NCBI GenBank assembly: GCA_030694265.1
Contig: JAUXYP010000008.1
Span: 62,001-126,000 of the forward strand
Length of the DNA: 64,000 nt
Direction: 5' to 3'
DNA from: Sulfuricurvum sp.
Lineage (GTDB): Bacteria; Campylobacterota; Campylobacteria; Campylobacterales; Sulfurimonadaceae
How positions within the stretch are numbered: position 1 is the stretch's first letter; each line of letters starts with the position of its first letter. The notes below the pieces were generated by a model. It was not told the DNA's origin. It was given only the letters and a program-made list of their open reading frames with translations, and did no database searches. Of the stretch, positions 1-64,000 are shown in pieces. The position numbers were made by a program, and so were the translations under genes.

Positions 1-126
1 AGTGATATTCTCGAAAAGATCAAAACTACTCAAGATGATGGAAAATCGGGCTTGCCAGAAATTGGATTTTTGGAGCAGATACTTAGCTCTTCAAATAGTG
101 AAGCAAAGAAAAAAGAGATTGTATAA
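1..126 (+). CDS. C-terminal fragment of an upstream protein (partial, 5' end outside window)
   Basis: An open frame runs from the first base to a TAA at 124-126 and encodes 41 residues, hydrophilic and ending in a lysine-rich stretch (KKKEIV). No start is present, so this is the tail of a gene beginning before the window. The stretch is too short and polar to assign a family. It is followed after 36 bases by the permease gene on the same strand, so the two could be co-transcribed. Confidence 0.5.
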   Translation, partial: SDILEKIKTTQDDGKSGLPEIGFLEQILSSSNSEAKKKEIV

Positions 127-162
127 GTTAGGTGATATTTATAAGAGAGATTGGAAAACGGT

Positions 163-1056
163 ATGGATGATACCAAAAATACAACAAAGTATTTTATAGG
201 GATGATTGTTGCGATGCTCTTTTGGGGGGTTGCATGGACGGCGGGCAAAGTTGCGGCGGAACACTCCAATGCACAAGTGGCCGCATTTTGGCGTTATGCT
301 ATTTCGTTTATCACGATCATTCCGGTTATTTGGTATTTGAAAATACCGCTTAAAACAGACCGGATAGGGTTTATGTATATGTTCTTAGCAGGGATATTGA
401 CATCACTGTTCAACTATCTCTTTTTTGCAGGACTTTTTCATGGTCAAGCAGGGTATGGCGGTACGATGGTAACCTCTTTGGCCCCTATCATCACCTATAT
501 CCTCTCGATCTCATTTTTGGGGACCAAGGTCACAGGCCGACAGGTCATGGCGCTTTCCATTGGAATTTTCGGTGCGTTGATTTTACTTCGTGTACCGTTT
601 GAGGGATTTGCGTTTTTGAATGTAGAGAGCTCTTATTTTCTCGGTTGTGCCGTTGTGTGGGCATTTGTCACCATCATCGCCCAAAAAGCCGCCAAAAGAG
701 TTCATTTGATGTTTCATACGTTTGTTGTTTTTGGGATTGCGGCTGTGATCAATTTGCTGTTCGCACTCCCGCATCATCCATTTGATTTTACTGCGTATGA
801 TGAGACTTTTTGGGTGACTATTATATTTATTGGATTGGTTCCGGGTACGTTTAGCACGGCGCTGTATTTTGTCTCAGCGGGCAAAGTAGGAGCGCATCGA
901 ACAGGGGTATTTATGTTTATCGTCCCTGTGGGAGCGATCATTTCGAGCTGGTTTGTCTACGGCGAAGCATTGGCACTCTCGACGCTTATTGGATGTCTGT
1001 TGGCATTTGTGGCGGTGATTTTGTTTAATATGAAAAAAACTTCGAGTAGGATTTAA
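163..1056 (+). CDS. DMT-superfamily (EamA-type) membrane transporter
   Basis: The protein has about 297 residues and around ten hydrophobic segments arranged as two EamA repeats, with the typical first segment (MLFWGVAWTAGKVAA) and a repeat-two ending of small hydrophobic residues. These are inner-membrane drug/metabolite permeases; the substrate cannot be read from sequence. ATG at 163 was chosen with the purine-rich stretch around 145-156 as ribosome site. An in-frame TTG at 151 is a possible alternative and would add four residues. The pentapeptide-repeat gene begins two bases after the stop, so they are probably one transcript. The fold call is firm and the substrate is unknown. Confidence 0.88.
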   Translation: MDDTKNTTKYFIGMIVAMLFWGVAWTAGKVAAEHSNAQVAAFWRYAISFITIIPVIWYLKIPLKTDRIGFMYMFLAGILTSLFNYLFFAGLFHGQAGYGGTMVTSLAPIITYILSISFLGTKVTGRQVMALSIGIFGALILLRVPFEGFAFLNVESSYFLGCAVVWAFVTIIAQKAAKRVHLMFHTFVVFGIAAVINLLFALPHHPFDFTAYDETFWVTIIFIGLVPGTFSTALYFVSAGKVGAHRTGVFMFIVPVGAIISSWFVYGEALALSTLIGCLLAFVAVILFNMKKTSSRI

Positions 1057-1057
1057 G

Positions 1058-1663
1058 ATGGCATCTGAACACATCGTCGATAATATGGATGTTTTTGCAG
1101 AGAGTTTTGAGGGGATTAGTCTTCATGGGATTAAGATTAGTAAAGCAGAGTTTGAGGATTGTACGTTTATCTCGTGCGATTTCAGTGAGACTTTTTTCTT
1201 TGCGTGCAAGTTTGTAGAATGCCGTTTTGTAAACTGTAACCTGAGCATGATGAAGCTAACCAATACGAAAATGAGCGATGTTGATTTTCTCTCGTGCAAA
1301 ATGATCGGAATTGATTGGACAATGGGAGATTGGAAGAGTTTGCTCAATGCCGATCCATTACGATTTCGTGAGTGTATTCTCAACGACAGCAACTTTTTTG
1401 GTCTTACGTTGGAGGGAATGGTGATGAAGGAGTGCCGTGCCAAAGAGGTTGATTTTCGTAACGCAACACTTAAAAATGCCAATTTTGTTGGCACGGATTT
1501 CAAAGGGGCGTTGTTTGCCAATACCCAACTCGAAGGTGCCAATTTTACCGATGCTCAAAACACCTCGATTGATATACGCTCCAACCATCTCAAGGGAGCG
1601 ATTTTCAGTCGGTATGAGGCACTGTTTTTACTCGAAACGATGGGAATTGTGTTGGTGGATTAG
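1058..1663 (+). CDS. Pentapeptide repeat protein
   Basis: A 201-residue protein made largely of A(D/N)LXX-like five-residue repeats, for example LKNANFVGTDFKGALFANTQLEGANF near residues 140-165, with more degenerate repeats (CxFxxC-rich) from residue 20 onward. Such sequences fold as a right-handed quadrilateral beta helix. Some relatives (Qnr, MfpA) protect DNA gyrase, but there is no specific signature for that here and most family members are of unknown function. The N-terminal half is notably cysteine-rich. No signal peptide is seen, so it is probably cytoplasmic. It overlaps the convergent ogt gene by four bases. Confidence 0.85.
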   Translation: MASEHIVDNMDVFAESFEGISLHGIKISKAEFEDCTFISCDFSETFFFACKFVECRFVNCNLSMMKLTNTKMSDVDFLSCKMIGIDWTMGDWKSLLNADPLRFRECILNDSNFFGLTLEGMVMKECRAKEVDFRNATLKNANFVGTDFKGALFANTQLEGANFTDAQNTSIDIRSNHLKGAIFSRYEALFLLETMGIVLVD

Positions 1664-2145
1664 GCTTGCTTTATTTTCTTCTTTTCTAATTCTAATAAAA
1701 ACTTTTTTTTCTCGATCCCTCCGCTGTAACCGCCTATGCCCCCTCCTGTTGCAATGACACGGTGGCAGGGGATTAGGATGGAAATGGGGTTGCGGCCATT
1801 AGCGTTTGCAACGGCACGAATCGCTTTGGGATTGCCACATAACTTGGCTTCTGCGGCATAGGAGACGGTTTCACCATAGGGGATGGTGCATAGAATCTGC
1901 CAAACTTCTTTTTGAAACAAGGTTCCGATAGGAGAAAGTGGGAGGGTAAATATTTCTCTTTTACCTTCAAAATATTCGTACAGTTCCTCTTCCAAACGCA
2001 TTAATAGAGGATTCTCTGAGGGAGTACTTTCGAGTGTTTCATCGGTGAAGTCGAGGGTGGTGATTGCTTTCTCGTCAGCGGTAGCAATCATTTTTCCAAT
2101 TGGGGTGTCTATGATGAGAGTGTCATAGAGAGAATTGGATTGCAT
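1660..2145 (-). CDS. ogt: Methylated-DNA--[protein]-cysteine S-methyltransferase
   Basis: This 161-residue protein contains the active-site PCHRV motif (about residue 126) followed by the GGYSGG-type loop, and the helix-turn-helix segment before it (FQKEVWQILCTIPYGETVSYAA). It removes alkyl groups from O6-alkylguanine by suicide transfer to the active-site cysteine. The length fits the single-domain Ogt/MGMT type without an Ada regulatory domain. It lies two bases downstream of yedF on the minus strand, at the end of a run of closely spaced genes starting at about 4326. A lysine-rich tail ends the protein. Family assignment is confident. Confidence 0.95.
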   Translation of the reverse strand: MQSNSLYDTLIIDTPIGKMIATADEKAITTLDFTDETLESTPSENPLLMRLEEELYEYFEGKREIFTLPLSPIGTLFQKEVWQILCTIPYGETVSYAAEAKLCGNPKAIRAVANANGRNPISILIPCHRVIATGGGIGGYSGGIEKKKFLLELEKKKIKQA

Positions 2146-2147
2146 GA

Positions 2148-2738
2148 TTACAGCGATATCACGTCGGTTGAAAGAAGGATACGCATCGTATCATAGGCGT
2201 TTCCAATTTCACCTACTTGCAAAGCGGAAGTGTCGATGCCAAGAGCTCCAAGACATAGTCCGCAGCTGTATACGGTGACACCGCGAGATGCCAGAGCTTG
2301 TAAAGATTCGATGATCTCACTGTTTTCTTGCTGTGTCGTGAGCAGTACCCCTTCGTTGACGAAGATGATGTAGCGGGGAAGTGACTCGAATTCCAGCGTT
2401 GTTTTTAAAAAGCCGTTCATCAGCTTTTTCCCAAGCTCCCCATTGCCGATCCGATCCGTTTTGACAAAAATGGTTCGGTTTAAAAGAATATCTTTATTGG
2501 TTTCAACACTGACATCACAGCCAAATCCCTTGATGATTCTCATCACTGTGACACCGTCCGAACGTTTCTCCTCTGTAGCGGTGCATCCTTGTGATAGGGC
2601 AAATCTTCGGCAGTTTTCTACCGAGGATACACTGTTTAATTCGAGATCAATGATTCCGTCTTCGCTCAGTGCTTCGAGGGCTTTCTTGAGTTCCAGTACG
2701 GGTTTGGGACAGTCTAAGTCTTTACAGTCGAGGTTCAT
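2148..2738 (-). CDS. yedF: YedF-like sulfurtransferase-like protein (TusA domain plus DsrE-like domain)
   Basis: The 196-residue protein begins with a TusA/SirA-type domain (residues 1-70) with the DCPKPVLE motif and its conserved Cys10, followed by a DsrE/DsrF-like domain (about 90-196) with a cysteine-bearing SCGLCLGALG segment. This two-domain layout matches the family named selenium metabolism protein YedF, which often sits near selD or selenium-handling genes. The biochemical role is not settled. No selD, selA or selB is seen in this window, so a general sulfur- or selenium-carrier role is inference. It overlaps the upstream methyltransferase stop by four bases, indicating translational coupling. 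Confidence 0.88.
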   Translation of the reverse strand: MNLDCKDLDCPKPVLELKKALEALSEDGIIDLELNSVSSVENCRRFALSQGCTATEEKRSDGVTVMRIIKGFGCDVSVETNKDILLNRTIFVKTDRIGNGELGKKLMNGFLKTTLEFESLPRYIIFVNEGVLLTTQQENSEIIESLQALASRGVTVYSCGLCLGALGIDTSALQVGEIGNAYDTMRILLSTDVISL

Positions 2739-3679
2739 TGGATGATTCCTTTTTTAAATATCAGATTTTTGAGACTTCGCTCTTCATCGCTTGCCGGGAA
2801 ACTTTCTAAATTTTCCAGCCTCTTAATATAGCTGAATTCAGGGGCGTTTTCATGAAAAAGCTTTTTGATAAATGCCGTATCCAGTTCGGGCGCATTGAGT
2901 GCAGCCAAAACAGTGCACTCTGATGCTGCAAATTCGTGGAGTCTTCGGATGATTTTTGCATAGTCGCTTGTTGCTGCAAAAGAGCCTTTTTGAAAGCTTG
3001 GTGGATCAATAATAATGAGGTCGTATGGTCCCGCTTTTTTGATACGGCTCCATGATTTGAGGATATTGTAGGGCATGAACTGTACTTTTTTAGTATTAAG
3101 AGTGTTTAGTCGGTGATTCTCTCTCCCCGTGGTGAGGACGTTTTTGTTCATATCGACATTAACGACCGATACAGCACCTCCCTCAATCGCCGCTACGGAG
3201 AATGAGCAGGTATAGGAAAAGAGGTTTAGGACATTTTTGTCTTTTGCATTCTCACGGACAAATGATCGTCCGATTTTCATGTCGGGGAAGAATCCGATAT
3301 TTTGTGCATTGAGAAAATTGATATGGTATTTGAGAGTGTTTTCAATGGCAAATGTTTGTGCAGGCATTTGTCCTTCTATGATGGTTGAAGGGGCATCTTT
3401 GATATAGCGTTGCTGGATGATGAGTGTCTCCCATTTTGCTTCAGTCGTATAGAGATCACGCAACATCGAGACAATGGCCTCTTCTTCATCGTTTGCTTCA
3501 AATAATACGGCAAAAAGGACTTTATCCACACTGTCAATGGTTAGAAAGGTATATCTTTCGTACGTATTTCCGCGCCCGTGAAACAGACGGGTGTATTCTT
3601 GTGTGCAGTTGTGGGCGTTAGTTCTTAAAATATGATATAAATCTTCTAAATTCAAAATAGCTCCCACGGTTTGTTCCAT
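2735..3679 (-). CDS. Class I SAM-dependent methyltransferase (RlmI/RlmK-like)
   Basis: A 314-residue protein with a Rossmann-type methyltransferase domain in its C-terminal two thirds: VLNLFSYTCSFSVAA (motif I, about residue 150), VNVDMNK (motif II) and LIIIDPPSFQKG (motif IV, DPPSF). DPPSF with this spacing is typical of 23S rRNA cytosine-5 methyltransferases of the RlmI group. The N-terminal PUA-like domain is shorter than in E. coli RlmI, so exact substrate is uncertain. Its start overlaps the upstream pseudouridine synthase by 28 bases, and two neighbouring RNA-modification genes fit an rRNA-modification role. The C terminus overlaps yedF by four bases. Confidence 0.85.
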   Translation of the reverse strand: MEQTVGAILNLEDLYHILRTNAHNCTQEYTRLFHGRGNTYERYTFLTIDSVDKVLFAVLFEANDEEEAIVSMLRDLYTTEAKWETLIIQQRYIKDAPSTIIEGQMPAQTFAIENTLKYHINFLNAQNIGFFPDMKIGRSFVRENAKDKNVLNLFSYTCSFSVAAIEGGAVSVVNVDMNKNVLTTGRENHRLNTLNTKKVQFMPYNILKSWSRIKKAGPYDLIIIDPPSFQKGSFAATSDYAKIIRRLHEFAASECTVLAALNAPELDTAFIKKLFHENAPEFSYIKRLENLESFPASDEERSLKNLIFKKGIIQ

Positions 3680-4326
3680 TGAATGAGCTGTGTTTTACAT
3701 TCACTGCTGATAAACCGTTCACCCTCATCGGGAAGCGAAACAAAGCTAAACTCTTCACCCTTGAGGACAAAACGTAGTGCATAGGCATGCAGATAGCCGC
3801 GATCTTCCCTACGTGCTTCATCAGAAGCCGCATACCGTTCATCTCCGGCGCAGGGAGAGCCGAGACTTTTTAGGGCGACGCGTATTTGGTGTGTTTTTCC
3901 CGTATGGGGTTTGACGAGAAAAAAACGTTCATGGGTCCGCAGGGCACAGCTGATGAATTGCGTGATAGCAGGATTATCCATAGTCGGAAGGAGTTTATAA
4001 TCACCACGCCTGGCACTTCCCATATCTGCTTTTATCCATCCCTGTTTCTTTTTAGGTTTGCGCATACTGATGGCGAGATAATATTTCTCCACTTCACGGT
4101 TTTCAAACATTTTGCCAAATTGTGCGGCTACTTCGGATGTTTTAGCGAGTATGACTAAACCTGAAGTCATTTTATCTAAGCGGTGGACGGGGAAAAGGGG
4201 CATGCCCATTTGCTGGCTTACCTGGACAACAAATCCTGCTTCTTCTTCGGAGTGGAAATTGACTCCTGCTTTTTTAACAGCAATGATAAATTGATTGTTT
4301 TCGTATAAAACGGCTATGTTGCTCAA
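3652..4326 (-). CDS. RluA-family RNA pseudouridine synthase
   Basis: A 224-residue catalytic-domain-only pseudouridine synthase. The catalytic HRLDKMTSGLVILAK motif is at about residues 47-61, and the later KTHQIRVALKSLG segment is the usual substrate-binding helix. It lacks an S4 domain, so it belongs with the short RluA/TruC-like members that isomerise uridine in rRNA or tRNA. The reading frame starts with TTG at 4326, supported by an AAGAGAC stretch just upstream; no better ATG exists near the conserved N terminus. The divergent copper ATPase lies 79 bases away. The exact target uridine cannot be told from sequence. Confidence 0.87.
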   Translation of the reverse strand: MSNIAVLYENNQFIIAVKKAGVNFHSEEEAGFVVQVSQQMGMPLFPVHRLDKMTSGLVILAKTSEVAAQFGKMFENREVEKYYLAISMRKPKKKQGWIKADMGSARRGDYKLLPTMDNPAITQFISCALRTHERFFLVKPHTGKTHQIRVALKSLGSPCAGDERYAASDEARREDRGYLHAYALRFVLKGEEFSFVSLPDEGERFISSECKTQLIQWNKPWELF

Positions 4327-4405
4327 CGGGTCTCTTTAAGAAATATATATGTGATTGTATCGCAATGGTGGTACAATCTGTGTAAAGTGTGACAGGAGGC
4401 AGAGT

Positions 4406-6523
4406 ATGGAAAATGGTATTTATACGTGTCCTATGCATCCAGAAGTACAGCAAAAAGGGCCGGGGGATTGTCCAAAATGTGGTATGGATTTAGAACCTCT
4501 TACGGTGCAATTAGAAGAAGATACGAATGAGATAGAGGAGATGACACGCCGTTTTTGGGTCAGTGCCGTGTTGGCAATAGTGATTTTTATCAGTGCAATG
4601 GGCTCCATGATGTGGCCTAAACTCTCAGACACTCTGATTGATCCAAAAAGCCGTCAATGGTTTGAACTCATTATTTCTATACCCGTCGTATGGTGGGGAG
4701 GCTGGATCTTTTTTGTACGCGGTTGGCAATCGATTCTAACACGTAATTTTAATATGTTTACCCTTATATCTTTGGGTGTCTTAGCCGCGTGGTTTTACAG
4801 TGTTATTGCTGTTGTCTCTCCCACGATTTTTCCACCAGAGGTATTCGAAATGGGGGTTATTCCCGTTTATTTTGAAGCGGCATCAGTCATTATCGCGCTG
4901 GTCTTAATGGGACAAGTGTTGGAACTGCGTGCCCGAAGTCAGACAAATTCCGCAATCAAACTCCTGATGGGACTGGCACCTAAAACAGCACGTATTATTC
5001 GACCTGACGGGAGTGAAGAAGATATTTCCCTCGATCAGGTTGGGATTGGGGATCATTTACGTGTACGGCCGGGTGAAAAAATACCGGTGGACGGGGAAGT
5101 GATCGAGGGGGAGAGCAATGTCGATGAATCGATGGTGACGGGGGAACCGATGGCTGTCTCCAAAAGCATCGGCGCATGGCTGATTGGTGCCACGATAAAC
5201 GGCACGGGCAGTTTGATCATGCGCGCGCAAAAAATAGGCTCGGATACGATGCTGGCCCAAATTGTTCATATGGTGTCACAAGCTCAGCGTTCCCGTGCCC
5301 CAATTCAGAAGCTCGTGGATATTATTGCCGGCTATTTTGTCCCCTTAGTGGTAGTGGTTGCACTGGGAACTTTCTTTGGTTGGTATTTTTTTGGCCCTCA
5401 GCCAGCATTAGCGTATGCTGTGATTAATGCCGTGGCAGTGTTGATTATTGCATGCCCTTGTGCGCTAGGTTTGGCTACTCCTATGTCGATTATGGTGGGT
5501 ACGGGCAAGGGGGCGATGTTGGGTATTTTAATTAAAAATGCTGAAGTACTGGAAATAATGGAAAAAGTCGATACGCTGGTCATTGACAAGACAGGGACAT
5601 TGACACAAGGCAAACCGCAATTGGTGTCGATAACGGTGAATGAGGGGTACGATGAGAATGAATGTTTGCGTATGGCAGCTATTTTAGAACACTCCAGTGA
5701 GCATCCTCTAGCTGAGGCTATTGTGCAAGGGGCGCAAAAACGAGGGTTGGCCCTCGGTCACGCAGAGAGCTTTCAGTCCGTAACCGGAAAGGGAATTGTC
5801 GGTGTGGTAGAAGGGCATAAGGTGGCATTTGGAAATGTGCAGCTTTTGGAGAGTTTGGGGATTGAGGCCGGGAAATTAGGTAAACGTGCAGATGAATTGC
5901 GCCATGATGGTCAGACCGTGATGTTTTTGGTCATTGATGGAGAGCCTGCCGGAATTATAGGTGTTGCCGATCCACTCAAAGAGTCCACTCCTGAAGCGAT
6001 AGATTCCTTGCACGCCCTTGGAATTCGTGTCGTCATGCTAACGGGGGACAACCAGATTACCGCACAAGCCGTTGCTTCAAAATTACACATAGATGAGATA
6101 CAAGCAGAAGTTTTACCACAGCAAAAAGCACAAATAGTCAAACAGCTTCAGGATCAAGGTCGTATTGTGGCTATGGCGGGTGACGGTATCAATGATGCAC
6201 CGGCTCTCGCGCAAGCTCATGTGGGCATTGCGATGGGCACAGGGACGGATGTGGCTATAGAAAGTGCAGGGGTGACGCTCGTCAAAGGGGATTTACGCGG
6301 AATCGTGCGTGCTCGTCGTTTGAGTGTTGCGACCATGCAAAATATTCGTCAAAATCTCTTTTTTGCTTTTGTATATAACACCGTGGGTATCGCGATTGCG
6401 GCAGGTGCCCTTTATCCCCTGTTTGGAATATTGCTCTCACCCATGGTCGCTGCGGTAGCGATGAGTTTTAGCTCGGTATCCGTGATAGCAAATGCCCTGA
6501 GGTTACGAAGTCAAAAATTATAG
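4406..6523 (+). CDS. Copper-type P1B ATPase with N-terminal heavy-metal-binding domain
   Basis: The 705-residue protein starts with a YTCPMHPE...CPKCGM heavy-metal-binding (YHS-like HMBD) domain rather than a ferredoxin-like HMA domain. It has eight membrane segments, a TGE actuator loop (VTGEPMAV), the intramembrane CPC metal site, the DKTGTLTQ phosphorylation motif, SEHPL nucleotide-binding motif and GDGINDAPA hinge. YN in the seventh and MSFSS in the eighth membrane segment match Cu(I)-exporting CopA-type pumps. Start ATG 4406 was chosen because AGGAGG at 4394-4399 precedes it; an upstream in-frame ATG at 4355 would add 17 residues without a clear site. It stands alone on the plus strand. 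Confidence 0.94.
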
Positions 6524-7234
6524 TGAATCCGTTTCCCAATCGATGAGGCGATATTCACCTGGTTTTAAATCTCCAAGCGTTAAAGCTCCGATACGAGAAC
6601 GGTGCAATGCCGTGACATGATTGCCAAGGGCGGCAAACATACGGCGTACTTGATGGTATCGCCCTTCGGTTATCTCAAGGGTAACGTGAGTCGCGTCGAT
6701 GATCTCCAGTTTGGCAGGGAGACAAGGGCTTTTTTCACCGTTGAGCATCAAGCTACCGGATGCAAATATTTTGGCTTCATCTCCCTGTAACGGACGATCA
6801 AGGGTCACTTCGTAAAGTTTGCTTACATGATATTTTGGTGACGTGAGGCGATGGAGCAGTTGCCCGTCATCGGTGAGTAGCAATAGTCCGCTCGTCTCTT
6901 TATCCAGACGTCCGATAGTGGAGATTTTTGGGTCACGATTGCGCCATCGGGCAGGAATCAGGTCATAGACTATTTGACCTTCGCCATCATCATGAGAGCA
7001 CACCAAACCCACAGGCTTGTGCATCAAAATCACTATTCCTTGTACTGGATCAAGCGGTTCTCCATCAAACAGTACATCATGGTGAAAGGCTTTGAAATCA
7101 GTTTTCGTAATCTGTTTTCCCTCCACCGTGACAAGTCCAGAGGCGATGAGTTTCTTGGATTCATTACGGCTTGCATAACCTAAACTAGTAAGAAGCTGGT
7201 CTAGGCGTTGTTTAGAGAGCTTCAAGTTTTTCAT
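6518..7234 (-). CDS. RsuA/RluB-family pseudouridine synthase
   Basis: A 238-residue protein with an N-terminal S4 RNA-binding domain ([21 protein letters not shown]) and the catalytic [17 protein letters not shown] motif near residue 105, followed by the [12 protein letters not shown] segment typical of RsuA/RluB/RluE/RluF. It isomerises a single uridine in 16S or 23S rRNA; length fits RsuA best (U516 of 16S). ATG 7234 is preferred over the upstream in-frame start at 7267 because it places the S4 domain at the usual distance. It overlaps the end of the ABC-F gene by 23 bases, and converges with the copper ATPase by six. Confidence 0.9.
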
Positions 7235-9044
7235 CACTCTCTTTTGTAATGCGTTCGAATTCATCACTGGCCACTTCTAACCGCTCAAACAGTTCTTCAA
7301 TCTTTTTTTCATCGGCAGCGACGCTTTTTGAAACTTCCATGAGTTTACTGCTATCGCTATTATTGGAATAAACGATGAGTTGTTCATGGGAAATTTTGAG
7401 TTTCTCTTCGAGTTCCATAATCGTATTTTCACAATAATCGATCTCTTTTTTAAGAGGATTTAAAAGGCGTGAGCGCTCTTGTATAATCTCGGTACGTTGT
7501 TGTTTTTGTTCTTTTTTAGAACCTTGTTGGAGGGGCTTTTGTGCTTTTGGTGCATCGCTAATATCGTCTTCCCAGCCAATTTTTGCTAAAAATTCATCGT
7601 AGGTACCGTTAAAAAACTCGGCACCGCCCTCACGAAAGACGATCAGCTGATCGGCCAGCTCACGCAAGAGCATTTCGGAGTGGGTAACGATGACGGTAGA
7701 GCCTTCAAAACGTTTCACCGCATCGCAGAGTGAATCGATGGACTGCATGTCGAGGTGGTTGGTCGGTTCATCTAAAAAGAGGAGATTCGCAGGAGTGGCG
7801 ATGATTTTACCCAACATGACACGGCTGCGCTCTCCCCCTGAGAGGATACTGATCTTTTTCTCACCGTCGTCACCGCTGAACATCATGGTTCCGCAAATAC
7901 CGCGTACTTTGACATTGGGCAACGTGTTGTCCGCGCTTTGGATTTCATCGATGATGGTGCTGTTCATATTTAGACGTTCAATATTGGTTTGACCGAAATG
8001 GGCGATTTTTGTTGAGGGGTGCATAACGATCTCACCTTGTGGTGTCAGTACGCCTGCGAGGGTATTGAGCAGGGTCGATTTCCCTTTTCCGTTTTTCCCG
8101 ATGATGGCAAGGCATTTATTTTTTTCCAAGTTAAAGGAGAGGTTTTGAAAGAGCAGTTCATTTGGCGTGTATCCAAAGGAGAGATCTTTGACACTCATGA
8201 TCACTTTTGCAGGAATCGGAGAATAAGAAAAAGAAAACGACAAATCGCTGTCGGACTCAAGATTCTCCATTATCCCCATTTTATCCAGCTCTTTTTGTTT
8301 GGATTGCGCCATGACAGCTGTGGAAGCACGGGCTTTGTTTCGAGCGATGAAATCGATCAGTTCCGCACGCTTTTTGTCATGATTGATCTTGCTTTTTTCG
8401 TACAGCTCGTCTTCTTGGGCAATGTGCGCGTAGTATTTGATACTGTTGCCTTTGATAATCGAAACATTTTTACGACGTAAACCCATTGTGTGCGTGCTTA
8501 CAGAGTCCATAAAATCGCGATCATGGGTGATGAGGATCACTTCACCCTCAAAGGCACGTATAAAGGCTCCTAGCCAACGCAACGAAACGATGTCGAGGTA
8601 GTTAGTAGGTTCGTCCAACAGCAGGAGATTGGGTTCGGTAACGAGGAGTTTTACGAGATTCATACGGATCTGATATCCGCCAGAAAAACTCAAGGGGTCT
8701 TTGTCCAAATCCTCTTGGGTAAATCCCAAACCAAAAAGAATCTTTTCGACTTTGTAGACATCGTGCTGTGCATCACCTTCTAAAACGGAAGCACACTCGT
8801 CACGGACGGTTTTGTGAGTGAAATGAAGATGTTGGCGCAAAGTACCGATACGGTAGTTTTTGGGGATAATGATCTCACCGCTATCGTACGGTTCTTCGCC
8901 CAAGATGATTTTAAAAAGAGTCGATTTTCCCGAGCCGTTGCGCCCTACAAAACCGATTTTATTACCGGAAAAGAGTTTGAGATTGAGATCTTGAAAAAGA
9001 ACTCTCCCTCCGTAACTTTTGGTGAGATTGTTGATTTGGATCAT
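7212..9044 (-). CDS. ABC-F family ATPase
   Basis: A 610-residue soluble protein with two ABC nucleotide-binding domains and no membrane segments. Domain one has VGRNGSGKST, LSFSGGYQIR and LLLLDEPTNYLD; domain two has IGKNGKGKST, LSGGERSRV and LLFLDEPTNHLD. Between them is the charged linker (P-site tRNA interaction motif region) and the last hundred residues form a predicted coiled coil rich in Glu and Lys. ABC-F proteins act on the ribosome; the Uup/YheS type fits the C-terminal coiled coil. Its stop overlaps the RsuA-like gene and its start touches the DHH gene (one shared base), so these three minus-strand genes are probably co-transcribed. Confidence 0.93.
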   Translation of the reverse strand: MIQINNLTKSYGGRVLFQDLNLKLFSGNKIGFVGRNGSGKSTLFKIILGEEPYDSGEIIIPKNYRIGTLRQHLHFTHKTVRDECASVLEGDAQHDVYKVEKILFGLGFTQEDLDKDPLSFSGGYQIRMNLVKLLVTEPNLLLLDEPTNYLDIVSLRWLGAFIRAFEGEVILITHDRDFMDSVSTHTMGLRRKNVSIIKGNSIKYYAHIAQEDELYEKSKINHDKKRAELIDFIARNKARASTAVMAQSKQKELDKMGIMENLESDSDLSFSFSYSPIPAKVIMSVKDLSFGYTPNELLFQNLSFNLEKNKCLAIIGKNGKGKSTLLNTLAGVLTPQGEIVMHPSTKIAHFGQTNIERLNMNSTIIDEIQSADNTLPNVKVRGICGTMMFSGDDGEKKISILSGGERSRVMLGKIIATPANLLFLDEPTNHLDMQSIDSLCDAVKRFEGSTVIVTHSEMLLRELADQLIVFREGGAEFFNGTYDEFLAKIGWEDDISDAPKAQKPLQQGSKKEQKQQRTEIIQERSRLLNPLKKEIDYCENTIMELEEKLKISHEQLIVYSNNSDSSKLMEVSKSVAADEKKIEELFERLEVASDEFERITKESDEKLEAL

Positions 9045-10120
9045 TAGTCTTCTATTTTATGAGGAAGTTTACCCGGCATTGCTTCCTTGGTAGAGAGCAT
9101 ATTCTCGATTTGGAGCTTTACCTTGTCATAACGAAACTGTTCTTTGAATCCCTGGATTCTGCCGCCCGCTGCATTGGGGTGTCCGCCACCGCCTACCCAT
9201 TCGCCGGACATCATGGCAACATCCACACGATTATGACCGCGAAGACTCATCGTACCGCGGGTTCCGACATCTAAAAAGAAATCAAACTCACCATAGGTGG
9301 TCAAAAATCCGTTGCCGATGATAGAGGTGTTGCCCAAGCCATAGCTCAAATAGCCGCGCCACCCTTTGTAATAAATGGTCATAGTAGAGCGTTTAGTTCC
9401 TAGCAGTCCGACAATATGCTTGGTTGAAAGATTGTCCAGAGTATTGTCCACACCGTCTTTGAAAAAATCTTTTTTCATTTTATGCAGCGTTTCGTCCAAT
9501 GCGATGTTGGCGTTAGGCTCAAAGCGCATAAGTGCCGCTTGCTCCAGCATCGCGAGTTTATAAGCACGATCTTCGGATGCAAACATAACCCGATTAATCT
9601 CTTTGGCATCGCTGATCAAACGCATGCATACTTTGCCGTATTCAAAATCTTCTACTTCATCTTGGTGCCACAAATCGACGGCATTGACCACTTTGACAAA
9701 GGCTTCGAGCCATCCGCCACTTTGCAGTCCGTAATGCTCTTGGGCATACTCATAAACGATTTTAGTAGCACAACGCTCGGTATCCAGAAAATACCATGGA
9801 TATTGCGCCGCAGTGTCTTTTCCGCTTCCGTGGTGATCGAGCAAATTGATAGTGATTTTCCAGCCCGTGTCATTAAGACGGTTGATTTCATTGTTCAGCC
9901 ATTTGGCCTCTTCGGGATAAAGATTGAGATCGGTGATTAATATAGTGGCTTCTTGCTTCTCTTTTTTGAGGAGTTCCACAATCTCTGTAAGTCGCTCCAT
10001 CACTTCTGCACCGTAGTTGGCGTTATAACTGATCATTGTATGAGAGGTTTGTGCCATAACGAGCTGACAGCTGTAGCCGTCGAGATCGATGTGCGAAAGG
10101 TGGTAAATGGTTTTGTTCAT
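9044..10120 (-). CDS. DHH-family phosphoesterase
   Basis: A 358-residue protein with an N-terminal DHH domain (SHIDLDGYSCQL; NLLDHHGSGKD at about residue 115) and a C-terminal DHHA1-type GGGHPNAAGGRI motif near residue 310. These residues bind two Mn ions in phosphoesterases such as NrnA/NrnB oligoribonucleases and cyclic dinucleotide hydrolases. In Campylobacterota such proteins are commonly described as oligoribonuclease-like; the actual substrate (nanoRNA, pAp, or c-di-AMP product) is not decided by sequence. It is adjacent to flhA upstream (seven-base gap) and to the ABC-F gene downstream, which is positional association only. Confidence 0.87.
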   Translation of the reverse strand: MNKTIYHLSHIDLDGYSCQLVMAQTSHTMISYNANYGAEVMERLTEIVELLKKEKQEATILITDLNLYPEEAKWLNNEINRLNDTGWKITINLLDHHGSGKDTAAQYPWYFLDTERCATKIVYEYAQEHYGLQSGGWLEAFVKVVNAVDLWHQDEVEDFEYGKVCMRLISDAKEINRVMFASEDRAYKLAMLEQAALMRFEPNANIALDETLHKMKKDFFKDGVDNTLDNLSTKHIVGLLGTKRSTMTIYYKGWRGYLSYGLGNTSIIGNGFLTTYGEFDFFLDVGTRGTMSLRGHNRVDVAMMSGEWVGGGGHPNAAGGRIQGFKEQFRYDKVKLQIENMLSTKEAMPGKLPHKIED

Positions 10121-10127
10121 GAATATC

Positions 10128-12320
10128 CTATTTATCTAATGTAATGGAGCCTAGTACTTCAAACTTGGCACTGGAGTCGATTTCGGCGTGAGAGAGGGTG
10201 ATGATTTCAAGATTGAAACGTTCATATATCTCTGCCAGCGGTCGGCGTAGTTTTGGATCAACGATAATGACGATGGGTGAGACCCCTTTTTGTAGTAGTT
10301 CACTTGCTTTTTGACTGGTCGCTTGTATGAGAGCGTTGATCTCTCCGACATTGAGCATGAGTTGTTTAATACCGTCGTGTTCTTGGGACTTTTCCAGCAA
10401 TCGCTGTTCGCTCATAGCGTCAAATGTCAGGAGCTTAATCACTCCGTCTGCCCCCGTATAGGCTTGGGTGATAATACGCGAAAGTTTTGCCCTGACGTGT
10501 TCCGTGATAACATCCACACTTTTGGTATATTCGGCTACGTCGGCGATGGTTTCGAGAATGGTGATCATGTCTTTAAGAGGGACACGCTCGTGTAAAAGCG
10601 CTTTGAAGACGCGTTGGATCAAGCCGATGTTGGCTACTTTGAGTAAGTCGTCAATAACGACCGGATAATCATTTTTGATTTTATCAATGAGTATTTGCGT
10701 CTCTTGACGGGTTAGTAACTCTTCTGCGTATTTCTTGATCAACTCACTCATGTGGGTTGAAATTACGGTTGCAGGGTCAACAACGGTGTAACCATTGATG
10801 ATTGCATCCTCTTTTTGCTCAGGAGCAATCCAAAAGGCGTCGAGTCCAAATGCCGGTTCTTTCGTCGGTTCTCCACCTTCGATCTCTCCGATAGCCATTC
10901 CGCTGTCCATCGCAAGATAACGGTCCGGCTGGATGATGCCATCACCGATGGAAACCCCTTTGAGCAAAATCGAGTATTGGTTTGGTTTGAGATGCAGATT
11001 GTCACGGATACGCACTTGCGGCATTAAAAAGCCAAAATCGGATGCAATCTTACGGCGCATTGAGCGAATACGCTCCAATAAATCGCCCCCTTGTGTTCCA
11101 TCCGCAAGACGTATTAACTGATACCCAAGAGTGAGTTCCAGCATTTCGATTTTGAGAATGTCTTCCAGTGCCGCTTCTTCTTCTTTGGCAATCTCTTCGT
11201 TGGATCGTTTGCGTGTAGTAGAGGAAGTGGAAGTCCCAGCAGTACTGTCATCACTTGAAGCATCAGCCGTGCCTGATGTGCCGATTGAGGGAGATTTTGT
11301 AAGAACAAAATCCCCTTTTTCAAATTTATAGAGAGCGTACCCAAGCCCTAGAAAAACCAAACCGACAAAGCCCATGGAGATGGTTGGAAGTCCGGGAACA
11401 GCGGCAAACATCAGCATTATCACACCGACGATAATCATGACTTTGGCATTACCCATAAGTTGATTGATACTTCCCTCGGCAAAACTGCCTTCATCATTGG
11501 AAGCACGGGTGATCATAATACCGGTTGCCGTGGAGATAATTAACGCAGGAATTTGGGAAACAAGACCATCTCCGATCGTGAGAATGGTATAGGTTTGTGC
11601 GCTGGCAGAAACATCAAGATCAAACTGAAAAATACCGATGAGAAAACCGCCGATAATGTTGATCGTGGTGATGATAATCCCCGCGATAGCATCCCCTTTG
11701 ATAAACTTGCCCGACCCGTCCATGGCCCCGTAGAAATTGGCATCTTGCAAAATTTCGGCACGTCGGCGTTTGGCCTCAGCTTCTTCAATGAGTCCACTGT
11801 TGAGATCGGCGTCAATGGCCATTTGTTTACCAGGCATTGCATCGAGTGTGAAGCGCGCTGCGACTTCAGCAACGCGGTTCGAACCCTTGGTGATAACCAT
11901 AAAGTTGATCAAAACGATGATACTGAAAATAATCACCCCGATGACGTAGTTCCCGCCGATAACGAAATTTCCAAAACTTGTGACGATATCACTGACGGCT
12001 TCAGGCCCTTCATGACCATGACTGAGAATCATCCTCGTCGTAGCAATATTTAGGGAGAGACGAAAGAGGGTGATGATCAGTAAAAGAGTCGGAAAGGTTG
12101 TCAAATCCGTAGGACGTGGTATGTAAAGTGAGATAAGCAAAATGAGAACCGAAATCGCGATAACAACTGCGAGGAGCAAATCAAGCATTCCGCTGGGCAA
12201 GGGGACGATAATGATCGCCAAAATAGCCATAACAAAAACGACCATACTAAGGTCACGGGATGCAAATATCGCCGAAAGGATGGTGCTGGCGTTAACGACT
12301 CTTTTTTTTGCTTTTGCCAA
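10128..12320 (-). CDS. flhA: Flagellar biosynthesis export-gate protein FlhA
   Basis: The 730-residue protein has eight N-terminal membrane segments and, between them, the FHIPEP-family core with LLLIITLFRLSLNIATTRMIL and the AARFTLDAMPGKQMAIDADLNSG cytosolic loop, the hallmark of FlhA/SctV. The C-terminal half is the soluble nonameric ring domain that docks chaperone-substrate complexes. It is a core part of the flagellar type III export gate in the inner membrane. A serine/threonine-rich linker sits at about residues 345-375. It follows an Rrf2 regulator by three bases and precedes the DHH gene. The order flhA-Rrf2-rpsO is also known from Campylobacter. Confidence 0.97.
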   Translation of the reverse strand: MAKAKKRVVNASTILSAIFASRDLSMVVFVMAILAIIIVPLPSGMLDLLLAVVIAISVLILLISLYIPRPTDLTTFPTLLLIITLFRLSLNIATTRMILSHGHEGPEAVSDIVTSFGNFVIGGNYVIGVIIFSIIVLINFMVITKGSNRVAEVAARFTLDAMPGKQMAIDADLNSGLIEEAEAKRRRAEILQDANFYGAMDGSGKFIKGDAIAGIIITTINIIGGFLIGIFQFDLDVSASAQTYTILTIGDGLVSQIPALIISTATGIMITRASNDEGSFAEGSINQLMGNAKVMIIVGVIMLMFAAVPGLPTISMGFVGLVFLGLGYALYKFEKGDFVLTKSPSIGTSGTADASSDDSTAGTSTSSTTRKRSNEEIAKEEEAALEDILKIEMLELTLGYQLIRLADGTQGGDLLERIRSMRRKIASDFGFLMPQVRIRDNLHLKPNQYSILLKGVSIGDGIIQPDRYLAMDSGMAIGEIEGGEPTKEPAFGLDAFWIAPEQKEDAIINGYTVVDPATVISTHMSELIKKYAEELLTRQETQILIDKIKNDYPVVIDDLLKVANIGLIQRVFKALLHERVPLKDMITILETIADVAEYTKSVDVITEHVRAKLSRIITQAYTGADGVIKLLTFDAMSEQRLLEKSQEHDGIKQLMLNVGEINALIQATSQKASELLQKGVSPIVIIVDPKLRRPLAEIYERFNLEIITLSHAEIDSSAKFEVLGSITLDK

Positions 12321-12323
12321 GCG

Positions 12324-12728
12324 TTACTCTTCTAAAATGGCTTCAAGGGTAAGGATACTTAAAAAAGCATCTACTTTTCCCTGCAATCGGTTTAAAAAAG
12401 GCCATAATCCACATGTGCTTGCCTGATCGGAAGGGCAGCTATCCTTGGATGGAGCGCAGTTAAACACTGCCGGCATTTTTCCCTCAGCAGCTTCCATCAC
12501 ATCCAGCATGGTGATTTCACTGGTTTTACGGGCCAGCTCAAATCCGCCGTTAACCCCTTTGAAAGATTTCAAAATTCCTTTTCGAGCCAAGGACTGGAGA
12601 ATTTTTGCCAAAAAACTCTTCGAGATATCGAGTTCACGTGAGAGGGTGTCAGCATCGAGCGGTTTTTGCGCTTTAGCTAAAGCGATCAGTGACAATAGAG
12701 CATATTCGCTGGCTTTTGTCATCAACAT
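12324..12728 (-). CDS. Rrf2-family transcriptional regulator with Fe-S-type cysteines
   Basis: A 134-residue winged-helix protein. The N terminus (MTKASEYALLSLIALAKA, then LSRELDISKSFLAKILQSLARKGIL) is a typical Rrf2 helix-turn-helix. Three cysteines at about residues 92-107 (FNCAPSKDSC...STCGLW) match the [2Fe-2S] or [4Fe-4S] binding loop of IscR/NsrR/RsrR-type proteins, so it probably senses iron-sulfur status, nitric oxide or redox state. Its targets are not visible. It has its own -10 box at 12762-12767 and lies directly upstream of flhA with three bases between, so flhA may be transcribed from the same promoter. Confidence 0.92.
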   Translation of the reverse strand: MLMTKASEYALLSLIALAKAQKPLDADTLSRELDISKSFLAKILQSLARKGILKSFKGVNGGFELARKTSEITMLDVMEAAEGKMPAVFNCAPSKDSCPSDQASTCGLWPFLNRLQGKVDAFLSILTLEAILEE

Positions 12729-12761
12729 CGCTTGACCCCTTGTGTTTATTTTATGAAGGCT

Positions 12762-12767
12762 ATTATA
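12762..12767 (-). promoter_or_regulatory. Predicted -10 box for the Rrf2-flhA unit
   Basis: Read on the minus strand this is TATAAT preceded by TTTTTTGC, 33 bases before the Rrf2 start codon. The T-run plus TATAAT arrangement matches Campylobacterota sigma-70 promoters, which often lack a clear -35 box. It mirrors the rpsO promoter 60 bases away. Confidence 0.6.
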
Positions 12768-12827
12768 GCAAAAAACTATTAGAGGTTACTTCGTGAGGTT
12801 TTTATAGCTAATTGAGAGTTTTTTGGC

Positions 12828-12833
12828 TATAAT
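12828..12833 (+). promoter_or_regulatory. Predicted -10 box for rpsO
   Basis: TATAAT preceded by TTTTTTGGC, about 60 bases before the rpsO start, leaving a leader of roughly 55 bases. The leader ends in a strong AGGAGG site at 12883-12888. The leader of rpsO is autoregulated in E. coli; no equivalent pseudoknot was demonstrated here. Confidence 0.6.
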
Positions 12834-12893
12834 TCCGACCTGCTTTGAGAAAATTATTTTTCAAGTAAATTAACTACCCATCAGGAGGCTATT

Positions 12894-13169
12894 ATGGCTT
12901 TAGATACGGCTAAAAAAATGGAAATTATCAAAGAATTTCAACGAACAGAGGGTGATACCGGTTCAAGTGAAGTTCAAATCGCATTGCTTTCAAAGCGTAT
13001 TGGTGATCTTACAGAGCACCTTAAAATCTTCAAAAAAGATCACTCTTCACGTTTAGGTCTTTTGAAATTGGTTGGTCAACGTCGTCGTTTGATGCGTTAT
13101 TTGAAGCGTACAAATCGTGCAAGCTACAACAAGTTAATTGCTGAGCTAAACATTCGCGACAATATCTAA
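12894..13169 (+). CDS. rpsO: 30S ribosomal protein S15
   Basis: The 91-residue sequence is a full-length S15, with the conserved [15 protein letters not shown] segment and the [19 protein letters not shown] rRNA-binding region near residues 49-67. S15 binds the central domain of 16S rRNA early in 30S assembly. A strong AGGAGG site six bases upstream of the ATG, a good promoter and a hairpin terminator immediately downstream indicate a single-gene transcript with high expression. The protein length (91 including Met) is as expected and nothing is unusual. Confidence 0.99.
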
Positions 13170-13186
13170 ACCCCTCTGATAAAGAA

Positions 13187-13208
13187 CTGCCTCTATTGAG
13201 GCGGTTTT
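13187..13208 (+). terminator. Rho-independent terminator of rpsO
   Basis: Seven-base stem CTGCCTC / GAGGCGG (one G-U pair) with a TATT loop, followed by TTTT. It lies 18 bases after the rpsO stop and just before the convergent HDOD gene, for which it may also act. Confidence 0.8.
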
Positions 13209-13215
13209 CCTTCCC

Positions 13216-14442
13216 TTATTTATTTTCACCTATCTTATTCTTATCAATCGCTATTCCGCCGCATTCAAGAGTATTAACCAGATCAGTCGTGTAAAGTTTG
13301 TCGAAATTGGCGATCATGATTTTTCTAAGGTACTCTTTTTCCGCCTGCTCCGCCCGCATTAAGCTTCCTGCAAAAATCCCTTTTTTATCTATGACCAAAG
13401 AGGTGATGTCACTGTCCATACTGATGTGGTTCATCAGTTCTCTAATATTGGTTTCAAAAATGGAACTTAGTAGTGAAAACATGCCCGCTAAATAGGCTTT
13501 ATCTTTATTTTGCAGTGATGCTTCGGCTTCCATGCTTTCGGCTCTTTTGATGGCAAGATCAAGGAGTGTTTTAGATGCAGGATTTCTTGAAAGTTCCGAA
13601 TAGAGGTAGAGCATAAGCCATCGGAGAAGTTTCTGTCTCCCCATCAGGTTAATCACTTGTGTCAAAGATTCAACTTTGACGTTGAGTTTTTCTGAGTTAT
13701 TAAAAAATTGGATCAGTTTATACGATAAATCGGCCTGTTTTTTCAAAAAATGTTCAAGTTTTTCGTTGGCGGTATTATCCTCTTTGATAATTTTTATGAG
13801 TTGAAGAATGACAAATTGGGCAGCTTCTTTTGGTCCGACTATTTCGATCACTTCGGGCCGGTCAAGATAGTATCCTTGAAAGAAGTCAAACCCTAGTTCT
13901 TGGCATTTTTTATAATCTTCTTTTGTCTCAATATTTTGAGCCAACAGTTGAATCCGTGTGTCTGCAAATTTTTTCATCACTTTTTCAAGATTTTCAGGTT
14001 GAGAGAGGACAACGTCCATTTTGATAATATCTATAAAATTGAACAGTTTTTTAAACTTATTAATCATCTCAGCACTGGAGTCAAAACGTTCTAATGAGAG
14101 CATGAATCCTCTTTTTTTATACTGGATAATCTTATTGATTATAGTGTCATCGAGTTTGATATTTTCGTGAATATTGAGGACAAATCTATCTTTGTCAAGA
14201 ACATCCAAAATTCCTTTGGTAAGGCTGAGTTCATCAATATCTATAAATCCTAGACTACGTTTTCCAAGTAATTTGTCGAGCTCGGGACTGGTTATGGAAC
14301 TCATGACAAGCTGCGATGTACCTTTGACACTGTCCGATAGACCGGTGTCTCTGTCTGAGCTGTCTTTAAAAAGGAGTTCATAGGCAAAAACTTGGTGTTT
14401 CCTATTGAAAATTTTTTGTATTGAGAGCCGTACAATATTCAT
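13216..14442 (-). CDS. HDOD-domain protein with degenerate EAL domain (YuxH-like)
   Basis: A 408-residue protein of the two-domain EAL-HDOD type. The N-terminal 200 residues resemble an EAL fold (VFAYELLFKD; FIDIIKMDVVL; LLAQNIETKEDYKKCQELGFDFFQGYYLDRP) and the rest is an HDOD domain. The usual catalytic signature is eroded: E(A/S)L is replaced by ELL, although QGYY and the Glu of NIETKEDY remain, so c-di-GMP hydrolysis is doubtful. Such proteins are thought to be signalling scaffolds; in Campylobacter a related protein (CdgA/Cj0248 group) influences motility. Target unknown. Standalone gene converging on rpsO. Confidence 0.85.
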   Translation of the reverse strand: MNIVRLSIQKIFNRKHQVFAYELLFKDSSDRDTGLSDSVKGTSQLVMSSITSPELDKLLGKRSLGFIDIDELSLTKGILDVLDKDRFVLNIHENIKLDDTIINKIIQYKKRGFMLSLERFDSSAEMINKFKKLFNFIDIIKMDVVLSQPENLEKVMKKFADTRIQLLAQNIETKEDYKKCQELGFDFFQGYYLDRPEVIEIVGPKEAAQFVILQLIKIIKEDNTANEKLEHFLKKQADLSYKLIQFFNNSEKLNVKVESLTQVINLMGRQKLLRWLMLYLYSELSRNPASKTLLDLAIKRAESMEAEASLQNKDKAYLAGMFSLLSSIFETNIRELMNHISMDSDITSLVIDKKGIFAGSLMRAEQAEKEYLRKIMIANFDKLYTTDLVNTLECGGIAIDKNKIGENK

Positions 14443-14485
14443 TTTGATCCTTTGAGAGCTTCGGTTATTCTAAAAACTTTTTTAA

Positions 14486-14827
14486 TTACACATTATGATG
14501 ATAGTGTTCTAATACCCGTGTGTATTCTTCATAGATATTTCGCGGGGTAAGTGATCCCGCATACATTTTGAGGATTTGGTGAATAAATTGGAGAGGATAT
14601 TCGATAGTCAATCCGGAATTGTGTGCATAGATGGCATTCAATGTTGTGTACATCGCTTCGTAAATTTCCGGTTCTTCCATTTTTAGACGGTCCAAATTCT
14701 CTTGGGCTTGGATTAATTTAGCATCGTTAAATTCTCCGCGCTCATTCGTTGTTTTACGGTATTGCACATAATCTTTGAGACTTTTACGGTTTAGGACATA
14801 GTCAGTAAATGTTTCGATGAGTGTCAT
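14486..14827 (-). CDS. Hypothetical protein (113 residues), likely clade-restricted
   Basis: Not recognised. The product is a 113-residue, mostly helical, charged soluble protein without signal peptide or cysteines, ending in HYHHNV. ATG 14827 was chosen since AAGGAG lies just before it (14833-14838); an upstream in-frame TTG at 14842 would overlap this site. The gene stands between the HDOD gene and kdsB with its own spacing of about 70 bases on each side. It has clear coding character (good codon use, strong ribosome site), so it is probably real, but no function can be offered. Confidence 0.75.
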   Translation of the reverse strand: MTLIETFTDYVLNRKSLKDYVQYRKTTNERGEFNDAKLIQAQENLDRLKMEEPEIYEAMYTTLNAIYAHNSGLTIEYPLQFIHQILKMYAGSLTPRNIYEEYTRVLEHYHHNV

Positions 14828-14899
14828 GATTGCTCCTTGCAAAATGATTGTTATGCAATGATTGTACGCTCTAAGTGTAGCATGAATGTAGCAAAATAT

Positions 14900-15619
14900 T
14901 TAAATGCCAAAGATCTTTTTTGCCCGTTCCAAATCTTCAACGGTGTCAATCCCGAATCCGCTGCTGGCCACTTTGACCATTGATATTTTTTTGCCGTGAT
15001 AGAGAGCACGTAGCTGTTCGAGTTTTTCGATGTCCTCTAACGGTGCTTCACCAAGGGCACAGAAATCGTGGAGAGATTTTTTTGTAAATCCGTAAATCCC
15101 GATGTGCCCAAAATAGGAGGCTTCCCCGCTTCGGTTGAACGGGATAGGAGAGCGAGAGAAATAGATGGCATTGTGCACATCATCGGTGATGACTTTGACC
15201 ATATTGGGATCATTGGCGGATTCGGTGTTGATGGCATTGTAACAGCTCGCCATGATAAAAGGTGCGTTTTGTGTTTTGAGTGCATTGAGACGTTCGATCA
15301 ACAGCCCCAATACTTCTGTCTCGATAAACGGCTCATCAGCTTGGACATTGATGATCAATTCATCATCAGCAATATCGAGGAGTTGAGCGCATTCGTTTAT
15401 ACGGTCGGTTCCGCTTTTATGAGTTGTGGAAGTCAGGCGTGCCTCCACACCGTATTGGGCACAAATTTGAAGTATGGATTCATCATCACACGCAACAACA
15501 ACACGGTCGATGGACTCGACTCTCTTGGCGGTACGGATAACCATCGGCAAACCACCGATATCCGCGAGGACTTTTTGAGGAAAACGGGTAGAAGCAAGAC
15601 GGGCAGGGATGATAATCAT
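14900..15619 (-). CDS. kdsB: 3-deoxy-manno-octulosonate cytidylyltransferase
   Basis: The 239-residue enzyme couples CTP to Kdo, giving CMP-Kdo for lipopolysaccharide inner-core synthesis. The nucleotidyltransferase start IIIPARLASTRFPQKVLADIGG, the NVQADEPFI motif near residue 96 and the FSRSPIPFNR segment are diagnostic. ATG 15619 was chosen because it gives the family's N terminus exactly; an in-frame extension to 15652 would add eleven unconserved residues. A promoter with a minus-strand TATAAT lies at 15652-15657. It has no obvious operon partner here. Confidence 0.96.
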   Translation of the reverse strand: MIIIPARLASTRFPQKVLADIGGLPMVIRTAKRVESIDRVVVACDDESILQICAQYGVEARLTSTTHKSGTDRINECAQLLDIADDELIINVQADEPFIETEVLGLLIERLNALKTQNAPFIMASCYNAINTESANDPNMVKVITDDVHNAIYFSRSPIPFNRSGEASYFGHIGIYGFTKKSLHDFCALGEAPLEDIEKLEQLRALYHGKKISMVKVASSGFGIDTVEDLERAKKIFGI

Positions 15620-15637
15620 AGTAAAACCTAATATAGT

Positions 15638-15659
15638 GATATAATTAAACAATTATATC
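15638..15659. promoter_or_regulatory. Perfect palindrome carrying divergent -10 boxes (kdsB / fic)
   Basis: GATATAATT-AAAC-AATTATATC: nine-base perfect arms. TATAAT occurs on the plus strand at 15640-15645 and, as ATTATA, on the minus strand at 15652-15657. The minus box is well placed for kdsB (about 35 bases). On the plus strand it would give a leader of roughly 130 bases before fic. It may also be an operator. Confidence 0.45.
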
Positions 15660-15785
15660 CCAAAGCCTGAGAGATTGGGTGTCTTTTAGAGGTTGTTAGT
15701 TCGGTGATTATTTCGAAGAAAAGTTCGAAAAACGTCGATAAAGCAATCATTAAATGCAAAATAGAGATGAAGGGTGGAACGAGAA

Positions 15786-16853
15786 ATGAAAGAATTTATC
15801 CCACAAATCCTACCCTTTCAAAAAGAGATAGAAACCACTAAAATCCTCAAAAAAACGATCAGTGCCAACCGTGCTTTGGCTCGTCTAAATGGTGTGGCAA
15901 AGATTATTCCCAACAGTGCGATTCTCATCAATTCTTTGGTGCTGCAAGAGGCAAAAGACAGTTCAGAGATAGAAAATATCATCACTACGCATGATGAATT
16001 GTACCGCGCAGGTTTGGATATTTCCAGTGTCACTAATGAAGCCAAAGAGGTGCAAAACTACCGAGAAGCACTGTTAAATGGTTTTTCGCTTGTACAAGAT
16101 AATAATTTGCTACTCAAAAAGTACATCATAGAGATTCAACAGGTCTTAGAGCAAAACAATGCGGGTGTGCGACGTCAAAGCGGTACGATTTTGAAAAATG
16201 TGCAAACAGGAGAGGTTGTCTTTACTCCACCTCAAGAGTATGAAGTCATACAGGCACTTTTGGATAATCTCGAAACGTATATCAATGAACCCAACGAGAT
16301 AGACGATCTCATCAATATGGCGATTATCCATTATCAGTTTGAGTCTATTCATCCGTTTTATGACGGAAATGGGCGAACGGGACGGATTATAAATATCTTG
16401 TATTTGATTTTAAAAGATTTGCTCGATATTCCTATCCTCTATCTGAGCCGTTATATCATCACTCATAAGGCGGATTATTATAGACTTCTCCAAGAGGTTC
16501 GAACCAAAGATAATTGGGAAGAGTGGATTTTGTATATGCTCGATGGTGTTGAGCAAACATCACTCGAAACGGTTGAACTGATAGAGAGCATTAACGATTT
16601 AATGATCGCTACCCAAGATAAAATATCGACTGAACTGCCGAAAATTTACAGCAAAGATTTGGTTGAGGTGCTTTTTATGCATCCGTATACGAAGATAGAG
16701 TTTTTGGTGGATAGGCTACATATCACGAGGAAAACGGCTTCAAAATACCTCAATGAGCTAGAAGTGTTAGGTGTATTAAAAACGGTACAAATCAAAAACA
16801 GTAAATTTTTTATCAACGTTGATTTATTTGAGATATTACGCAAAGGGATATAG
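15786..16853 (+). CDS. Fic-family protein (predicted class II, N-terminal inhibitory helix)
   Basis: The 355-residue protein carries the Fic active-site loop HPFYDGNGRTGR (catalytic His189), which transfers AMP or another nucleotide-linked group to protein hydroxyls. An inhibitory motif (S/T)xxxE(G/N) is present as S59-SEI-E63-N64, upstream of the Fic core, which defines class II self-inhibited Fic proteins. The C-terminal 80 residues resemble a winged helix (FLVDRLHITRKTASKYLNELEVLGVL), so it may bind DNA and regulate itself. ATG 15786 is preferred (AGGGTGG site eight bases before); GTG 15774 is possible. Its 3' side carries 41-bp tandem repeats. The target is unknown. Confidence 0.92.
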   Translation: MKEFIPQILPFQKEIETTKILKKTISANRALARLNGVAKIIPNSAILINSLVLQEAKDSSEIENIITTHDELYRAGLDISSVTNEAKEVQNYREALLNGFSLVQDNNLLLKKYIIEIQQVLEQNNAGVRRQSGTILKNVQTGEVVFTPPQEYEVIQALLDNLETYINEPNEIDDLINMAIIHYQFESIHPFYDGNGRTGRIINILYLILKDLLDIPILYLSRYIITHKADYYRLLQEVRTKDNWEEWILYMLDGVEQTSLETVELIESINDLMIATQDKISTELPKIYSKDLVEVLFMHPYTKIEFLVDRLHITRKTASKYLNELEVLGVLKTVQIKNSKFFINVDLFEILRKGI

Positions 16854-16963
16854 GTAAAAAATAGCAAAATTTACGCATAGCATATAAGCTATGGGTAAAA
16901 AGTTTGTAAATTTACCCATAGGTCTAAGCCTATGGTAAAAAAATAGCAAAATTTACACATGAC
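16853..16963. repeat. 41-bp tandem repeat, about 2.7 copies, each unit doubly palindromic
   Basis: Units 16853-16893 and 16894-16934 (41 bases each) and a partial third from 16935 to about 16963. Each starts GGTAAAAA (the third GTAAAAAA), contains AATTTAC, and the full units end in CATAG(N6)CTATG or CATAGG(N6)CCTATG. GTAAA...TTTAC forms a second inverted repeat. The array starts at the last base of the fic stop codon and ends 17 bases before the methyltransferase gene. No coding sequence. Confidence 0.8.
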
Positions 16964-16979
16964 TAAAAAAGGTATCTAA

Positions 16980-17675
16980 ATGCTCCTTTATCAGCCCGAC
17001 GGCGGCTACTGCTATAACAGCGATTCGATACTGTTGTATGGCTTTATCACACACTTTAATCCCAAAGGGCGCATGCTCGATGTGGGTGCCGGATGCGGTA
17101 TTGTCGGATTGCTTGTTGGTCGGGATTGTGATGTCCAGCTAGAAGCGGTTGAAAAACAGAGTGTTTATGCTGAATTTTCGAGACGTAATGCGGAGATCAA
17201 TAACATTGGCTACTTATTACATGAGTGCGATTTTTTGGAATATACTGATACGTTGGGATATGACTGGATTGTCTCAAATCCCCCTTTTTATCATGAAGGC
17301 TCTGCACGCTCAGAAAATGCGATGATCCATCAAGCCCGTTACAATGTCCATATGCCCATTGATCTTTATGCACAAAAAATAGCGAAGCTTTTAAGACCTC
17401 AAGGTTCTGCTGTCATCTGTTATGATGCACGACAATTTGCGCAACTGTGCAGTGCATTTGAAGCTGTCAAATTAAGAGTCGTTGATGTACAATTCGTCCA
17501 TTCTAAAAGTGACCGTCCCAGCACGCTGGTGATGTTTCGGGTAAAGAAAAACAGCAAGTCGGCGATGAACGTATGGGCACCGCTGATTACGTTTGAAAAC
17601 GATTCCTATACTCCCGCTGTACAGGCGGTTTATGACAAAGCAAAGGCGCACAGTATCAAATGTCCGATTATATGA
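16980..17675 (+). CDS. TrmN6-like tRNA adenine-N6 methyltransferase
   Basis: The 231-residue protein has a class I methyltransferase fold with MLDVGAGCGIVGLLVG (motif I, about residue 33) and the IVSNPPFY motif (NPPF, about residue 100) typical of enzymes methylating exocyclic amines. The N terminus (LYQPDGGYCYNSDSILLYGF) matches the YfiC/TrmN6 family, which modifies A37 of tRNA-Val. Relatives also include N5-glutamine methyltransferases, so substrate is inferred. The gene overlaps the following cysteine-cluster gene by 16 bases. ATG 16980 follows AAAAAGGTATCTAA. Confidence 0.85.
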   Translation: MLLYQPDGGYCYNSDSILLYGFITHFNPKGRMLDVGAGCGIVGLLVGRDCDVQLEAVEKQSVYAEFSRRNAEINNIGYLLHECDFLEYTDTLGYDWIVSNPPFYHEGSARSENAMIHQARYNVHMPIDLYAQKIAKLLRPQGSAVICYDARQFAQLCSAFEAVKLRVVDVQFVHSKSDRPSTLVMFRVKKNSKSAMNVWAPLITFENDSYTPAVQAVYDKAKAHSIKCPII

Positions 17676-18037
17676 CACAAGAAGGTTTTAGCTACGCGTT
17701 TGATTCGAGTGCCTGTGCAGCGTGCGGCGGTAATTGCTGTACGGGTGAGAGCGGTTATATCTTTGTTTCGGTGACGGAAATCGCCGGTATTGCCAAATTA
17801 TTGGAGATGGAGGAGGGTGAGTTTCGCCGTACCTATCTGCGTAAAGAGGGATTTCGGTTTTCGCTCAAAGAAAAAATAGTAAACGGTTCACATGACTGCG
17901 TCTTTTTTGACCGTAAGGCCAATGGGTGCAGTATCTACCAAGCTCGACCGCTTCAGTGTCGGACATTTCCTTTTTGGGATTATTTTCGCCACCGAGTCGA
18001 TGAACTAAAGCAGGAATGCCCGGGAATAATTGGATGA
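17660..18037 (+). CDS. YkgJ-family cysteine-cluster protein
   Basis: A 125-residue protein with eight conserved-type cysteines: ACAACGGNCCTGESG near the N terminus, then DCVFFD, GCSIYQARPLQCRTFPFWD and a final Cys. This is the YkgJ (UPF0153) pattern, proposed to bind zinc or an iron-sulfur cluster; the cellular role is unknown. It overlaps the upstream methyltransferase by 16 bases and shares an ATGA stop-start with the next gene, so the three are a transcriptional unit. Family call is firm and function is open. Confidence 0.88.
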   Translation: MSDYMTQEGFSYAFDSSACAACGGNCCTGESGYIFVSVTEIAGIAKLLEMEEGEFRRTYLRKEGFRFSLKEKIVNGSHDCVFFDRKANGCSIYQARPLQCRTFPFWDYFRHRVDELKQECPGIIG

Positions 18038-19290
18038 ATAAATATTTATTGATTTTAGCAGTGTTTACGCTGATGGCGCACGGGGCTGTTCGGGCTAAAT
18101 TGCCGATTGAAATAACCGATGAGACCTATATTTTGGCAGCAATGGATGCACAAGTGCGTCATAAACACGATTTGGCTTCGAAATATTTTAAGCGTTTATA
18201 TCTAAAAACAGGAAAAAAAGAATATTTATACAGTTCGTTACGTATGTATGAATCGATTAAAGACATTACGTTATTCTCGAATGCAACACAAGAAGCATTG
18301 AGTAAAAATCCTGAGGATAAGATACTGCTGCGCTTCCATCTTATTGCTTTGCTCAAAGAGGGAAAATATGCAGAGGCTTCTCACGAGGCTTTTACTTTGT
18401 CCCGACTAACGAAAGAAAGCTCGGATTATCTTTTAAGTGCAGAAGCATTATTAAAACTTGGTAATTACCAAAGCGGTTACAATGAGCTAAAAAAAGCCTA
18501 TGAGCTTAGCTATGATGAAGAAACGGCTGATCGCATGGCCCTTCTTATGTATGCACAATTGGGCCAGAAAGAAGAAGCGATCCGTTTTTTAAAAGAGCAC
18601 ATCGGTGCCCATGGAAATTCGAAGATTGTAGGCAAACGGCTAGGGAGTTTATATGCGGACAGTGGAGCCTTGGAAGATGCTGCGCAAGTTTATGAGGCTA
18701 CGTATGAACTCACCAATGATCCGTTGATTGCACAAGAAGCAGTGAGAATCTATGTGTATCGGCAAGAGTTTCAAAAATTACGTATTTTGCTTGAAAAATC
18801 AGAGGTGAATGATCCTTTGCTCTTGGAGCTGTATGTACGGGAGAAGGAATTTAAAAAAGCATCGCTACTGGCGCGTAAATTGTATAAACGTGATGCTAAT
18901 CCTCTCTATTTAGCGCAAAGCTCAGTATTTGAATATGAAGCTGCTACAGATCGCAATGACAGTCAATTATTAAAACAAGTTGTAGATGGCCTGAAACAGG
19001 CAAATGAAGAAATAGAAGATCCGATGTATCTCAATTATTTGGGCTATTTAATGATTGATCATGACTTGGGTGTTGATGAGGGGATGAAATATGTGCAAAA
19101 AGCACTTGATAAACATCCTGATTCTGCATTTTATCTTGATTCGCTCGCATGGGGAAAATATAAATTGGGTGAATGTGCGGAGGCATTGCGTTTGATAAAA
19201 CGAGTGGAATCCATGATTGGCACAGATGAACAGGAAGTAAAAGACCATCTCAAAGCAATACAGAAGTGTAAAACGAAGGAAAAAGAATGA
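18034..19290 (+). CDS. Secreted/periplasmic tetratricopeptide-repeat protein
   Basis: A 418-residue protein starting with a signal peptide ([21 protein letters not shown]) and then helical TPR-like repeats throughout; clearest are [32 protein letters not shown] and [26 protein letters not shown] near the C terminus. TPR proteins are scaffolds for protein-protein contacts, here in the periplasm. ATG 18034 overlaps the previous stop (ATGA); an in-frame ATG at 18016 would extend it by six residues but obscure the signal peptide. It overlaps trpC by four bases. No specific function is recognisable. Confidence 0.85.
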
Positions 19291-20072
19291 TATTAGACGA
19301 CATACTGGAAAAAACCCGAGAAGATGTAAAGATCAGAGAAGCTAAGTTTAGTATGGACTGGCTAGGCCGTTCTTTGGCGTTTAATTCAAGAGCACCACGG
19401 GACGTGTACTCATTTTTAACATCAACGGCAGATGAACCGTTTCGCATTATCGCTGAGGTTAAAAAAGCGAGTCCTTCACGAGGGGTAATCCGTGAGGATT
19501 TTGATCCTGTAGCCATTGCTCAAGCCTATGAGCGCGGGGGGGCAAACGCTATTTCTATTTTGACAGAGCCTCATTTTTTCCAAGGAAATCTTGATTATCT
19601 CGCAGAAATTCGTCGTTATGTGGGTATCCCATTGCTACGAAAAGATTTTATCATTTCTAAGTATCAGCTTCTTGAAGCGTTGGTATATGGTGCCGATTTT
19701 GTCCTTCTTATCGCGGCGGCACTCTCCAAAAGTGAGCTTAAAGAGCTTTTAAATTATACCCGTCATTTGGGGATGGAAGCATTGGTGGAAATACACGATA
19801 AATCAGAGCTGACCAAAGCAATCTATGCAGGTGCCGACATCATTGGAATCAATCACCGTAATTTGCAAACGTTTGAGATGAACATGAACCTCTGTTACGA
19901 TCTGATCCCTCTGATACCCAATGGAAAAATTATTGTGGCCGAAAGCGGTATCTATGAACACGGTCAACTGGCTGATTTAAATAAGGCGGGAGTGGATACT
20001 TTTCTAGTCGGAGAGTCATTGATGCGTCAGGATAATGTTGAAGAGGCACTGCAAAAACTCAAAAATGGGTAA
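19287..20072 (+). CDS. trpC: Indole-3-glycerol phosphate synthase
   Basis: The 261-residue TIM-barrel enzyme closes the ring of carboxyphenylamino-deoxyribulose phosphate in tryptophan synthesis. Diagnostic segments are [10 protein letters not shown] (about residue 57), [12 protein letters not shown] (about 116), [11 protein letters not shown] and VAESGI. It is monofunctional, not fused to TrpF. Its ATG overlaps the TPR gene stop, but no other trp gene is nearby, so it appears detached from a trp operon, which is common in Campylobacterota. Start ATG 19287 follows AAGGAAAAAGA. Confidence 0.97.
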
Positions 20073-20171
20073 TTGCAACACGGTTGTGACATCTTGGTGA
20101 ATATTTAAGCAATACCTAATACTCATTTAGGATATTATTGATAGATAACATTTAGTTTCCGAAGGGAAAGC

Positions 20172-21536
20172 ATGACAGAACCTATCACACCTGAGTTACA
20201 AAAATTTTACGACATCTTTGATGGCGTTGATCAGAGTAAAGTTTCGGAATTCAAGGATTTTCTAGAAACGAATGCAGTTAATTTTAACCTCTTTAAAGAG
20301 GGTAATTTTATTGAACGTTCCTTCCCTTTTGATATGATCCCCCGTATCATCCCCAAAAAAGAGTTTGATCATTTGCAAGCAGGGATTGTTCAGCGGGTTC
20401 GTGCCCTTAATGCCTTTTTGAACGATATTTATACCGATCAAAAGATTGTAGCCGATGGTATCGTCCCCAAAGAATACATTGATTCAGCTACAGGGTATTT
20501 ACCTAGCTTTCAAGGGATTATTCCACCCAAAGGGATTAGAACCCACATCAGCGGGATTGATTTGGTAAAAGATACGGTGAGCGGCGACTGGGTAATTCTG
20601 GAAGACAACCTTCGTGTACCAAGCGGTGTGAGCTATCCTCTTACCATCCGTCGTGCTTTTCGTCATACGTACCCGGAGTTTTTTGAGCAGATGAATATTT
20701 CTAAAATTCGTCAATACGGTATGCAACTCAAAGATGCCATGGATCATGTCAATACAGGCGGCCTCAATGTTATCTTGACCCCAGGGCGCTACAACTCGGC
20801 ATTTTATGAGCACAGCTATCTGGCTAGAATTACAGGAGCGGTATTGGTTAGCGGTGATGATTTAGTCGTTGAGAATGAAGTCGTTTATTTACGCAGTTAT
20901 AATGGTGAACGCCTACGTGTGGGTGCGATTTACAGACGATTGGATGACGATTTTTTAGATCCCAAAGAGTTCGATGAAGAGAGTCTTATCGGTGTACCTC
21001 GTTTGATGAGTGCGTATCGTGCGGGGAATGTTGCCATAATGAACGGTATAGGAAATGGGGTGGCCGATGACAAAGGTATCTATTATTTTGTCCCTGAAAT
21101 GATCCGTTATTATCTCAAAGAAGAACCGATTCTCGCAAATGCACCGACCTATTTACCGTATTACGAAAAAGATCGTCAGTATGTACTGGAAAATATTGAT
21201 AAACTCGTTATAAAAGATGTCGCGGAAGCGGGAGGATACGGTGTCTTGTTTGGTAATCGTTTAACCCCTGAACAGAGGGAAGAGATCATTGGCAAAATTA
21301 TTGAAAATCCACGTCGTTTTATTGCACAGGAAGTGATTGAATTTTACGACCTGCCATGTATGCTCAATGGAGGCATAGAGCCTCGAAAGGCGGATTTACG
21401 TGCGTATGTGATTTATGGGGAAGAGATTACGGTCAGTATGGGCGGATTAACCCGTTATGCGATGGAAGAGGGCAATTATTTGGTAAACTCTTCTCAAGGG
21501 GGAGGCTTTAAAGATACGTGGGTGGTAGAACTATGA
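20172..21536 (+). CDS. Circularly permuted type 2 ATP-grasp protein
   Basis: The 454-residue protein matches the circularly permuted ATP-grasp family (DUF404/DUF407 type): FPFDMIPRIIPKKEF, then DWVILEDNLRVPSGVSYPL, RRLDDDFLDP and the C-terminal DLRAYVIYGEEITVSMGGLTRYA. ATP-grasp enzymes ligate a carboxylate to an amine or thiol; in this family the predicted reaction is peptide-bond formation with unknown substrates. It is the first gene of a four-gene operon, its TGA overlapping the alpha-E start. Most of its C-terminal domain is present but the protein is slightly shorter than the usual 470-490 residues. No promoter is certain; the 99-base gap upstream holds an imperfect CCTAA/TTAGG repeat. 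Confidence 0.9.
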   Translation: MTEPITPELQKFYDIFDGVDQSKVSEFKDFLETNAVNFNLFKEGNFIERSFPFDMIPRIIPKKEFDHLQAGIVQRVRALNAFLNDIYTDQKIVADGIVPKEYIDSATGYLPSFQGIIPPKGIRTHISGIDLVKDTVSGDWVILEDNLRVPSGVSYPLTIRRAFRHTYPEFFEQMNISKIRQYGMQLKDAMDHVNTGGLNVILTPGRYNSAFYEHSYLARITGAVLVSGDDLVVENEVVYLRSYNGERLRVGAIYRRLDDDFLDPKEFDEESLIGVPRLMSAYRAGNVAIMNGIGNGVADDKGIYYFVPEMIRYYLKEEPILANAPTYLPYYEKDRQYVLENIDKLVIKDVAEAGGYGVLFGNRLTPEQREEIIGKIIENPRRFIAQEVIEFYDLPCMLNGGIEPRKADLRAYVIYGEEITVSMGGLTRYAMEEGNYLVNSSQGGGFKDTWVVEL

Positions 21537-22237
21537 TGGATACAGCAATTACCGTTAATGCAGCACGACGGCTTTATTGGAAAGGGCGTTATTTGCAGCG
21601 TGCTCAGACCATGCTTAAAGAACTGGTGATAGGATACGACAACGTCATTGACCGTGATATTGATTACGGTCGGTACCACTATGCAAAATTAGACATAGAG
21701 ATTGATTATGGGGATGCCCACGATTTCCTGCGTCAGGGCGTTTATGGCAATCATGGGAGTTCCATTGCCTCTATGATTCTGATGGCCAGAGAAAATGCAA
21801 TAGAAACACGTAACCTTTTGGATGAACGAGGATTCGCACGATTGAATTTAATCCATAGCCGTATTTTAAGTGAATGCGGAAAAGTGGTTACGCCTAGCAT
21901 GTTGGAAGATTTTATTGATGATATCTCTTTTATTTTAGGTATTTTTTCTTCAGAGTTAGGACGTACAAAAGCCTATAATTTTGTGCGCTTAGGGCAATAC
22001 GTTGAACGATTTGATCTTATTTTACGACTCTATGATGGATTTGATTATGTAAATTCTGAATTGGATGCGATGAATACCATTGCAAAACGGCTTAATCGTA
22101 ATTATCAATTCAGTAAAATTTTCACATCCGATTTACAGAGAGCACTCGCTATTGTGAACGGGGTTATTGATAGAGTGATCGAAGAAAAGGCGTGCATTTT
22201 GGAATTTTCCGAAAAAGATGTGCAAACGCAAGGGTGA
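21533..22237 (+). CDS. Alpha-E domain protein (DUF403)
   Basis: A 234-residue all-helical protein of the alpha-E family: N-terminal NAARRLYWKGRYLQRAQ, the internal LGIFSSELGRTKAYNFVRLGQYVERFDLILRLYD segment and a C-terminal helix. Alpha-E proteins are almost always encoded beside circularly permuted ATP-grasp proteins, as here, and are thought to work with them in a peptide-synthesis or modification system, though no chemistry has been assigned to this family to my knowledge. The start ATG overlaps the previous stop (ATGATG, either first or second codon). The next gene begins two bases after its TGA. The usual transglutaminase-like partner is not adjacent. Confidence 0.88.
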   Translation: MMDTAITVNAARRLYWKGRYLQRAQTMLKELVIGYDNVIDRDIDYGRYHYAKLDIEIDYGDAHDFLRQGVYGNHGSSIASMILMARENAIETRNLLDERGFARLNLIHSRILSECGKVVTPSMLEDFIDDISFILGIFSSELGRTKAYNFVRLGQYVERFDLILRLYDGFDYVNSELDAMNTIAKRLNRNYQFSKIFTSDLQRALAIVNGVIDRVIEEKACILEFSEKDVQTQG

Positions 22238-22239
22238 GT

Positions 22240-23178
22240 ATGGGTAACATAGAAGAAGTATTGACGATTGAACTTCCAGTAGGGGAAAATTTCCGAATTC
22301 AAAGATGCCGTTACGCCCCTACACAAGGGCAATCGACGAAACGGATCTCCGTAGTCAGCGGTATTCATGGAGACGAGCTTGAGGGTCAGTATGTTTGCTT
22401 TTTATTAGGACAATGGTTGCGAGAGCATCCTGATACGATCAAAGGAACCATTGATATTTATCCGGCAATTAACAGTTTGGGAATCGACAGTATTACCCGT
22501 TCCGTCCCTTTTTATGATGTTGATTTGAATCGAACGTTTCCGGGGAGTAAAAATGATTTTCTTCCAGCACAAATAGCCCATGGGGTCGTTAATCTCATGA
22601 GAGGCAGTGATTTCGCGATCGATATACACTCCAGTAATGTCTTTTTACGTGAGATTCCTCAGGTACGTATTGCAAAATCCCAAGAAGATGTTCTTGTCCC
22701 TTTGGCAAATTTACTGAACATTGATTTTGTCTGGGTACATGATGCGGTGACGGTTTTGGAATCAACTTTTGCCCATGCGATGAATACGATAGGGACTAAA
22801 ACATTGGTAGTTGAAATGGGCGTCGGAATGCGTTTGGGCAAGGCGTATGGTCACCAATTACTGGATGGATTGCTCAACCTTATGGCACACGAGGGAATAT
22901 TGGACATTGAACCGTTAAAAGTACGTTTTCCAATCCAATCCCACGTGGGTGAAGTAGCTTATCTGAATGCTTCGTGTCCAGGATTGTTTGTCCCCGTCAT
23001 TGATCATTGTCAAGTTATCGAAAAAGGTTCGGTTGTCGGTCATATCGTGAGTGCATTGAGTGGTGAAGTCTTGGATGAAGTGATTGCTCCGATAGCAGGA
23101 ATTCTCTTTACGATTAGAGCCTATCCGATTGTGTATGAGGGCTCATTACTTGGACGAATTTTTGGAGAAAAACAATGA
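22240..23178 (+). CDS. M14/AstE-ASPA-family zinc deacylase or carboxypeptidase
   Basis: A 312-residue protein of the succinylglutamate desuccinylase/aspartoacylase family. The zinc site is intact: GIHGDELEG (His43, Glu46), DIHSS (third ligand His), DVDLNRTFPG (substrate-binding Arg), and VVEMGVG (catalytic Glu). A C-terminal barrel-like domain with GEVLDEVIAPIAGILFTI follows. It hydrolyses an amide between an acyl group and an amino acid or peptide; the substrate is unknown. ATG 22240 sits two bases after the alpha-E stop; a longer frame from 22192 overlaps that gene and is unlikely. The next gene is a paralogue overlapping by four bases. Confidence 0.88.
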   Translation: MGNIEEVLTIELPVGENFRIQRCRYAPTQGQSTKRISVVSGIHGDELEGQYVCFLLGQWLREHPDTIKGTIDIYPAINSLGIDSITRSVPFYDVDLNRTFPGSKNDFLPAQIAHGVVNLMRGSDFAIDIHSSNVFLREIPQVRIAKSQEDVLVPLANLLNIDFVWVHDAVTVLESTFAHAMNTIGTKTLVVEMGVGMRLGKAYGHQLLDGLLNLMAHEGILDIEPLKVRFPIQSHVGEVAYLNASCPGLFVPVIDHCQVIEKGSVVGHIVSALSGEVLDEVIAPIAGILFTIRAYPIVYEGSLLGRIFGEKQ

Positions 23179-24137
23179 AGCGATTTGACATAGTGACGCT
23201 TGAATCACCTAATCGGGCACCTTTACGAATCGAAGGTTTTTTATTTGGTTCAGAAAATACCCAAGGGCCTTCAGTTGCCATTGTCGGTGCTATGAGTGGA
23301 GATCATATCAATCAGCTTTATGTAGCATCGCAGTTTGTTGAATATTTGCGTACCAAAGAAGAAGAGGGGATTATTATCGGCCGTATCCTTGTGATTCCTG
23401 CGGTTAATGCGTATGCTCTTAATATGGGTGAAAAAAACTGGCCGCTGGATAAAACGGATCTCAATATGATGTTCCCAGGATACGCCCAAGGTGAAACAAC
23501 ACAGCGCATTGCATCACGCTTGTTTGACACACTCAAAGGGTATGATTATGGGATTATTTTGGAAGGTCGCCGTGATCAGGGGATGTGCCTACCGTATGTG
23601 AAATTGGTTCAAAGCGGTTACGAAGATTTGGAATGTGTGAAAGACTTGGGCTTGGGTTTTATCCATTATCGCCCGCACGACCCTGTTGAAACGGCGATGC
23701 TTCAATATAACTGGCAATTGTGGGAAACGAAAGCATTCTCGATTGTTTTTGGAAAAAATGGGGCAATAGATCAGAGTGTTAGCAACGAGGTACATACGGC
23801 AATTGTACGATTTCTTTCCAAACGTGAAATGTTAAACATTCCTGTTTTTGAGGGACGAAAGAGCAATATAGTAGATCCAAACCGTATCACCTTGGTCAAA
23901 GCATCGCGTGCAGGTATTCTTATCTCAAAAGTAACGTGTGGGACGCATGTCCAAAAGGGAGAAGTTCTTGGTAAAATAATAGATGCCTTGAGCGGTGAAA
24001 GACTTGAAAAAATAATTTCACCCTGCGAGGGAATTGTGACGTGTCAGTATTCCCATCCTCTCATCTTCCAAAACTCTATTGTATTTAGGATTGCATCGGT
24101 AGAGTTGTGCTGCCATCTAGAGACAAAGAAAAAATAA
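23175..24137 (+). CDS. M14-like paralogue lacking zinc ligands (predicted pseudoenzyme)
   Basis: A 320-residue protein aligned with the preceding deacylase end to end, including VAIVGAMSGDHINQ, KTDLNMMFPGY and the C-terminal SGERLEKIISPCEGIV barrel. At the zinc site H-G-D-E has become S41-G-D-H44, the DIHSS ligand His is replaced (IILEGRR), Arg of DLNR is Met, and the catalytic Glu segment VVEMGVG is absent. So catalysis by the usual mechanism is not expected; a regulatory or substrate-binding partner of the upstream enzyme is the simplest inference. Start overlaps the previous stop (ATGA). The family assignment is good and the function is inferred. Confidence 0.8.
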   Translation: MKRFDIVTLESPNRAPLRIEGFLFGSENTQGPSVAIVGAMSGDHINQLYVASQFVEYLRTKEEEGIIIGRILVIPAVNAYALNMGEKNWPLDKTDLNMMFPGYAQGETTQRIASRLFDTLKGYDYGIILEGRRDQGMCLPYVKLVQSGYEDLECVKDLGLGFIHYRPHDPVETAMLQYNWQLWETKAFSIVFGKNGAIDQSVSNEVHTAIVRFLSKREMLNIPVFEGRKSNIVDPNRITLVKASRAGILISKVTCGTHVQKGEVLGKIIDALSGERLEKIISPCEGIVTCQYSHPLIFQNSIVFRIASVELCCHLETKKK

Positions 24138-24143
24138 CGTCTC

Positions 24144-24587
24144 TTAGCTCAAAAGTTTTTTGGCACATTCATTGATACGTTTTCCATCTGCCAATGCCCC
24201 GATACTCTTTGATGCAGCACCCATAATTTTGCCAATATCTTTGATAGACGCAGCGCCTATTTCAGTAATGATAGTGCGCATGGCGGCTTCAAGTTCTTCA
24301 TCGCTTAGCTGTTTTGGAAGATAGGTTTCGAAAATCGCCGCTTCCGCAGCTTCTACGTCATACAAATCCTCTCGTCCTGCTTCTTTGTATTGTGTCATTG
24401 AATCGTTGCGTTGCTTGACTTGCTTTTGGATGATCTTGATGATATCCTCATCGCTTAGCTCTTTACGCTCATCTACTTCGATTTGTTTCATGGCACTGCT
24501 AAGAAGACGTAATGCATCACGTTTGACGACTTCTTTTTCTTTCATAGCAGTTTTGATATCGTTATTTATTTGTTCTTTCAAACTCAT
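24144..24587 (-). CDS. GatB/YqeY-domain protein
   Basis: A 147-residue protein of the YqeY family, related to the C-terminal helical domain of GatB: MSLKEQINNDIKTAMKEKEVVKRDALRLLSSAMKQIEVDER, KQVKQRNDSMTQYKEAGREDL, and a C-terminal IGKIMGAASKSIGALADGKRI. The GatB domain binds tRNA, but the role of stand-alone YqeY is unclear. It converges on the pseudo-M14 gene with six bases between. It has its own probable promoter at 24615-24620. Clear family, unclear function. Confidence 0.93.
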   Translation of the reverse strand: MSLKEQINNDIKTAMKEKEVVKRDALRLLSSAMKQIEVDERKELSDEDIIKIIQKQVKQRNDSMTQYKEAGREDLYDVEAAEAAIFETYLPKQLSDEELEAAMRTIITEIGAASIKDIGKIMGAASKSIGALADGKRINECAKKLLS

Positions 24588-24614
24588 CTGTTTTCCTTGG
24601 AACTATTTTTGCTT

Positions 24615-24620
24615 ATTATA
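24615..24620 (-). promoter_or_regulatory. Predicted -10 box for the yqeY-like gene
   Basis: TATAAT on the minus strand, 28 bases before the start codon, with GGAAAA as ribosome site. The flgH start lies 29 bases away on the other strand, so the two genes diverge from a very short region. Confidence 0.5.
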
Positions 24621-24648
24621 GCTAAATAACCTTCTTGAATGGACGAAT

Positions 24649-25365
24649 ATGGGGACTAAGACCTACCTTTCTATTGTTGCCGTATCGTTACTTATCAATG
24701 GGTGCACGGCCAGACTTACGGAGCCTGATATCACCTTTACTCCGCCTAAATACGTTGAAGAGATGCCGGCACGTGAGGAAGAGAGCAGTTTTGCGGCACG
24801 CGGCAGCTTATTTGGCCAAGGCGACAGCCCGCTGTTTTCGGATCACAAAGCGATGCATGTGAATGATATTGTTACCGTAGTTATCTCAGAGACGGCAACA
24901 AGCTCTAACAAAGCGGTAAAGGCTCTCAGTGAAGCGGATACTTTGGGACTCAATGGCGGCGTGTTTACAAGCGGAGGACAAAACTCGGCAGTTAACTCGG
25001 CAACGGCAAAGCTTAATGGTGTTGCTAATGTTGGGTTCAGTGCGGGTTCAAATTCGAATTATGCGGGTTCAGGCTCAGCGACTAAAAATGCATCCTTTAC
25101 GACTACAGTTTCTGCACGTATTGTGAAAGTGATGGTGAATGGGAACTATTTCATCGTAGGGCGTCGAGAAATCATGGTAGATGATCAAAAGCAAATCATG
25201 CAGTTAAGCGGGGTGATACGCCCTTACGACATCGATCAAAACAATCAGATCAGCTCTGCCAAAATCTCTGATGCCAAAATCATGTATGCCAACGAAGGGG
25301 ATATTGATCGTTCTGTGAATCAGGGATGGGCAAGTAAGATGGTTCAGGCCGTTTGGCCGTTTTAA
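24649..25365 (+). CDS. flgH: Flagellar L-ring protein FlgH
   Basis: A 238-residue outer-membrane lipoprotein: signal peptide and lipobox LLINGCTA (Cys about 20), then the FlgH core ARGSLFGQGDSPLFSDHKAMHVNDIVTVVISE and the C-terminal YFIVGRREIMVDDQKQIMQLSGVIRPYDID. It forms the L ring around the flagellar rod in the outer membrane. A low-complexity Ser/Gly/Asn stretch at about residues 100-150 is slightly repetitive (SNSNYAGSGSA). It stands alone rather than with flgI, and converges on envC with no gap. Start ATG 24649; another possible start a few codons upstream is not seen. Confidence 0.96.
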   Translation: MGTKTYLSIVAVSLLINGCTARLTEPDITFTPPKYVEEMPAREEESSFAARGSLFGQGDSPLFSDHKAMHVNDIVTVVISETATSSNKAVKALSEADTLGLNGGVFTSGGQNSAVNSATAKLNGVANVGFSAGSNSNYAGSGSATKNASFTTTVSARIVKVMVNGNYFIVGRREIMVDDQKQIMQLSGVIRPYDIDQNNQISSAKISDAKIMYANEGDIDRSVNQGWASKMVQAVWPF

Positions 25366-26583
25366 TTACCTAATAACTTGTAGCGGATCAATATGGGCGT
25401 TACGCTGTGTAACCTGAAACATCAATTCTCTCGCCACACGACCGATAATAGAACCCTGCTTTAATCGTTGACCTACGGAAATGGTAGGGGCAATTTTATC
25501 CATATGGGCATAGATGGTGTGCAAGCCATTATCGTGTTCAATGATGACAACATTTTCCAGCATTGCAGTTGATTTGGCAAAGATTACTTTACCGTTGAAA
25601 ATGGCTTTTACTTTGGCATCAGATTCGCTTGGACGCAGTGAAACGGATTCGTTGTAAATTTTGATACCGTATACAGGATCCGTATAGGGACCAAAACGTT
25701 TTGTCACGACATAGCCATCGAGGGGTGCAATCGTACGATCACCACTATAGTTGGCTGTTTTAGACGGCTGATAGGCAGAAATAGCTTCTTTAGCACCCGC
25801 AGGAAGCGGTTTGGAACCAGGTTTTACCGCCATGAGAGGAGGGGGAGCTTTCTGAGGTCTCATAGACTCTTTCTTTATTATATTCAAGCTTGCAAGCGTA
25901 TTTTGAAGGGATTGTTGTTGATTTAGAATACGGCCAAGTGAACGTTTGTATTCTTGTTTTTCTTTTTCGAGCGCAGCGATTGCTTTTTCATTTTGCTGTT
26001 TCGTCGCTAGTACGTTTTGTTTTTGCTGATCGATAATGGCAATCGATTTTTTGAGTACTGTCGTTTGAGAAGAAAGGGCAGAAATTTTGGTAGCATTTTC
26101 ACCAAAAATAAAATTGAGTTCTTTGATCTCTTGATTGATCTGTTTGAGATGAAGCTTCAATGCTTCTTCGGTGATGATGGCATTTGCCTCTTTGGCCCGA
26201 TCGTCGTTAATCAGAAGAGAGATAGAGGTGTTACGGGCAATGGCGAATACGAGTCGCTGTTCAATATCATTTTGGGTTTTAATCAGCTGATTTTGCTGCG
26301 TTTCCAAACCGTGTAAGCTTGATTTATTGGCTTGATACACGGTTTCTTTGGAATTGAGTTCAGTAACGAGCGTATTGATCTTCTGTTGTTGAATACCAAC
26401 GACCTGTTTTTGTTGCAAAATTTTATTGGCAGTGGCTTCAAGCTTGCTATTAAGAGATGAATAGGTTTGTTTGGCTTGATTTAGCTTAGAGGTAGCCGAT
26501 TGTATTCGTTCATCAATTTTAGCACCATAGACGCTTACGCCAAGGAGGGTTGCCAAGATAAGGGAACGGTGAAAAAAGGTCAT
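25366..26583 (-). CDS. envC: EnvC-like murein hydrolase activator (degenerate LytM/M23 domain)
   Basis: A 405-residue protein with a signal peptide, a long coiled coil (about residues 20-225), a proline-rich hinge and a C-terminal LytM fold. The catalytic motifs of active M23 peptidases are lost: no HxxxD at the domain start, and the HxH segment reads ELMFQV, although LHTIYAHM remains. This is the pattern of EnvC/NlpD activators, which switch on cell-wall amidases instead of cleaving murein. It is the third gene after ftsE and ftsX (ATG directly after the FtsX stop), matching its known partnership with FtsEX in the divisome. Confidence 0.9.
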   Translation of the reverse strand: MTFFHRSLILATLLGVSVYGAKIDERIQSATSKLNQAKQTYSSLNSKLEATANKILQQKQVVGIQQQKINTLVTELNSKETVYQANKSSLHGLETQQNQLIKTQNDIEQRLVFAIARNTSISLLINDDRAKEANAIITEEALKLHLKQINQEIKELNFIFGENATKISALSSQTTVLKKSIAIIDQQKQNVLATKQQNEKAIAALEKEKQEYKRSLGRILNQQQSLQNTLASLNIIKKESMRPQKAPPPLMAVKPGSKPLPAGAKEAISAYQPSKTANYSGDRTIAPLDGYVVTKRFGPYTDPVYGIKIYNESVSLRPSESDAKVKAIFNGKVIFAKSTAMLENVVIIEHDNGLHTIYAHMDKIAPTISVGQRLKQGSIIGRVARELMFQVTQRNAHIDPLQVIR

Positions 26584-27396
26584 TTAGTCCTCTTCATTAG
26601 GAAAAATAACGATCATAAAGGTTAAGGCAACCGATATTCCCAAAGCAATTCCTAAAGAGCGAAGGGCATCATTGACAAAGTTGAAAAGTTGAACGCTGAT
26701 ACCGATGGCTTTGAGCTGGGCGATTAAAAAGCCGTAATAATCGATGACAAAAAACGCTAAACATAAAATAATCGTTGCGATTATTGCATCCACGATGGCC
26801 AAACGAAATAAGACAGCAGAGCGAAGCCATACGGGAGCACCAAAGAGGGCCATAATACTCATGCGCTCAGCGTGCTGAAACTGCCATAAACGCATTTCCT
26901 TGAGGATAAGAAGGGACGTAACGGCAGCAATGGCTACGGAGAAGACCTGAACTACATTTTTGAAAAGCAGCATCAGTTTATAGATAGTATCGTGTGTCTG
27001 GGCAAATCCTTCAACACGTTCAACGGAAGGGTTGCGCTGTAAAAGATGCTGAAGGCTATTGATCTCTTTTGGCGATGGATATCGGTTAAGATAAATACGG
27101 TAAAACTTTGGTAAGGTTAATCGTAAGAGGTCAAGATTTTTTTGACTCATTTCCCCTTTGAGGCGATCTAATACTTGCATCGTGCTAATAGGTTCACTGC
27201 GTTCGATCATCGAGCTCATTGATTTAAACTCTTCAGCAGTAAATGCTTTATTAGCCACGACAATGACAGAGTAGTCGTCTTTGAGACGTGTTTCATATGC
27301 TGCAATGGTACGATCTACAGCAACATAAATTTGTACTGATGCCAAAACGGTAAATAGGGCGATGATGAGGGATATATGATTTTTAAGCGATTTCAT
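26584..27396 (-). CDS. ftsX: Cell division protein FtsX
   Basis: The 270-residue membrane protein has an N-terminal segment ([24 protein letters not shown]), a periplasmic loop of about 110 residues and three more segments in the C-terminal half, the FtsX topology. It forms a membrane complex with FtsE and passes ATP-driven conformational change to EnvC. Length is a little below the E. coli protein, as usual in Campylobacterota. It overlaps ftsE by 14 bases and is immediately followed by envC. Confidence 0.92.
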   Translation of the reverse strand: MKSLKNHISLIIALFTVLASVQIYVAVDRTIAAYETRLKDDYSVIVVANKAFTAEEFKSMSSMIERSEPISTMQVLDRLKGEMSQKNLDLLRLTLPKFYRIYLNRYPSPKEINSLQHLLQRNPSVERVEGFAQTHDTIYKLMLLFKNVVQVFSVAIAAVTSLLILKEMRLWQFQHAERMSIMALFGAPVWLRSAVLFRLAIVDAIIATIILCLAFFVIDYYGFLIAQLKAIGISVQLFNFVNDALRSLGIALGISVALTFMIVIFPNEED

Positions 27397-28054
27397 TGAT
27401 GTTACCCGCGTCGATATGATAGTGTATGTAAGGGACGTTTAGCCCCTCTGGAATATGGTGAGTCACAACCACAACGGTTGTTTTGAGCTGAGAGTTGGCA
27501 CCCTCTAAGAGGCTCCAAATAACAGAGGAGGAGTATTCGTCCAAATTTCCCGTAGGTTCATCCGCAAGGATTAAAATAGGGTTATGCGCCAGTGCCCGTG
27601 CCATCGCAACACGCTGCTGCTCTCCACCACTGAGTTCGAGCGGATATTTTCCTGCTTGATGAATCAGTTTGACATGCCCTAGAAGTTTTTGAACCTGAGA
27701 GCCGCTCACATCGCTCGTATACCCTGAGATGATAAGGGGAAGCATGACATTTTTCTCAATCGTCCACTCTTTGATGAGTTTGTAATCTTGAAAGACAATA
27801 CCGATATGACGGCGCAGAAAATTGAGTTTTGAGGTACTGATACGGTTCATGTTAACCCCACCGACACTTAGCTGTCCCTGCTTTGGTTCGATAGCACCGT
27901 AAAAAGATTTAAGAAGCGTTGATTTACCGCTTCCACTGGCTCCGGTGATAAAGACAAAGCTTCCTGCGTCGATGGAGAAGGTTGCTCTGGAGATTATGGT
28001 TTCGAACTCTTTGTAGGAAAGAGAAAGGTTTTGGGCGATAATGACTTTATCCAT
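27383..28054 (-). CDS. ftsE: Cell division ATP-binding protein FtsE
   Basis: The 223-residue ABC ATPase has Walker [11 protein letters not shown]-loop FQDYKLI, signature [15 protein letters not shown] and Walker [14 protein letters not shown], all intact. FtsE is the cytoplasmic motor of the FtsEX complex. Its ATG overlaps the end of trmB by eight bases, and its end overlaps ftsX by 14, so trmB-ftsE-ftsX-envC is transcriptionally linked. MacB/LolD-like ATPases are similar, but the following FtsX decides for FtsE. Confidence 0.94.
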
Positions 28055-29222
28055 GTAGCAACTCGTTTAATAAGATATGGGCTTTTAGATTGGCACTTGA
28101 GCGAACTGGCTGTGTTGGAAAATAACGGGCTTTTCCGTTTTCAACAATCAAGTAAAGATGTTCAGGGCGATCAAAACTCCCCATTGCAAGGCGAAGCATC
28201 CATCCCCCCTCACGTATGTCAAAACTGGCTTCTGTATTTAGAAACCCCCACTCCCGCCTGAAAGTTTGGCGCTCTAGTTTAGGGAGTATAGCATCATTAA
28301 TAGGCGTTTCGTTAAAGATAAACTGTCCCTCTAAGACTTTTTTGGGACTTTCGAAATCATTGATGAGAGTTACATCATAAATGTTTTTTTCCATTCGCTT
28401 CCATCGGTCTTCATATTTGCTAACGATGGCAATTTCTTGATTTTTACGTACTTCGAATCGTGCATAGGCAGGGTGAGAATAGGTTTCGAGGGCGAAACGA
28501 TAGTAGTTCTCGCTGTCGGTACGCAGTTCAAGTCTCCCTTGAGGTGCAAGAGTACGAAGTGCTTCTTCTACAAAGACATCACCGATGACGCGTCTGTGCG
28601 GCTTTTTATCCCATGGAACGGGAAAATGGACATAGATACGGCTAAGGGTATTGGAAGGGATAAGCTCTAAAAATAAACGGGCATCGTAATCCAATACCAT
28701 TATATTAGTGAGGTTTTGTATGGTGATTTGTTTGAGTGCTTGTTCAATAGATGGCTTATGTATCTCTAGACCGATAAATAAAACATCAGGGTTCAGAAGT
28801 GCTTGATGCAGAAGATGTCGTGCTGATCCAAATCCTACTTCGACACGAACTTCACGATCGGTTGGAAAATTGTCGGCAAAAAAGTCGACGGATTTAAGTG
28901 CATCATGCGTTTTGAGATGAACATTTTCCCCAGCAGTATCGACGTTGGAATCGAGTATGGCAATACCGGAATGTTTTGCGTAAGCAAGCAAGGCTTGTTT
29001 GATAAGATAATTCGGAGAGGGACGGGTGATTTTGTCACTTTTAAGAAGATCTTTTTCTCCGCTTTTTTTATGCAGCACGAAAAACTCACGATCCCGGAAA
29101 CGGGTGGCGATTAACGACTCTTTACCCTCACCGCGTGAAGTAGCGATAAAATCAAATGCAACATCCCCTTCGATGGCGGGAAGCGCAATGGGATGAAACG
29201 ATTCTAGATGTAAATGCGGCAT
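28047..29222 (-). CDS. trmB: tRNA (guanine-N7)-methyltransferase, long form
   Basis: The 391-residue protein has the TrmB core at about residues 120-310 (VRVEVGFGSARHLLHQA; IGLEIHKPSIEQ; YVHFPVPWDKKPHRR; LRTDSENYYRF), which methylates G46 of tRNA. It has extra N- and C-terminal parts of about 115 and 80 residues; other Campylobacterota TrmB proteins are similarly long. The N-terminal part holds a charged region with unknown function. It lies between the fibronectin lipoprotein (three-base gap) and ftsE (overlap), so the unit mixes RNA modification with cell division. Confidence 0.94.
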   Translation of the reverse strand: MPHLHLESFHPIALPAIEGDVAFDFIATSRGEGKESLIATRFRDREFFVLHKKSGEKDLLKSDKITRPSPNYLIKQALLAYAKHSGIAILDSNVDTAGENVHLKTHDALKSVDFFADNFPTDREVRVEVGFGSARHLLHQALLNPDVLFIGLEIHKPSIEQALKQITIQNLTNIMVLDYDARLFLELIPSNTLSRIYVHFPVPWDKKPHRRVIGDVFVEEALRTLAPQGRLELRTDSENYYRFALETYSHPAYARFEVRKNQEIAIVSKYEDRWKRMEKNIYDVTLINDFESPKKVLEGQFIFNETPINDAILPKLERQTFRREWGFLNTEASFDIREGGWMLRLAMGSFDRPEHLYLIVENGKARYFPTQPVRSSANLKAHILLNELLHG

Positions 29223-29225
29223 ACG

Positions 29226-30479
29226 TTATTTGGTCTCATAATGTAGCGCAATTGGAAGGGTTGGAAGAGAACGAATGCCGTCTTTGTCAACACTGACAAC
29301 TTCGTAAAGGTATTCGACGTTTGCAGTAACGTCCCCATCGTGAAATTTTGTGTCAGAAATATTATTGATCTCAACGAGAAGACGATCAATCCAACTTTTT
29401 TTGGTTGTTTTGATAACGGTATACGATACCGCTCTAGGATCAGTGTTTGTCCATGTCAAATCAACACCATTAGGACTTATTTTTCCGTCAAACGAGGTGG
29501 GTGTTTTTGGTTTTACTAAGCTTGATCCCTGAACTATAGGGGTGCTTTGCAGGCTTTCTAAATCGTCTTTATCGACAGCTGTGATTTTATAAAAGAAAAT
29601 TTCCCCGTCTTCTTTTGTGATGTCGGTAAATTTAGGCTCAGTGAGTTTTACATGGTAGACGTATGTACCATTAGAAGTATTGGAGCGGTAGATATTATAA
29701 TGATCCAAATCATTGATTGAACTTGGTTCCCAGCTCAATGCGATTGCTTTTGGAAGATCACTGGTAGAAGTGATGTTTTTGATCTCCGGCGGTAATGGTT
29801 TGGTAACGAGTTTGCTTGTTTCGCTAGGTTCAGTGATCAGTTTGTCATACGTGACGGCACGTACACGATAATAATAAATTTGACCGTCTTTAAGATCACG
29901 ATCAATAAACTCTGCATTTAAACGTCCTGTTATGGTAGCTATTTCACTCCATTTTTGATCGTTCACATTGAGTCGGTCAATAATATAACTGTTGATTTTA
30001 GCATTAGGGTGTGGACGCCATAAGAGTTTTGCGCTTCGCGGCATATTACCTACGGATTGAAAAAAGCTGACAGGAGCGATCATTGGGAGGGTACTTACGC
30101 TGACTGTCTCGCTGGCAGGGGACTCAGTGTTTCCTTTGCCTTTAGATGAAAACCGATATTGGTACTGCGTGTTAGGAACCAGATGCTCATCAACAAAGTG
30201 CGTTGCAAAGCGGCTGTCGATCGTGGCAACACGTTGAAGCTTTTTGTCTTCGGTACTTTGTGTAGATCGGTAAACATAATAACCGCTCACTCTTGGGTCT
30301 TCCATTGCCTTCCATTCAAATGCAGTAGAGGTAATATCAGACAAAGAACCGTTCATCGAAGGAGCAGGTAAAGTTGGATCAATAGTAATGGTTTTTTCTG
30401 GAGTAGGCAGTTTGCTGCATCCGGTAAAAAGATTAAGCGCTAAAGAGATGCTCAAAGCGTATAGCATCGATGTTCGCAT
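29226..30479 (-). CDS. Lipoprotein with fibronectin type III domains
   Basis: A 417-residue protein with a lipoprotein signal (ALNLFTGCSK, Cys about 21) and four fibronectin-III-like units of about 90 residues each (for example SAKLLWRPHPNAKINSYIIDR, KAIALSWEPSSINDLDHYNIYR and GVDLTWTNTDPRAVSYTVI). It is predicted to be anchored in the outer or inner membrane with a beta-sandwich rod in the periplasm. The ATG at 30479 has AAAGGAAC before it. It overlaps the rluD-like gene by 47 bases, so it is translationally close. No binding partner is known. Confidence 0.88.
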   Translation of the reverse strand: MRTSMLYALSISLALNLFTGCSKLPTPEKTITIDPTLPAPSMNGSLSDITSTAFEWKAMEDPRVSGYYVYRSTQSTEDKKLQRVATIDSRFATHFVDEHLVPNTQYQYRFSSKGKGNTESPASETVSVSTLPMIAPVSFFQSVGNMPRSAKLLWRPHPNAKINSYIIDRLNVNDQKWSEIATITGRLNAEFIDRDLKDGQIYYYRVRAVTYDKLITEPSETSKLVTKPLPPEIKNITSTSDLPKAIALSWEPSSINDLDHYNIYRSNTSNGTYVYHVKLTEPKFTDITKEDGEIFFYKITAVDKDDLESLQSTPIVQGSSLVKPKTPTSFDGKISPNGVDLTWTNTDPRAVSYTVIKTTKKSWIDRLLVEINNISDTKFHDGDVTANVEYLYEVVSVDKDGIRSLPTLPIALHYETK

Positions 30480-31401
30480 GAAGTTCCTTTAAATTAAAGT
30501 GTTTGTTTAAATAAGTCTCCATAACGGTATCCAAAGGAGCTTTGAAATGGAGGGATTCACCCGTGGTCGGATGTACCAAATACAGCATGTAAGCATGGAG
30601 CAAAATATGTTCCACCTTGATGTCTTTGGTTTGCCCGCCGTAGAGGTGATCGCCGTGTATATGACGGCTGATAGATTCGAGGTGAACACGGATTTGATGC
30701 GTTCGTCCCGAGAAGAGTTTACAGACGATAAGTTCGCTGTTTCCATCGTGTGAAGTGAGGAGTTTGCGAAACATTGTTTTGGCACTTTTACCTGTTTCGC
30801 TTATCGCCATTTTGAGACGGTTTTGCGCGCTTCGACCGATTGGTCTGTCTATGGTTGTCTCTTCATCTTTGAGAGGAGGAGTACAAACGGCTAGATAGTA
30901 GCGTCCCATACTTTTGTCTTGCAATTGCTGAGAAAGTGCTTCGTGAGCCGTATTATTTTTGGCTACTACCATAACACCACAGGTTCCGCGGTCTAGTCGA
31001 TGTACGATACCGTGGCGTTCTTCTCCGCTGAGTGTTGAGAGGCTGATCCCTTTGTGTTTGAGCCAATCTACGAGCGTCGGTTCTTTGACACTGGGTGCTG
31101 GGTGAACGGTGAGGGAACTTGGTTTGTTGATGACCAAAATATCATCATCTTCGAATAAAATTTCAACATCAAAATCAATCACCATAGCCGGTGTTGATTT
31201 TGCTTTGGGAAACAGTATTTGGACGTATTGTCCCTCTTTGAGTTTTACCCCTGGTTTAGCACATCGTTTGCCATTTATTTCGATGGCATTTTGCTCGATG
31301 AGTTGAGCAATCTGGTTACGTGTTTGAGCCAGCTTTTCGACCAAAAATAGGTCAAGGCGCATAGCCTCTTCAACCACAAAAGTTATATTTTCACGTTCCA
31401 T
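30433..31401 (-). CDS. RluA-family pseudouridine synthase with S4 domain (RluD-like)
   Basis: A 322-residue enzyme with an N-terminal S4 domain (MRLDLFLVEKLAQTRNQIAQLIEQNAIEINGK) and the HRLDRGTCGVMVVAKN catalytic motif around residue 140; KLFSGRTHQIRVHLESI follows. It fits RluD/RluC, which make pseudouridines in helix 69 or elsewhere of 23S rRNA. Its end overlaps the lipoprotein start by 47 bases and it begins 88 bases from divergent rodA. The exact uridines are inferred from family only. Confidence 0.9.
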   Translation of the reverse strand: MERENITFVVEEAMRLDLFLVEKLAQTRNQIAQLIEQNAIEINGKRCAKPGVKLKEGQYVQILFPKAKSTPAMVIDFDVEILFEDDDILVINKPSSLTVHPAPSVKEPTLVDWLKHKGISLSTLSGEERHGIVHRLDRGTCGVMVVAKNNTAHEALSQQLQDKSMGRYYLAVCTPPLKDEETTIDRPIGRSAQNRLKMAISETGKSAKTMFRKLLTSHDGNSELIVCKLFSGRTHQIRVHLESISRHIHGDHLYGGQTKDIKVEHILLHAYMLYLVHPTTGESLHFKAPLDTVMETYLNKHFNLKELHANIDAIRFEHLFSA

Positions 31402-31489
31402 TCATTTCCTTAAAATTGAGTCCTTTGGGGTTAAGTCCCCTTATGCTACAATTCACTCAAAATTATTTAATTTAAAAGATGAGATTGCA

Positions 31490-32599
31490 GTGCTCAATAT
31501 TGATCGTAGAATTTTAGCACACTTTGACTTTGTGACAGTTGTGCTGCTAGTGCCTATTATTTTTCTCTCCGGCTGGTTGATTACGGAGATTCATCCAATG
31601 CTTGGACAAAAACATTTGACCTATGTCATTGTCGGTATCGGTGTATTTGTGACGTTGTTTTTATTACCGGTACGACGTATGTTTTGGATGATTCCCATTT
31701 TTTATTGGGTGAGTATCTTACTGCTGCTTGCAGTAGAGTTTGTCGGACATGCCAGATTGGGTGCAAAACGATGGATTGAAATTCCGTTTATCCATTTTAC
31801 GCTACAGCCATCTGAGCTTGTCAAGCCTGCATTTGTTCTGATGTTGGCCTATTTGATCAGTCGTAATCCCCCTGAAAGGGATGGGTACCGATTCAAAGAA
31901 TTTATGAAATTGTCATTTTTTATTCTTTTACCTTTTATTCTTATTGCAAAAGAGCCCGATTTGGGAACTGCTGTGGTACTTGCATTATTGGGATATGGGA
32001 TTTTGTTTTTGGTTGGCGTTCATTGGAAAGTTTGGATTGGATTGGGTGCGGTATTTCTGATTTCATTGCCTCTTGTCTATACACAATTACACGATTATCA
32101 GCGACAGCGCTTGGTTGATTTTGTCAGTGAAAAGCCTAGCTACCATGTCGAGCAATCCATTATTGCGATCGGTTCAGGTGGATTTACTGGTAAAGAAAAA
32201 GCAGATGCAACACAGACACAAATGAAGTTCCTCCCTATCGCCTCGAGTGATTTTATTTTTGCTTATGTTGTTGAACGATTCGGATTTTTAGGAGCTTTAT
32301 TTCTAATTTCGCTGTATTCAGCGCTGATTATTCATTTGTTAATGCTCTCTACATGGGCAAGTGACTATTACACCAAAGTTGTTTCCGGAGGGTTATCGCT
32401 TCTGATTTTCATTTACATGAGTATCAACATCGCGATGACCATGGGGCTTTTCCCTGTTGTTGGTGTTCCTCTGCCGATGTTTAGCTATGGAGGCAGCAGT
32501 TTTGTCAACTTTATGGTGCTATTTGCCGTGATGGAAAATCTTATAGCGTATAAATTTCGATATTTATACGATAATGTTGGTAAAAAAAGCTTCGTCTAA
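31490..32599 (+). CDS. rodA: Rod-shape peptidoglycan polymerase RodA (SEDS family)
   Basis: A 369-residue SEDS protein with about ten membrane segments, and the conserved LGAKRWIEIPF...LQPSELVKPAFV, AKEPDLGTAVVL and QSIIAIGSGGFTGK segments, plus GVPLPMFSYGGSSF near the C terminus. RodA polymerises glycan strands for elongation. FtsW is the alternative but the short N terminus and length favour RodA. Start is GTG 31490 with GATGAGA before it. A -10-like TGCTACAAT lies at 31444-31452. It ends 32 bases before the tRNA. Confidence 0.92.
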   Translation: MLNIDRRILAHFDFVTVVLLVPIIFLSGWLITEIHPMLGQKHLTYVIVGIGVFVTLFLLPVRRMFWMIPIFYWVSILLLLAVEFVGHARLGAKRWIEIPFIHFTLQPSELVKPAFVLMLAYLISRNPPERDGYRFKEFMKLSFFILLPFILIAKEPDLGTAVVLALLGYGILFLVGVHWKVWIGLGAVFLISLPLVYTQLHDYQRQRLVDFVSEKPSYHVEQSIIAIGSGGFTGKEKADATQTQMKFLPIASSDFIFAYVVERFGFLGALFLISLYSALIIHLLMLSTWASDYYTKVVSGGLSLLIFIYMSINIAMTMGLFPVVGVPLPMFSYGGSSFVNFMVLFAVMENLIAYKFRYLYDNVGKKSFV

Positions 32600-32611
32600 T
32601 CAAAGAGCGTT

Positions 32612-32617
32612 TATAAT
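32612..32617 (+). promoter_or_regulatory. Predicted -10 box of the tRNA gene
   Basis: TATAAT beginning 20 bases before the tRNA 5' end, as expected for a primary transcript starting around 32624. Confidence 0.55.
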
Positions 32618-32631
32618 TGCGCTCCACAAAC

Positions 32632-32707
32632 GGGTCTTTAGTTCAGTGGTTAGAGCCCTCCGCTCATAACGGAGTTGTCGCAGGTTCAAATCCTGCAAGA
32701 CCCACCA
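32632..32707 (+). tRNA. tRNA with CAU anticodon (elongator Met or Ile2)
   Basis: A 76-base cloverleaf: acceptor GGGTCTT pairs with AAGACCC, D-loop TTCAGTGGTTAGAGC, anticodon arm CTCCG-CTCATAA-CGGAG with CAT anticodon, and T arm GCAGG-TTCAAAT-CCTGC; CCA is encoded. The short D-loop and TTGTCGC variable region look more like tRNA-Ile(CAU), whose C34 becomes lysidine, than elongator Met, but this is a judgement from sequence only. The accessory TA genes begin about 100 bases downstream. Confidence 0.93.
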
Positions 32708-32770
32708 CACACATCAAATAATTCCTCACTAAAAAAATCATACCTAAATTTAAATACGCGCAAATCGTGT

Positions 32771-32776
32771 TATAAT
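32771..32776 (+). promoter_or_regulatory. Predicted -10 box of the toxin-antitoxin operon
   Basis: TATAAT 28 bases upstream of the antitoxin ATG. AAAAAGGGGA follows and serves as ribosome site. Promoter strength is expected to be controlled by the antitoxin. Confidence 0.5.
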
Positions 32777-32804
32777 TTTCTCAATACATTAAAAAGGGGA
32801 CGTT

Positions 32805-33017
32805 ATGACAATACGAGTAAACGACCTTTATGCTGAGGAAGCGTTAAAGCTCCTTAGCACTCTGCCAGAAGAAGCGATCACAATAGACCCCAAGCCGTGG
32901 TATGCAGATGAGGTTAAACGCCGTATCGAAGAGTATCGAGCAGGTGAGATGGAAACATATCCAGTTGATCAAGCATTCTGGGATGAAATGGACGAGTATA
33001 TTGATACCGTGGCGTAA
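32805..33017 (+). CDS. RelB/ParD-like antitoxin (putative addiction module component)
   Basis: A 70-residue acidic protein, with the pattern LYAEEALKLLSTLPEEA, DPKPWYADEVKRRIEEYRAGEMETYP and DQAFWDEMDEYID. This resembles the small putative addiction-module component family, antitoxins paired with RelE/ParE toxins. It is expected to neutralise the next gene's product and perhaps repress the operon. AAAAAGGGGACGTT precedes the ATG. Two bases separate its stop from the toxin start. Confidence 0.8.
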   Translation: MTIRVNDLYAEEALKLLSTLPEEAITIDPKPWYADEVKRRIEEYRAGEMETYPVDQAFWDEMDEYIDTVA

Positions 33018-33019
33018 AT

Positions 33020-33295
33020 TTGAAGATTATACGTGGTGAACAATTCAAAGAAGAATTAAAAGCGGTAGTTTCATGTATAGCTAAAGACAAACGAACCGCT
33101 GCTAAAAAATTTAACCGTGCATTACAAACAGCTATTGACAGCTTAATCGATCATCCCCGTAAAGGGCGACCAACTGAGGACGGTAACCGAGAATTGATCC
33201 ACAAAGGTTACACTATCCCGTATTTGATCGATGATGAGAATATTGTTGTTCTGGGTATTTTTAATCAGAATGAGTGGAGCAAAGAAGAGTCATAG
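33020..33295 (+). CDS. RelE/ParE-family toxin
   Basis: A 91-residue basic protein with the RelE/ParE fold pattern: EQFKEELKAVVSCIAKDKRTAAKKFNRALQTAIDSLIDHPRKGRP, then YTIPYLIDDENIVVLGIFNQNEW. RelE relatives cleave mRNA on the ribosome, ParE relatives poison gyrase; the ending GIFNQNEW is closer to ParE-type proteins. It starts with TTG at 33020, two bases after the antitoxin stop. The position after a tRNA suggests mobile origin. Confidence 0.85.
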   Translation: MKIIRGEQFKEELKAVVSCIAKDKRTAAKKFNRALQTAIDSLIDHPRKGRPTEDGNRELIHKGYTIPYLIDDENIVVLGIFNQNEWSKEES

Positions 33296-33364
33296 TATTT
33301 TACGCTTAACTTTTTTAAAAGTAGCCTGTCGCTTTTTCCTTCAAACTAATCAAAAAGAATTTAT

Positions 33365-33871
33365 ATGAATCATGATGAATTAACTCGAGAAGTTTACGCC
33401 CATTATGGTTTAAGCATGTATTTTTCACAAGTACTAGAGCATGGCATTGTTAATGCGCTCACTCTTATTGACTTTATCCCTTCCAATATAATAAATACGA
33501 CAAGTAGATCCGAATGGGAAGATAAGCATGATAAATTTACTGAATATCATTTCAAAAAAACACTCGGATCAATGATTAAAAGCCTAAAAAAGCATATTGA
33601 AATTGAAAATGACTTTGAATTTAAATTAAATGATGCATTAGAAGTTAGAAATTTTTTGGCACATCATTATTTTCAGCAAAGAACTGACATATTTATGACT
33701 GAAAAAGGTTGCTATGAAATGATTAAGGAACTAAAAAACTATCAAACAACACTAAGAGATGCAGACACACTACTCGAGAGTGTGATAAGACCATACAGAA
33801 TTAAGGTAGGTTTAACTGATGAAAAATTGAATGAATCTCTTGAGCGCTATAAGATAGGAGATGAGATTTGA
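33365..33871 (+). CDS. HEPN-like protein with an Rx4H motif
   Basis: A 168-residue, AT-rich-coded, mainly helical protein. It has LEVRNFLAHHYF, in which R95 and H100 form the Rx4-6H motif typical of HEPN ribonuclease-type domains; GLSMYFSQVLEHGIVNAL near the N terminus would be the first helix. HEPN proteins cleave RNA in toxin-antitoxin and defence systems. No MNT-type antitoxin gene is next to it, so it may be solitary, or its partner may be elsewhere. Codon use is more AT-rich than the neighbourhood, which fits acquisition. The domain is inferred from a motif only. Confidence 0.6.
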   Translation: MNHDELTREVYAHYGLSMYFSQVLEHGIVNALTLIDFIPSNIINTTSRSEWEDKHDKFTEYHFKKTLGSMIKSLKKHIEIENDFEFKLNDALEVRNFLAHHYFQQRTDIFMTEKGCYEMIKELKNYQTTLRDADTLLESVIRPYRIKVGLTDEKLNESLERYKIGDEI

Positions 33872-34175
33872 TTATTTCTTTTCAATTTTTTTCTAACTTT
33901 CTTTAGCTGCTGTTATTCTTTAAGAGTGTTATCTATAGATGGAATGATTTGGTGCTCTCCTATGAAAGAAGACAAAGAAAAAAAAATAATTTATCAGACA
34001 ATTAATATCAGTATATTTAATGAAAATCAAATTAAAGAGATTGTTGCTTGAAAATTTAAAAAATGATCTTTGTTCGTAATTCCTTCACAAACTATTAGCA
34101 AAACAATAAGAATTCACAATTGCTTCACACTTAAATCCGATACTTGCATAACTTGTTTTTTGAAGGATGGATACC
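33872..34175. other. Non-coding AT-rich stretch between HEPN-like and glycine-zipper genes
   Basis: About 300 bases with no clear gene. A 29-codon open frame (33962-34051, lysine-rich) is the only candidate and has no convincing ribosome site. The stretch is AT-rich like the HEPN gene before it. No tRNA 3'-end repeat that would mark an attachment site was found. The ribosome site of the next gene (AAGGA, 34163-34167) is inside. Confidence 0.5.
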
Positions 34176-34553
34176 ATGAAAAGGATTCTATTATTGCTGG
34201 CATTGACGTTTTCATCAGTAGTTATGGCAGATGACGTTATCGGCGGGATTTTAGGTGGGGCTATTGGAGGGGTGATCGGACATCAGTTCGGTAAAGGTGA
34301 CGGTAATACGGCAGCAACTATCGGTGGTGCGGTTATCGGCACGATGCTAGGGAGTAACAGCAATACCAGAAGCTATAATGATGAGGATTATGACAACCGT
34401 GTATATTCCCAGCGCTATGTGGCGTATGCTCAACCTCAACGGGTGTATTATGTACAGCCTCAACAAACGATTTACGTACAACAGGCACCCCGTGTTGTCT
34501 ATACTCGTCGTCACCAGCATAACCGCCATCATGACGATTACTACTGTAGATAA
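34176..34553 (+). CDS. Glycine-zipper 2TM-domain protein, small secreted
   Basis: A 125-residue protein with a signal peptide (MKRILLLLALTFSSVVMA) and a glycine zipper, IGGILGGAIGGVIGHQFG then AATIGGAVIGTMLG, as in SlyB/Rickettsia 17-kDa-like outer-membrane proteins. The C terminus is rich in Tyr, Gln and His (QRVYYVQPQQTIYVQQ; HQHNRHHDDYYC). It lacks a lipobox cysteine. ATG 34176 is preferred to 34167 as the AAGGA site then has correct spacing. The role is unknown; membrane-associated envelope protein is likely. Confidence 0.82.
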   Translation: MKRILLLLALTFSSVVMADDVIGGILGGAIGGVIGHQFGKGDGNTAATIGGAVIGTMLGSNSNTRSYNDEDYDNRVYSQRYVAYAQPQRVYYVQPQQTIYVQQAPRVVYTRRHQHNRHHDDYYCR

Positions 34554-34568
34554 TTGAGATGAGAGTAG

Positions 34569-35162
34569 TTACTTAGAAAAGTTTTCTGCTAAAGCACGGT
34601 GTACCCCTTGCAGTGCATCGTCGATACTGAAATCTGATTTGTAGACATCATGGACGGAATAGCTTTTTAGCGGTGTGGCTCCACAAAACTGAAAGGTTTT
34701 GTGCAAAGCGATATTCGCCTGATCGACGCTCATCCCCTCGAAAAATCCTTGCGGATTGTTAAATTCGCTCGTAGGACAGTTGTACGTGAAACTGAGCATA
34801 TAATTTTTCCCCTGCATTAATCCGCCGCTACCGTATTTTTTGGAGGCATCGTCACGGCTTCGTCCATCGCTGACGTAAGTAACCGTGTTGTTCCCGCCTG
34901 AGAAAATCTCATCAACGTATTTTTTTGCCAGCCACGGCAATCCCATCCAGTAAACGGGAGACTGAACGAAAATCGTATCCGCCCATTTGAACTTTTCAAG
35001 TTCTTCGGCAACGTTATAACCCTCATCAATGGCGGTTTCACGTACTTCGTATCCATTAGCGGTGAAAAACTTCTTGGCCTCGTTGATAAGGTCATGTGTT
35101 AGATTGCCGTTGGCAAATCCTTCATATTTTTGGTGAAGATTGAGGAGAAGAATGTTTTTCAT
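34569..35162 (-). CDS. mdaB: NAD(P)H:quinone reductase, flavodoxin-like fold (MdaB-like)
   Basis: A 197-residue flavodoxin-fold protein: KNILLLNLHQKYEGFANGNLTHDL at the start, FVQSPVYWMGLPWLAKKYVDEIF in the middle, and LSFTYNCPTSEF. MdaB and related FAD or FMN enzymes reduce quinones by two electrons, which protects from oxidative stress. ATG 35162 is preferred; an in-frame start at 35216 would add an unconserved 18 residues. It converges on the glycine-zipper gene and follows the cation ATPase on the same strand by 76 bases. Confidence 0.87.
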   Translation of the reverse strand: MKNILLLNLHQKYEGFANGNLTHDLINEAKKFFTANGYEVRETAIDEGYNVAEELEKFKWADTIFVQSPVYWMGLPWLAKKYVDEIFSGGNNTVTYVSDGRSRDDASKKYGSGGLMQGKNYMLSFTYNCPTSEFNNPQGFFEGMSVDQANIALHKTFQFCGATPLKSYSVHDVYKSDFSIDDALQGVHRALAENFSK

Positions 35163-35237
35163 GATATTTTTCCTAAAATTAGTGTGTAGAGGAAATTGTA
35201 CACCTGCATCGGTCAATAGAATATTAGAGTGGTTTGG

Positions 35238-37781
35238 CTATCTTTTATTGTTAGATTTATGTATCGACCTTTTTAAACTCCATTCACCCCATTTATAACT
35301 TTCGATTAGGACAAATACAACAGCGGTAGCTGCCCCAATGTAGGTCAGCATTTCTTTATCTGGAGGAATCGCATGGAACCAGTGTGGAGCTACATACAAG
35401 GCGATGGCTTGCAAAGCGATACCGACGCTAATACCAACCCATATCCATGGATTGATCGTTAGACTGCTGCGAACATTACGTAAAAATGGCTCGTGTTCTT
35501 TTTGGGCGAGGATACCGTTTACCCATTGAGATGTAACGATGATACAAAAGGAGACGGTTAGGGCAACTTCATAAGTATGTCCGGTTTCAAGAAGATGGAT
35601 AAAAACAGCCAGTGTTACGGATGCGTTGACCAGTGAAACCCAGCTCGTTCTTGCCAGTTGCCAGCGGTCAAAAAACTGTGTTTCGGGTCGGCGAGGAGGA
35701 TTTTGCATCACTTCCCCCTCTTCGCGGCACATCGGGAATGTTTTATCAATCACCCCGTCGGTCACGATGTTAATCCAAAGGATCTGTGTTGGATGGATCG
35801 GGAGGGGAAGCCCCAGTATAATAGCTCCGCTAATGAGAAGTACTTCGTCAAAACATGTGGAAACGAGATAAAAGATGACTTTGCGAAGATTGGCGGCGAT
35901 GATTCTCCCTTGCCGTATCGCATCAACGATTACCCCCAAATTATTGTCGGTAATTACCATTTTTGCAGTTGATTTTGCCGCTTCGCTTCCGTTGCCCATC
36001 GCAATTCCTAAATCGGCTGCTTTGAGTGCGGGGACATCATTTACCCCATCTCCCGTAACAGCCACAATCTCCCCTTGTTCTTGGAGCAGTTTGACTATTC
36101 GATATTTATGTTCAGGGAGGGCACGTGCGACTACGGTAGACTCTTTTAGAGCCGATTGAAGCTGATGATCGTCCATAGCAACAATGGCTACGCCGATGAG
36201 AACGCTCTCACCTTCTGACCATATTCCGACCTCTTTGGCGATAACTTGTGCTGTTATCGGATTATCACCGGTTACCATGATGACTCGTATACCTGCCTCT
36301 TTTGCCTGGCGAACGGCATCTGCCGCACCCTGTTTGGCCGCATCGGCAAAGCCGATCAATCCGACAATCCGTATCGCCCATTCCTTTGGATCTTCCCACT
36401 TTTCATCACTGATACCGAATGCCAATACACGCAGTCCTTTCATGGCCATCGTATCATGGGTAGCGTTGAATCTTTCCAGCTCATTGGGAGTATTGAGGGA
36501 TAGTGTTTTTAGCGCTTCATAGGCCCCTTTGATATAGAGACGTTCTGTATTTCTCGTTTTATTGACGGTAGCCATCAAGCGTAGCTGCGGGTCAAAGGGA
36601 TGATAGAAGATGCGTGGGTTATCTTTGCGAAGTAGGGGATAATCGGAGCCGATCCACCTCGCCAATGCCATATCAGCCGGATCACCGCGTACTCCATTCG
36701 CATCGTTGCACAGTGTTGCACAGAGTTTGAGGGTTTTCTCGTCCTGCGCTTGAACTTCTCGAACACAGAGATACCCTTCGGTAATGGTCCCTGTTTTATC
36801 GGTGGCAATGACCGAAGCGCTTCCCAGAGATTCAACAGAGGGGAGATGACGGACAAGGACTTTATGCCGGCTGAGCCGATACGCACCCATTGCCAGAATA
36901 AGGGTGACCACGATAGGAAGCCCCTCCGGGACTGCCGAAACCAATTCGGCAATTAAAATATAGGACATTTCAATAGCAGTTCTACCCTGTAGGACACCGG
37001 CAATTCCTACGAGAATCAATACCCCGATCAAAAGGATAATGAGCCGTTTGGAAAAAATGGCCAATGATCGTGTGAGCGGTGAGTGAGGTGATTTTTCTTG
37101 AGCACTTTTGGCAATAGAGGCCAAATAAGTCTGTTCGCCCGTCGCGGTGACAATCCCCTTCGCAGACCCTTTGAGGATATGCGTTCCCGAAAAGAGGATA
37201 TTGCTTTGTTCATAGGGTAGGGCAACAGCAGGGAGAAGATGGTCTGCTTGTTTGGAAGAGGGGATAGATTCCCCTGTTAGGGTTGCTTCTTCGGTTTGTA
37301 ATCCATGCGATTCGATAAGTCGGATATCGGCCGTAATAAGATCACCTTCTCTCAGAATAACGATATCTCCAGGTACGAGTTCTTGGGAGTGGATCAATGC
37401 TTCTATCCCCATACGTACCACGAGCACATGGGTGTCGGTCAGTTTTTTGAGGGCTTGAATCGACGTTGCAGCGCGATATTCCTGAAAAAATCCCAAGAGA
37501 CCGTTAATGATCAGTATCCCCATGATGAACATACTGTCTGTATTATGTCCCATTGCATACGAGAGCAGTGCCGCTGCGATCAAAATAGCGACAATAGGGC
37601 TTTTAAATTGGTCGATAAAAATGGCGTTGAGAGAACGCTGCTCCTCTTGAAGAAGATTAGGCCCATAAAGATGTTGACGTCTTAATACTGAATCCGGATT
37701 AAGCCCGGAGGGGGAACTGTCGAGTAAAGTATAAATTTCTTCAGCTGTTTTTGAATGGGGAGTTTCTATTGATGCTATCAT
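35238..37781 (-). CDS. P2-type cation-transporting ATPase
   Basis: An 847-residue pump with N-terminal cation-ATPase domain, about ten membrane segments, actuator LTGESIPSS, phosphorylation DKTGTITEG, VPEGLP metal-binding loop in segment four, VTGDNPITA and TGDGVNDVPALKAADLGIAMG. P2-type (Ca2+ or other cation) ATPases share these. Bacterial members transport Ca2+, Mg2+ or possibly K+/Na+, so the ion is left open. It overlaps the SixA-like gene by four bases. There is no regulatory gene beside it. Confidence 0.88.
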   Translation of the reverse strand: MIASIETPHSKTAEEIYTLLDSSPSGLNPDSVLRRQHLYGPNLLQEEQRSLNAIFIDQFKSPIVAILIAAALLSYAMGHNTDSMFIMGILIINGLLGFFQEYRAATSIQALKKLTDTHVLVVRMGIEALIHSQELVPGDIVILREGDLITADIRLIESHGLQTEEATLTGESIPSSKQADHLLPAVALPYEQSNILFSGTHILKGSAKGIVTATGEQTYLASIAKSAQEKSPHSPLTRSLAIFSKRLIILLIGVLILVGIAGVLQGRTAIEMSYILIAELVSAVPEGLPIVVTLILAMGAYRLSRHKVLVRHLPSVESLGSASVIATDKTGTITEGYLCVREVQAQDEKTLKLCATLCNDANGVRGDPADMALARWIGSDYPLLRKDNPRIFYHPFDPQLRLMATVNKTRNTERLYIKGAYEALKTLSLNTPNELERFNATHDTMAMKGLRVLAFGISDEKWEDPKEWAIRIVGLIGFADAAKQGAADAVRQAKEAGIRVIMVTGDNPITAQVIAKEVGIWSEGESVLIGVAIVAMDDHQLQSALKESTVVARALPEHKYRIVKLLQEQGEIVAVTGDGVNDVPALKAADLGIAMGNGSEAAKSTAKMVITDNNLGVIVDAIRQGRIIAANLRKVIFYLVSTCFDEVLLISGAIILGLPLPIHPTQILWINIVTDGVIDKTFPMCREEGEVMQNPPRRPETQFFDRWQLARTSWVSLVNASVTLAVFIHLLETGHTYEVALTVSFCIIVTSQWVNGILAQKEHEPFLRNVRSSLTINPWIWVGISVGIALQAIALYVAPHWFHAIPPDKEMLTYIGAATAVVFVLIESYKWGEWSLKRSIHKSNNKR

Positions 37782-38278
37782 GGCTCGTTATGCTTCTTTG
37801 GATAATCAAAGGATACAAATTGGGCTGAATTTTCTGTGATACTGCTCCAATCATCTTCTTTTAGTTTCACACAGACAATTCCGCAGGTTGGTATGTTTTC
37901 GATGGAATGCCTGCTGATGTATTCGGCAAATTCGGTCAGCCCAGGATTGTGCCCTATCAAAAAAACAGTTTTATGGCTCGATGAAACCGATTTCAGCACA
38001 CGCTGTATTTCATCACAAGACGCTGCATACAAAGTCTCATTATAGAGAATTGAATCGCTGTCGTAGCCGATTTTTTTGGCAATCTCTACGGCTGTCATCT
38101 GTGCTCGAACAGCAGGACTCGATACAATGAGGTCGGGATGAATATGCGCTTTGGCCAATACATTTCCCATAAATGGAGCATCCTTTTTTCCCCGTTTATT
38201 GAGGGGACGATCAAAATCACTTAAAAGAGGATTGTTCCAGTCAGATTTTGCATGACGGATTAAATAAAGTGTTTTCAT
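37778..38278 (-). CDS. SixA-like histidine phosphatase
   Basis: A 166-residue phosphoglycerate-mutase-fold protein with the RHG-type motif LIRHAKSDW at residue 7 and a second catalytic FLIGHNPGLTEFA near residue 107. SixA dephosphorylates phosphohistidine in phosphorelay or PTS proteins in E. coli; here the substrate is unknown. No histidine kinase is adjacent. It overlaps the ATPase gene start by four bases and is possibly co-transcribed with it. Confidence 0.85.
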   Translation of the reverse strand: MKTLYLIRHAKSDWNNPLLSDFDRPLNKRGKKDAPFMGNVLAKAHIHPDLIVSSPAVRAQMTAVEIAKKIGYDSDSILYNETLYAASCDEIQRVLKSVSSSHKTVFLIGHNPGLTEFAEYISRHSIENIPTCGIVCVKLKEDDWSSITENSAQFVSFDYPKKHNEP

Positions 38279-38327
38279 TCAAATATTGTATCGCATTGAG
38301 GAACGCTATGATTGGTATAAACGTCAG

Positions 38328-38345
38328 CAGACCCCTGAAGGTCTG
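38328..38345 (-). terminator. Possible terminator downstream of the YjfB-like gene
   Basis: Inverted repeat CAGACC-N6-GGTCTG. On the minus strand it follows the YjfB-like stop by four bases but has only a weak T-rich tail, so efficiency is uncertain. Confidence 0.4.
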
Positions 38346-38349
38346 TTAA

Positions 38350-38529
38350 TTAAGCACGAAGATCGAGAGTTTGACCGATACCAGTCAATGAAGAACCTGA
38401 GTTTGATGGTGTAACAGAAGCTTGTGCACTTTCTAATACCTTCATCACTCCTTGCTCCTGAACTTCCATTGCTTTTTTCATAGCGAACATTTCAGGACTT
38501 GACATTGTGTTCGAATTGATTGGATCCAT
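38350..38529 (-). CDS. YjfB-like putative motility protein, 59 residues
   Basis: A short open frame on the minus strand, start ATG at 38529, stop at 38350, encoding 59 residues: MDPINSNTMSSPEMFAMKKA then MEVQEQGVMKVLESAQAS and a Ser/Gly-rich tail ending TLDLRA. It resembles the YjfB putative motility family (helix with M-x-x-A-M-x-x-Q), small proteins sometimes found with flagellar genes. AAGGGAAC lies a few bases before the ATG, and a hairpin follows the stop. It is easy to miss because of its length. The family call is by resemblance only. Confidence 0.6.
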   Translation of the reverse strand: MDPINSNTMSSPEMFAMKKAMEVQEQGVMKVLESAQASVTPSNSGSSLTGIGQTLDLRA

Positions 38530-38580
38530 TATTTGTTCCCTTTTTTGAAGTTACAGATATATCGGCAGGATATAAGTTTT

Positions 38581-38994
38581 TTAAAGTGTTGTAACGCTCA
38601 ACCCGTTCGCTTTCCATGCTGTGATCCCACCTGTTACATTAAGAGGAATAAATCCATTCTCAACCAGAATACGTGAAGCGGCAATACTGCGAGTACCGCT
38701 GTGACAGTAGACAATAATTTTTTTCTCTTTAACACCGATGAGTTTTGAGAGATTTTGGCTCAATTCTTGTACAGGGATGAGCGTTGCTCCTTCAATGTGC
38801 TCTTTTGAAAATTCTTCCGGTGTACGGACATCCAAAAGCGTTATATGGGCATCATGTTGTAATAGCTCATAGGCTGATTTAGGAGAGATAGATTCAAAGT
38901 CTGAAAATATAAAACCTTTGACATAGGCCAAATAGACAGCGATAGCAGCGATCGCAAGATAGTAGAAAAGATTGGTAATTTGTTTTTTTGTCAT
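38581..38994 (-). CDS. Membrane-anchored rhodanese-domain protein
   Basis: A 137-residue protein with an N-terminal membrane anchor (FYYLAIAAIAVYLAYVKGF) and a C-terminal rhodanese domain: LLDVRTPEEFSKEHIEGATLIPVQEL and the active-site loop IVYCHSGTRSIAA with the Cys near residue 97. It is predicted to sit in the inner membrane and act as a sulfur transferase on the periplasmic side. It is divergent from the hydrogenase operon (113 bases). A link with the sulfur metabolism of this organism is plausible inference. Confidence 0.88.
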   Translation of the reverse strand: MTKKQITNLFYYLAIAAIAVYLAYVKGFIFSDFESISPKSAYELLQHDAHITLLDVRTPEEFSKEHIEGATLIPVQELSQNLSKLIGVKEKKIIVYCHSGTRSIAASRILVENGFIPLNVTGGITAWKANGLSVTTL

Positions 38995-39022
38995 ATCATG
39001 GCTCCAAAGTAAATAGAAGCGC

Positions 39023-39028
39023 TATAAT
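39023..39028 (+). promoter_or_regulatory. Possible -10 box for the first hydrogenase operon
   Basis: TATAAT in GCGCTATAATAG, 79 bases before the GTG start of the fusion gene. Another AT-rich candidate (TATACA, close to 39090) is nearer to the start; the real one cannot be told by eye. Confidence 0.4.
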
Positions 39029-39107
39029 AGTGGCTATAGGCTTTAATCAACGTGAATAAATTTGTTAACTTTATGTCATAATAATACATTATACAAAGGG
39101 GGCTGAA

Positions 39108-41534
39108 GTGCGAATTGTGATTGTCGGCGGCGGGATATCTGCGGTCTACCTTGCCAATACCATACTGAAAAAATCCCCAACCTCCGAGGTACTTATTGTA
39201 TCAGATGAGACACATCCTCCTTATGATCGTATTCACTTGTGTGCCCTTGTCAATAAAAGCCAATGTGTTGAATCCATTACCCTCGAGCTTCATCCAAAAG
39301 TACGTCTGGAACTCAATCAAACCATTCTCAGTATCGACGGGACGGCAAAACGCATTCTAAGCTCGCATGCCGTATTTGCCTATGATAAGCTGATCATCGC
39401 CACCGGATCGGAACCTAAAACGCTCTTCAATATTGAGGGGATTAGTAATGCTTCAACGTTTCGTAGTGAAAAAGACAGCGAAAAAATAGCGGACGGAATC
39501 GTGGGTAAAAATGTGGTCCTTGTTGGGGTGGGACCGATTGGTCTGGAATTGCTCGATACGTTGATGCAAAGCCCATCGGCCAAATCCATCACGTTGCTGG
39601 CTCGAAAAGAATACCTTTACTCGCAGGATTTGAGCCGAGAAGCAATTGCATTACTGCGGGGGATTTTTGAACAGGATCCCCGTATACGTATCGAATTTAA
39701 TGATGAAATAATCGATAAAACGATCTCTGACAACACCATTAAGAGTATACAGACGCGTCATAGGATCATTGAAGACCCGTTTCTGATTTTTGGTGTGGGC
39801 ATTGATCCACGGATTGATTTTGCACGCCAAGCACTCGAATGTGACAAAGGGATTTTGGTAGACGATAATATGCGTACTTCCAATCTCGATATTTACTGTG
39901 TGGGGGAAGCGGCACAGCTACGTAGCAGCGGTTTTATAGCAGGACGTGTCAAAGAGTGTACCTTGCAAGCAGAGGTGGCCGTTGATACGCTATTGGGATT
40001 AGAAACCAAACAGTTTGTTCAGGAAGTATCCATAGATGGACTCAAAGTGGGATCATTCCTCTTTGCCGATGTCAGTTCCCCCAGTTATAACCCAAAAGAT
40101 CCTGACAATGAAACCATCTTGATCACCCATGAGAATCGGGTTGATCAGTACATCGTTAACCATGACCGTCTAAAACGCTTTATCGGGATCAACACGAATA
40201 TCGATCTGATTCACCTCAAGCGCCTTATCGAGATGGATAAGCCTATTGATGCGGCTTATTTATATTCCAATCGACTTCATAGCGGCAAAGGACGGCTTGT
40301 TTGTAGCTGTGAAAGTGTTTATGAGGCAGAACTTGTTGATATCATCAAACTCAATGCCATTACCTCTTTTGGAGGGCTGAAACCATATACTGAGGCAGGA
40401 CGGGTATGCGGACGTTGTAAACAAGACATTACGGCATTGATCGCGGCGACACCGGTGGATGCTGCGATGGCGCAACAGCTACGGGCACAAAGAGAAGCGG
40501 ATGCAAAAGAAGCCGAGATGGCACTGGTACGTGCACGGATCGAAAAGTACAATAAAATCCATCCCAAAAATCAGCTCAGTTTTGAGAATCTGGAAGAGGC
40601 AATGGAGTCTTTTGATATGGGGAGTGAGTTCAATAAATGGGTCTCGATGATTACCGCAACCATGAACTTGCATCCCGGATACGAGGAGGTCGTCAAAGAG
40701 GGGGTTTCACAGCTCAATAAAATTCCGATCATTTGGCTGGAACTCGCCGATTGCAGCGGAAATTCGGAGGGGTTTATCAAATCCTCCCATCCAAAAATAG
40801 ACGATTTGATTCTCAAATATATCTCGCTGGATTATCATGAGCTGCTAATGGCAGGTTCAGGCGATCAATCCGAAACCGTACTAGATAATATTATAAAATA
40901 TGATGCTGGAAAATACGTCCTTATCGTCGAGGGAGCAGTACCTCTTGGGCTTGATGGCAAATTTTTGCGTATCGGTACGAAGGGAGAGACGGGGCATGCG
41001 CTATTGCAGCGTGTCGCACAAAATGCTGCAGCAGTCATCGCTGTAGGATCGTGTGCGTATGATGGAGGGGTCGTTGCCGCAGCCCCTAATCCGACGGGGG
41101 CTGTAGGTGTAGCCGAAGCACTGGGGCGGACAGACATCATCAATCTGCCTGGATGCCCTGTCAATCCGATAAACATCGTAGGGACGCTGCTGCATTTTAT
41201 GATGTTTGAGGAATTTCCAAAACTCGATGAAAAGAACCGTCCGATATGGGCGTACGGAGCTAGGGTACATGACAACTGTGAGCGGCGCGGTCATTTTGAT
41301 CTGGGTGAATTTGTTCTCGAATGGGGCGATGAGGGAGCCAAGAAGGGGTGGTGTTTGTTTATGATGGGATGCAAAGGGCCGTATGCGCAGATGAATTGCT
41401 CGCAGGTGAAGTTTAATGAGGGGACCAGTTGGCCTGTTCAAGCAGGTCATGGATGTTTTGCCTGCGGTGCGGGTAAAATAGCATTCGATCAATACGCCAA
41501 TCATCGGCCACTTGCCAAGGAACCTCATGAGTAA
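39108..41534 (+). CDS. Fusion: FAD-dependent oxidoreductase + BFD [2Fe-2S] + [NiFe] hydrogenase small subunit
   Basis: An 808-residue protein in three parts. Residues 1 to about 300 are a pyridine-nucleotide-disulfide-type FAD domain (MRIVIVGGGISAVYLA; LIIATGSEPKT; GVGPIGLELLD; VGEA). About residues 400-450 are a BFD-like [2Fe-2S] domain: LVCSC, then VCGRCKQD. After a charged linker, residues about 540-808 are a hydrogenase small subunit (GSCAYDGG, LPGCPVNP, HDNCERRGHF, GHGCFACG). Asn552 stands where a proximal-cluster Cys is expected. There is no Tat signal or membrane anchor, so it is cytosolic. GTG start with AAAGGGGG. First gene of an operon, overlapping the large subunit by eight bases. 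Confidence 0.92.
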   Translation: MRIVIVGGGISAVYLANTILKKSPTSEVLIVSDETHPPYDRIHLCALVNKSQCVESITLELHPKVRLELNQTILSIDGTAKRILSSHAVFAYDKLIIATGSEPKTLFNIEGISNASTFRSEKDSEKIADGIVGKNVVLVGVGPIGLELLDTLMQSPSAKSITLLARKEYLYSQDLSREAIALLRGIFEQDPRIRIEFNDEIIDKTISDNTIKSIQTRHRIIEDPFLIFGVGIDPRIDFARQALECDKGILVDDNMRTSNLDIYCVGEAAQLRSSGFIAGRVKECTLQAEVAVDTLLGLETKQFVQEVSIDGLKVGSFLFADVSSPSYNPKDPDNETILITHENRVDQYIVNHDRLKRFIGINTNIDLIHLKRLIEMDKPIDAAYLYSNRLHSGKGRLVCSCESVYEAELVDIIKLNAITSFGGLKPYTEAGRVCGRCKQDITALIAATPVDAAMAQQLRAQREADAKEAEMALVRARIEKYNKIHPKNQLSFENLEEAMESFDMGSEFNKWVSMITATMNLHPGYEEVVKEGVSQLNKIPIIWLELADCSGNSEGFIKSSHPKIDDLILKYISLDYHELLMAGSGDQSETVLDNIIKYDAGKYVLIVEGAVPLGLDGKFLRIGTKGETGHALLQRVAQNAAAVIAVGSCAYDGGVVAAAPNPTGAVGVAEALGRTDIINLPGCPVNPINIVGTLLHFMMFEEFPKLDEKNRPIWAYGARVHDNCERRGHFDLGEFVLEWGDEGAKKGWCLFMMGCKGPYAQMNCSQVKFNEGTSWPVQAGHGCFACGAGKIAFDQYANHRPLAKEPHE

Positions 41535-43221
41535 GAATAAAATAGTCATCGATCCCGTCACCCGTATCGAGGGGCATCTGCGTATCGAGGTAGAGGTCGA
41601 TGAGGATAATGTCGTCACCGAAGCATGGGCTTCGGGACAGCTGTTTCGAGGGATAGAAATCATACTCAAAGGGCGTGATCCCAGAGACGTCGGTTTGATC
41701 GCTCAGCGCATATGCGGAGTGTGTACCAACGTCCATTATCGTGCCTCGATCAGTGCGGTCGAAGACGCATACTCGATCACCATTCCGCAAAATGCTGAGA
41801 TTATCCGTAATCTCGTCACTATGGCCCTTTTTGTACAGGATCATATTATTCACTATTACCATCTCCACTCTCTTGATTTTGTGGACATTACCAGTGCGCT
41901 GGAGGCTGATTGTGCCAAAGCGGTTACGATGGCGCAACAGTATCACGAGAATCCGTATCGTAACTCTGAGGGACACTTGGAAAGCGTCAAAGAGAAGCTG
42001 GGCAGTTTTGTTAAAGCAGGGCGATTGGGACTGTTTTCAAACGGGTATTGGGGGCATGAGACCTATCGGTTTACTCCCGAAGAGAACTTGGTGCACATGA
42101 ACCATTACCTCGAAGCTCTGCGCATACAGCACGATATTTCCAAAGCAATCGCCATTTTCGCAGGGAAAACCCCCCATCCTCAAAACCTAGTCGTAGGCGG
42201 AGTGACGAGTGTTGCGGACATGCTCAATCCCCAACGGCTCAATGATTTCATGTTTATTATCAAAGAGGTGCGCGAATTTTTGGAGCGTGCGTATATCCCT
42301 GATATCAAAATGGTGGTCAAAGCGTACGCGGATTCGATTGAGCGCGGTGAGGGGCGCGGATGCGGAAATTTTTTGTGTTGCGGCGGTTACCGTTTGCCTA
42401 ACAAAGAGCAGCTTTTTGTTGGCGGTGTCATCACAGGGCATGATTTTGATGCAGTACAGGCGTTTGATCCCTCCAAGATCACGGAAGAAGCGTCACGATC
42501 ATGGTATGAAAGCAATCCTCCAAGTTCGCCGTATGACCAAGACAGCACACCATTTTATACCGATTTAAATGAAGATGGGACGCTCAAATCTGAGGGAAAA
42601 TACAGCTGGGTCAAAGCGCCGCGCTATGAGGGCAAAGTGATGGAAGTAGGCCCTGTCGCGCGTATGATCATGGGTGTTGTCAAAGAATCACCGGTGATTA
42701 AACCCTATATGGACCGTTTTATGAGCGAGAGCGGGATGAAACTGATCGATTTTTCTACCAGTGTTGGGCGTAATGCGGCGCGTGCGGTAGAAGCGCAAGT
42801 TTGCTGCGATTATCTCTTTGACTTTATGAGCGACTTGATCGAAAACATCAAATACTACGATGAAACAACCTGGACCAAGTATGTGTTTGAAGAGCTACCG
42901 ACAACGTCCAAAGGGGCTGGAATATTTGAAGTACCCAGAGGGATATTGAGCCATTTTGTCAAAATACAAGAGGGTAAAGTTTCCAATTATCAAGTAGTCG
43001 CACCCACAACGTGGAATGCATCGCCCAAAGACGCAACAGGTCAGCGAGGTCCCTATGAAGAGGCACTTATCGGGATCAAACTCTCCGATCCATCACGTCC
43101 TTTAGAAGTATTACGGGTTGTCCACTCGTTTGACCCGTGTCTGGCCTGTGCGGTTCATGTGATTGATACCAAGGGCCGTGAACTCTCACACTACAAAATA
43201 CAGACCGTTTGTTCTGTATAG
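41527..43221 (+). CDS. [NiFe] hydrogenase large subunit of the cytoplasmic (fusion) enzyme
   Basis: The 564-residue catalytic subunit carries VTRIEGHLRIEVEV at the start, the L1 nickel motif RICGVCTNVHY and the L2 motif DPCLACAVHV near the C terminus. Four cysteines of L1 and L2 bind the Ni-Fe(CN)2CO centre. The C-terminal stretch after the His of L2 (VIDTKGRELSHYK...) would be removed by the protease encoded next, so this is a protease-processed type. ATG 41527 has AAGGA before it and overlaps the fusion gene stop; a longer frame from 41512 lacks a good site. A cysteine-rich loop (GCGNFLCCGGY) occurs mid-protein. Confidence 0.95.
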   Translation: MSKNKIVIDPVTRIEGHLRIEVEVDEDNVVTEAWASGQLFRGIEIILKGRDPRDVGLIAQRICGVCTNVHYRASISAVEDAYSITIPQNAEIIRNLVTMALFVQDHIIHYYHLHSLDFVDITSALEADCAKAVTMAQQYHENPYRNSEGHLESVKEKLGSFVKAGRLGLFSNGYWGHETYRFTPEENLVHMNHYLEALRIQHDISKAIAIFAGKTPHPQNLVVGGVTSVADMLNPQRLNDFMFIIKEVREFLERAYIPDIKMVVKAYADSIERGEGRGCGNFLCCGGYRLPNKEQLFVGGVITGHDFDAVQAFDPSKITEEASRSWYESNPPSSPYDQDSTPFYTDLNEDGTLKSEGKYSWVKAPRYEGKVMEVGPVARMIMGVVKESPVIKPYMDRFMSESGMKLIDFSTSVGRNAARAVEAQVCCDYLFDFMSDLIENIKYYDETTWTKYVFEELPTTSKGAGIFEVPRGILSHFVKIQEGKVSNYQVVAPTTWNASPKDATGQRGPYEEALIGIKLSDPSRPLEVLRVVHSFDPCLACAVHVIDTKGRELSHYKIQTVCSV

Positions 43222-43229
43222 ACGAATCT

Positions 43230-43769
43230 ATGAGCAGTATCGCAGTCATCGGGGTAGGAAATATCCTGTTTACGGATGATGGGATAGGGGTCTATGCGAC
43301 CAAGTATCTGGAAATGAACTACGGTTTTGAACCCTCAATCGATATCATTGACGGGGGGACGCTGGGATTTAATCTGATGCGCTATTTTAGCGACTACGAC
43401 CACGTCATCATTCTCGATACCCTTTCGATCGACGAAGAAGCAGGATCAATCTATCATCTCCCCTCAGAGGTACTTCTAGGGCTTGGAGATACGCGTAAAA
43501 CGGTTCATGAGGTTGAAGTGACCCAAATGATCGAGTTGGCGTCTTTGATGGATGTGAGGGCTAGTATCAGCGTTCTAGGGATCATCCCCTCTGACATCCA
43601 AACCGTTGCTATGGATTTGAGTCCAATAGCCAAAGAACGGTTTGGGATATTTATTCAAACTCTACTAAGCGTCTTAAAAGAAGCAGGTATCACTGCAAGG
43701 CAAAAAGATCAAATGGCTCCGCTTGGTGAGATCCTAGAATCGTATCGTAATCCTAGGATTGACAGATGA
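43230..43769 (+). CDS. Hydrogenase maturation endopeptidase (HyaD/HybD family)
   Basis: A 179-residue protease. GVGNILFTDDGIGV near the N terminus, IIDGGTLGF and VHEVEV around residue 92 hold the nickel-sensing residues of HybD-type enzymes (Glu16, Asp62, His93 in E. coli). Here the Glu of G-D-E-G is Asp (TDDG), a conservative change. It should clip the C terminus of the large subunit just upstream once Ni is inserted. ATG 43230 was chosen for the N-terminal match; an in-frame start at 43209 overlaps the previous gene. It overlaps hypF by four bases. Confidence 0.92.
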   Translation: MSSIAVIGVGNILFTDDGIGVYATKYLEMNYGFEPSIDIIDGGTLGFNLMRYFSDYDHVIILDTLSIDEEAGSIYHLPSEVLLGLGDTRKTVHEVEVTQMIELASLMDVRASISVLGIIPSDIQTVAMDLSPIAKERFGIFIQTLLSVLKEAGITARQKDQMAPLGEILESYRNPRIDR

Positions 43770-46033
43770 TGCAACACTTGCGATTTGAGATCAGAGGGTT
43801 GGTGCAAGGGGTCGGATTTCGACCCTTTGTCTATAAACTGGCAAAAAAGTATCACTTGCGGGGAGTCGTTTTTAATACGGGGGATGGAGTGATTGTCGAG
43901 GTTGAGGGATCCTCTGATGAACTCAAACTTTTTAGCGTTGCGCTGAAGAGAAATCCTCCATCACTTGCTCGTATTGATACTATTGAAATTCATGAGCAAG
44001 AGGTGAAACACTTTGAGGGATTTGAAATTTTAGAAAGTCACCATCGCGCAAAAACCACCTCGATTTCTCCCGATATTGCCGTGTGTGATGCGTGTTTATC
44101 GGAGATGAAAGATCTTCATAATCGCCGTTTCGGCTATTACCTTACCAATTGTACCGAGTGCGGTCCACGATACAGTATCATTGAAACGCTCCCCTATGAC
44201 AGAGATTTAACCTCCATGAAATCATTTAAGATGTGCAATCACTGTCAAGGAGAATATGACGATCCAAGCAATCGCCGTTATCATGCCCAACCGATCAGTT
44301 GTCATGAGTGCGGTCCCGTATTAAGCATGTTTGATCGTGAACTCAACCTTATTGCTCAAGGAAGGGGCGTCATAGAAAAGGCAGCCCAATGTTTGAAAAA
44401 TGGGGAAATTGTAGCCCTCAAAGGGATCGGTGGATTTCATTTGTTGTGCGATGCTACCAATGAGCAGGCAGTTTCAACTCTCAGAATGCGCAAAAAACGT
44501 CCCCAAAAACCGTTTGCCGTGATGTTTTCTAGCATCAATCAGCTTTCGAAATATCTCTGTGCCGATGAGAAAGAATCAACATGGCTTATCTCAAAAGAGC
44601 GCCCGATTGTACTGGTTAAAAAGCGAAGTGGTACGGATGCACTATTGGCCCAAAACGTCGCGCCGGATATTGACACGATCGGGGCGATGGTTGCCTATAC
44701 CCCGATACATCATCTGCTTTTCGATTTTTTCACCTCACCATTAGTTGCCACCAGTGCAAATCGCAGTGACGAGCCGATTGTTCGTAATATTCATGAACTT
44801 AGAGATCGGTTGGGAGGCGTTGTTGATACCATCGTAGACTTTAATCGTGATATCGTCAATACGGTTGATGATTCGATACTTCAAGTGATTCAAAATCGAT
44901 CTTCAGTGCTGAGATTAGGGCGCGGATATACCCCTTTTACATTAAAACACACCATTTGCACACCACTGAAAATATTGGCAGTCGGGGGGCAGCAAAAAAA
45001 TACGATTGGATTGGCATTCGAGGATACATTGATACTAAGCCCTCACATAGGTGATCTCTATTCACTAGAGGGAATGGAGTATTTTGAGCGGACGGTAGAC
45101 ACCTTCAAACGTTTTTATGATTTTTCTCCTGATGTGATTGTATGTGACAAACATCCTGCCTATGCAACAGTACAATGGGCGAAGAATCAGGGGGTAAGCG
45201 TTATCACCGTACAGCATCATTATGCACATGCATTGGCGTGCATGGCTGAATTTGGATTGGACAGTCAAGTACTCGCATTTTGCTTTGACGGAACCGGATA
45301 TGGGGATGACGGAAACATTTGGGGCGGTGAAATTTTTATTGCCGATCCAACACACTGCGAACGGATCGGACATCTCAAAGAATTTCGTCTGCTGGGCGGT
45401 GAAAAAGCGATTAAAGAGTCTAAGAGAGTTGCGCTGGCATTACTCTTCGAGATGTATTCTTTGGCAGAGATTCGGGAATTTGATCTTCCTTTTTTAGCCC
45501 ATTTCAGCCACGAAGAGATTAACTCATATTACAAAATATGGGAAAAACGGATCAATTCACCGTTATGTTCATCTATGGGGAGGGTGTTTGATGCGATGGC
45601 TTCGTTTTGCGATATCTTACATCAGGAGTCTTACGAGGGGGAGACGGGACGTCGCTTGGAAGAGCTCTATAACCCTAAGATACAGGAGAGTTTTGACTAT
45701 ACCATTGAGAACGGTATAGTCAATTTGTCTCCTATGATTCGTGATTTCATTAGACTGCTGCATGCAAAGGAATACGCCAGAGTGGCTACAGGATTTATCA
45801 ATACCATTGTGGCAATTATGGAAGAGTTTGCAGGCTTGTATCCCGATCTTCCTATTGTTCTCAGCGGAGGGGTTTTTCAAAATAAGACCCTTTTATCTCT
45901 GGGGGTAAATCGGTTGAAAGAAAAAGGGCGCACAGTCTATTTTCAAGAGCAAACTCCCATCAATGACGGGGGGATAGCTTTGGGACAACTGTATTATGCA
46001 CATCACCATATAAGGGGTACTAATGGGGGCTGA
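43766..46033 (+). CDS. hypF: Carbamoyltransferase HypF
   Basis: The 755-residue protein has an acylphosphatase domain (RGLVQGVGFRPFVYKLA), two CxxC zinc-finger pairs (CDACLSE...CTECGP; CNHCQGE...CHECGP), a YrdC-like domain (MRKKRPQKPFAVMF) and a Kae1-like carbamoyltransferase domain with HHYAHALAC and LSGGVFQNKTLL. It makes thiocarbamate on HypE for the CN ligands of the Ni-Fe site. It is encoded with the first hydrogenase but is the only HypF in the window, so it should serve both enzymes. It overlaps neighbours by four and eleven bases. Confidence 0.97.
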   Translation: MMQHLRFEIRGLVQGVGFRPFVYKLAKKYHLRGVVFNTGDGVIVEVEGSSDELKLFSVALKRNPPSLARIDTIEIHEQEVKHFEGFEILESHHRAKTTSISPDIAVCDACLSEMKDLHNRRFGYYLTNCTECGPRYSIIETLPYDRDLTSMKSFKMCNHCQGEYDDPSNRRYHAQPISCHECGPVLSMFDRELNLIAQGRGVIEKAAQCLKNGEIVALKGIGGFHLLCDATNEQAVSTLRMRKKRPQKPFAVMFSSINQLSKYLCADEKESTWLISKERPIVLVKKRSGTDALLAQNVAPDIDTIGAMVAYTPIHHLLFDFFTSPLVATSANRSDEPIVRNIHELRDRLGGVVDTIVDFNRDIVNTVDDSILQVIQNRSSVLRLGRGYTPFTLKHTICTPLKILAVGGQQKNTIGLAFEDTLILSPHIGDLYSLEGMEYFERTVDTFKRFYDFSPDVIVCDKHPAYATVQWAKNQGVSVITVQHHYAHALACMAEFGLDSQVLAFCFDGTGYGDDGNIWGGEIFIADPTHCERIGHLKEFRLLGGEKAIKESKRVALALLFEMYSLAEIREFDLPFLAHFSHEEINSYYKIWEKRINSPLCSSMGRVFDAMASFCDILHQESYEGETGRRLEELYNPKIQESFDYTIENGIVNLSPMIRDFIRLLHAKEYARVATGFINTIVAIMEEFAGLYPDLPIVLSGGVFQNKTLLSLGVNRLKEKGRTVYFQEQTPINDGGIALGQLYYAHHHIRGTNGG

Positions 46034-46667
46034 GACAGCCAGTGTGGCGGTAATTTTTTGGTATGGTATTTTGCATGCCTTCGGGCCTGATCATTTGACG
46101 GCTATTGCCGATTTTTCGATCGGTAGAGGGGGTAAGAAAACATTTCTGAGCGTGGGCGCTTTTGCCATTGGACATGGACTGATGCTGTTTGTCTTCGCAA
46201 AAATATTAGAACATTATACGATCCCTCATGCGCTGTTGGCCTATGGTGATATGATCGCATCGAGTGTAATAATCTCGATAGGGGTCTATTTTCTCACGAT
46301 GGTCTATCAAAATAAAATCCATTTAAGTTCCCATATCCATGATAATAAAAAACACATACACGTTTGGTTTGGAGATGAACATAAGCATGAATATACCCGT
46401 ACGTCTGCCTTTGGCATGGGTGTTTTAATGGGGATCGGCGGTGTACGCGGTATGTTGGTCACACTGGGTGTTCTCCATGGTCAAGCGGTTGGGTTTACGA
46501 TGATTCTTGCTTTTGTGCTTGGGGTTATGGGAGTATTTTTTACGTTTGGATTGGTCATTCTATGGATCAATAAAGACATAATGACTAATATTAAAAATGT
46601 ACGGCGCGTTTTTACCGCAGTAGGAATTGTATCTATCCTTGCAGGCGGAAATATCCTTTTGGCATAA
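46023..46667 (+). CDS. NicO-type nickel/cobalt transporter
   Basis: A 214-residue membrane protein with about six segments. The first has HAFGPDHLTAIADF, an H-x4-DH metal motif of NicO/UreH-type transporters, and a histidine-rich loop (HIHDNKKHIHVWFGDEHKHEY) lies in the middle, as expected for a nickel binding loop. It probably supplies Ni(II) to the maturation machinery. It overlaps hypF by eleven bases and ends the first operon. An inverted repeat follows at 46675-46699. Confidence 0.88.
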   Translation: MGAETASVAVIFWYGILHAFGPDHLTAIADFSIGRGGKKTFLSVGAFAIGHGLMLFVFAKILEHYTIPHALLAYGDMIASSVIISIGVYFLTMVYQNKIHLSSHIHDNKKHIHVWFGDEHKHEYTRTSAFGMGVLMGIGGVRGMLVTLGVLHGQAVGFTMILAFVLGVMGVFFTFGLVILWINKDIMTNIKNVRRVFTAVGIVSILAGGNILLA

Positions 46668-46674
46668 GACTAGA

Positions 46675-46699
46675 CACTAATAAATAAATAATATTAGTG
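46675..46699. repeat. Inverted repeat between the two hydrogenase operons
   Basis: CACTAATA-N9-TATTAGTG, eight-base perfect arms and AT-rich loop, eight bases after the nicO stop. It can be a weak terminator (no T-run) or an operator for the following operon; a TATACA -10-like hexamer is at 46727-46732. Confidence 0.5.
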
Positions 46700-46761
46700 A
46701 TAGAATATTCAATCGGGTTAAATGGCTATACATAGATTTAAACGTTCTAATGAGGTATAAA

Positions 46762-48192
46762 ATGAAAAATGATGAATTACTGAAAAAAATAAAAGAAAAT
46801 CAGGGTCTTTCACGTCGTAATGCCCTGAAAATGATGATGCTCTCACCTGTAGCAGCATCGATTTTAGCAAGTACAGGAACTCCTGCAACAGCAAATGCCG
46901 CATCCTCGGATGCCGTAGGCCGAGTCGTTATTGTGGGTGGTGGTGCCGGTGCGTTAATGGCCCTTTCACGTTTACGCAGAGCTCTTTCCAACCCGGATAT
47001 TACCATTATTGCTCCAAACGATAAACATGTATATCAACCGGGACAGATTTTTGTTGCAGCAGGTGAATACGAACCTTCCGATATTATTTTTGATAACAGA
47101 GGCTATATTGGCAAAGATATTACCTGGATCAAAGACGAAGCCTCATCATTCGATCCGGACAATAACAAACTCACGACCAAAGGCGGCAAGGTTGTTGACT
47201 ATGATTATCTGATCGTTGCCACAGGTGTGCAGTACCATTACGAGCAAATCGAGGGTCTTACGAGTGATATGATCGGTAAAAACGGTATTTCAAGTGTCTA
47301 TCTAAGTGATTTGGCAGCAGGAACAGCCGAAGGGGGACGCATTACTAATGAGTGGTTTAAAGCACTTCATGAAGCCGCAAAAACTTCTAAACCTCGTGTT
47401 ATCTGCACTCAGCCATCAACCCCAATTAAATGTGGCGGTGGTCCTCAAAAAATTCTTTACCTCAGTGACGATTTTCTAAAGCGCGATCAATTGACGGCTA
47501 ACTTTACCTTTGCAACTGCGGGAGAAACACTTTTCAGTCTCCCCGAAATTGATGCGGCACTGCATAAGGTTCAAGAAGGATATGGCAATATCACCAACAA
47601 ATTTGGCCATGAATTGATTGCCATCGATGCACAAAATAAGATAGCGACGTTCCAGCATAAATATCAAGTTCAAGGAGAATTTGACAAAGAGCTCAAAGAA
47701 TACGACATGATTGATAAAGAAGAAAATGTCACAATGGAGTACGATTTTATCCATATCACTCCTCCTATGGCTGCAGTTGATGCCGTGGCCAATTCATTAC
47801 TCGGATGGCAAAAAGGGTCAGCAAAAGGGTGGCTGGAAGTCGATCGCGAAACACTACAGCACCGACGCTATAAAAATGTATTTGGAATTGGTGATGTATG
47901 CGGCATTCCGATTTCTAAAACAGGGGGAAGCGCGCGTCATCAAGGTCCGATTGTTGTGGGGAACTTGATCTCAGTGATGGAGAAAAAAGAGCCTGTATTG
48001 AAGTTTGATGGCTATACGGTCTGTCCTTTGAAAGTCTCTTATGGTGAGATTATTATGGCGGAGTTTAATTACGATGGTCTGGCACCATCTTTCCCTCTTG
48101 ATCCGGCACAACCGCGTTGGATATGGTGGGCATTTGATTTGTATTTGCTTCAACCGATGTATCGCTATTTGATGTTGAATGGACTGATGTAA
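46762..48192 (+). CDS. Tat-exported sulfide:quinone oxidoreductase-like flavoprotein
   Basis: A 476-residue protein. A twin-arginine signal (LSRRNALKMMMLSPVAASILAS) is followed by an FAD-binding VVIVGGGAGALMALSRL. The SQR-type IKCGGGPQKILYL segment is present, with Cys215 and Cys224; GDVCGIPISKTGGSARHQGP is at about 376-395 and Cys421 (TVCPLKVSYG) later. The C-terminal IWWAFDLYLLQPMYRYLML helix would insert into the membrane. SQR oxidises sulfide and reduces quinone. ATG 46762 follows GAGG. It is 26 bases upstream of hydA, so it heads the hydrogenase operon. Substrate is inferred. Confidence 0.85.
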   Translation: MKNDELLKKIKENQGLSRRNALKMMMLSPVAASILASTGTPATANAASSDAVGRVVIVGGGAGALMALSRLRRALSNPDITIIAPNDKHVYQPGQIFVAAGEYEPSDIIFDNRGYIGKDITWIKDEASSFDPDNNKLTTKGGKVVDYDYLIVATGVQYHYEQIEGLTSDMIGKNGISSVYLSDLAAGTAEGGRITNEWFKALHEAAKTSKPRVICTQPSTPIKCGGGPQKILYLSDDFLKRDQLTANFTFATAGETLFSLPEIDAALHKVQEGYGNITNKFGHELIAIDAQNKIATFQHKYQVQGEFDKELKEYDMIDKEENVTMEYDFIHITPPMAAVDAVANSLLGWQKGSAKGWLEVDRETLQHRRYKNVFGIGDVCGIPISKTGGSARHQGPIVVGNLISVMEKKEPVLKFDGYTVCPLKVSYGEIIMAEFNYDGLAPSFPLDPAQPRWIWWAFDLYLLQPMYRYLMLNGLM

Positions 48193-48218
48193 ATCAATAT
48201 AACTTATAGGAGAGCGCT

Positions 48219-49373
48219 ATGAACGGTTTTGATGCACTTTATGCAAAAGCCCAAGAACGTATTGCAGTTTTGTCTTCTTTACCTTCTACTAAAGAAGAAT
48301 CAGTAGAGCAGATGCTTGAAAAGCGCGGTATTGAACGCCGCGATTTTATGAAGTGGGCGGCGGCTATTACGGCCATGCTCGCTTTACCCTCACAGTTTAC
48401 ACCATTGTTTGCGCAAGCAGCCAAACTGGCAGACCGTCTTCCCCTGATTTGGCTTCATATGGCCGAATGTACAGGATGCAGTGAATCACTCATCCGTTCA
48501 GATGCTCCTACGATTGATTCTCTTATTTTTGATTACATTTCATTGGAATACCATGAAACACTCATGGCAGCAGCAGGATGGCAAGCAGAAGCTAATCTTG
48601 AAAATGCGATGAAAACTTATGCCGGGCGTTACATATTATTGGTCGAAGGTGGAGTTCCTACGGCTATGAACGGGCAATTCTTGACATTGGGAGCACAAGC
48701 CAAAACAGGGCTTAGCCTTGTCCAAGAGGCTGCGAGCAATGCGGCAGCAATATTTTCTATAGGCACGTGTGCCAGTTTTGGTGGTATTCAGGCTGCTGCA
48801 CCCAATCCGACCGGTGCAAAAGGGGTCGATAAAGTGGTCAAACAGCCGGTCATCAACGTACCAGGTTGTCCTCCAAGCGCCGAAAATATTGTGGGAACAT
48901 TGATGCATTTTCTCCTTTTTGGTACTTTGCCGGCACTGGATCTTTACAGCCGCCCGAAATGGGCATACGGTAATCGTATCCATGATCATTGTGAACGTCG
49001 CGGCCATTTTGATGCAGGTGAGTTTGTTGAGAGCTTTGGCGATGATGGTGCCAAAGATGGATGGTGTCTGTATAAGCAAGGATGTAAAGGGCCGTATACC
49101 TTTAACAACTGCTCAACCGAACGTTTTAATCAGCATACCCATTGGCCCATCGGTGCCGGACATGGGTGTATGGGGTGCAGTGAACCGAATTTTTGGGATA
49201 CTATGGGACCGCTTGAAAAGCCTTTGCAATCCCATCTTATCATGGGACTTAACTCAACGGTTGATAAAATAGGGACAACCCTCTTGACCGCAACCGTCAT
49301 CGGGATCGGTGCCCATGCCGTTGCAAGTCTGTTCATGAACAGCAAAGAAGAAAAAGAGGAAAAGGAGAGTTGA
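48219..49373 (+). CDS. hydA: Membrane-bound [NiFe] uptake hydrogenase, small subunit
   Basis: A 384-residue electron-transfer subunit. A twin-arginine motif, RRDFMKWAAAITAML, begins at residue 42, after an unusually long 41-residue leader. The proximal cluster motif ECTGCSES has both cysteines (Cys84, Cys87); GTCASFGG, VPGCPPS, HDHCERRGHF, GCKGPYTFNNC and HGCMGCSEPNFWD carry the rest. A C-terminal membrane segment (TTLLTATVIGIGAHAVASLFM, about 350-370) anchors it. It exports the large subunit by Tat piggyback. It lies with hydBCDE; type 1 periplasmic uptake hydrogenase. Confidence 0.96.
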   Translation: MNGFDALYAKAQERIAVLSSLPSTKEESVEQMLEKRGIERRDFMKWAAAITAMLALPSQFTPLFAQAAKLADRLPLIWLHMAECTGCSESLIRSDAPTIDSLIFDYISLEYHETLMAAAGWQAEANLENAMKTYAGRYILLVEGGVPTAMNGQFLTLGAQAKTGLSLVQEAASNAAAIFSIGTCASFGGIQAAAPNPTGAKGVDKVVKQPVINVPGCPPSAENIVGTLMHFLLFGTLPALDLYSRPKWAYGNRIHDHCERRGHFDAGEFVESFGDDGAKDGWCLYKQGCKGPYTFNNCSTERFNQHTHWPIGAGHGCMGCSEPNFWDTMGPLEKPLQSHLIMGLNSTVDKIGTTLLTATVIGIGAHAVASLFMNSKEEKEEKES

Positions 49374-49376
49374 AGT

Positions 49377-51077
49377 ATGGCAAATCAAAGAGTAGTCATT
49401 GACCCGATTACACGGATAGAAGGACATCTACGTATTGAAGTAGAGATTGATGAAAACAATGTCGTTCAAAAAGCCTACTCCTCTTCTACTCTGTGGCGTG
49501 GTATTGAGCTTATTCTCAAAGGAAGAGACCCACGTGATGCCGGTTTAATGGCTCAGCGTATTTGCGGTGTTTGTACCTATTCCCATTATAAAGCCGGTGT
49601 TGAAGCTGTCGAAGATGCTTTGGGTGTCGAACCGCCTTACAATGCTAAACTGGTACGATCTCTTTTAAATGAATCGCTTTATATGCATGATCATGTTGTC
49701 CATTTTTACCATCTGCATGGATTGGACTGGGTTGATATTGTTTCTGCGCTAAGTGCTGATCCCAAAAAAGCCTCTGAGCTGGCGTTCAAATACACGGATT
49801 TGCCTATTGCGACTGGAACCGATGAATTGACTGCCGTACAACAACGCGTCAAAGGATTTGTTGCTAAGGGACAGATGGGACCGTTTGCTAATGCGTATTG
49901 GGGCAATAAGACCTATAAGTTTTCGCCTGAACAAAACCTCATCGCACTTTCGCATTATCTAAAAGCTCTTGAGATTCAACGTGTAGCTGCACAGATGTTT
50001 GCTATATTTGGTGCTAAACAGCCTCATCCCCAAAGCCTCGTCGTTGGCGGAGTAACCTGTGTGCGCGATATTCTAAGTCCCACCAGATTGGTAGAATGGA
50101 AATCCAAATATGAAATCGTTAAAGATTTCATAGAACGTGCTTATTACGCTGATATTGTGATGGCGGCAGAGGCGTATGGTACAGAAGCAAGTGTTCTAGG
50201 CGGTGTCGGTGTGAAAAACTTCCTTACTGCCGATGCCTTTTTACTCAGTCATACTGAAAATCTTTTTCAAAGCGGATACATCAAAAACGGTGATATCAGT
50301 AAAGTATATGACATAGATGAGATGAAAATCGAAGAAGACGTAACGCATGCTTGGTACAAAGGGGATAAACCTTTACAGCCGTATGATGGCGTAACAGAGC
50401 AAAACTATACCGGATTCATTGATGGTGACACCGTTAACGGCAAAGCCAAAGTAATCAATCCAAAAGATAAATACACGTGGGTAAAAGCGCCACGCTATGA
50501 TAAATCTCCTATGGAAGTGGGACCTTTGGCGTGTCTGCTGGTCAACTACGCGCACGGTAATGCAAAAGTGCAAAAAGAGGTCAATGACTTTTTAAAACGA
50601 ACCGGATTACCGGTTGCCGCACTCTTTACGACGCTGGGACGTACCGCTGCGCGTATGCTGCAGACGAAGTTAATCGCTGATAATGCGATCATCACCTTTA
50701 ATACATTGGTTGAAAATATCAAAACCGATGACACTACCTATACGAAATTTGAAATAGATCCGGACAAAGAGTACAAAGGGCGTTTTATCGGTGAAGCACC
50801 ACGCGGTACTTTGAGCCACTGGGTACGTATAAAAAATGGGGTAATTGAAAATTACCAAGCTGTTGTGCCGACCACATGGAATGCAGGGCCGATGGATGCT
50901 AATGGCGAAGTTGGACCTTACGAGGCATCTCTGGTTGGATTAAAACTTGAAGACCCTACTAAACCATTGGAAGTACTTAGAGTCATTCACTCCTTTGATC
51001 CGTGCATGGCATGTTCCGTACACGTCATGGACCTCAAAGGAAAAGAGATTAGCACGTTCAAAGTCAATCCGTTATGA
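49377..51077 (+). CDS. hydB: Membrane-bound [NiFe] uptake hydrogenase, large subunit
   Basis: A 566-residue catalytic subunit. L1 motif RICGVCTYSHY and L2 DPCMACSVHV hold the four nickel-iron cysteines; VVIDPITRIEGHLRIEVEID is at the N terminus. A C-terminal tail of 15 residues after L2 would be cleaved by HydD. It lacks its own signal and is exported with HydA. It is similar along its length to the large subunit at 41527, showing that the two hydrogenases are paralogues of different types. It follows hydA by three bases and overlaps hydC by four. Confidence 0.97.
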   Translation: MANQRVVIDPITRIEGHLRIEVEIDENNVVQKAYSSSTLWRGIELILKGRDPRDAGLMAQRICGVCTYSHYKAGVEAVEDALGVEPPYNAKLVRSLLNESLYMHDHVVHFYHLHGLDWVDIVSALSADPKKASELAFKYTDLPIATGTDELTAVQQRVKGFVAKGQMGPFANAYWGNKTYKFSPEQNLIALSHYLKALEIQRVAAQMFAIFGAKQPHPQSLVVGGVTCVRDILSPTRLVEWKSKYEIVKDFIERAYYADIVMAAEAYGTEASVLGGVGVKNFLTADAFLLSHTENLFQSGYIKNGDISKVYDIDEMKIEEDVTHAWYKGDKPLQPYDGVTEQNYTGFIDGDTVNGKAKVINPKDKYTWVKAPRYDKSPMEVGPLACLLVNYAHGNAKVQKEVNDFLKRTGLPVAALFTTLGRTAARMLQTKLIADNAIITFNTLVENIKTDDTTYTKFEIDPDKEYKGRFIGEAPRGTLSHWVRIKNGVIENYQAVVPTTWNAGPMDANGEVGPYEASLVGLKLEDPTKPLEVLRVIHSFDPCMACSVHVMDLKGKEISTFKVNPL

Positions 51078-51793
51078 AAAGTAACCAGGAAAATGTCATG
51101 GACGAAACACAATCAGGCGGCATCGAACATATTTCATTTGTTTACAGCATTGCAAATCGTATTTTACACTGGATACGGGCTATTGTCATCACAGGTTTGG
51201 TGATAACGGGCTTTTACATTGCCAGTCCGTTCCTCTCATCGGGAGCATCAAGTGATGAGCTTATCTACGCACGGTGGGTCTCTTGGCATCTTGTATTTGG
51301 ATTTATTCTTATAACCGCCGGGCTATTGCGTATCTATCTCTTCTTTTTTGGACCGGACAGTAAAAGTGAGCTTAACTCTCTCAAAGATGAATTCAGCCTT
51401 AAATCGTGGATTATTCAACTTAAATCCTACTTTTTCATTGGAGAACTGCTGAAAAAAGGGATGTATGGACCCTTGCAGTTTTTATCATACACTATGATCA
51501 TGTTCTTTGTTGTTCTGGCATCGATTACGGGTCTTGTTCTCTATATTCATGTTTATCATCAGGGTATCGGAGGAATGCTGTATGATTCGATGCGTTTGGT
51601 TGAATCATGGATGGGCGGTTTGGCCAATGTCCGTTTGATTCACCATATTACGATGTGGGGATTTTTGATATTTATCCCTATCCACATCTATATGGTCATC
51701 TGGTCAGCAATTCGATTTAAACATGGTGGTGTGGATATTATGTTTACGGGATACGATTACCATCTCAAAAAGAAAGAAAATGAGGAAAAATGA
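51074..51793 (+). CDS. hydC: Hydrogenase b-type cytochrome subunit
   Basis: The 239-residue protein has four main membrane segments, with histidines suited to heme b binding: NRILHWIRA, RWVSWHLVFGF and LIHHITMWGFLIFIPIHIYM. It takes electrons from HydA and reduces menaquinone. The start ATG overlaps the hydB stop (ATGA); a second Met (codon 12) is possible. It overlaps hydD by four bases. It is a good match to the HyaC/HydC family. Confidence 0.94.
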   Translation: MKSNQENVMDETQSGGIEHISFVYSIANRILHWIRAIVITGLVITGFYIASPFLSSGASSDELIYARWVSWHLVFGFILITAGLLRIYLFFFGPDSKSELNSLKDEFSLKSWIIQLKSYFFIGELLKKGMYGPLQFLSYTMIMFFVVLASITGLVLYIHVYHQGIGGMLYDSMRLVESWMGGLANVRLIHHITMWGFLIFIPIHIYMVIWSAIRFKHGGVDIMFTGYDYHLKKKENEEK

Positions 51794-52338
51794 AGATTTT
51801 GCTTCTGGGTATCGGAAACCTCCTTTTTGGAGATGAAGGTGTCGGTGTTCATTTTATTAACTACATAGGTCAAAAGTACCGCTTTGAAGGAAAAAATAGC
51901 ATTGATATCGTCGATGGAGGAACCCTTGCTCAGAGACTTATTCCCATCATAGTAGAGTATGATCAGGTTATTATCGTCGATACGATTAATGCCTCGGGTG
52001 TGAAAGCGGGAGAAGTTTATTTTTTTGATTTTGAAGCCGTACCTGCCGGGATCGATTGGCAGGGAAGCGCGCATGAAGTGGAGATGCTGCAGACACTCAC
52101 TATGATGGACCTCTCAGGCGACCGTCCGCACACTATGATTATGGGGGTAGTTCCAACCGTGATAGAAGCAACCGAGTTTTCTCTCTCACCGGGGGTTGCT
52201 AATGCAATTGGGTTAATGGACGATACCCTGGTAAACTATCTAAATACGTTAGGCGTTGTGTCGATCAAACAAAACGATGTAACGATACAATCAGTTCTTC
52301 CTGATTCATTTCGGTCTGCTCATGCATGTAGCGTTTAA
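51790..52338 (+). CDS. hydD: Hydrogenase maturation endopeptidase
   Basis: A 182-residue HybD-type protease with the classical GIGNLLFGDEGVGV (Glu intact), IVDGGTLAQ and AHEVEML near residue 97. It cleaves the C terminus of HydB after nickel insertion. A distinct protease is coded for the cytoplasmic enzyme, which fits the known specificity of these proteases. It overlaps hydC and hydE. Confidence 0.94.
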   Translation: MKILLLGIGNLLFGDEGVGVHFINYIGQKYRFEGKNSIDIVDGGTLAQRLIPIIVEYDQVIIVDTINASGVKAGEVYFFDFEAVPAGIDWQGSAHEVEMLQTLTMMDLSGDRPHTMIMGVVPTVIEATEFSLSPGVANAIGLMDDTLVNYLNTLGVVSIKQNDVTIQSVLPDSFRSAHACSV

Positions 52339-54115
52339 ATTTCATTATATCCACAGCAATGGTCTCTTTATCCGTCTGCTCAAACGTATCCGTGAACGAT
52401 CCCCTTTACCATTAACCCTCTATCAAGAAAAACAAAAGTATGTTATAGAAGCATCCGGGAACCAAGAAGAGCTTGAAGCGCTGGCTGAGCTGGTCTCACT
52501 GCTCATACCGAAATCTCTGTTTTTACAGGAACATACGCTTGGAGAGATAGAAACGCTCCATGAATCTCAACTCCTAGAGGAGGATGCTAACTATAAAATC
52601 CCCTATTGTCCGGAATGTCAACAGTATGTTCGAGAGACCATGAACCCGTTTGAATCGTGCAGTGTTTGCGGGTTCAGTGATACGATATTGACCCTAGATG
52701 AGCTAATCACCTATACGCACAGCGATGCAACGAGTGCCCCAGCGCTGTTCATCCAATTGGCTAACTCGCTGATCAAAAATAAAACGATTGCTTTACCAAC
52801 CTACAACGGAATACGACGTTTCTCTCTACTCAATGCGGGAGAAGATGAAGAGAGCGGTCTATTGATATGCAATCCCGCTGATATTTCGGACTCTTTGATG
52901 ATCACACAAGGGGAGCTTGATTCCTTGATGATGATTGAAAAGCCCTCGGTGCGATTAAAACCAAAATTAAAATTCCGAGCCGAAAACGGTTTACACAAAC
53001 CCTTTTACCACGTTTTCTTTCCCGACGATAAGATTACGTTAGCATTGACCACCGCATTGGCGGACAAAGGTGTTTTTGCCCTCTATTGTGATGAGGTTCC
53101 CCCTCTTCGTGTAGCATCAGCCCTAGGACAACATGTCATTATCCATATCGGACGTGACATTTTGCCATGGCATCATCCAATGGCTTTTAAGCAAGCATCC
53201 TGTTGTAGATTTGAGGGATTTGAAGCATTTGGAGGGAAGGATGGATTGTTATTAACCACAGCTAATGAGTCCGTAAGAAAAGGCTGTATAGAGTTTGTGG
53301 CCAATGATGTGCTGTCTCCTAAATCTGCCGCGACTATTTTCTTTGAACCGGCCCATGCAGCACTGCGTTGCGTTGTGTTGGAGAATGGTCTTCAGGGGAA
53401 ATCTCTTTGCGGTATTTACCTCAGTCATCGTCACCCCCTGCAGATATTCGGATTTTCGCCTAAGATAGGCTATCTCCCAATGGTAAATTTTTCACATAAT
53501 GCACTCAATGATCCCAAGACGATGCTGGCCTCGATAGCCCAAATGGATGAGGCGGGAGCACGATTGGTGGCTAACTATAAAACGAGCTTTCCAAAACTCT
53601 ATGAACGACTGGAATCTGCTTGTTTTGAATCACACGGCAATGTTTCCATGTTGAGCAGATTGTGGGCTATGGCCGCACTCTTTATCGGTATATCTGATGG
53701 CGATCATGTTGAAACGGCGTGTGAACAGCTTGAAGCAACGGCACTGGAATTTAACGGCAAATCGGGACCACGTATCGACTATAAGGTGCTGAAAAGCCAT
53801 AGCGGTTATGAGATCGATCCGAGATTAGCCATCCGGTCAGCCATGAGTTTTAAACTGGCAGGGGTAGATGAATACCTGCTGTGTTTTGGTTTTATAGATT
53901 CGCTGGCAGATTTTATAGCACAGCAGGCTGAACTCGCCGATGCAAACATCGCCATAGAAGGAGTGACATTAAGCGGCAGCCTTTTTGAGAATCGTCAGTT
54001 GTTGATGCGTACTTATAATGCTATCGCTTCCAACTATAAAGTTTTTAGAACCGAGCACTTAGGCATGGATGGTGCTAATATCGCTGTCGGAGCGGTGACG
54101 CTTGGTAGCGAATAA
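52322..54115 (+). CDS. hydE: HydE: HypF-related hydrogenase accessory protein
   Basis: A 597-residue protein of the hydE type known from Wolinella and Helicobacter hyd operons, needed there for hydrogenase activity. It has one zinc-finger-like CPECQQYV...CSVCGF near residue 100. Its C-terminal part aligns loosely with the Kae1-like domain of HypF: LSRLWAMAALFIGI and EGVTLSGSLFENRQLLMRTYNAI. The metal-binding HHYAH of HypF and the acylphosphatase signature VQGVGFRPF are absent, so it is probably not a carbamoyltransferase. It overlaps hydD by 17 bases and ends the operon. Mechanism unknown. Confidence 0.85.
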   Translation: MHVAFKFHYIHSNGLFIRLLKRIRERSPLPLTLYQEKQKYVIEASGNQEELEALAELVSLLIPKSLFLQEHTLGEIETLHESQLLEEDANYKIPYCPECQQYVRETMNPFESCSVCGFSDTILTLDELITYTHSDATSAPALFIQLANSLIKNKTIALPTYNGIRRFSLLNAGEDEESGLLICNPADISDSLMITQGELDSLMMIEKPSVRLKPKLKFRAENGLHKPFYHVFFPDDKITLALTTALADKGVFALYCDEVPPLRVASALGQHVIIHIGRDILPWHHPMAFKQASCCRFEGFEAFGGKDGLLLTTANESVRKGCIEFVANDVLSPKSAATIFFEPAHAALRCVVLENGLQGKSLCGIYLSHRHPLQIFGFSPKIGYLPMVNFSHNALNDPKTMLASIAQMDEAGARLVANYKTSFPKLYERLESACFESHGNVSMLSRLWAMAALFIGISDGDHVETACEQLEATALEFNGKSGPRIDYKVLKSHSGYEIDPRLAIRSAMSFKLAGVDEYLLCFGFIDSLADFIAQQAELADANIAIEGVTLSGSLFENRQLLMRTYNAIASNYKVFRTEHLGMDGANIAVGAVTLGSE

Positions 54116-54180
54116 AAAGATAGATAGATGATAAGTGGAACGGTTAACACCTTTTAAAATTTAATTTTGTAAAAATGAAA

Positions 54181-54186
54181 TATAAT
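54181..54186 (+). promoter_or_regulatory. Predicted -10 box for the hypBCDEA operon
   Basis: TATAAT preceded by TGAAA and a T-rich stretch, 30 bases before the hypB start. The 100-base gap after hydE, the largest inside the cluster, supports a separate transcription start. Confidence 0.6.
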
Positions 54187-54215
54187 CAAATACGATAGAG
54201 CCTAAAAGGAAAAAT

Positions 54216-54989
54216 ATGTGCAAAGATTGCGGCTGTTCACTTACCGATCACCATCACCATCATGGTCACGAGGATCACCATCATCATAGCCATGCACATC
54301 ATCATGAGACCCTTCATGCCAATCCACAGCTCAACGATCCAAAAACGATCTCCGTCATCACGAAAATTTTGGACAAAAATGATCAAGAAGCGATCCATAA
54401 TCGGGCTCATTTTGACGATCACAGCGTATTAGCTATCAATATGATGAGTTCACCCGGTAGCGGAAAGACCGCTTTACTTGAGAAAATGGCAGATATTGCA
54501 TCGTTTAAATTCGGTGTTATCGAGGGGGACTTGGAGACATCGCGCGATGCCGATCGGATACGTGCCAAAGGAATCCCGGCTTATCAGATCCAGACAGGGA
54601 GTGCCTGTCATCTTGATGCGTTTATGGTTCATCGAGCATTGCATGAACTTCCGATTGCAGACCTAGAGGTCTGTTTTATCGAAAACGTCGGTAATTTGGT
54701 ATGTCCTGCGAGTTATGATGTGGGTGCACATCTGAATATCGTCCTCGTGTCTGTTCCTGAGGGGGAAGACAAGATTGAAAAATATCCGGTGATGTTTCGA
54801 ACGGCTGATCTGATTTTAATCACCAAGTGCGATCTGCTCCCCCATTTTGATTTTAATATTTCGAGTGCCAAAGAGGCAGCACGTAAACTCAAACCGAGCG
54901 CCGATATCCTCGAAATATCCACCAAAGACGATGAGAGTATATTAAAAGTGATTCGATGGATTGAGTTCAAAAAAAGTATGAGGAATTAA
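54216..54989 (+). CDS. hypB: Nickel-binding GTPase HypB
   Basis: A 257-residue protein. The N terminus has the CxxCGC high-affinity nickel motif (MCKDCGCS), then a histidine-rich region (about residues 11-33), which can store nickel. The GTPase core has the P-loop SSPGSGKTALL, EGDLETSRDADRI, ENVGNLVCPASYD and ITKCDLLP. It delivers Ni to the hydrogenase large subunit with HypA. The gene is preceded by AAGGAAAAAT and its own promoter. It leads hypCDEA with a two-base gap. Confidence 0.97.
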   Translation: MCKDCGCSLTDHHHHHGHEDHHHHSHAHHHETLHANPQLNDPKTISVITKILDKNDQEAIHNRAHFDDHSVLAINMMSSPGSGKTALLEKMADIASFKFGVIEGDLETSRDADRIRAKGIPAYQIQTGSACHLDAFMVHRALHELPIADLEVCFIENVGNLVCPASYDVGAHLNIVLVSVPEGEDKIEKYPVMFRTADLILITKCDLLPHFDFNISSAKEAARKLKPSADILEISTKDDESILKVIRWIEFKKSMRN

Positions 54990-54991
54990 CC

Positions 54992-55276
54992 ATGTGCCTC
55001 TCTATACCCTCAAAAATTGTTGAGATTGATGAAGACAACAATGCCACAGTAGATACGATGGGCGTACGTCGTAAAGTGAGTCTGGATCTGATGGCCGATG
55101 AGGTAGCAATTGGTGATTATGTACTGATCCATATCGGTTTTGCGATGGGGAAGATTGATGAAGAGGATGCACTGGAAAGTCTCAAAGTGTATGAAGAGAT
55201 GATTGTCGCTATGGATGAGGAAGAGTGCAAAGCGTTGATCGACCAAGATGATAATTGCCCCAATCGGACCTTGTGA
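54992..55276 (+). CDS. hypC: Hydrogenase assembly chaperone HypC
   Basis: The 94-residue protein begins with the essential MCLSIPSKIVEID (Cys2 binds the iron precursor and HypD). The DLMADEVAIGDYVLIHIGFAMGKIDEEDA segment is typical. It shuttles the Fe(CN)2CO unit from HypD to the large subunit. One HypC serves two large subunits here unless another copy lies elsewhere. It starts two bases after hypB and ends two bases before hypD. Confidence 0.97.
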   Translation: MCLSIPSKIVEIDEDNNATVDTMGVRRKVSLDLMADEVAIGDYVLIHIGFAMGKIDEEDALESLKVYEEMIVAMDEEECKALIDQDDNCPNRTL

Positions 55277-55278
55277 TA

Positions 55279-56397
55279 ATGCAGGATGATAAAGCACTTT
55301 TTGACATCTTCCGTCATCCGCAGACGATAAGAGCATTGTCACGAAAAATCCATCAAGAAGCTCTAAAACTTTCCCAGCCCCTAAAAGTCATGGAAGTGTG
55401 CGGAGGACATACCCATACCATTATGAAATACGGCCTCAAACAGCTCCTTCCTGACACGATAGAATTTATCCATGGTCCAGGATGTCCGGTGTGCATCATG
55501 CCAAAAGAGCGGATTGATCAGGCCATTGCTTTGGCGCGTATGAGCGATACGATTCTTCTGACACTGGGAGATATGATACGTGTTCCCGGTTCCGCAAGCT
55601 CATTGGTACAAGAACGCAGCACAGGCCGCGACATACGCCCTTTGTACTCGCCTATGGATGCGTTAAAAATTGCCCGTGAGAATCCGACCAAAAAGGTCAT
55701 TTTTTTTGCCATCGGTTTTGAGACGACTACCCCTATGACCGCGGCTTTGATACTGCGAACAGATGAGGAAAAACTGCACAATCTTTTTTTCCATATTAAT
55801 CATGTCCTTGTTCCTCCTGCCGTTCATGCAATCATGGATGACTCCAAAAACCGTATTGATGCGTTTATCGGTCCCTCTCATGTGAGTGTCATTACAGGGG
55901 CACAGATCTATGAACCCATTGCCAAACAGTACGGAACACCTGTCGTCGTAAGCGGATTTGAGCCAGTGGATGTGATGGAGGGGATTTTGAAGATCATTGT
56001 CCAAAAAAATGAAAACCGCAGTGAGGTAGAGGTGCAATATACCCGTGCCGTTACGCAGGGGGGAAACCAAAAAGCCCAAGCGATGGTTGAAAAAACCATG
56101 AGTGTACGAGAGAGTTTTCGATGGCGCGGTCTTGGGGATATTGCCCACAGTGCTTTGCAGCTAAATGATAGCTTTACGCACCTCGACGCTGAGACGGTAT
56201 TTTCGCAGTTTCTCTCTTATGAGCCTATCGACGATCATAAACTTTGTATCTGCGGCTCGATTTTAAAAGGGTTAGCCAAACCCAATGACTGCACCGTATT
56301 TGGCACGGCATGTACTCCGAACTCTCCGCTTGGCAGTTGTATGGTCAGCTCTGAGGGTTCATGTAATGCCTATTATCGCTATGGGAGTGCTTTATGA
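55279..56397 (+). CDS. hypD: Iron-cyanide ligand assembly protein HypD
   Basis: A 372-residue iron-sulfur protein with VCGGHTHTIMKYGL, GPGCPVCIMPKERID, FETTTPMTAA and a C-terminal CICGSILKGLAKPNDCTVF segment for the [4Fe-4S] cluster. It assembles Fe(CN)2CO with HypC and HypE. ATG 55279 was chosen; an in-frame frame from 55255 overlaps hypC. It overlaps hypE by four bases. Confidence 0.97.
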   Translation: MQDDKALFDIFRHPQTIRALSRKIHQEALKLSQPLKVMEVCGGHTHTIMKYGLKQLLPDTIEFIHGPGCPVCIMPKERIDQAIALARMSDTILLTLGDMIRVPGSASSLVQERSTGRDIRPLYSPMDALKIARENPTKKVIFFAIGFETTTPMTAALILRTDEEKLHNLFFHINHVLVPPAVHAIMDDSKNRIDAFIGPSHVSVITGAQIYEPIAKQYGTPVVVSGFEPVDVMEGILKIIVQKNENRSEVEVQYTRAVTQGGNQKAQAMVEKTMSVRESFRWRGLGDIAHSALQLNDSFTHLDAETVFSQFLSYEPIDDHKLCICGSILKGLAKPNDCTVFGTACTPNSPLGSCMVSSEGSCNAYYRYGSAL

Positions 56398-57392
56398 AGC
56401 GTATACAGCTTTCACATGGGGGAGGGGGAGAGGAGATGGATGTTCTTATCCGTGATCTCTTTTACCGCCATTTTTCCAATGACATACTCTTGCGCAGTGA
56501 AGATGCGGCGGTTTTGGAAGTAAACGGAAAGATTGCGTTTACCACAGACAGCTATACGGTTACCCCCTTATTTTTTAACGGCGGCGATATCGGAAAAATT
56601 GCGGTTGCAGGAACACTCAACGATCTTGCCATGATGGGGGCCCGCCCGCTGTATCTCAGCTGTGCCTTTATCATCGAAGAGGGGTTGCCCCATGAGACGT
56701 TGGAGCGCATCGTCCTCTCTATGAAAGAAGAATTGTCCAAAAGTAAAGCACAAATCGTTTGCGGTGATACCAAAGTCGTACCCAAAGGTTCAGTCGATCA
56801 ACTCTTTATCAACACATCAGGCATCGGAGAAATAGTCCTGCCAGCTCTCTCAGCGCATAGTATCTGTGAAAGTGACGTGATTATCGTCTCACGTGATATC
56901 GGTACGCATGGAGCATGTATACTGGCTTCTCGTGAGGGAATTGAACTGCAAAGTGCATTGTCCAGTGATTGTGCTACGTTATGGCCGGCTGTTGATGCTC
57001 TTATCGCTGAAAAGGTTGGCATACGTGCAATGCGTGACGCAACGCGCGGAGGTATTGCAGCGGTTTTAAATGAGTGGGCGGTTGCGAGTGATATTTGTAT
57101 TCAGGTACAGGAACAGAGTGTTCCCATTTGTGATGAGGTACGGGGAATCTGCGAGCTTTTGGGGATGGAACCTTATGAGTTTGCCAATGAGGGGACCTTT
57201 ATCCTTGCCGTTGACCCTTGCGATGCGATGAGAGCCGTTGAGATTCTTCATCAATTTGGCATGAGTTCTAACGCCGCGATCATAGGAAAAGCAACCGTAC
57301 TCAAAGCAGGGCGGGTAATCCTCAATTCGCCATGGGGAAGTACACGCTATCTCGAACGCCCAAAAGGCGAGCTGTTGCCTAGGATCTGCTGA
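56394..57392 (+). CDS. hypE: Carbamoyl-dehydratase HypE
   Basis: The 332-residue enzyme is a PurM-type ATP-binding protein with QLSHGGGGEEMDVLI, RDATRGGIAAVLNEWA and the final PRIC, whose C-terminal Cys is carbamoylated by HypF and dehydrated to thiocyanate. All these are intact. Its stop codon and the hypA ATG share a base. The protein has the usual length. Confidence 0.98.
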   Translation: MKRIQLSHGGGGEEMDVLIRDLFYRHFSNDILLRSEDAAVLEVNGKIAFTTDSYTVTPLFFNGGDIGKIAVAGTLNDLAMMGARPLYLSCAFIIEEGLPHETLERIVLSMKEELSKSKAQIVCGDTKVVPKGSVDQLFINTSGIGEIVLPALSAHSICESDVIIVSRDIGTHGACILASREGIELQSALSSDCATLWPAVDALIAEKVGIRAMRDATRGGIAAVLNEWAVASDICIQVQEQSVPICDEVRGICELLGMEPYEFANEGTFILAVDPCDAMRAVEILHQFGMSSNAAIIGKATVLKAGRVILNSPWGSTRYLERPKGELLPRIC

Positions 57393-57736
57393 TGCATGAG
57401 TACTCCATCGTACAAGCGTTGATCGATCAGTGTGAAACACTTGCGGTAACGAACAAAGCTACGTTGATTACCAAAGTAGTGGTCAAGATAGGACAATACA
57501 GCGGCGTGGAGCCTCATTTGCTGGAGACCGCCTTTGAAACATTCAAAGAGAAAACAATCTGTGAGAATGCCGAGTTTATTATGAACATACAGCCGCTCGT
57601 GATTGTGTGTTCTGATTGCCAGACAACGAGCGTATTGGATCAACCGCATTATGTTTGCCCTGTGTGTCAGAGTTTGGATATTCGTGTCATTGAGGGTGAA
57701 GATATGATATTAATGAGTCTGGAAATGGAAGAGTGA
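57392..57736 (+). CDS. hypA: Nickel metallochaperone HypA
   Basis: A 114-residue protein with N-terminal MHEYSI (His2 and Met1 bind nickel) and a zinc site of two CxxC pairs (CSDC and CPVC). It loads nickel with HypB. It is the last hyp gene, followed by a strong palindrome at 57744-57766. The order hypB-C-D-E-A is notable, since hypA precedes hypB in many enterobacteria. Confidence 0.96.
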   Translation: MHEYSIVQALIDQCETLAVTNKATLITKVVVKIGQYSGVEPHLLETAFETFKEKTICENAEFIMNIQPLVIVCSDCQTTSVLDQPHYVCPVCQSLDIRVIEGEDMILMSLEMEE

Positions 57737-57743
57737 TTGAGGA

Positions 57744-57766
57744 AGAAGGGATTTGAAATCCCTTCT
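57744..57766. terminator. Bidirectional hairpin between hypA and the convergent gene
   Basis: A perfect palindrome AGAAGGGATTT-G-AAATCCCTTCT, eight bases after the hypA stop and 18 bases before the stop of the minus-strand gene. T-runs after it are weak, so a terminator is likely but not certain. Confidence 0.65.
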
Positions 57767-57784
57767 AAGTATAGACGTATTTGA

Positions 57785-58591
57785 TTATGGAATTGGGTTT
57801 GGAGTAATATCGTCGTGAGCTAATAGGATTACTGCACGAATAGCTTCTGCTGCCGCTGCCATCTCCTCATTAGTAACACCCGCTGGATTACTAACACCTA
57901 AGATAGTATTCATTGCGATAACGGTATTAACAGTAATCGGTTTTGTTTTATCCGATGCACTTCCCAAGAAGATAGCCGCTTGTACCAAGGTAGAACCAGG
58001 AACAACAACACCGTCTTTAACGATCAAAGCATTGTTTTTCAAAACAGATTGATACAGTGCAAGACTTTGTGTAGGTGAATCAACACGTACGACCGTAAGA
58101 TCTGTTCTGTATACTCTGATACGAGCAATTGCCTCATCCAATGTTAATGTATACAAAGACCAGTCAGTGATAGTATTGATAGCTTCCGCTGCTGCTTGAT
58201 CACGAGTGTTCTGAGGTGCACGAGCAACGTTCAAACGACCGTAATCACCCTCAGGAATCCCTTCTGATGCCCATACAGGTTTAGTCCCGCCTGTACCGCC
58301 TGAACCAGCTTTTGGGCCTTTCCCTTCACTTGATGCATCCGGTCCGCCTTGGCCTTTGGAAACAGTATCTTTTTTACTACCGTGTCCTGAATCGGTTCCT
58401 TTTCCTTTACCAGATCCGCCTTTGGTACCCTTATGCCCTGATGTGCCACCCTCATGAGTGCCGTCATCTTCTGCGAACGCACTTGTTGAAAAACCATGAA
58501 AACCCATAGAAGTAGGTGCAATTAATGCTGCTGCTATTGCGAAACTACCTGCGGTAATAACCTTTGTAATGAAAGATGATTGTGTTGCCAT
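57785..58591 (-). CDS. Secreted glycine/lysine-rich protein of unknown function
   Basis: Not recognised as a characterised family. The 268-residue protein starts with a signal-like segment (ITAGSFAIAAALIAPTSMGF), then a low-complexity linker rich in Gly, Lys, Ser, Thr and His (about residues 43-108, GGTSGHKGTKGGSGKGKG and similar), and a C-terminal helical domain of about 150 residues beginning GDYGRLNVARAPQNTRDQAAAEA. AAGGAG precedes the ATG. It lies between hypA and the response regulators. Export to periplasm or surface is inferred from the signal. Confidence 0.72.
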   Translation of the reverse strand: MATQSSFITKVITAGSFAIAAALIAPTSMGFHGFSTSAFAEDDGTHEGGTSGHKGTKGGSGKGKGTDSGHGSKKDTVSKGQGGPDASSEGKGPKAGSGGTGGTKPVWASEGIPEGDYGRLNVARAPQNTRDQAAAEAINTITDWSLYTLTLDEAIARIRVYRTDLTVVRVDSPTQSLALYQSVLKNNALIVKDGVVVPGSTLVQAAIFLGSASDKTKPITVNTVIAMNTILGVSNPAGVTNEEMAAAAEAIRAVILLAHDDITPNPIP

Positions 58592-58748
58592 GACAACTCC
58601 TTAATATTTATTTGAAAAAATTGTACATCATCAAAATGAGATAAAAATGAGTTTGATAAAGAATTTTTAGAAGAAGTAATTATTCAATTTATTAACAGAG
58701 TATTTTGATAAATGATTATGGTGTAATGCAAATAATAAAGAAGTAACT
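58592..58748. other. 157-base intergenic region, AT-rich
   Basis: No gene is seen. It should contain the promoter of the secreted protein on the minus strand, and 3' end of the response regulator unit. No clear hairpin terminator was found. Confidence 0.4.
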
Positions 58749-59432
58749 TTAGTTGAGATTGATTTTGTATCCGATGCCGTTATGGTTCGAAATAATGGTT
58801 GGGTATGTTTTTTTGCGAATGCCGCGTACGAGTGTACGCAGGGCATCCATGCTCATATAGGAGTCTTCCCAAATAGTGCTTTCGATAACAGAGTAGGGGG
58901 TAATATTTTCTCTGTTACTTAGTAAAAGTTCTATGAGGTGGTACTCCTTTTTCGATAAGTCAATGCTTTTTCCATCAAAATTATTGAGTGTTTTGTTAAT
59001 CGGGTCATAACAGTATCCATCGTGGAGATGGGTAAAGTTGATCGGGTATCGCATGAATAGTTTTTTTATGACGTGATGAAACGCATTGACGAGCTCGTTA
59101 CTTGAAAATGGCTTGAGCAGATAACGGGTAATCTCCAGATTGATAGCATCAAGTAAAAAACTTTGGTCGGAAAGAGAAGTGGTTATGATAACAGGGGTCA
59201 GAAGCTCTTTTTGACGTAGGAATCGGATGAAGTCCAATCCGCTTTCATTAGGCAATAATATGTCCATCAAGACGATATCGACTCTATTTTTTCTAAAGAT
59301 AGCATAAGCCTCAGAGAGGTTGTTTACCTCAAATACATTTAACCCGTGTTCATTGAGTAAGAGGGTGTTTTTTTCTCGAATTTCAGTACTGGCATCGATA
59401 TAAAGTACGGAAACATCCTGTATATTAAGCAT
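58749..59432 (-). CDS. Response regulator, receiver plus winged-helix (paralogue 1)
   Basis: A 227-residue OmpR-type regulator. Receiver with Asp57 (VLMDILLPNESG), and KPF near residue 106; the DNA-binding half has LSKKEYHLIELLLSNRENI and ends DALRTLVRGIRKKTYPTIISNHNGIGYKI. One residue of the usual acidic pair is lost: D13-A14. No histidine kinase gene is nearby. It lies downstream of paralogue 2 on the same strand with an 86-base gap. It is highly similar to the other two. Confidence 0.88.
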   Translation of the reverse strand: MLNIQDVSVLYIDASTEIREKNTLLLNEHGLNVFEVNNLSEAYAIFRKNRVDIVLMDILLPNESGLDFIRFLRQKELLTPVIITTSLSDQSFLLDAINLEITRYLLKPFSSNELVNAFHHVIKKLFMRYPINFTHLHDGYCYDPINKTLNNFDGKSIDLSKKEYHLIELLLSNRENITPYSVIESTIWEDSYMSMDALRTLVRGIRKKTYPTIISNHNGIGYKINLN

Positions 59433-59518
59433 AAATACTCCCTATTCTTTAGGTAATAAAAAAACACTCTATCAGAATAAAAATAAAAAATTAATAAGAT
59501 TTGTACGTACGAAGCAGG

Positions 59519-60199
59519 CTAAAAATCTATTTTATAGCCAATTCCATTATGATTTGAAATGATATTTGGGTAGGTTTTTTTACGAATACCGCGCACGAGT
59601 GTACGCAGCGTGTCAAGACTCATCATGGTATCTTGCCAAACAATTTCCTCGATATCCGAATATGAGATAATTTGTTTTCTATTCTTTATCAGAAGTTCGA
59701 GCAGAAGAGACTCTTTTTTCGACAATTGAATCGCTGTGCCATCGGGAGTATTAACACATTTGTTGATCGGATCATAACTAAACCCGTCATGCAGTGCAGT
59801 AAAAGTAGTGAAATGTCCATTGAGCACTTTTTTGACGGCAAGATGAAGTGCTTCGAGAAGTACATTGTTTGTAAATGGCTTGATCAGATAACGGGTGATC
59901 TCGAGATTGATGGCATCGAGTAACGTAGTTTTATCCGTATTTGCAGTAGCGATAATAGCCGGAGCATCAATTTCTTTATCGCGAAGGCATCGAATGAACT
60001 CTAATCCGTCATTATTTGGCAGTTCTAAGTCAACGAGCAAAATATCTACCTTGTGTGTTCGAAACAAATCGCATCCTGTTGTCATGTTGTCCGTCTTTAG
60101 AACCTGGAATCCGTTATCCGCCATGAGGATAGAATATTTTTCTCGAAGTACAGTATTGCTCTCGACAAATAATACCGTTAGCTTATGGGATGTAAACAT
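59519..60199 (-). CDS. Response regulator, receiver plus winged-helix (paralogue 2)
   Basis: A 226-residue OmpR-type regulator with Asp57 (LLVDLELPNNDG). The acidic pair is E13-S14, so one acid is missing. Its C-terminal half shares almost identical segments with paralogue 3 (YDPINKCVNTPDG; KKESLLLELLIKNRK). ATG 60199 was preferred to an in-frame start at 60226 since it gives the receiver its typical N terminus and is preceded by AAAGGATAAT. Divergent from paralogue 3. Confidence 0.87.
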   Translation of the reverse strand: MFTSHKLTVLFVESNTVLREKYSILMADNGFQVLKTDNMTTGCDLFRTHKVDILLVDLELPNNDGLEFIRCLRDKEIDAPAIIATANTDKTTLLDAINLEITRYLIKPFTNNVLLEALHLAVKKVLNGHFTTFTALHDGFSYDPINKCVNTPDGTAIQLSKKESLLLELLIKNRKQIISYSDIEEIVWQDTMMSLDTLRTLVRGIRKKTYPNIISNHNGIGYKIDF

Positions 60200-60357
60200 T
60201 TTTATTATCCTTTTATTATGACTCAATAAATGTTATAGTTAGAAATATTCAAAAACTAAAGGTATTTGTACGAATTGTCAGGATTCTATCAATTATAAAT
60301 GAGCTTTTAATGAGAATAAGAAATTTAGTGGCTAAAATGGTTTAATAAAGGAAAAAT

Positions 60358-61044
60358 ATGGATTTCTTCATGAATTTGACTGTTTTGTACATTGAAGACA
60401 ATCTGGAATGTCGGGAAAAAAATGCGGCACTCATGCGTGAAATAGGGTTGAGTGTTTTGGAAACGGATAATATTGAAGCGACAAACGAGATCTTTCGAGA
60501 TCATAAAATTGACATTATTTTGATTGACCTTGATTTGCATAAAAAAGAGAGAATGAGGTTCCTCCATTTTCTGCGCTATAAAGAGATTATTACCCCTATT
60601 ATCATCACTGCAGACGATTCCAATAAAGAGATTTTGCTCGATGCTATTAATCTGGAGATTACCCGTTATCTGATCAAGCCGTTGAAAAAAGATGAGTTAA
60701 TCAATACCATTAAAATTGCCATAGATAAATTGCTGCCTCCACTGCCTGTTATCTCGATCGAGAATGAGTTAGCTGAGGGATACAGTTATGATCCGATCAA
60801 TAAATGTGTTAATACTCCCGATGGCAAAGCGGTTCAACTAACAAAAAAAGAGTCTCTTCTGCTCGAACTTCTGATAAAAAATAGAAAGCATATTGTTTCA
60901 TTTGATGAGATAGAGAGAGTAGTGTGGGAAGGCAGTTCGATGAGCCTAGACGCACTGCGTACACTCGTGCGCAGTATTCGCCATAAATCGTATAATCATG
61001 TTATGACGAGTCACAGTGGCATTGGTTATAAATTAGACAAGTAA
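60358..61044 (+). CDS. Response regulator, receiver plus winged-helix (paralogue 3, atypical receiver)
   Basis: A 228-residue regulator on the plus strand. The acidic pair E13-D14 is intact and Asp57 is present (IDIILIDLDL) but the following Pro and Gly of ordinary receivers are replaced (DLHKKERM). The winged helix is nearly the same as paralogue 2 and ends SIRHKSYNHVMTSHSGIGYKLDK. AAGGAAAAAT stands before the ATG. The 158 bases shared with paralogue 2 upstream may hold divergent promoters. Confidence 0.86.
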   Translation: MDFFMNLTVLYIEDNLECREKNAALMREIGLSVLETDNIEATNEIFRDHKIDIILIDLDLHKKERMRFLHFLRYKEIITPIIITADDSNKEILLDAINLEITRYLIKPLKKDELINTIKIAIDKLLPPLPVISIENELAEGYSYDPINKCVNTPDGKAVQLTKKESLLLELLIKNRKHIVSFDEIERVVWEGSSMSLDALRTLVRSIRHKSYNHVMTSHSGIGYKLDK

Positions 61045-61051
61045 ATTACGA

Positions 61052-61597
61052 TTACCTCAAATCTTCACGAAGTTTTGCCAGTTCTTCACGGTAGCGTTTT
61101 CCATCCCCATAGGGGGTGAATTTTAAGTAATGCGCATGGTGGCTGCGAAGTTTTCGTGCGTGCCGTATCGGACACCAAAACTGCTCTGTGCGTCCCAATA
61201 TTTCCGTCGTATATTGTAAAAGACCGCTAAAGTATGAACAGTAAAAGCAATTTATTTTTTCAATGATATTGAGAAAATCTAAACTCGCACGGTCAAAGAC
61301 AAAATAGTCTTTTCGAAGAACAGGAGCGATCTTATAAACACGGAAATTGATCATTTGATAGACAAATAAAAAAATTTCCAAAATAAAGGCAGGAATGATA
61401 CCCGCATAGATTATAGGTGCTGTAAGATAATGGAGAACTGGGGTACGCCACAGGTAGTGAAGCAGACTCTCTTTGAACTTTTTTTGAGCAGTGAGAAAAT
61501 TTAAAGAGAGTCGTTCTTCCTCTTGCTCAAGCTCTTTTTTTAGCTGCTCTTCAAGAACACGAATCGTATCAAAGATTTCATCTATTTTTGAGTTCAT
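61052..61597 (-). CDS. Hypothetical coiled-coil/membrane protein with two cysteine clusters
   Basis: Not recognised. The 181-residue protein has an N-terminal coiled coil (about 1-45, EQLKKELEQEEERL), one or two hydrophobic segments (about 55-90, YLTAPIIYAGIIPAFILEIFLFVYQMINF) and a polar C-terminal half with CFYCSYFSG and CPIRHARKLRSHHAHYLKF, which includes several histidines. The CxxC plus His pattern could bind a metal, but this is inference. It converges on paralogue 3 with a seven-base gap. Strand and length suggest a real gene. Confidence 0.7.
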   Translation of the reverse strand: MNSKIDEIFDTIRVLEEQLKKELEQEEERLSLNFLTAQKKFKESLLHYLWRTPVLHYLTAPIIYAGIIPAFILEIFLFVYQMINFRVYKIAPVLRKDYFVFDRASLDFLNIIEKINCFYCSYFSGLLQYTTEILGRTEQFWCPIRHARKLRSHHAHYLKFTPYGDGKRYREELAKLREDLR

Positions 61598-61651
61598 GGC
61601 ATATCTTTGAATGTAGGATACACAATCTTATCAGGGGAACCTTCAAATTTT

Positions 61652-62272
61652 TTAATTAGGAGTGATAAGTGGAACAAAACGAAATCCAGGCAGTTCATAG
61701 GAACTGATTTTCCCATCTTCTCCTTTTGTCAAACGCCATACACTTTCTAAAATAGGGATAACGAGTACTCCTCCGGGATTTAGCTGTTCTATCAGCGTCG
61801 TAGGCAGTTTGTCTGCACTGGCAGAGACGAGAATACGATCATAGTGATTCCCAGGTTTTCCAAGAACGTGAGGGTCTGCAAATTCAATCGAAGCATTCTC
61901 AATACGATCCCTTTTTAAACTGCTTCTCCCATACTCAACGAGAGAAGGAACGCGTTCAATGCCTTCTACAAATCCATTTGGCTCAACTGCCGAAGCTAAA
62001 AGCGCCGTTGTCCATCCCGAACCTGAACCAATATCCAACACTTTGTTCCCCGCTTGCGGACGTAAGAGTTCTAGCATAATGGCAACGGTTGTGGGCTGAG
62101 AAATCGTTTGTCCCATACCGATGGACAGAGGATAATCACCATACGTTTCGCTTTGGAGTTCGTCGGGAACAAAATACATACGGTTACATCGGTGAAATGC
62201 TTTGATCAGGGAGGGGGAGTAGAGAACGCCCGAGGCGATCATAGAATCAATAAGCTTTTGATGCGTAGTCAT
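61652..62272 (-). CDS. pcm: Protein-L-isoaspartate O-methyltransferase
   Basis: A 206-residue methyltransferase of the PCMT family: MGQTISQPTTVAIMLELL, then VLDIGSGSGWTTALLA (motif I), IEFADPHVLG and ILVSASADKLPTTLIEQLNPGGVLVIP. It methylates isoaspartyl residues as a first step of repair. ATG 62272 was chosen; an in-frame TTG at 62290 overlaps the radical SAM gene. The radical SAM gene lies just upstream on the same strand, a conserved pairing in other bacteria is not assured. Confidence 0.9.
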   Translation of the reverse strand: MTTHQKLIDSMIASGVLYSPSLIKAFHRCNRMYFVPDELQSETYGDYPLSIGMGQTISQPTTVAIMLELLRPQAGNKVLDIGSGSGWTTALLASAVEPNGFVEGIERVPSLVEYGRSSLKRDRIENASIEFADPHVLGKPGNHYDRILVSASADKLPTTLIEQLNPGGVLVIPILESVWRLTKGEDGKISSYELPGFRFVPLITPN

Positions 62273-62280
62273 TTTGGCTA

Positions 62281-63306
62281 TTATTGCCAAACCCCATGCA
62301 GTTTATAACCGCATGAGGGGCAACTGTTTTTATTAATCAAATGATTTGTCACATATTGACCGATATGACCATGCCGATCAATTACCAAGGCATCGCACCC
62401 AGGGCAATAGGTAGATTCTCGCGCTTCGTCATCAATATTTCCGACATAAACATATTTTAATCCAACATCTTTGCCTATATCGTATGCCCGACGAAGCGTT
62501 TGCGGCGGAGTACTGTGAACATCCATCATTTTATACATGGGATGAAAAGCACTGATGTGCCACGGCATTGCAGGGTCAAGATCGGCTTGAAATTGTGCAA
62601 TCGCCCTGATCTCTTCATCTGAATCATTGTATCCCGGTATGAGCAGGGTTGTTGTTTCTATCCATATCCCTTTTTTATGGGCATATTCGATCGTGTCGAG
62701 CACCGGCTTGAGCGATCCTCCGCAGATATCTTTGTAAAAGGATTGGCTGTAACCTTTGATATCGATATTCATCCCGTCTAAATAAGGAGCAATGGTATCA
62801 ATGGCTTTGTGAGTTTCGTAGCCACTTGTGACATAGATGTTTTTCAATCCCGCCTCATGGGCGAGTTTGGCGGTGTCATAGGTGTATTCAAAAAAGACAA
62901 CGGGTTCATTATAGGTGTAAGCAATACTTTTACAGCCGTATTCAAGCGCCTTTGAAACTGCGCGCTCGGGCGAAAGAGGGTGCCCGACTATCTCATGATG
63001 ATGTTCTTTAGGATATTGGGAAATATCGGCATTTTGGCAAAACTTACATGAGAAGTTGCATCCTACCGTACCAAATGAAAAGACGCTTGACCCCGGTAAA
63101 AAATGAAACATCGGTTTTTTTTCGACAGGATCTACATTGACGGCTGCAGCTAAACCGTACGTTAGAAGCTGCAATTCACCATTTTCGACTTTTCGAATAC
63201 CGCAGATACCGTATTCACCTTCGTCTAGCTTACAATGTTGATTACATGCTTCGCATGCAATCCTACCATCCTCTAGTTTTTTAGAAAGCCATGCATGAGA
63301 TGACAT
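62281..63306 (-). CDS. amrS: Radical SAM enzyme of the AmmeMemoRadiSam group (PflA-like)
   Basis: A 341-residue radical SAM protein with the CxxxCxxC motif at GCNFSCKFCQNADI (about residues 79-92) binding the [4Fe-4S] cluster, plus extra cysteine pairs: ACNQHC near the start and CPGCD, CPSCGY at the C terminus. This fits the AmmeMemoRadiSam radical SAM protein annotated as pyruvate-formate-lyase-activating-like. Its partners AMMECR1 and Memo are not within the window. It is followed by pcm. The substrate is not known. Confidence 0.87.
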   Translation of the reverse strand: MSSHAWLSKKLEDGRIACEACNQHCKLDEGEYGICGIRKVENGELQLLTYGLAAAVNVDPVEKKPMFHFLPGSSVFSFGTVGCNFSCKFCQNADISQYPKEHHHEIVGHPLSPERAVSKALEYGCKSIAYTYNEPVVFFEYTYDTAKLAHEAGLKNIYVTSGYETHKAIDTIAPYLDGMNIDIKGYSQSFYKDICGGSLKPVLDTIEYAHKKGIWIETTTLLIPGYNDSDEEIRAIAQFQADLDPAMPWHISAFHPMYKMMDVHSTPPQTLRRAYDIGKDVGLKYVYVGNIDDEARESTYCPGCDALVIDRHGHIGQYVTNHLINKNSCPSCGYKLHGVWQ

Positions 63307-63335
63307 CCGGACTCCTTTAAAAAAGTTTCACCCGC

Positions 63336-63767
63336 TTATTTCTGAAAATGCTTTAAGAGTTGATCATCAGGAATTTTACTTAAATCCGCATGTAAATTCA
63401 TCGTCATTCTGGCTTTGATAGAGGGGTTGAGTAACTCAACAATTTGGTTATTGATTGCTTTTGGAGCCGCAAAATACCAAGGATTTTCTCCATGATTTTG
63501 AATGGTTTTATTAACCTGTTGGGCTATTTCTTTGATACGTCGACGCTCTTCTTCCAGCCCTCTATTGTGATCTTCTCCCGAACCGCTAGCCCCTACGCCT
63601 TGAAAATTGCCTTGCTGATCACTCACTTTTTCGTGTAGTCTTTGATGAATATCCAAGCTTTCACTGCCTTCCATAAGTTCAACTGCTTCTCTCCCCATTG
63701 GATCCACTTTGGACGTAAAAAGTTTAAAACGCTGTAAATCAGCGATGATGATAAGTTTTGATGACAT
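63336..63767 (-). CDS. Host-attachment-protein family member
   Basis: The 143-residue protein resembles the host attachment protein family (RpoB-associated name from Agrobacterium-type proteins): SKLIIIADLQRFKLFTSKVDP, then HEKVSDQQGNFQGVGASGSGEDHNRGLEEERRRIKEIAQQ and WYFAAPKAINNQIVELL. Members are related to bacterial eRF1-like (baeRF) fold proteins; the biological role is unclear. The ATG is in good position after AAGGGGTTAAC. It stands 30 bases upstream of the radical SAM gene and could be co-transcribed. Confidence 0.78.
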   Translation of the reverse strand: MSSKLIIIADLQRFKLFTSKVDPMGREAVELMEGSESLDIHQRLHEKVSDQQGNFQGVGASGSGEDHNRGLEEERRRIKEIAQQVNKTIQNHGENPWYFAAPKAINNQIVELLNPSIKARMTMNLHADLSKIPDDQLLKHFQK

Positions 63768-63825
63768 GTTAACCCCTTCATATTTAGTTTATTTATCGTA
63801 ACGAAATAAAATGAGTTATTTATGA

Positions 63826-64000
63826 TTATTTATTTAAATTTTTTTCTATTGCTGCATAAGTGTAGGGAAGTTGATAGTAATTTAAAAATCCTGCTGTTTT
63901 ATTGTAACCGTTTTGACGTGCTATTTTTGAAAAATTGATTCCGATTCCAAGATAAAGAATTCGATCACGTTCTGATGTAGTTTCTGCCTTATAATTTCTC
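63826..64000 (-). CDS. C-terminal part of a gene entering from the right edge
   Basis: On the minus strand an open frame comes in from the window end and stops at 63826-63828. It encodes 57 residues and includes ETTSERDRILYLGIGINF then GYNKTAGFLNYYQLPYTYA, with an amphipathic beta/helix pattern. The start is outside. The short length does not allow a family call; it may be an outer-membrane or lipoprotein of the DUF2279 type, but this is only a guess. Confidence 0.55.
   Translation of the reverse strand, partial: RNYKAETTSERDRILYLGIGINFSKIARQNGYNKTAGFLNYYQLPYTYAAIEKNLNK

Follow-up and report, generated by a model that had tools for sequence, protein, structure and literature searches.

A tandem pair of AstE/AspA-family proteins in Campylobacterota, one of them a pseudoenzyme by sequence, encoded with ATP-grasp and Alpha-E proteins

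Genes for ATP-grasp and Alpha-E proteins, often accompanied by genes for a transglutaminase and an Anbu peptidase, form a known operon type with a predicted role in peptide synthesis (PMC5666114; PMC3597751), and a passage in PMC5666114 credits this operon to Iyer et al. 2009. Some M14 proteins of animals and fungi are pseudopeptidases (AEBP1, CPXM1/2, domain III of carboxypeptidase D, and Ecm14; PMC11266112). In trypanosomes, an active AdoMetDC and its catalytically dead paralogue, prozyme, form a complex that has been demonstrated (PMC5201418).

Here, we describe four genes in a 64,000-nucleotide stretch of DNA from Sulfuricurvum sp., hereafter called the window, whose closest genomes are Sulfuricurvum MAGs (90-92% identity in the last of the four proteins, M14b). 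The genes form a compact run on the + strand, followed by a gene on the opposite strand. The features are:

20172 to 21536, + strand: circularly permuted ATP-grasp type 2 protein, a predicted amide/peptide ligase and the first gene of the operon (Pfam PF14403, E 8.2e-141)
21533 to 22237, + strand: Alpha-E domain protein (Pfam PF04168, E 1.1e-16)
22240 to 23178, + strand: M14a, intact AstE/AspA-family metallohydrolase with H43, E46, R98, H130 and E192 (Pfam PF24827, E 2.4e-18; all five residues in 66/66 orthologues)
23175 to 24137, + strand: M14b, paralogue of M14a that lacks the catalytic residues and has conserved pocket motifs of its own (Pfam PF24827, E 1.8e-9; residue losses; dN/dS 0.05-0.09)
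23175 to 23178, + strand: ATGA overlap of the M14a stop and the M14b start (read from the sequence; overlapping frames at 70 of 72 loci, 45 of them with a four-base ATGA-type overlap)

M14a begins with the ATG at 22240, and M14b is 320 residues long. An ORF check bears out the coordinates and strand of M14b given in an earlier note on this DNA, and the stop-start overlap claimed there is present as ATGA. Elsewhere on the + strand of the window, translations point to an extended series of genes for structural and maturation proteins of [NiFe] hydrogenase (39108-57392).

Like the operons described previously, this one has an ATP-grasp and Alpha-E core, in the order that marks the operon family, i.e. 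a circularly permuted ATP-grasp and then Alpha-E. It differs from them in that the M14a-M14b pair occupies the place of the transglutaminase and Anbu peptidase. No transglutaminase gene was found within the 20172-24137 operon. The two Transglut_core genes of this genome lie on a different contig, near a gene in which ATP-grasp and Alpha-E are fused. The M14 pair thus sits at the place that the peptidase has in other operons. Plasmid operons of other groups encode ATP-grasp, Alpha-E and transglutaminase, and one of these also encodes a proteasome-type protease. In one Campylobacterota lineage (locus L070), a transglutaminase gene lies between Alpha-E and M14a. Two more proteins are encoded beside the pair there (L070:461-5631), one long, repetitive and adhesin-like, the other short, with a related N-terminus. 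On contig C18 of the window's genome (377042-383281; L097, L099, L100, L105) lies a second system, in which the fused ATP-grasp/Alpha-E gene encodes 836 aa and is accompanied by genes for a transglutaminase of 308 aa and for a protein of 1138 aa that contains a transglutaminase core.

M14a and M14b both exceed the PF24827 cut-off (for M14b, 37.9 bits versus a curated threshold of 25, residues 30-214), and they align end to end over ∼306 residues (23% identity, E 1e-25). Both share the full-length fold of the AstE/AspA family (PF24827; M14-type fold; DoeB/EutE, aspartoacylase, CphZ). M14a also keeps the catalytic set of the family, which we take to comprise H43, E46 and H130 as zinc ligands, R98 as the arginine of DLNR, and E192 as the catalytic glutamate of VVEMG. 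M14b, unlike active members, lacks all five of these residues. Pairwise alignment agrees with the substitutions listed in the earlier note: H43 and E46 of M14a correspond to S41 and H44 of M14b, the DIHSS ligand H130 to E130, and R98 to M98 (DLNR to DLNM). The same note called VVEMGVG missing from M14b. The motif is indeed lost, but nothing is deleted; SIVFGKNG substitutes for it position for position, with V191 in place of E192.

We aligned 66 distinct M14a and 66 distinct M14b sequences, orthologues drawn from public Campylobacterota genomes. All five catalytic residues are present in every M14a orthologue, whereas 65 of the 66 M14b orthologues have none, the exception (L076) retaining E46 alone. 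On these numbers, the residue losses are not due to chance or sequencing error. At the DLNR arginine position, M14b has M, V, T or A in all 66 orthologues, and at the catalytic glutamate position V, I or M. Columns 41 and 44 of the alignment, which once held metal ligands, are now comparatively variable (entropy rank 255 and 269 of 309). Because 65 of 66 sequences retain no catalytic residue and positions 41 and 44 vary, it is most likely that the common ancestor of all sampled M14b proteins had already lost the metal site. By sequence, then, M14b is a pseudoenzyme of the AstE/AspA family, as had been proposed, and the protein has presumably lost its metal.

Structure prediction for M14b (mean pLDDT 70, pTM 0.74) yields the two-domain AstE/AspA fold, including the C-terminal beta domain. 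The model matches known structures of the family along its full length, which bears out an earlier claim that fold and C-terminal domain are retained. It superimposes on 6twl (Z 23.2, rmsd 4.1, 278 residues) and 8ein (CphZ; Z 22.4, rmsd 5.0, 289 residues), and values for these two and 3cdx span Z 22-23, 277-289 residues and rmsd 4.1-5.0. The M14a model retrieves the same structural family. A caveat is that the active-site loops are unreliable in both models (pLDDT <50 at residues 78-109) and the pocket loops of M14b are poorly modelled; hence, pocket contacts are argued here from the alignment only.

That alignment reveals new conserved residues in M14b. At position 130, where M14a has H, 65 of 66 orthologues carry E (L049 has K), and at position 132, S in M14a, 65 of 66 carry R. 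D134 is present in 65 of 66 orthologues, its counterpart in M14a being I or V, and C138, which corresponds to E in M14a, is present in all 66. Further conserved features are D92, E107 and the motifs YNW..W and WPLD.T. Conservation across the 66 sequences peaks at 91-110 and 171-190, segments that align with the substrate side of AstE/AspA enzymes, and reaches its minimum towards the C-terminus, at 201-210, 221-240 and 251-260. These patterns suggest that part of the M14b pocket has become fixed in a new form, i.e. repurposed rather than merely lost.

Two candidate replacements for the metal site were considered. A site rebuilt elsewhere in M14b, a possibility raised earlier, is rejected in its His-based form, as no histidine is invariant among the 66 orthologues (the best, at position 164, occurs in 59). 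In the window, H44 and E130 give the impression of ligands that have traded places; this idea is rejected as well, as H44 is found in just 25 of 66 orthologues.

We placed M14a and M14b in a maximum-likelihood tree together with other AstE relatives, where each forms one clade with full support and a long stem. The two clades group with each other to the exclusion of the other AstE sequences sampled (99/86), although the long branches weaken this deep join. L076 is the first branch among M14b proteins. The topology fits a single gene duplication of ancient date, after which one copy lost its catalytic function.

The reading we favor, with a probability of roughly 55%, is that M14a, the active hydrolase of the ATP-grasp/Alpha-E system, has in M14b an obligate partner without catalytic function, the two most likely forming a heteromer in which the pocket of M14b has been repurposed. 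Under this model, the ATP-grasp and Alpha-E proteins would build an amide- or isopeptide-linked product, and M14a would cleave or trim that product through its H-E-H zinc site. Coupled translation would yield M14b, which would join M14a in the heteromer. The earlier note, too, suggested a heterodimer of the two products, made in equal amounts, a reading that our results support in part. The former active-site pocket of M14b (E130, R132, D134, C138, D92, E107, YNW..W) may bind substrate or a small effector and thereby set the specificity or activity of M14a.

How M14a and M14b are distributed bears on this model. Using strong-match thresholds (E <1e-140 for M14a; E <1e-100 for M14b), we found the two proteins in an identical set of 43 among 397 Campylobacterota genomes, adjacent every time. 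M14b without M14a was not found in any of the 397. ATP-grasp and Alpha-E genes lie upstream of the pair in the loci with sufficient sequence to judge. When evolutionary distances are correlated allowing for ATP-grasp, the partial r is 0.41 for M14a and M14b and 0.01 for Alpha-E and M14b, values that come from non-independent pairs and carry no formal null. Co-occurrence, frame overlap, shared ancient origin and the modest excess distance correlation all fit an M14a-M14b complex; this evidence, gene order and overlap included, is also compatible with two separate proteins in one pathway. The main alternative is that M14b acts alone in the ATP-grasp/Alpha-E pathway, binding a ligand or providing a scaffold, for example by holding or presenting the growing peptide, with no stable M14a complex. 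Its invariant residues map, in the alignment, to the former pocket segments, and it is strictly linked in the operon to M14a and also to ATP-grasp and Alpha-E, both of which such a role would explain. However, M14b distances track those of M14a more closely than those of Alpha-E once ATP-grasp is allowed for, and no M14b without M14a was found in the 397 genomes, which makes this alternative rather unlikely in our judgment.

In three genomes (L008, L011 and L014), ATP-grasp and Alpha-E are 88-95% identical to those of the window, but M14a and M14b only 77-88%, a pattern that joint exchange of the pair could produce; adjacency alone could also account for this. Outside Campylobacterota, no M14a-M14b pair was seen in the plasmid records searched. 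Of the plasmid-borne relatives of M14b inspected, two are ordinary AstE proteins, encoded beside rimK or ectoine genes. Legionella lytica plasmid pLlyPCM2298_1 (L091:3863-4888) carries a gene for a single AstE-family protein without the zinc histidines, in which HGDE is replaced by KGDE, DLHS by ELQS, and DLNR by TLEH. This gene sits outside any ATP-grasp operon, and its product is apparently a separate AstE-family pseudoenzyme.

The rates of change in M14b bear on two other explanations. M14b is under purifying selection, with dN/dS values of 0.05-0.09 against close relatives, compared to 0.03-0.07 for M14a. Its dN is ∼1.1 to 2.1 times that of M14a, indicating faster protein-level evolution, a point against the partner model. 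Such a low dN/dS, together with the near-fixation of E130, D134 and C138, would also be expected of an enzyme with new chemistry on these three residues, perhaps using another metal or a thiol rather than H-E-H zinc. We consider this improbable, as M14b has no invariant His, one orthologue has K at position 130, and the family arginine and general-base glutamate are gone too. That M14b is a functionless, decaying duplicate would account for the loss of every catalytic residue but is contradicted by purifying selection and retention across the phylum, as well as by the intact frame, the adjacency in every M14a-bearing genome and the protein's own invariant motifs across genera.

We tentatively entertain a broader idea: the rebuilt pocket of M14b (E130, R132, D134, C138, WPLD.T, YNW..W) might be a sensor, or a new active site, for the ATP-grasp/Alpha-E product. 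In that event, the operon could represent a system that regulates itself and both synthesizes and cleaves a peptide/amide metabolite or tag of Campylobacterota not described so far. Our literature search found no report of the product of the ATP-grasp/Alpha-E system. This system spans several phyla. The obligate combination of an active and a dead hydrolase offers a handle on its product; M14b could be used to fish out the product, because the dead copy may still bind it.

Compared with the M14 pseudopeptidases of animals and fungi, M14b similarly retains an M14 fold after loss of metal ligands or catalytic residues. Those proteins are eukaryotic and of the carboxypeptidase type, whereas M14b is bacterial, of the AstE/AspA type, and has lost the whole site; we also know of no case in which one of them is paired in tandem with an active copy. 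The trypanosome AdoMetDC-prozyme system likewise combines an active enzyme with a catalytically dead paralogue and provides a model for how M14b may act, but its fold and reaction are unrelated, and its complex is demonstrated where that of M14a and M14b is inferred. Enzyme/pseudoenzyme pairs and M14 pseudopeptidases are thus already known. A pair of this kind in the bacterial AstE/AspA family, of which our literature search found no description, appears to be new, and M14a/M14b would provide a clean bacterial example of enzyme and pseudoenzyme within that family.
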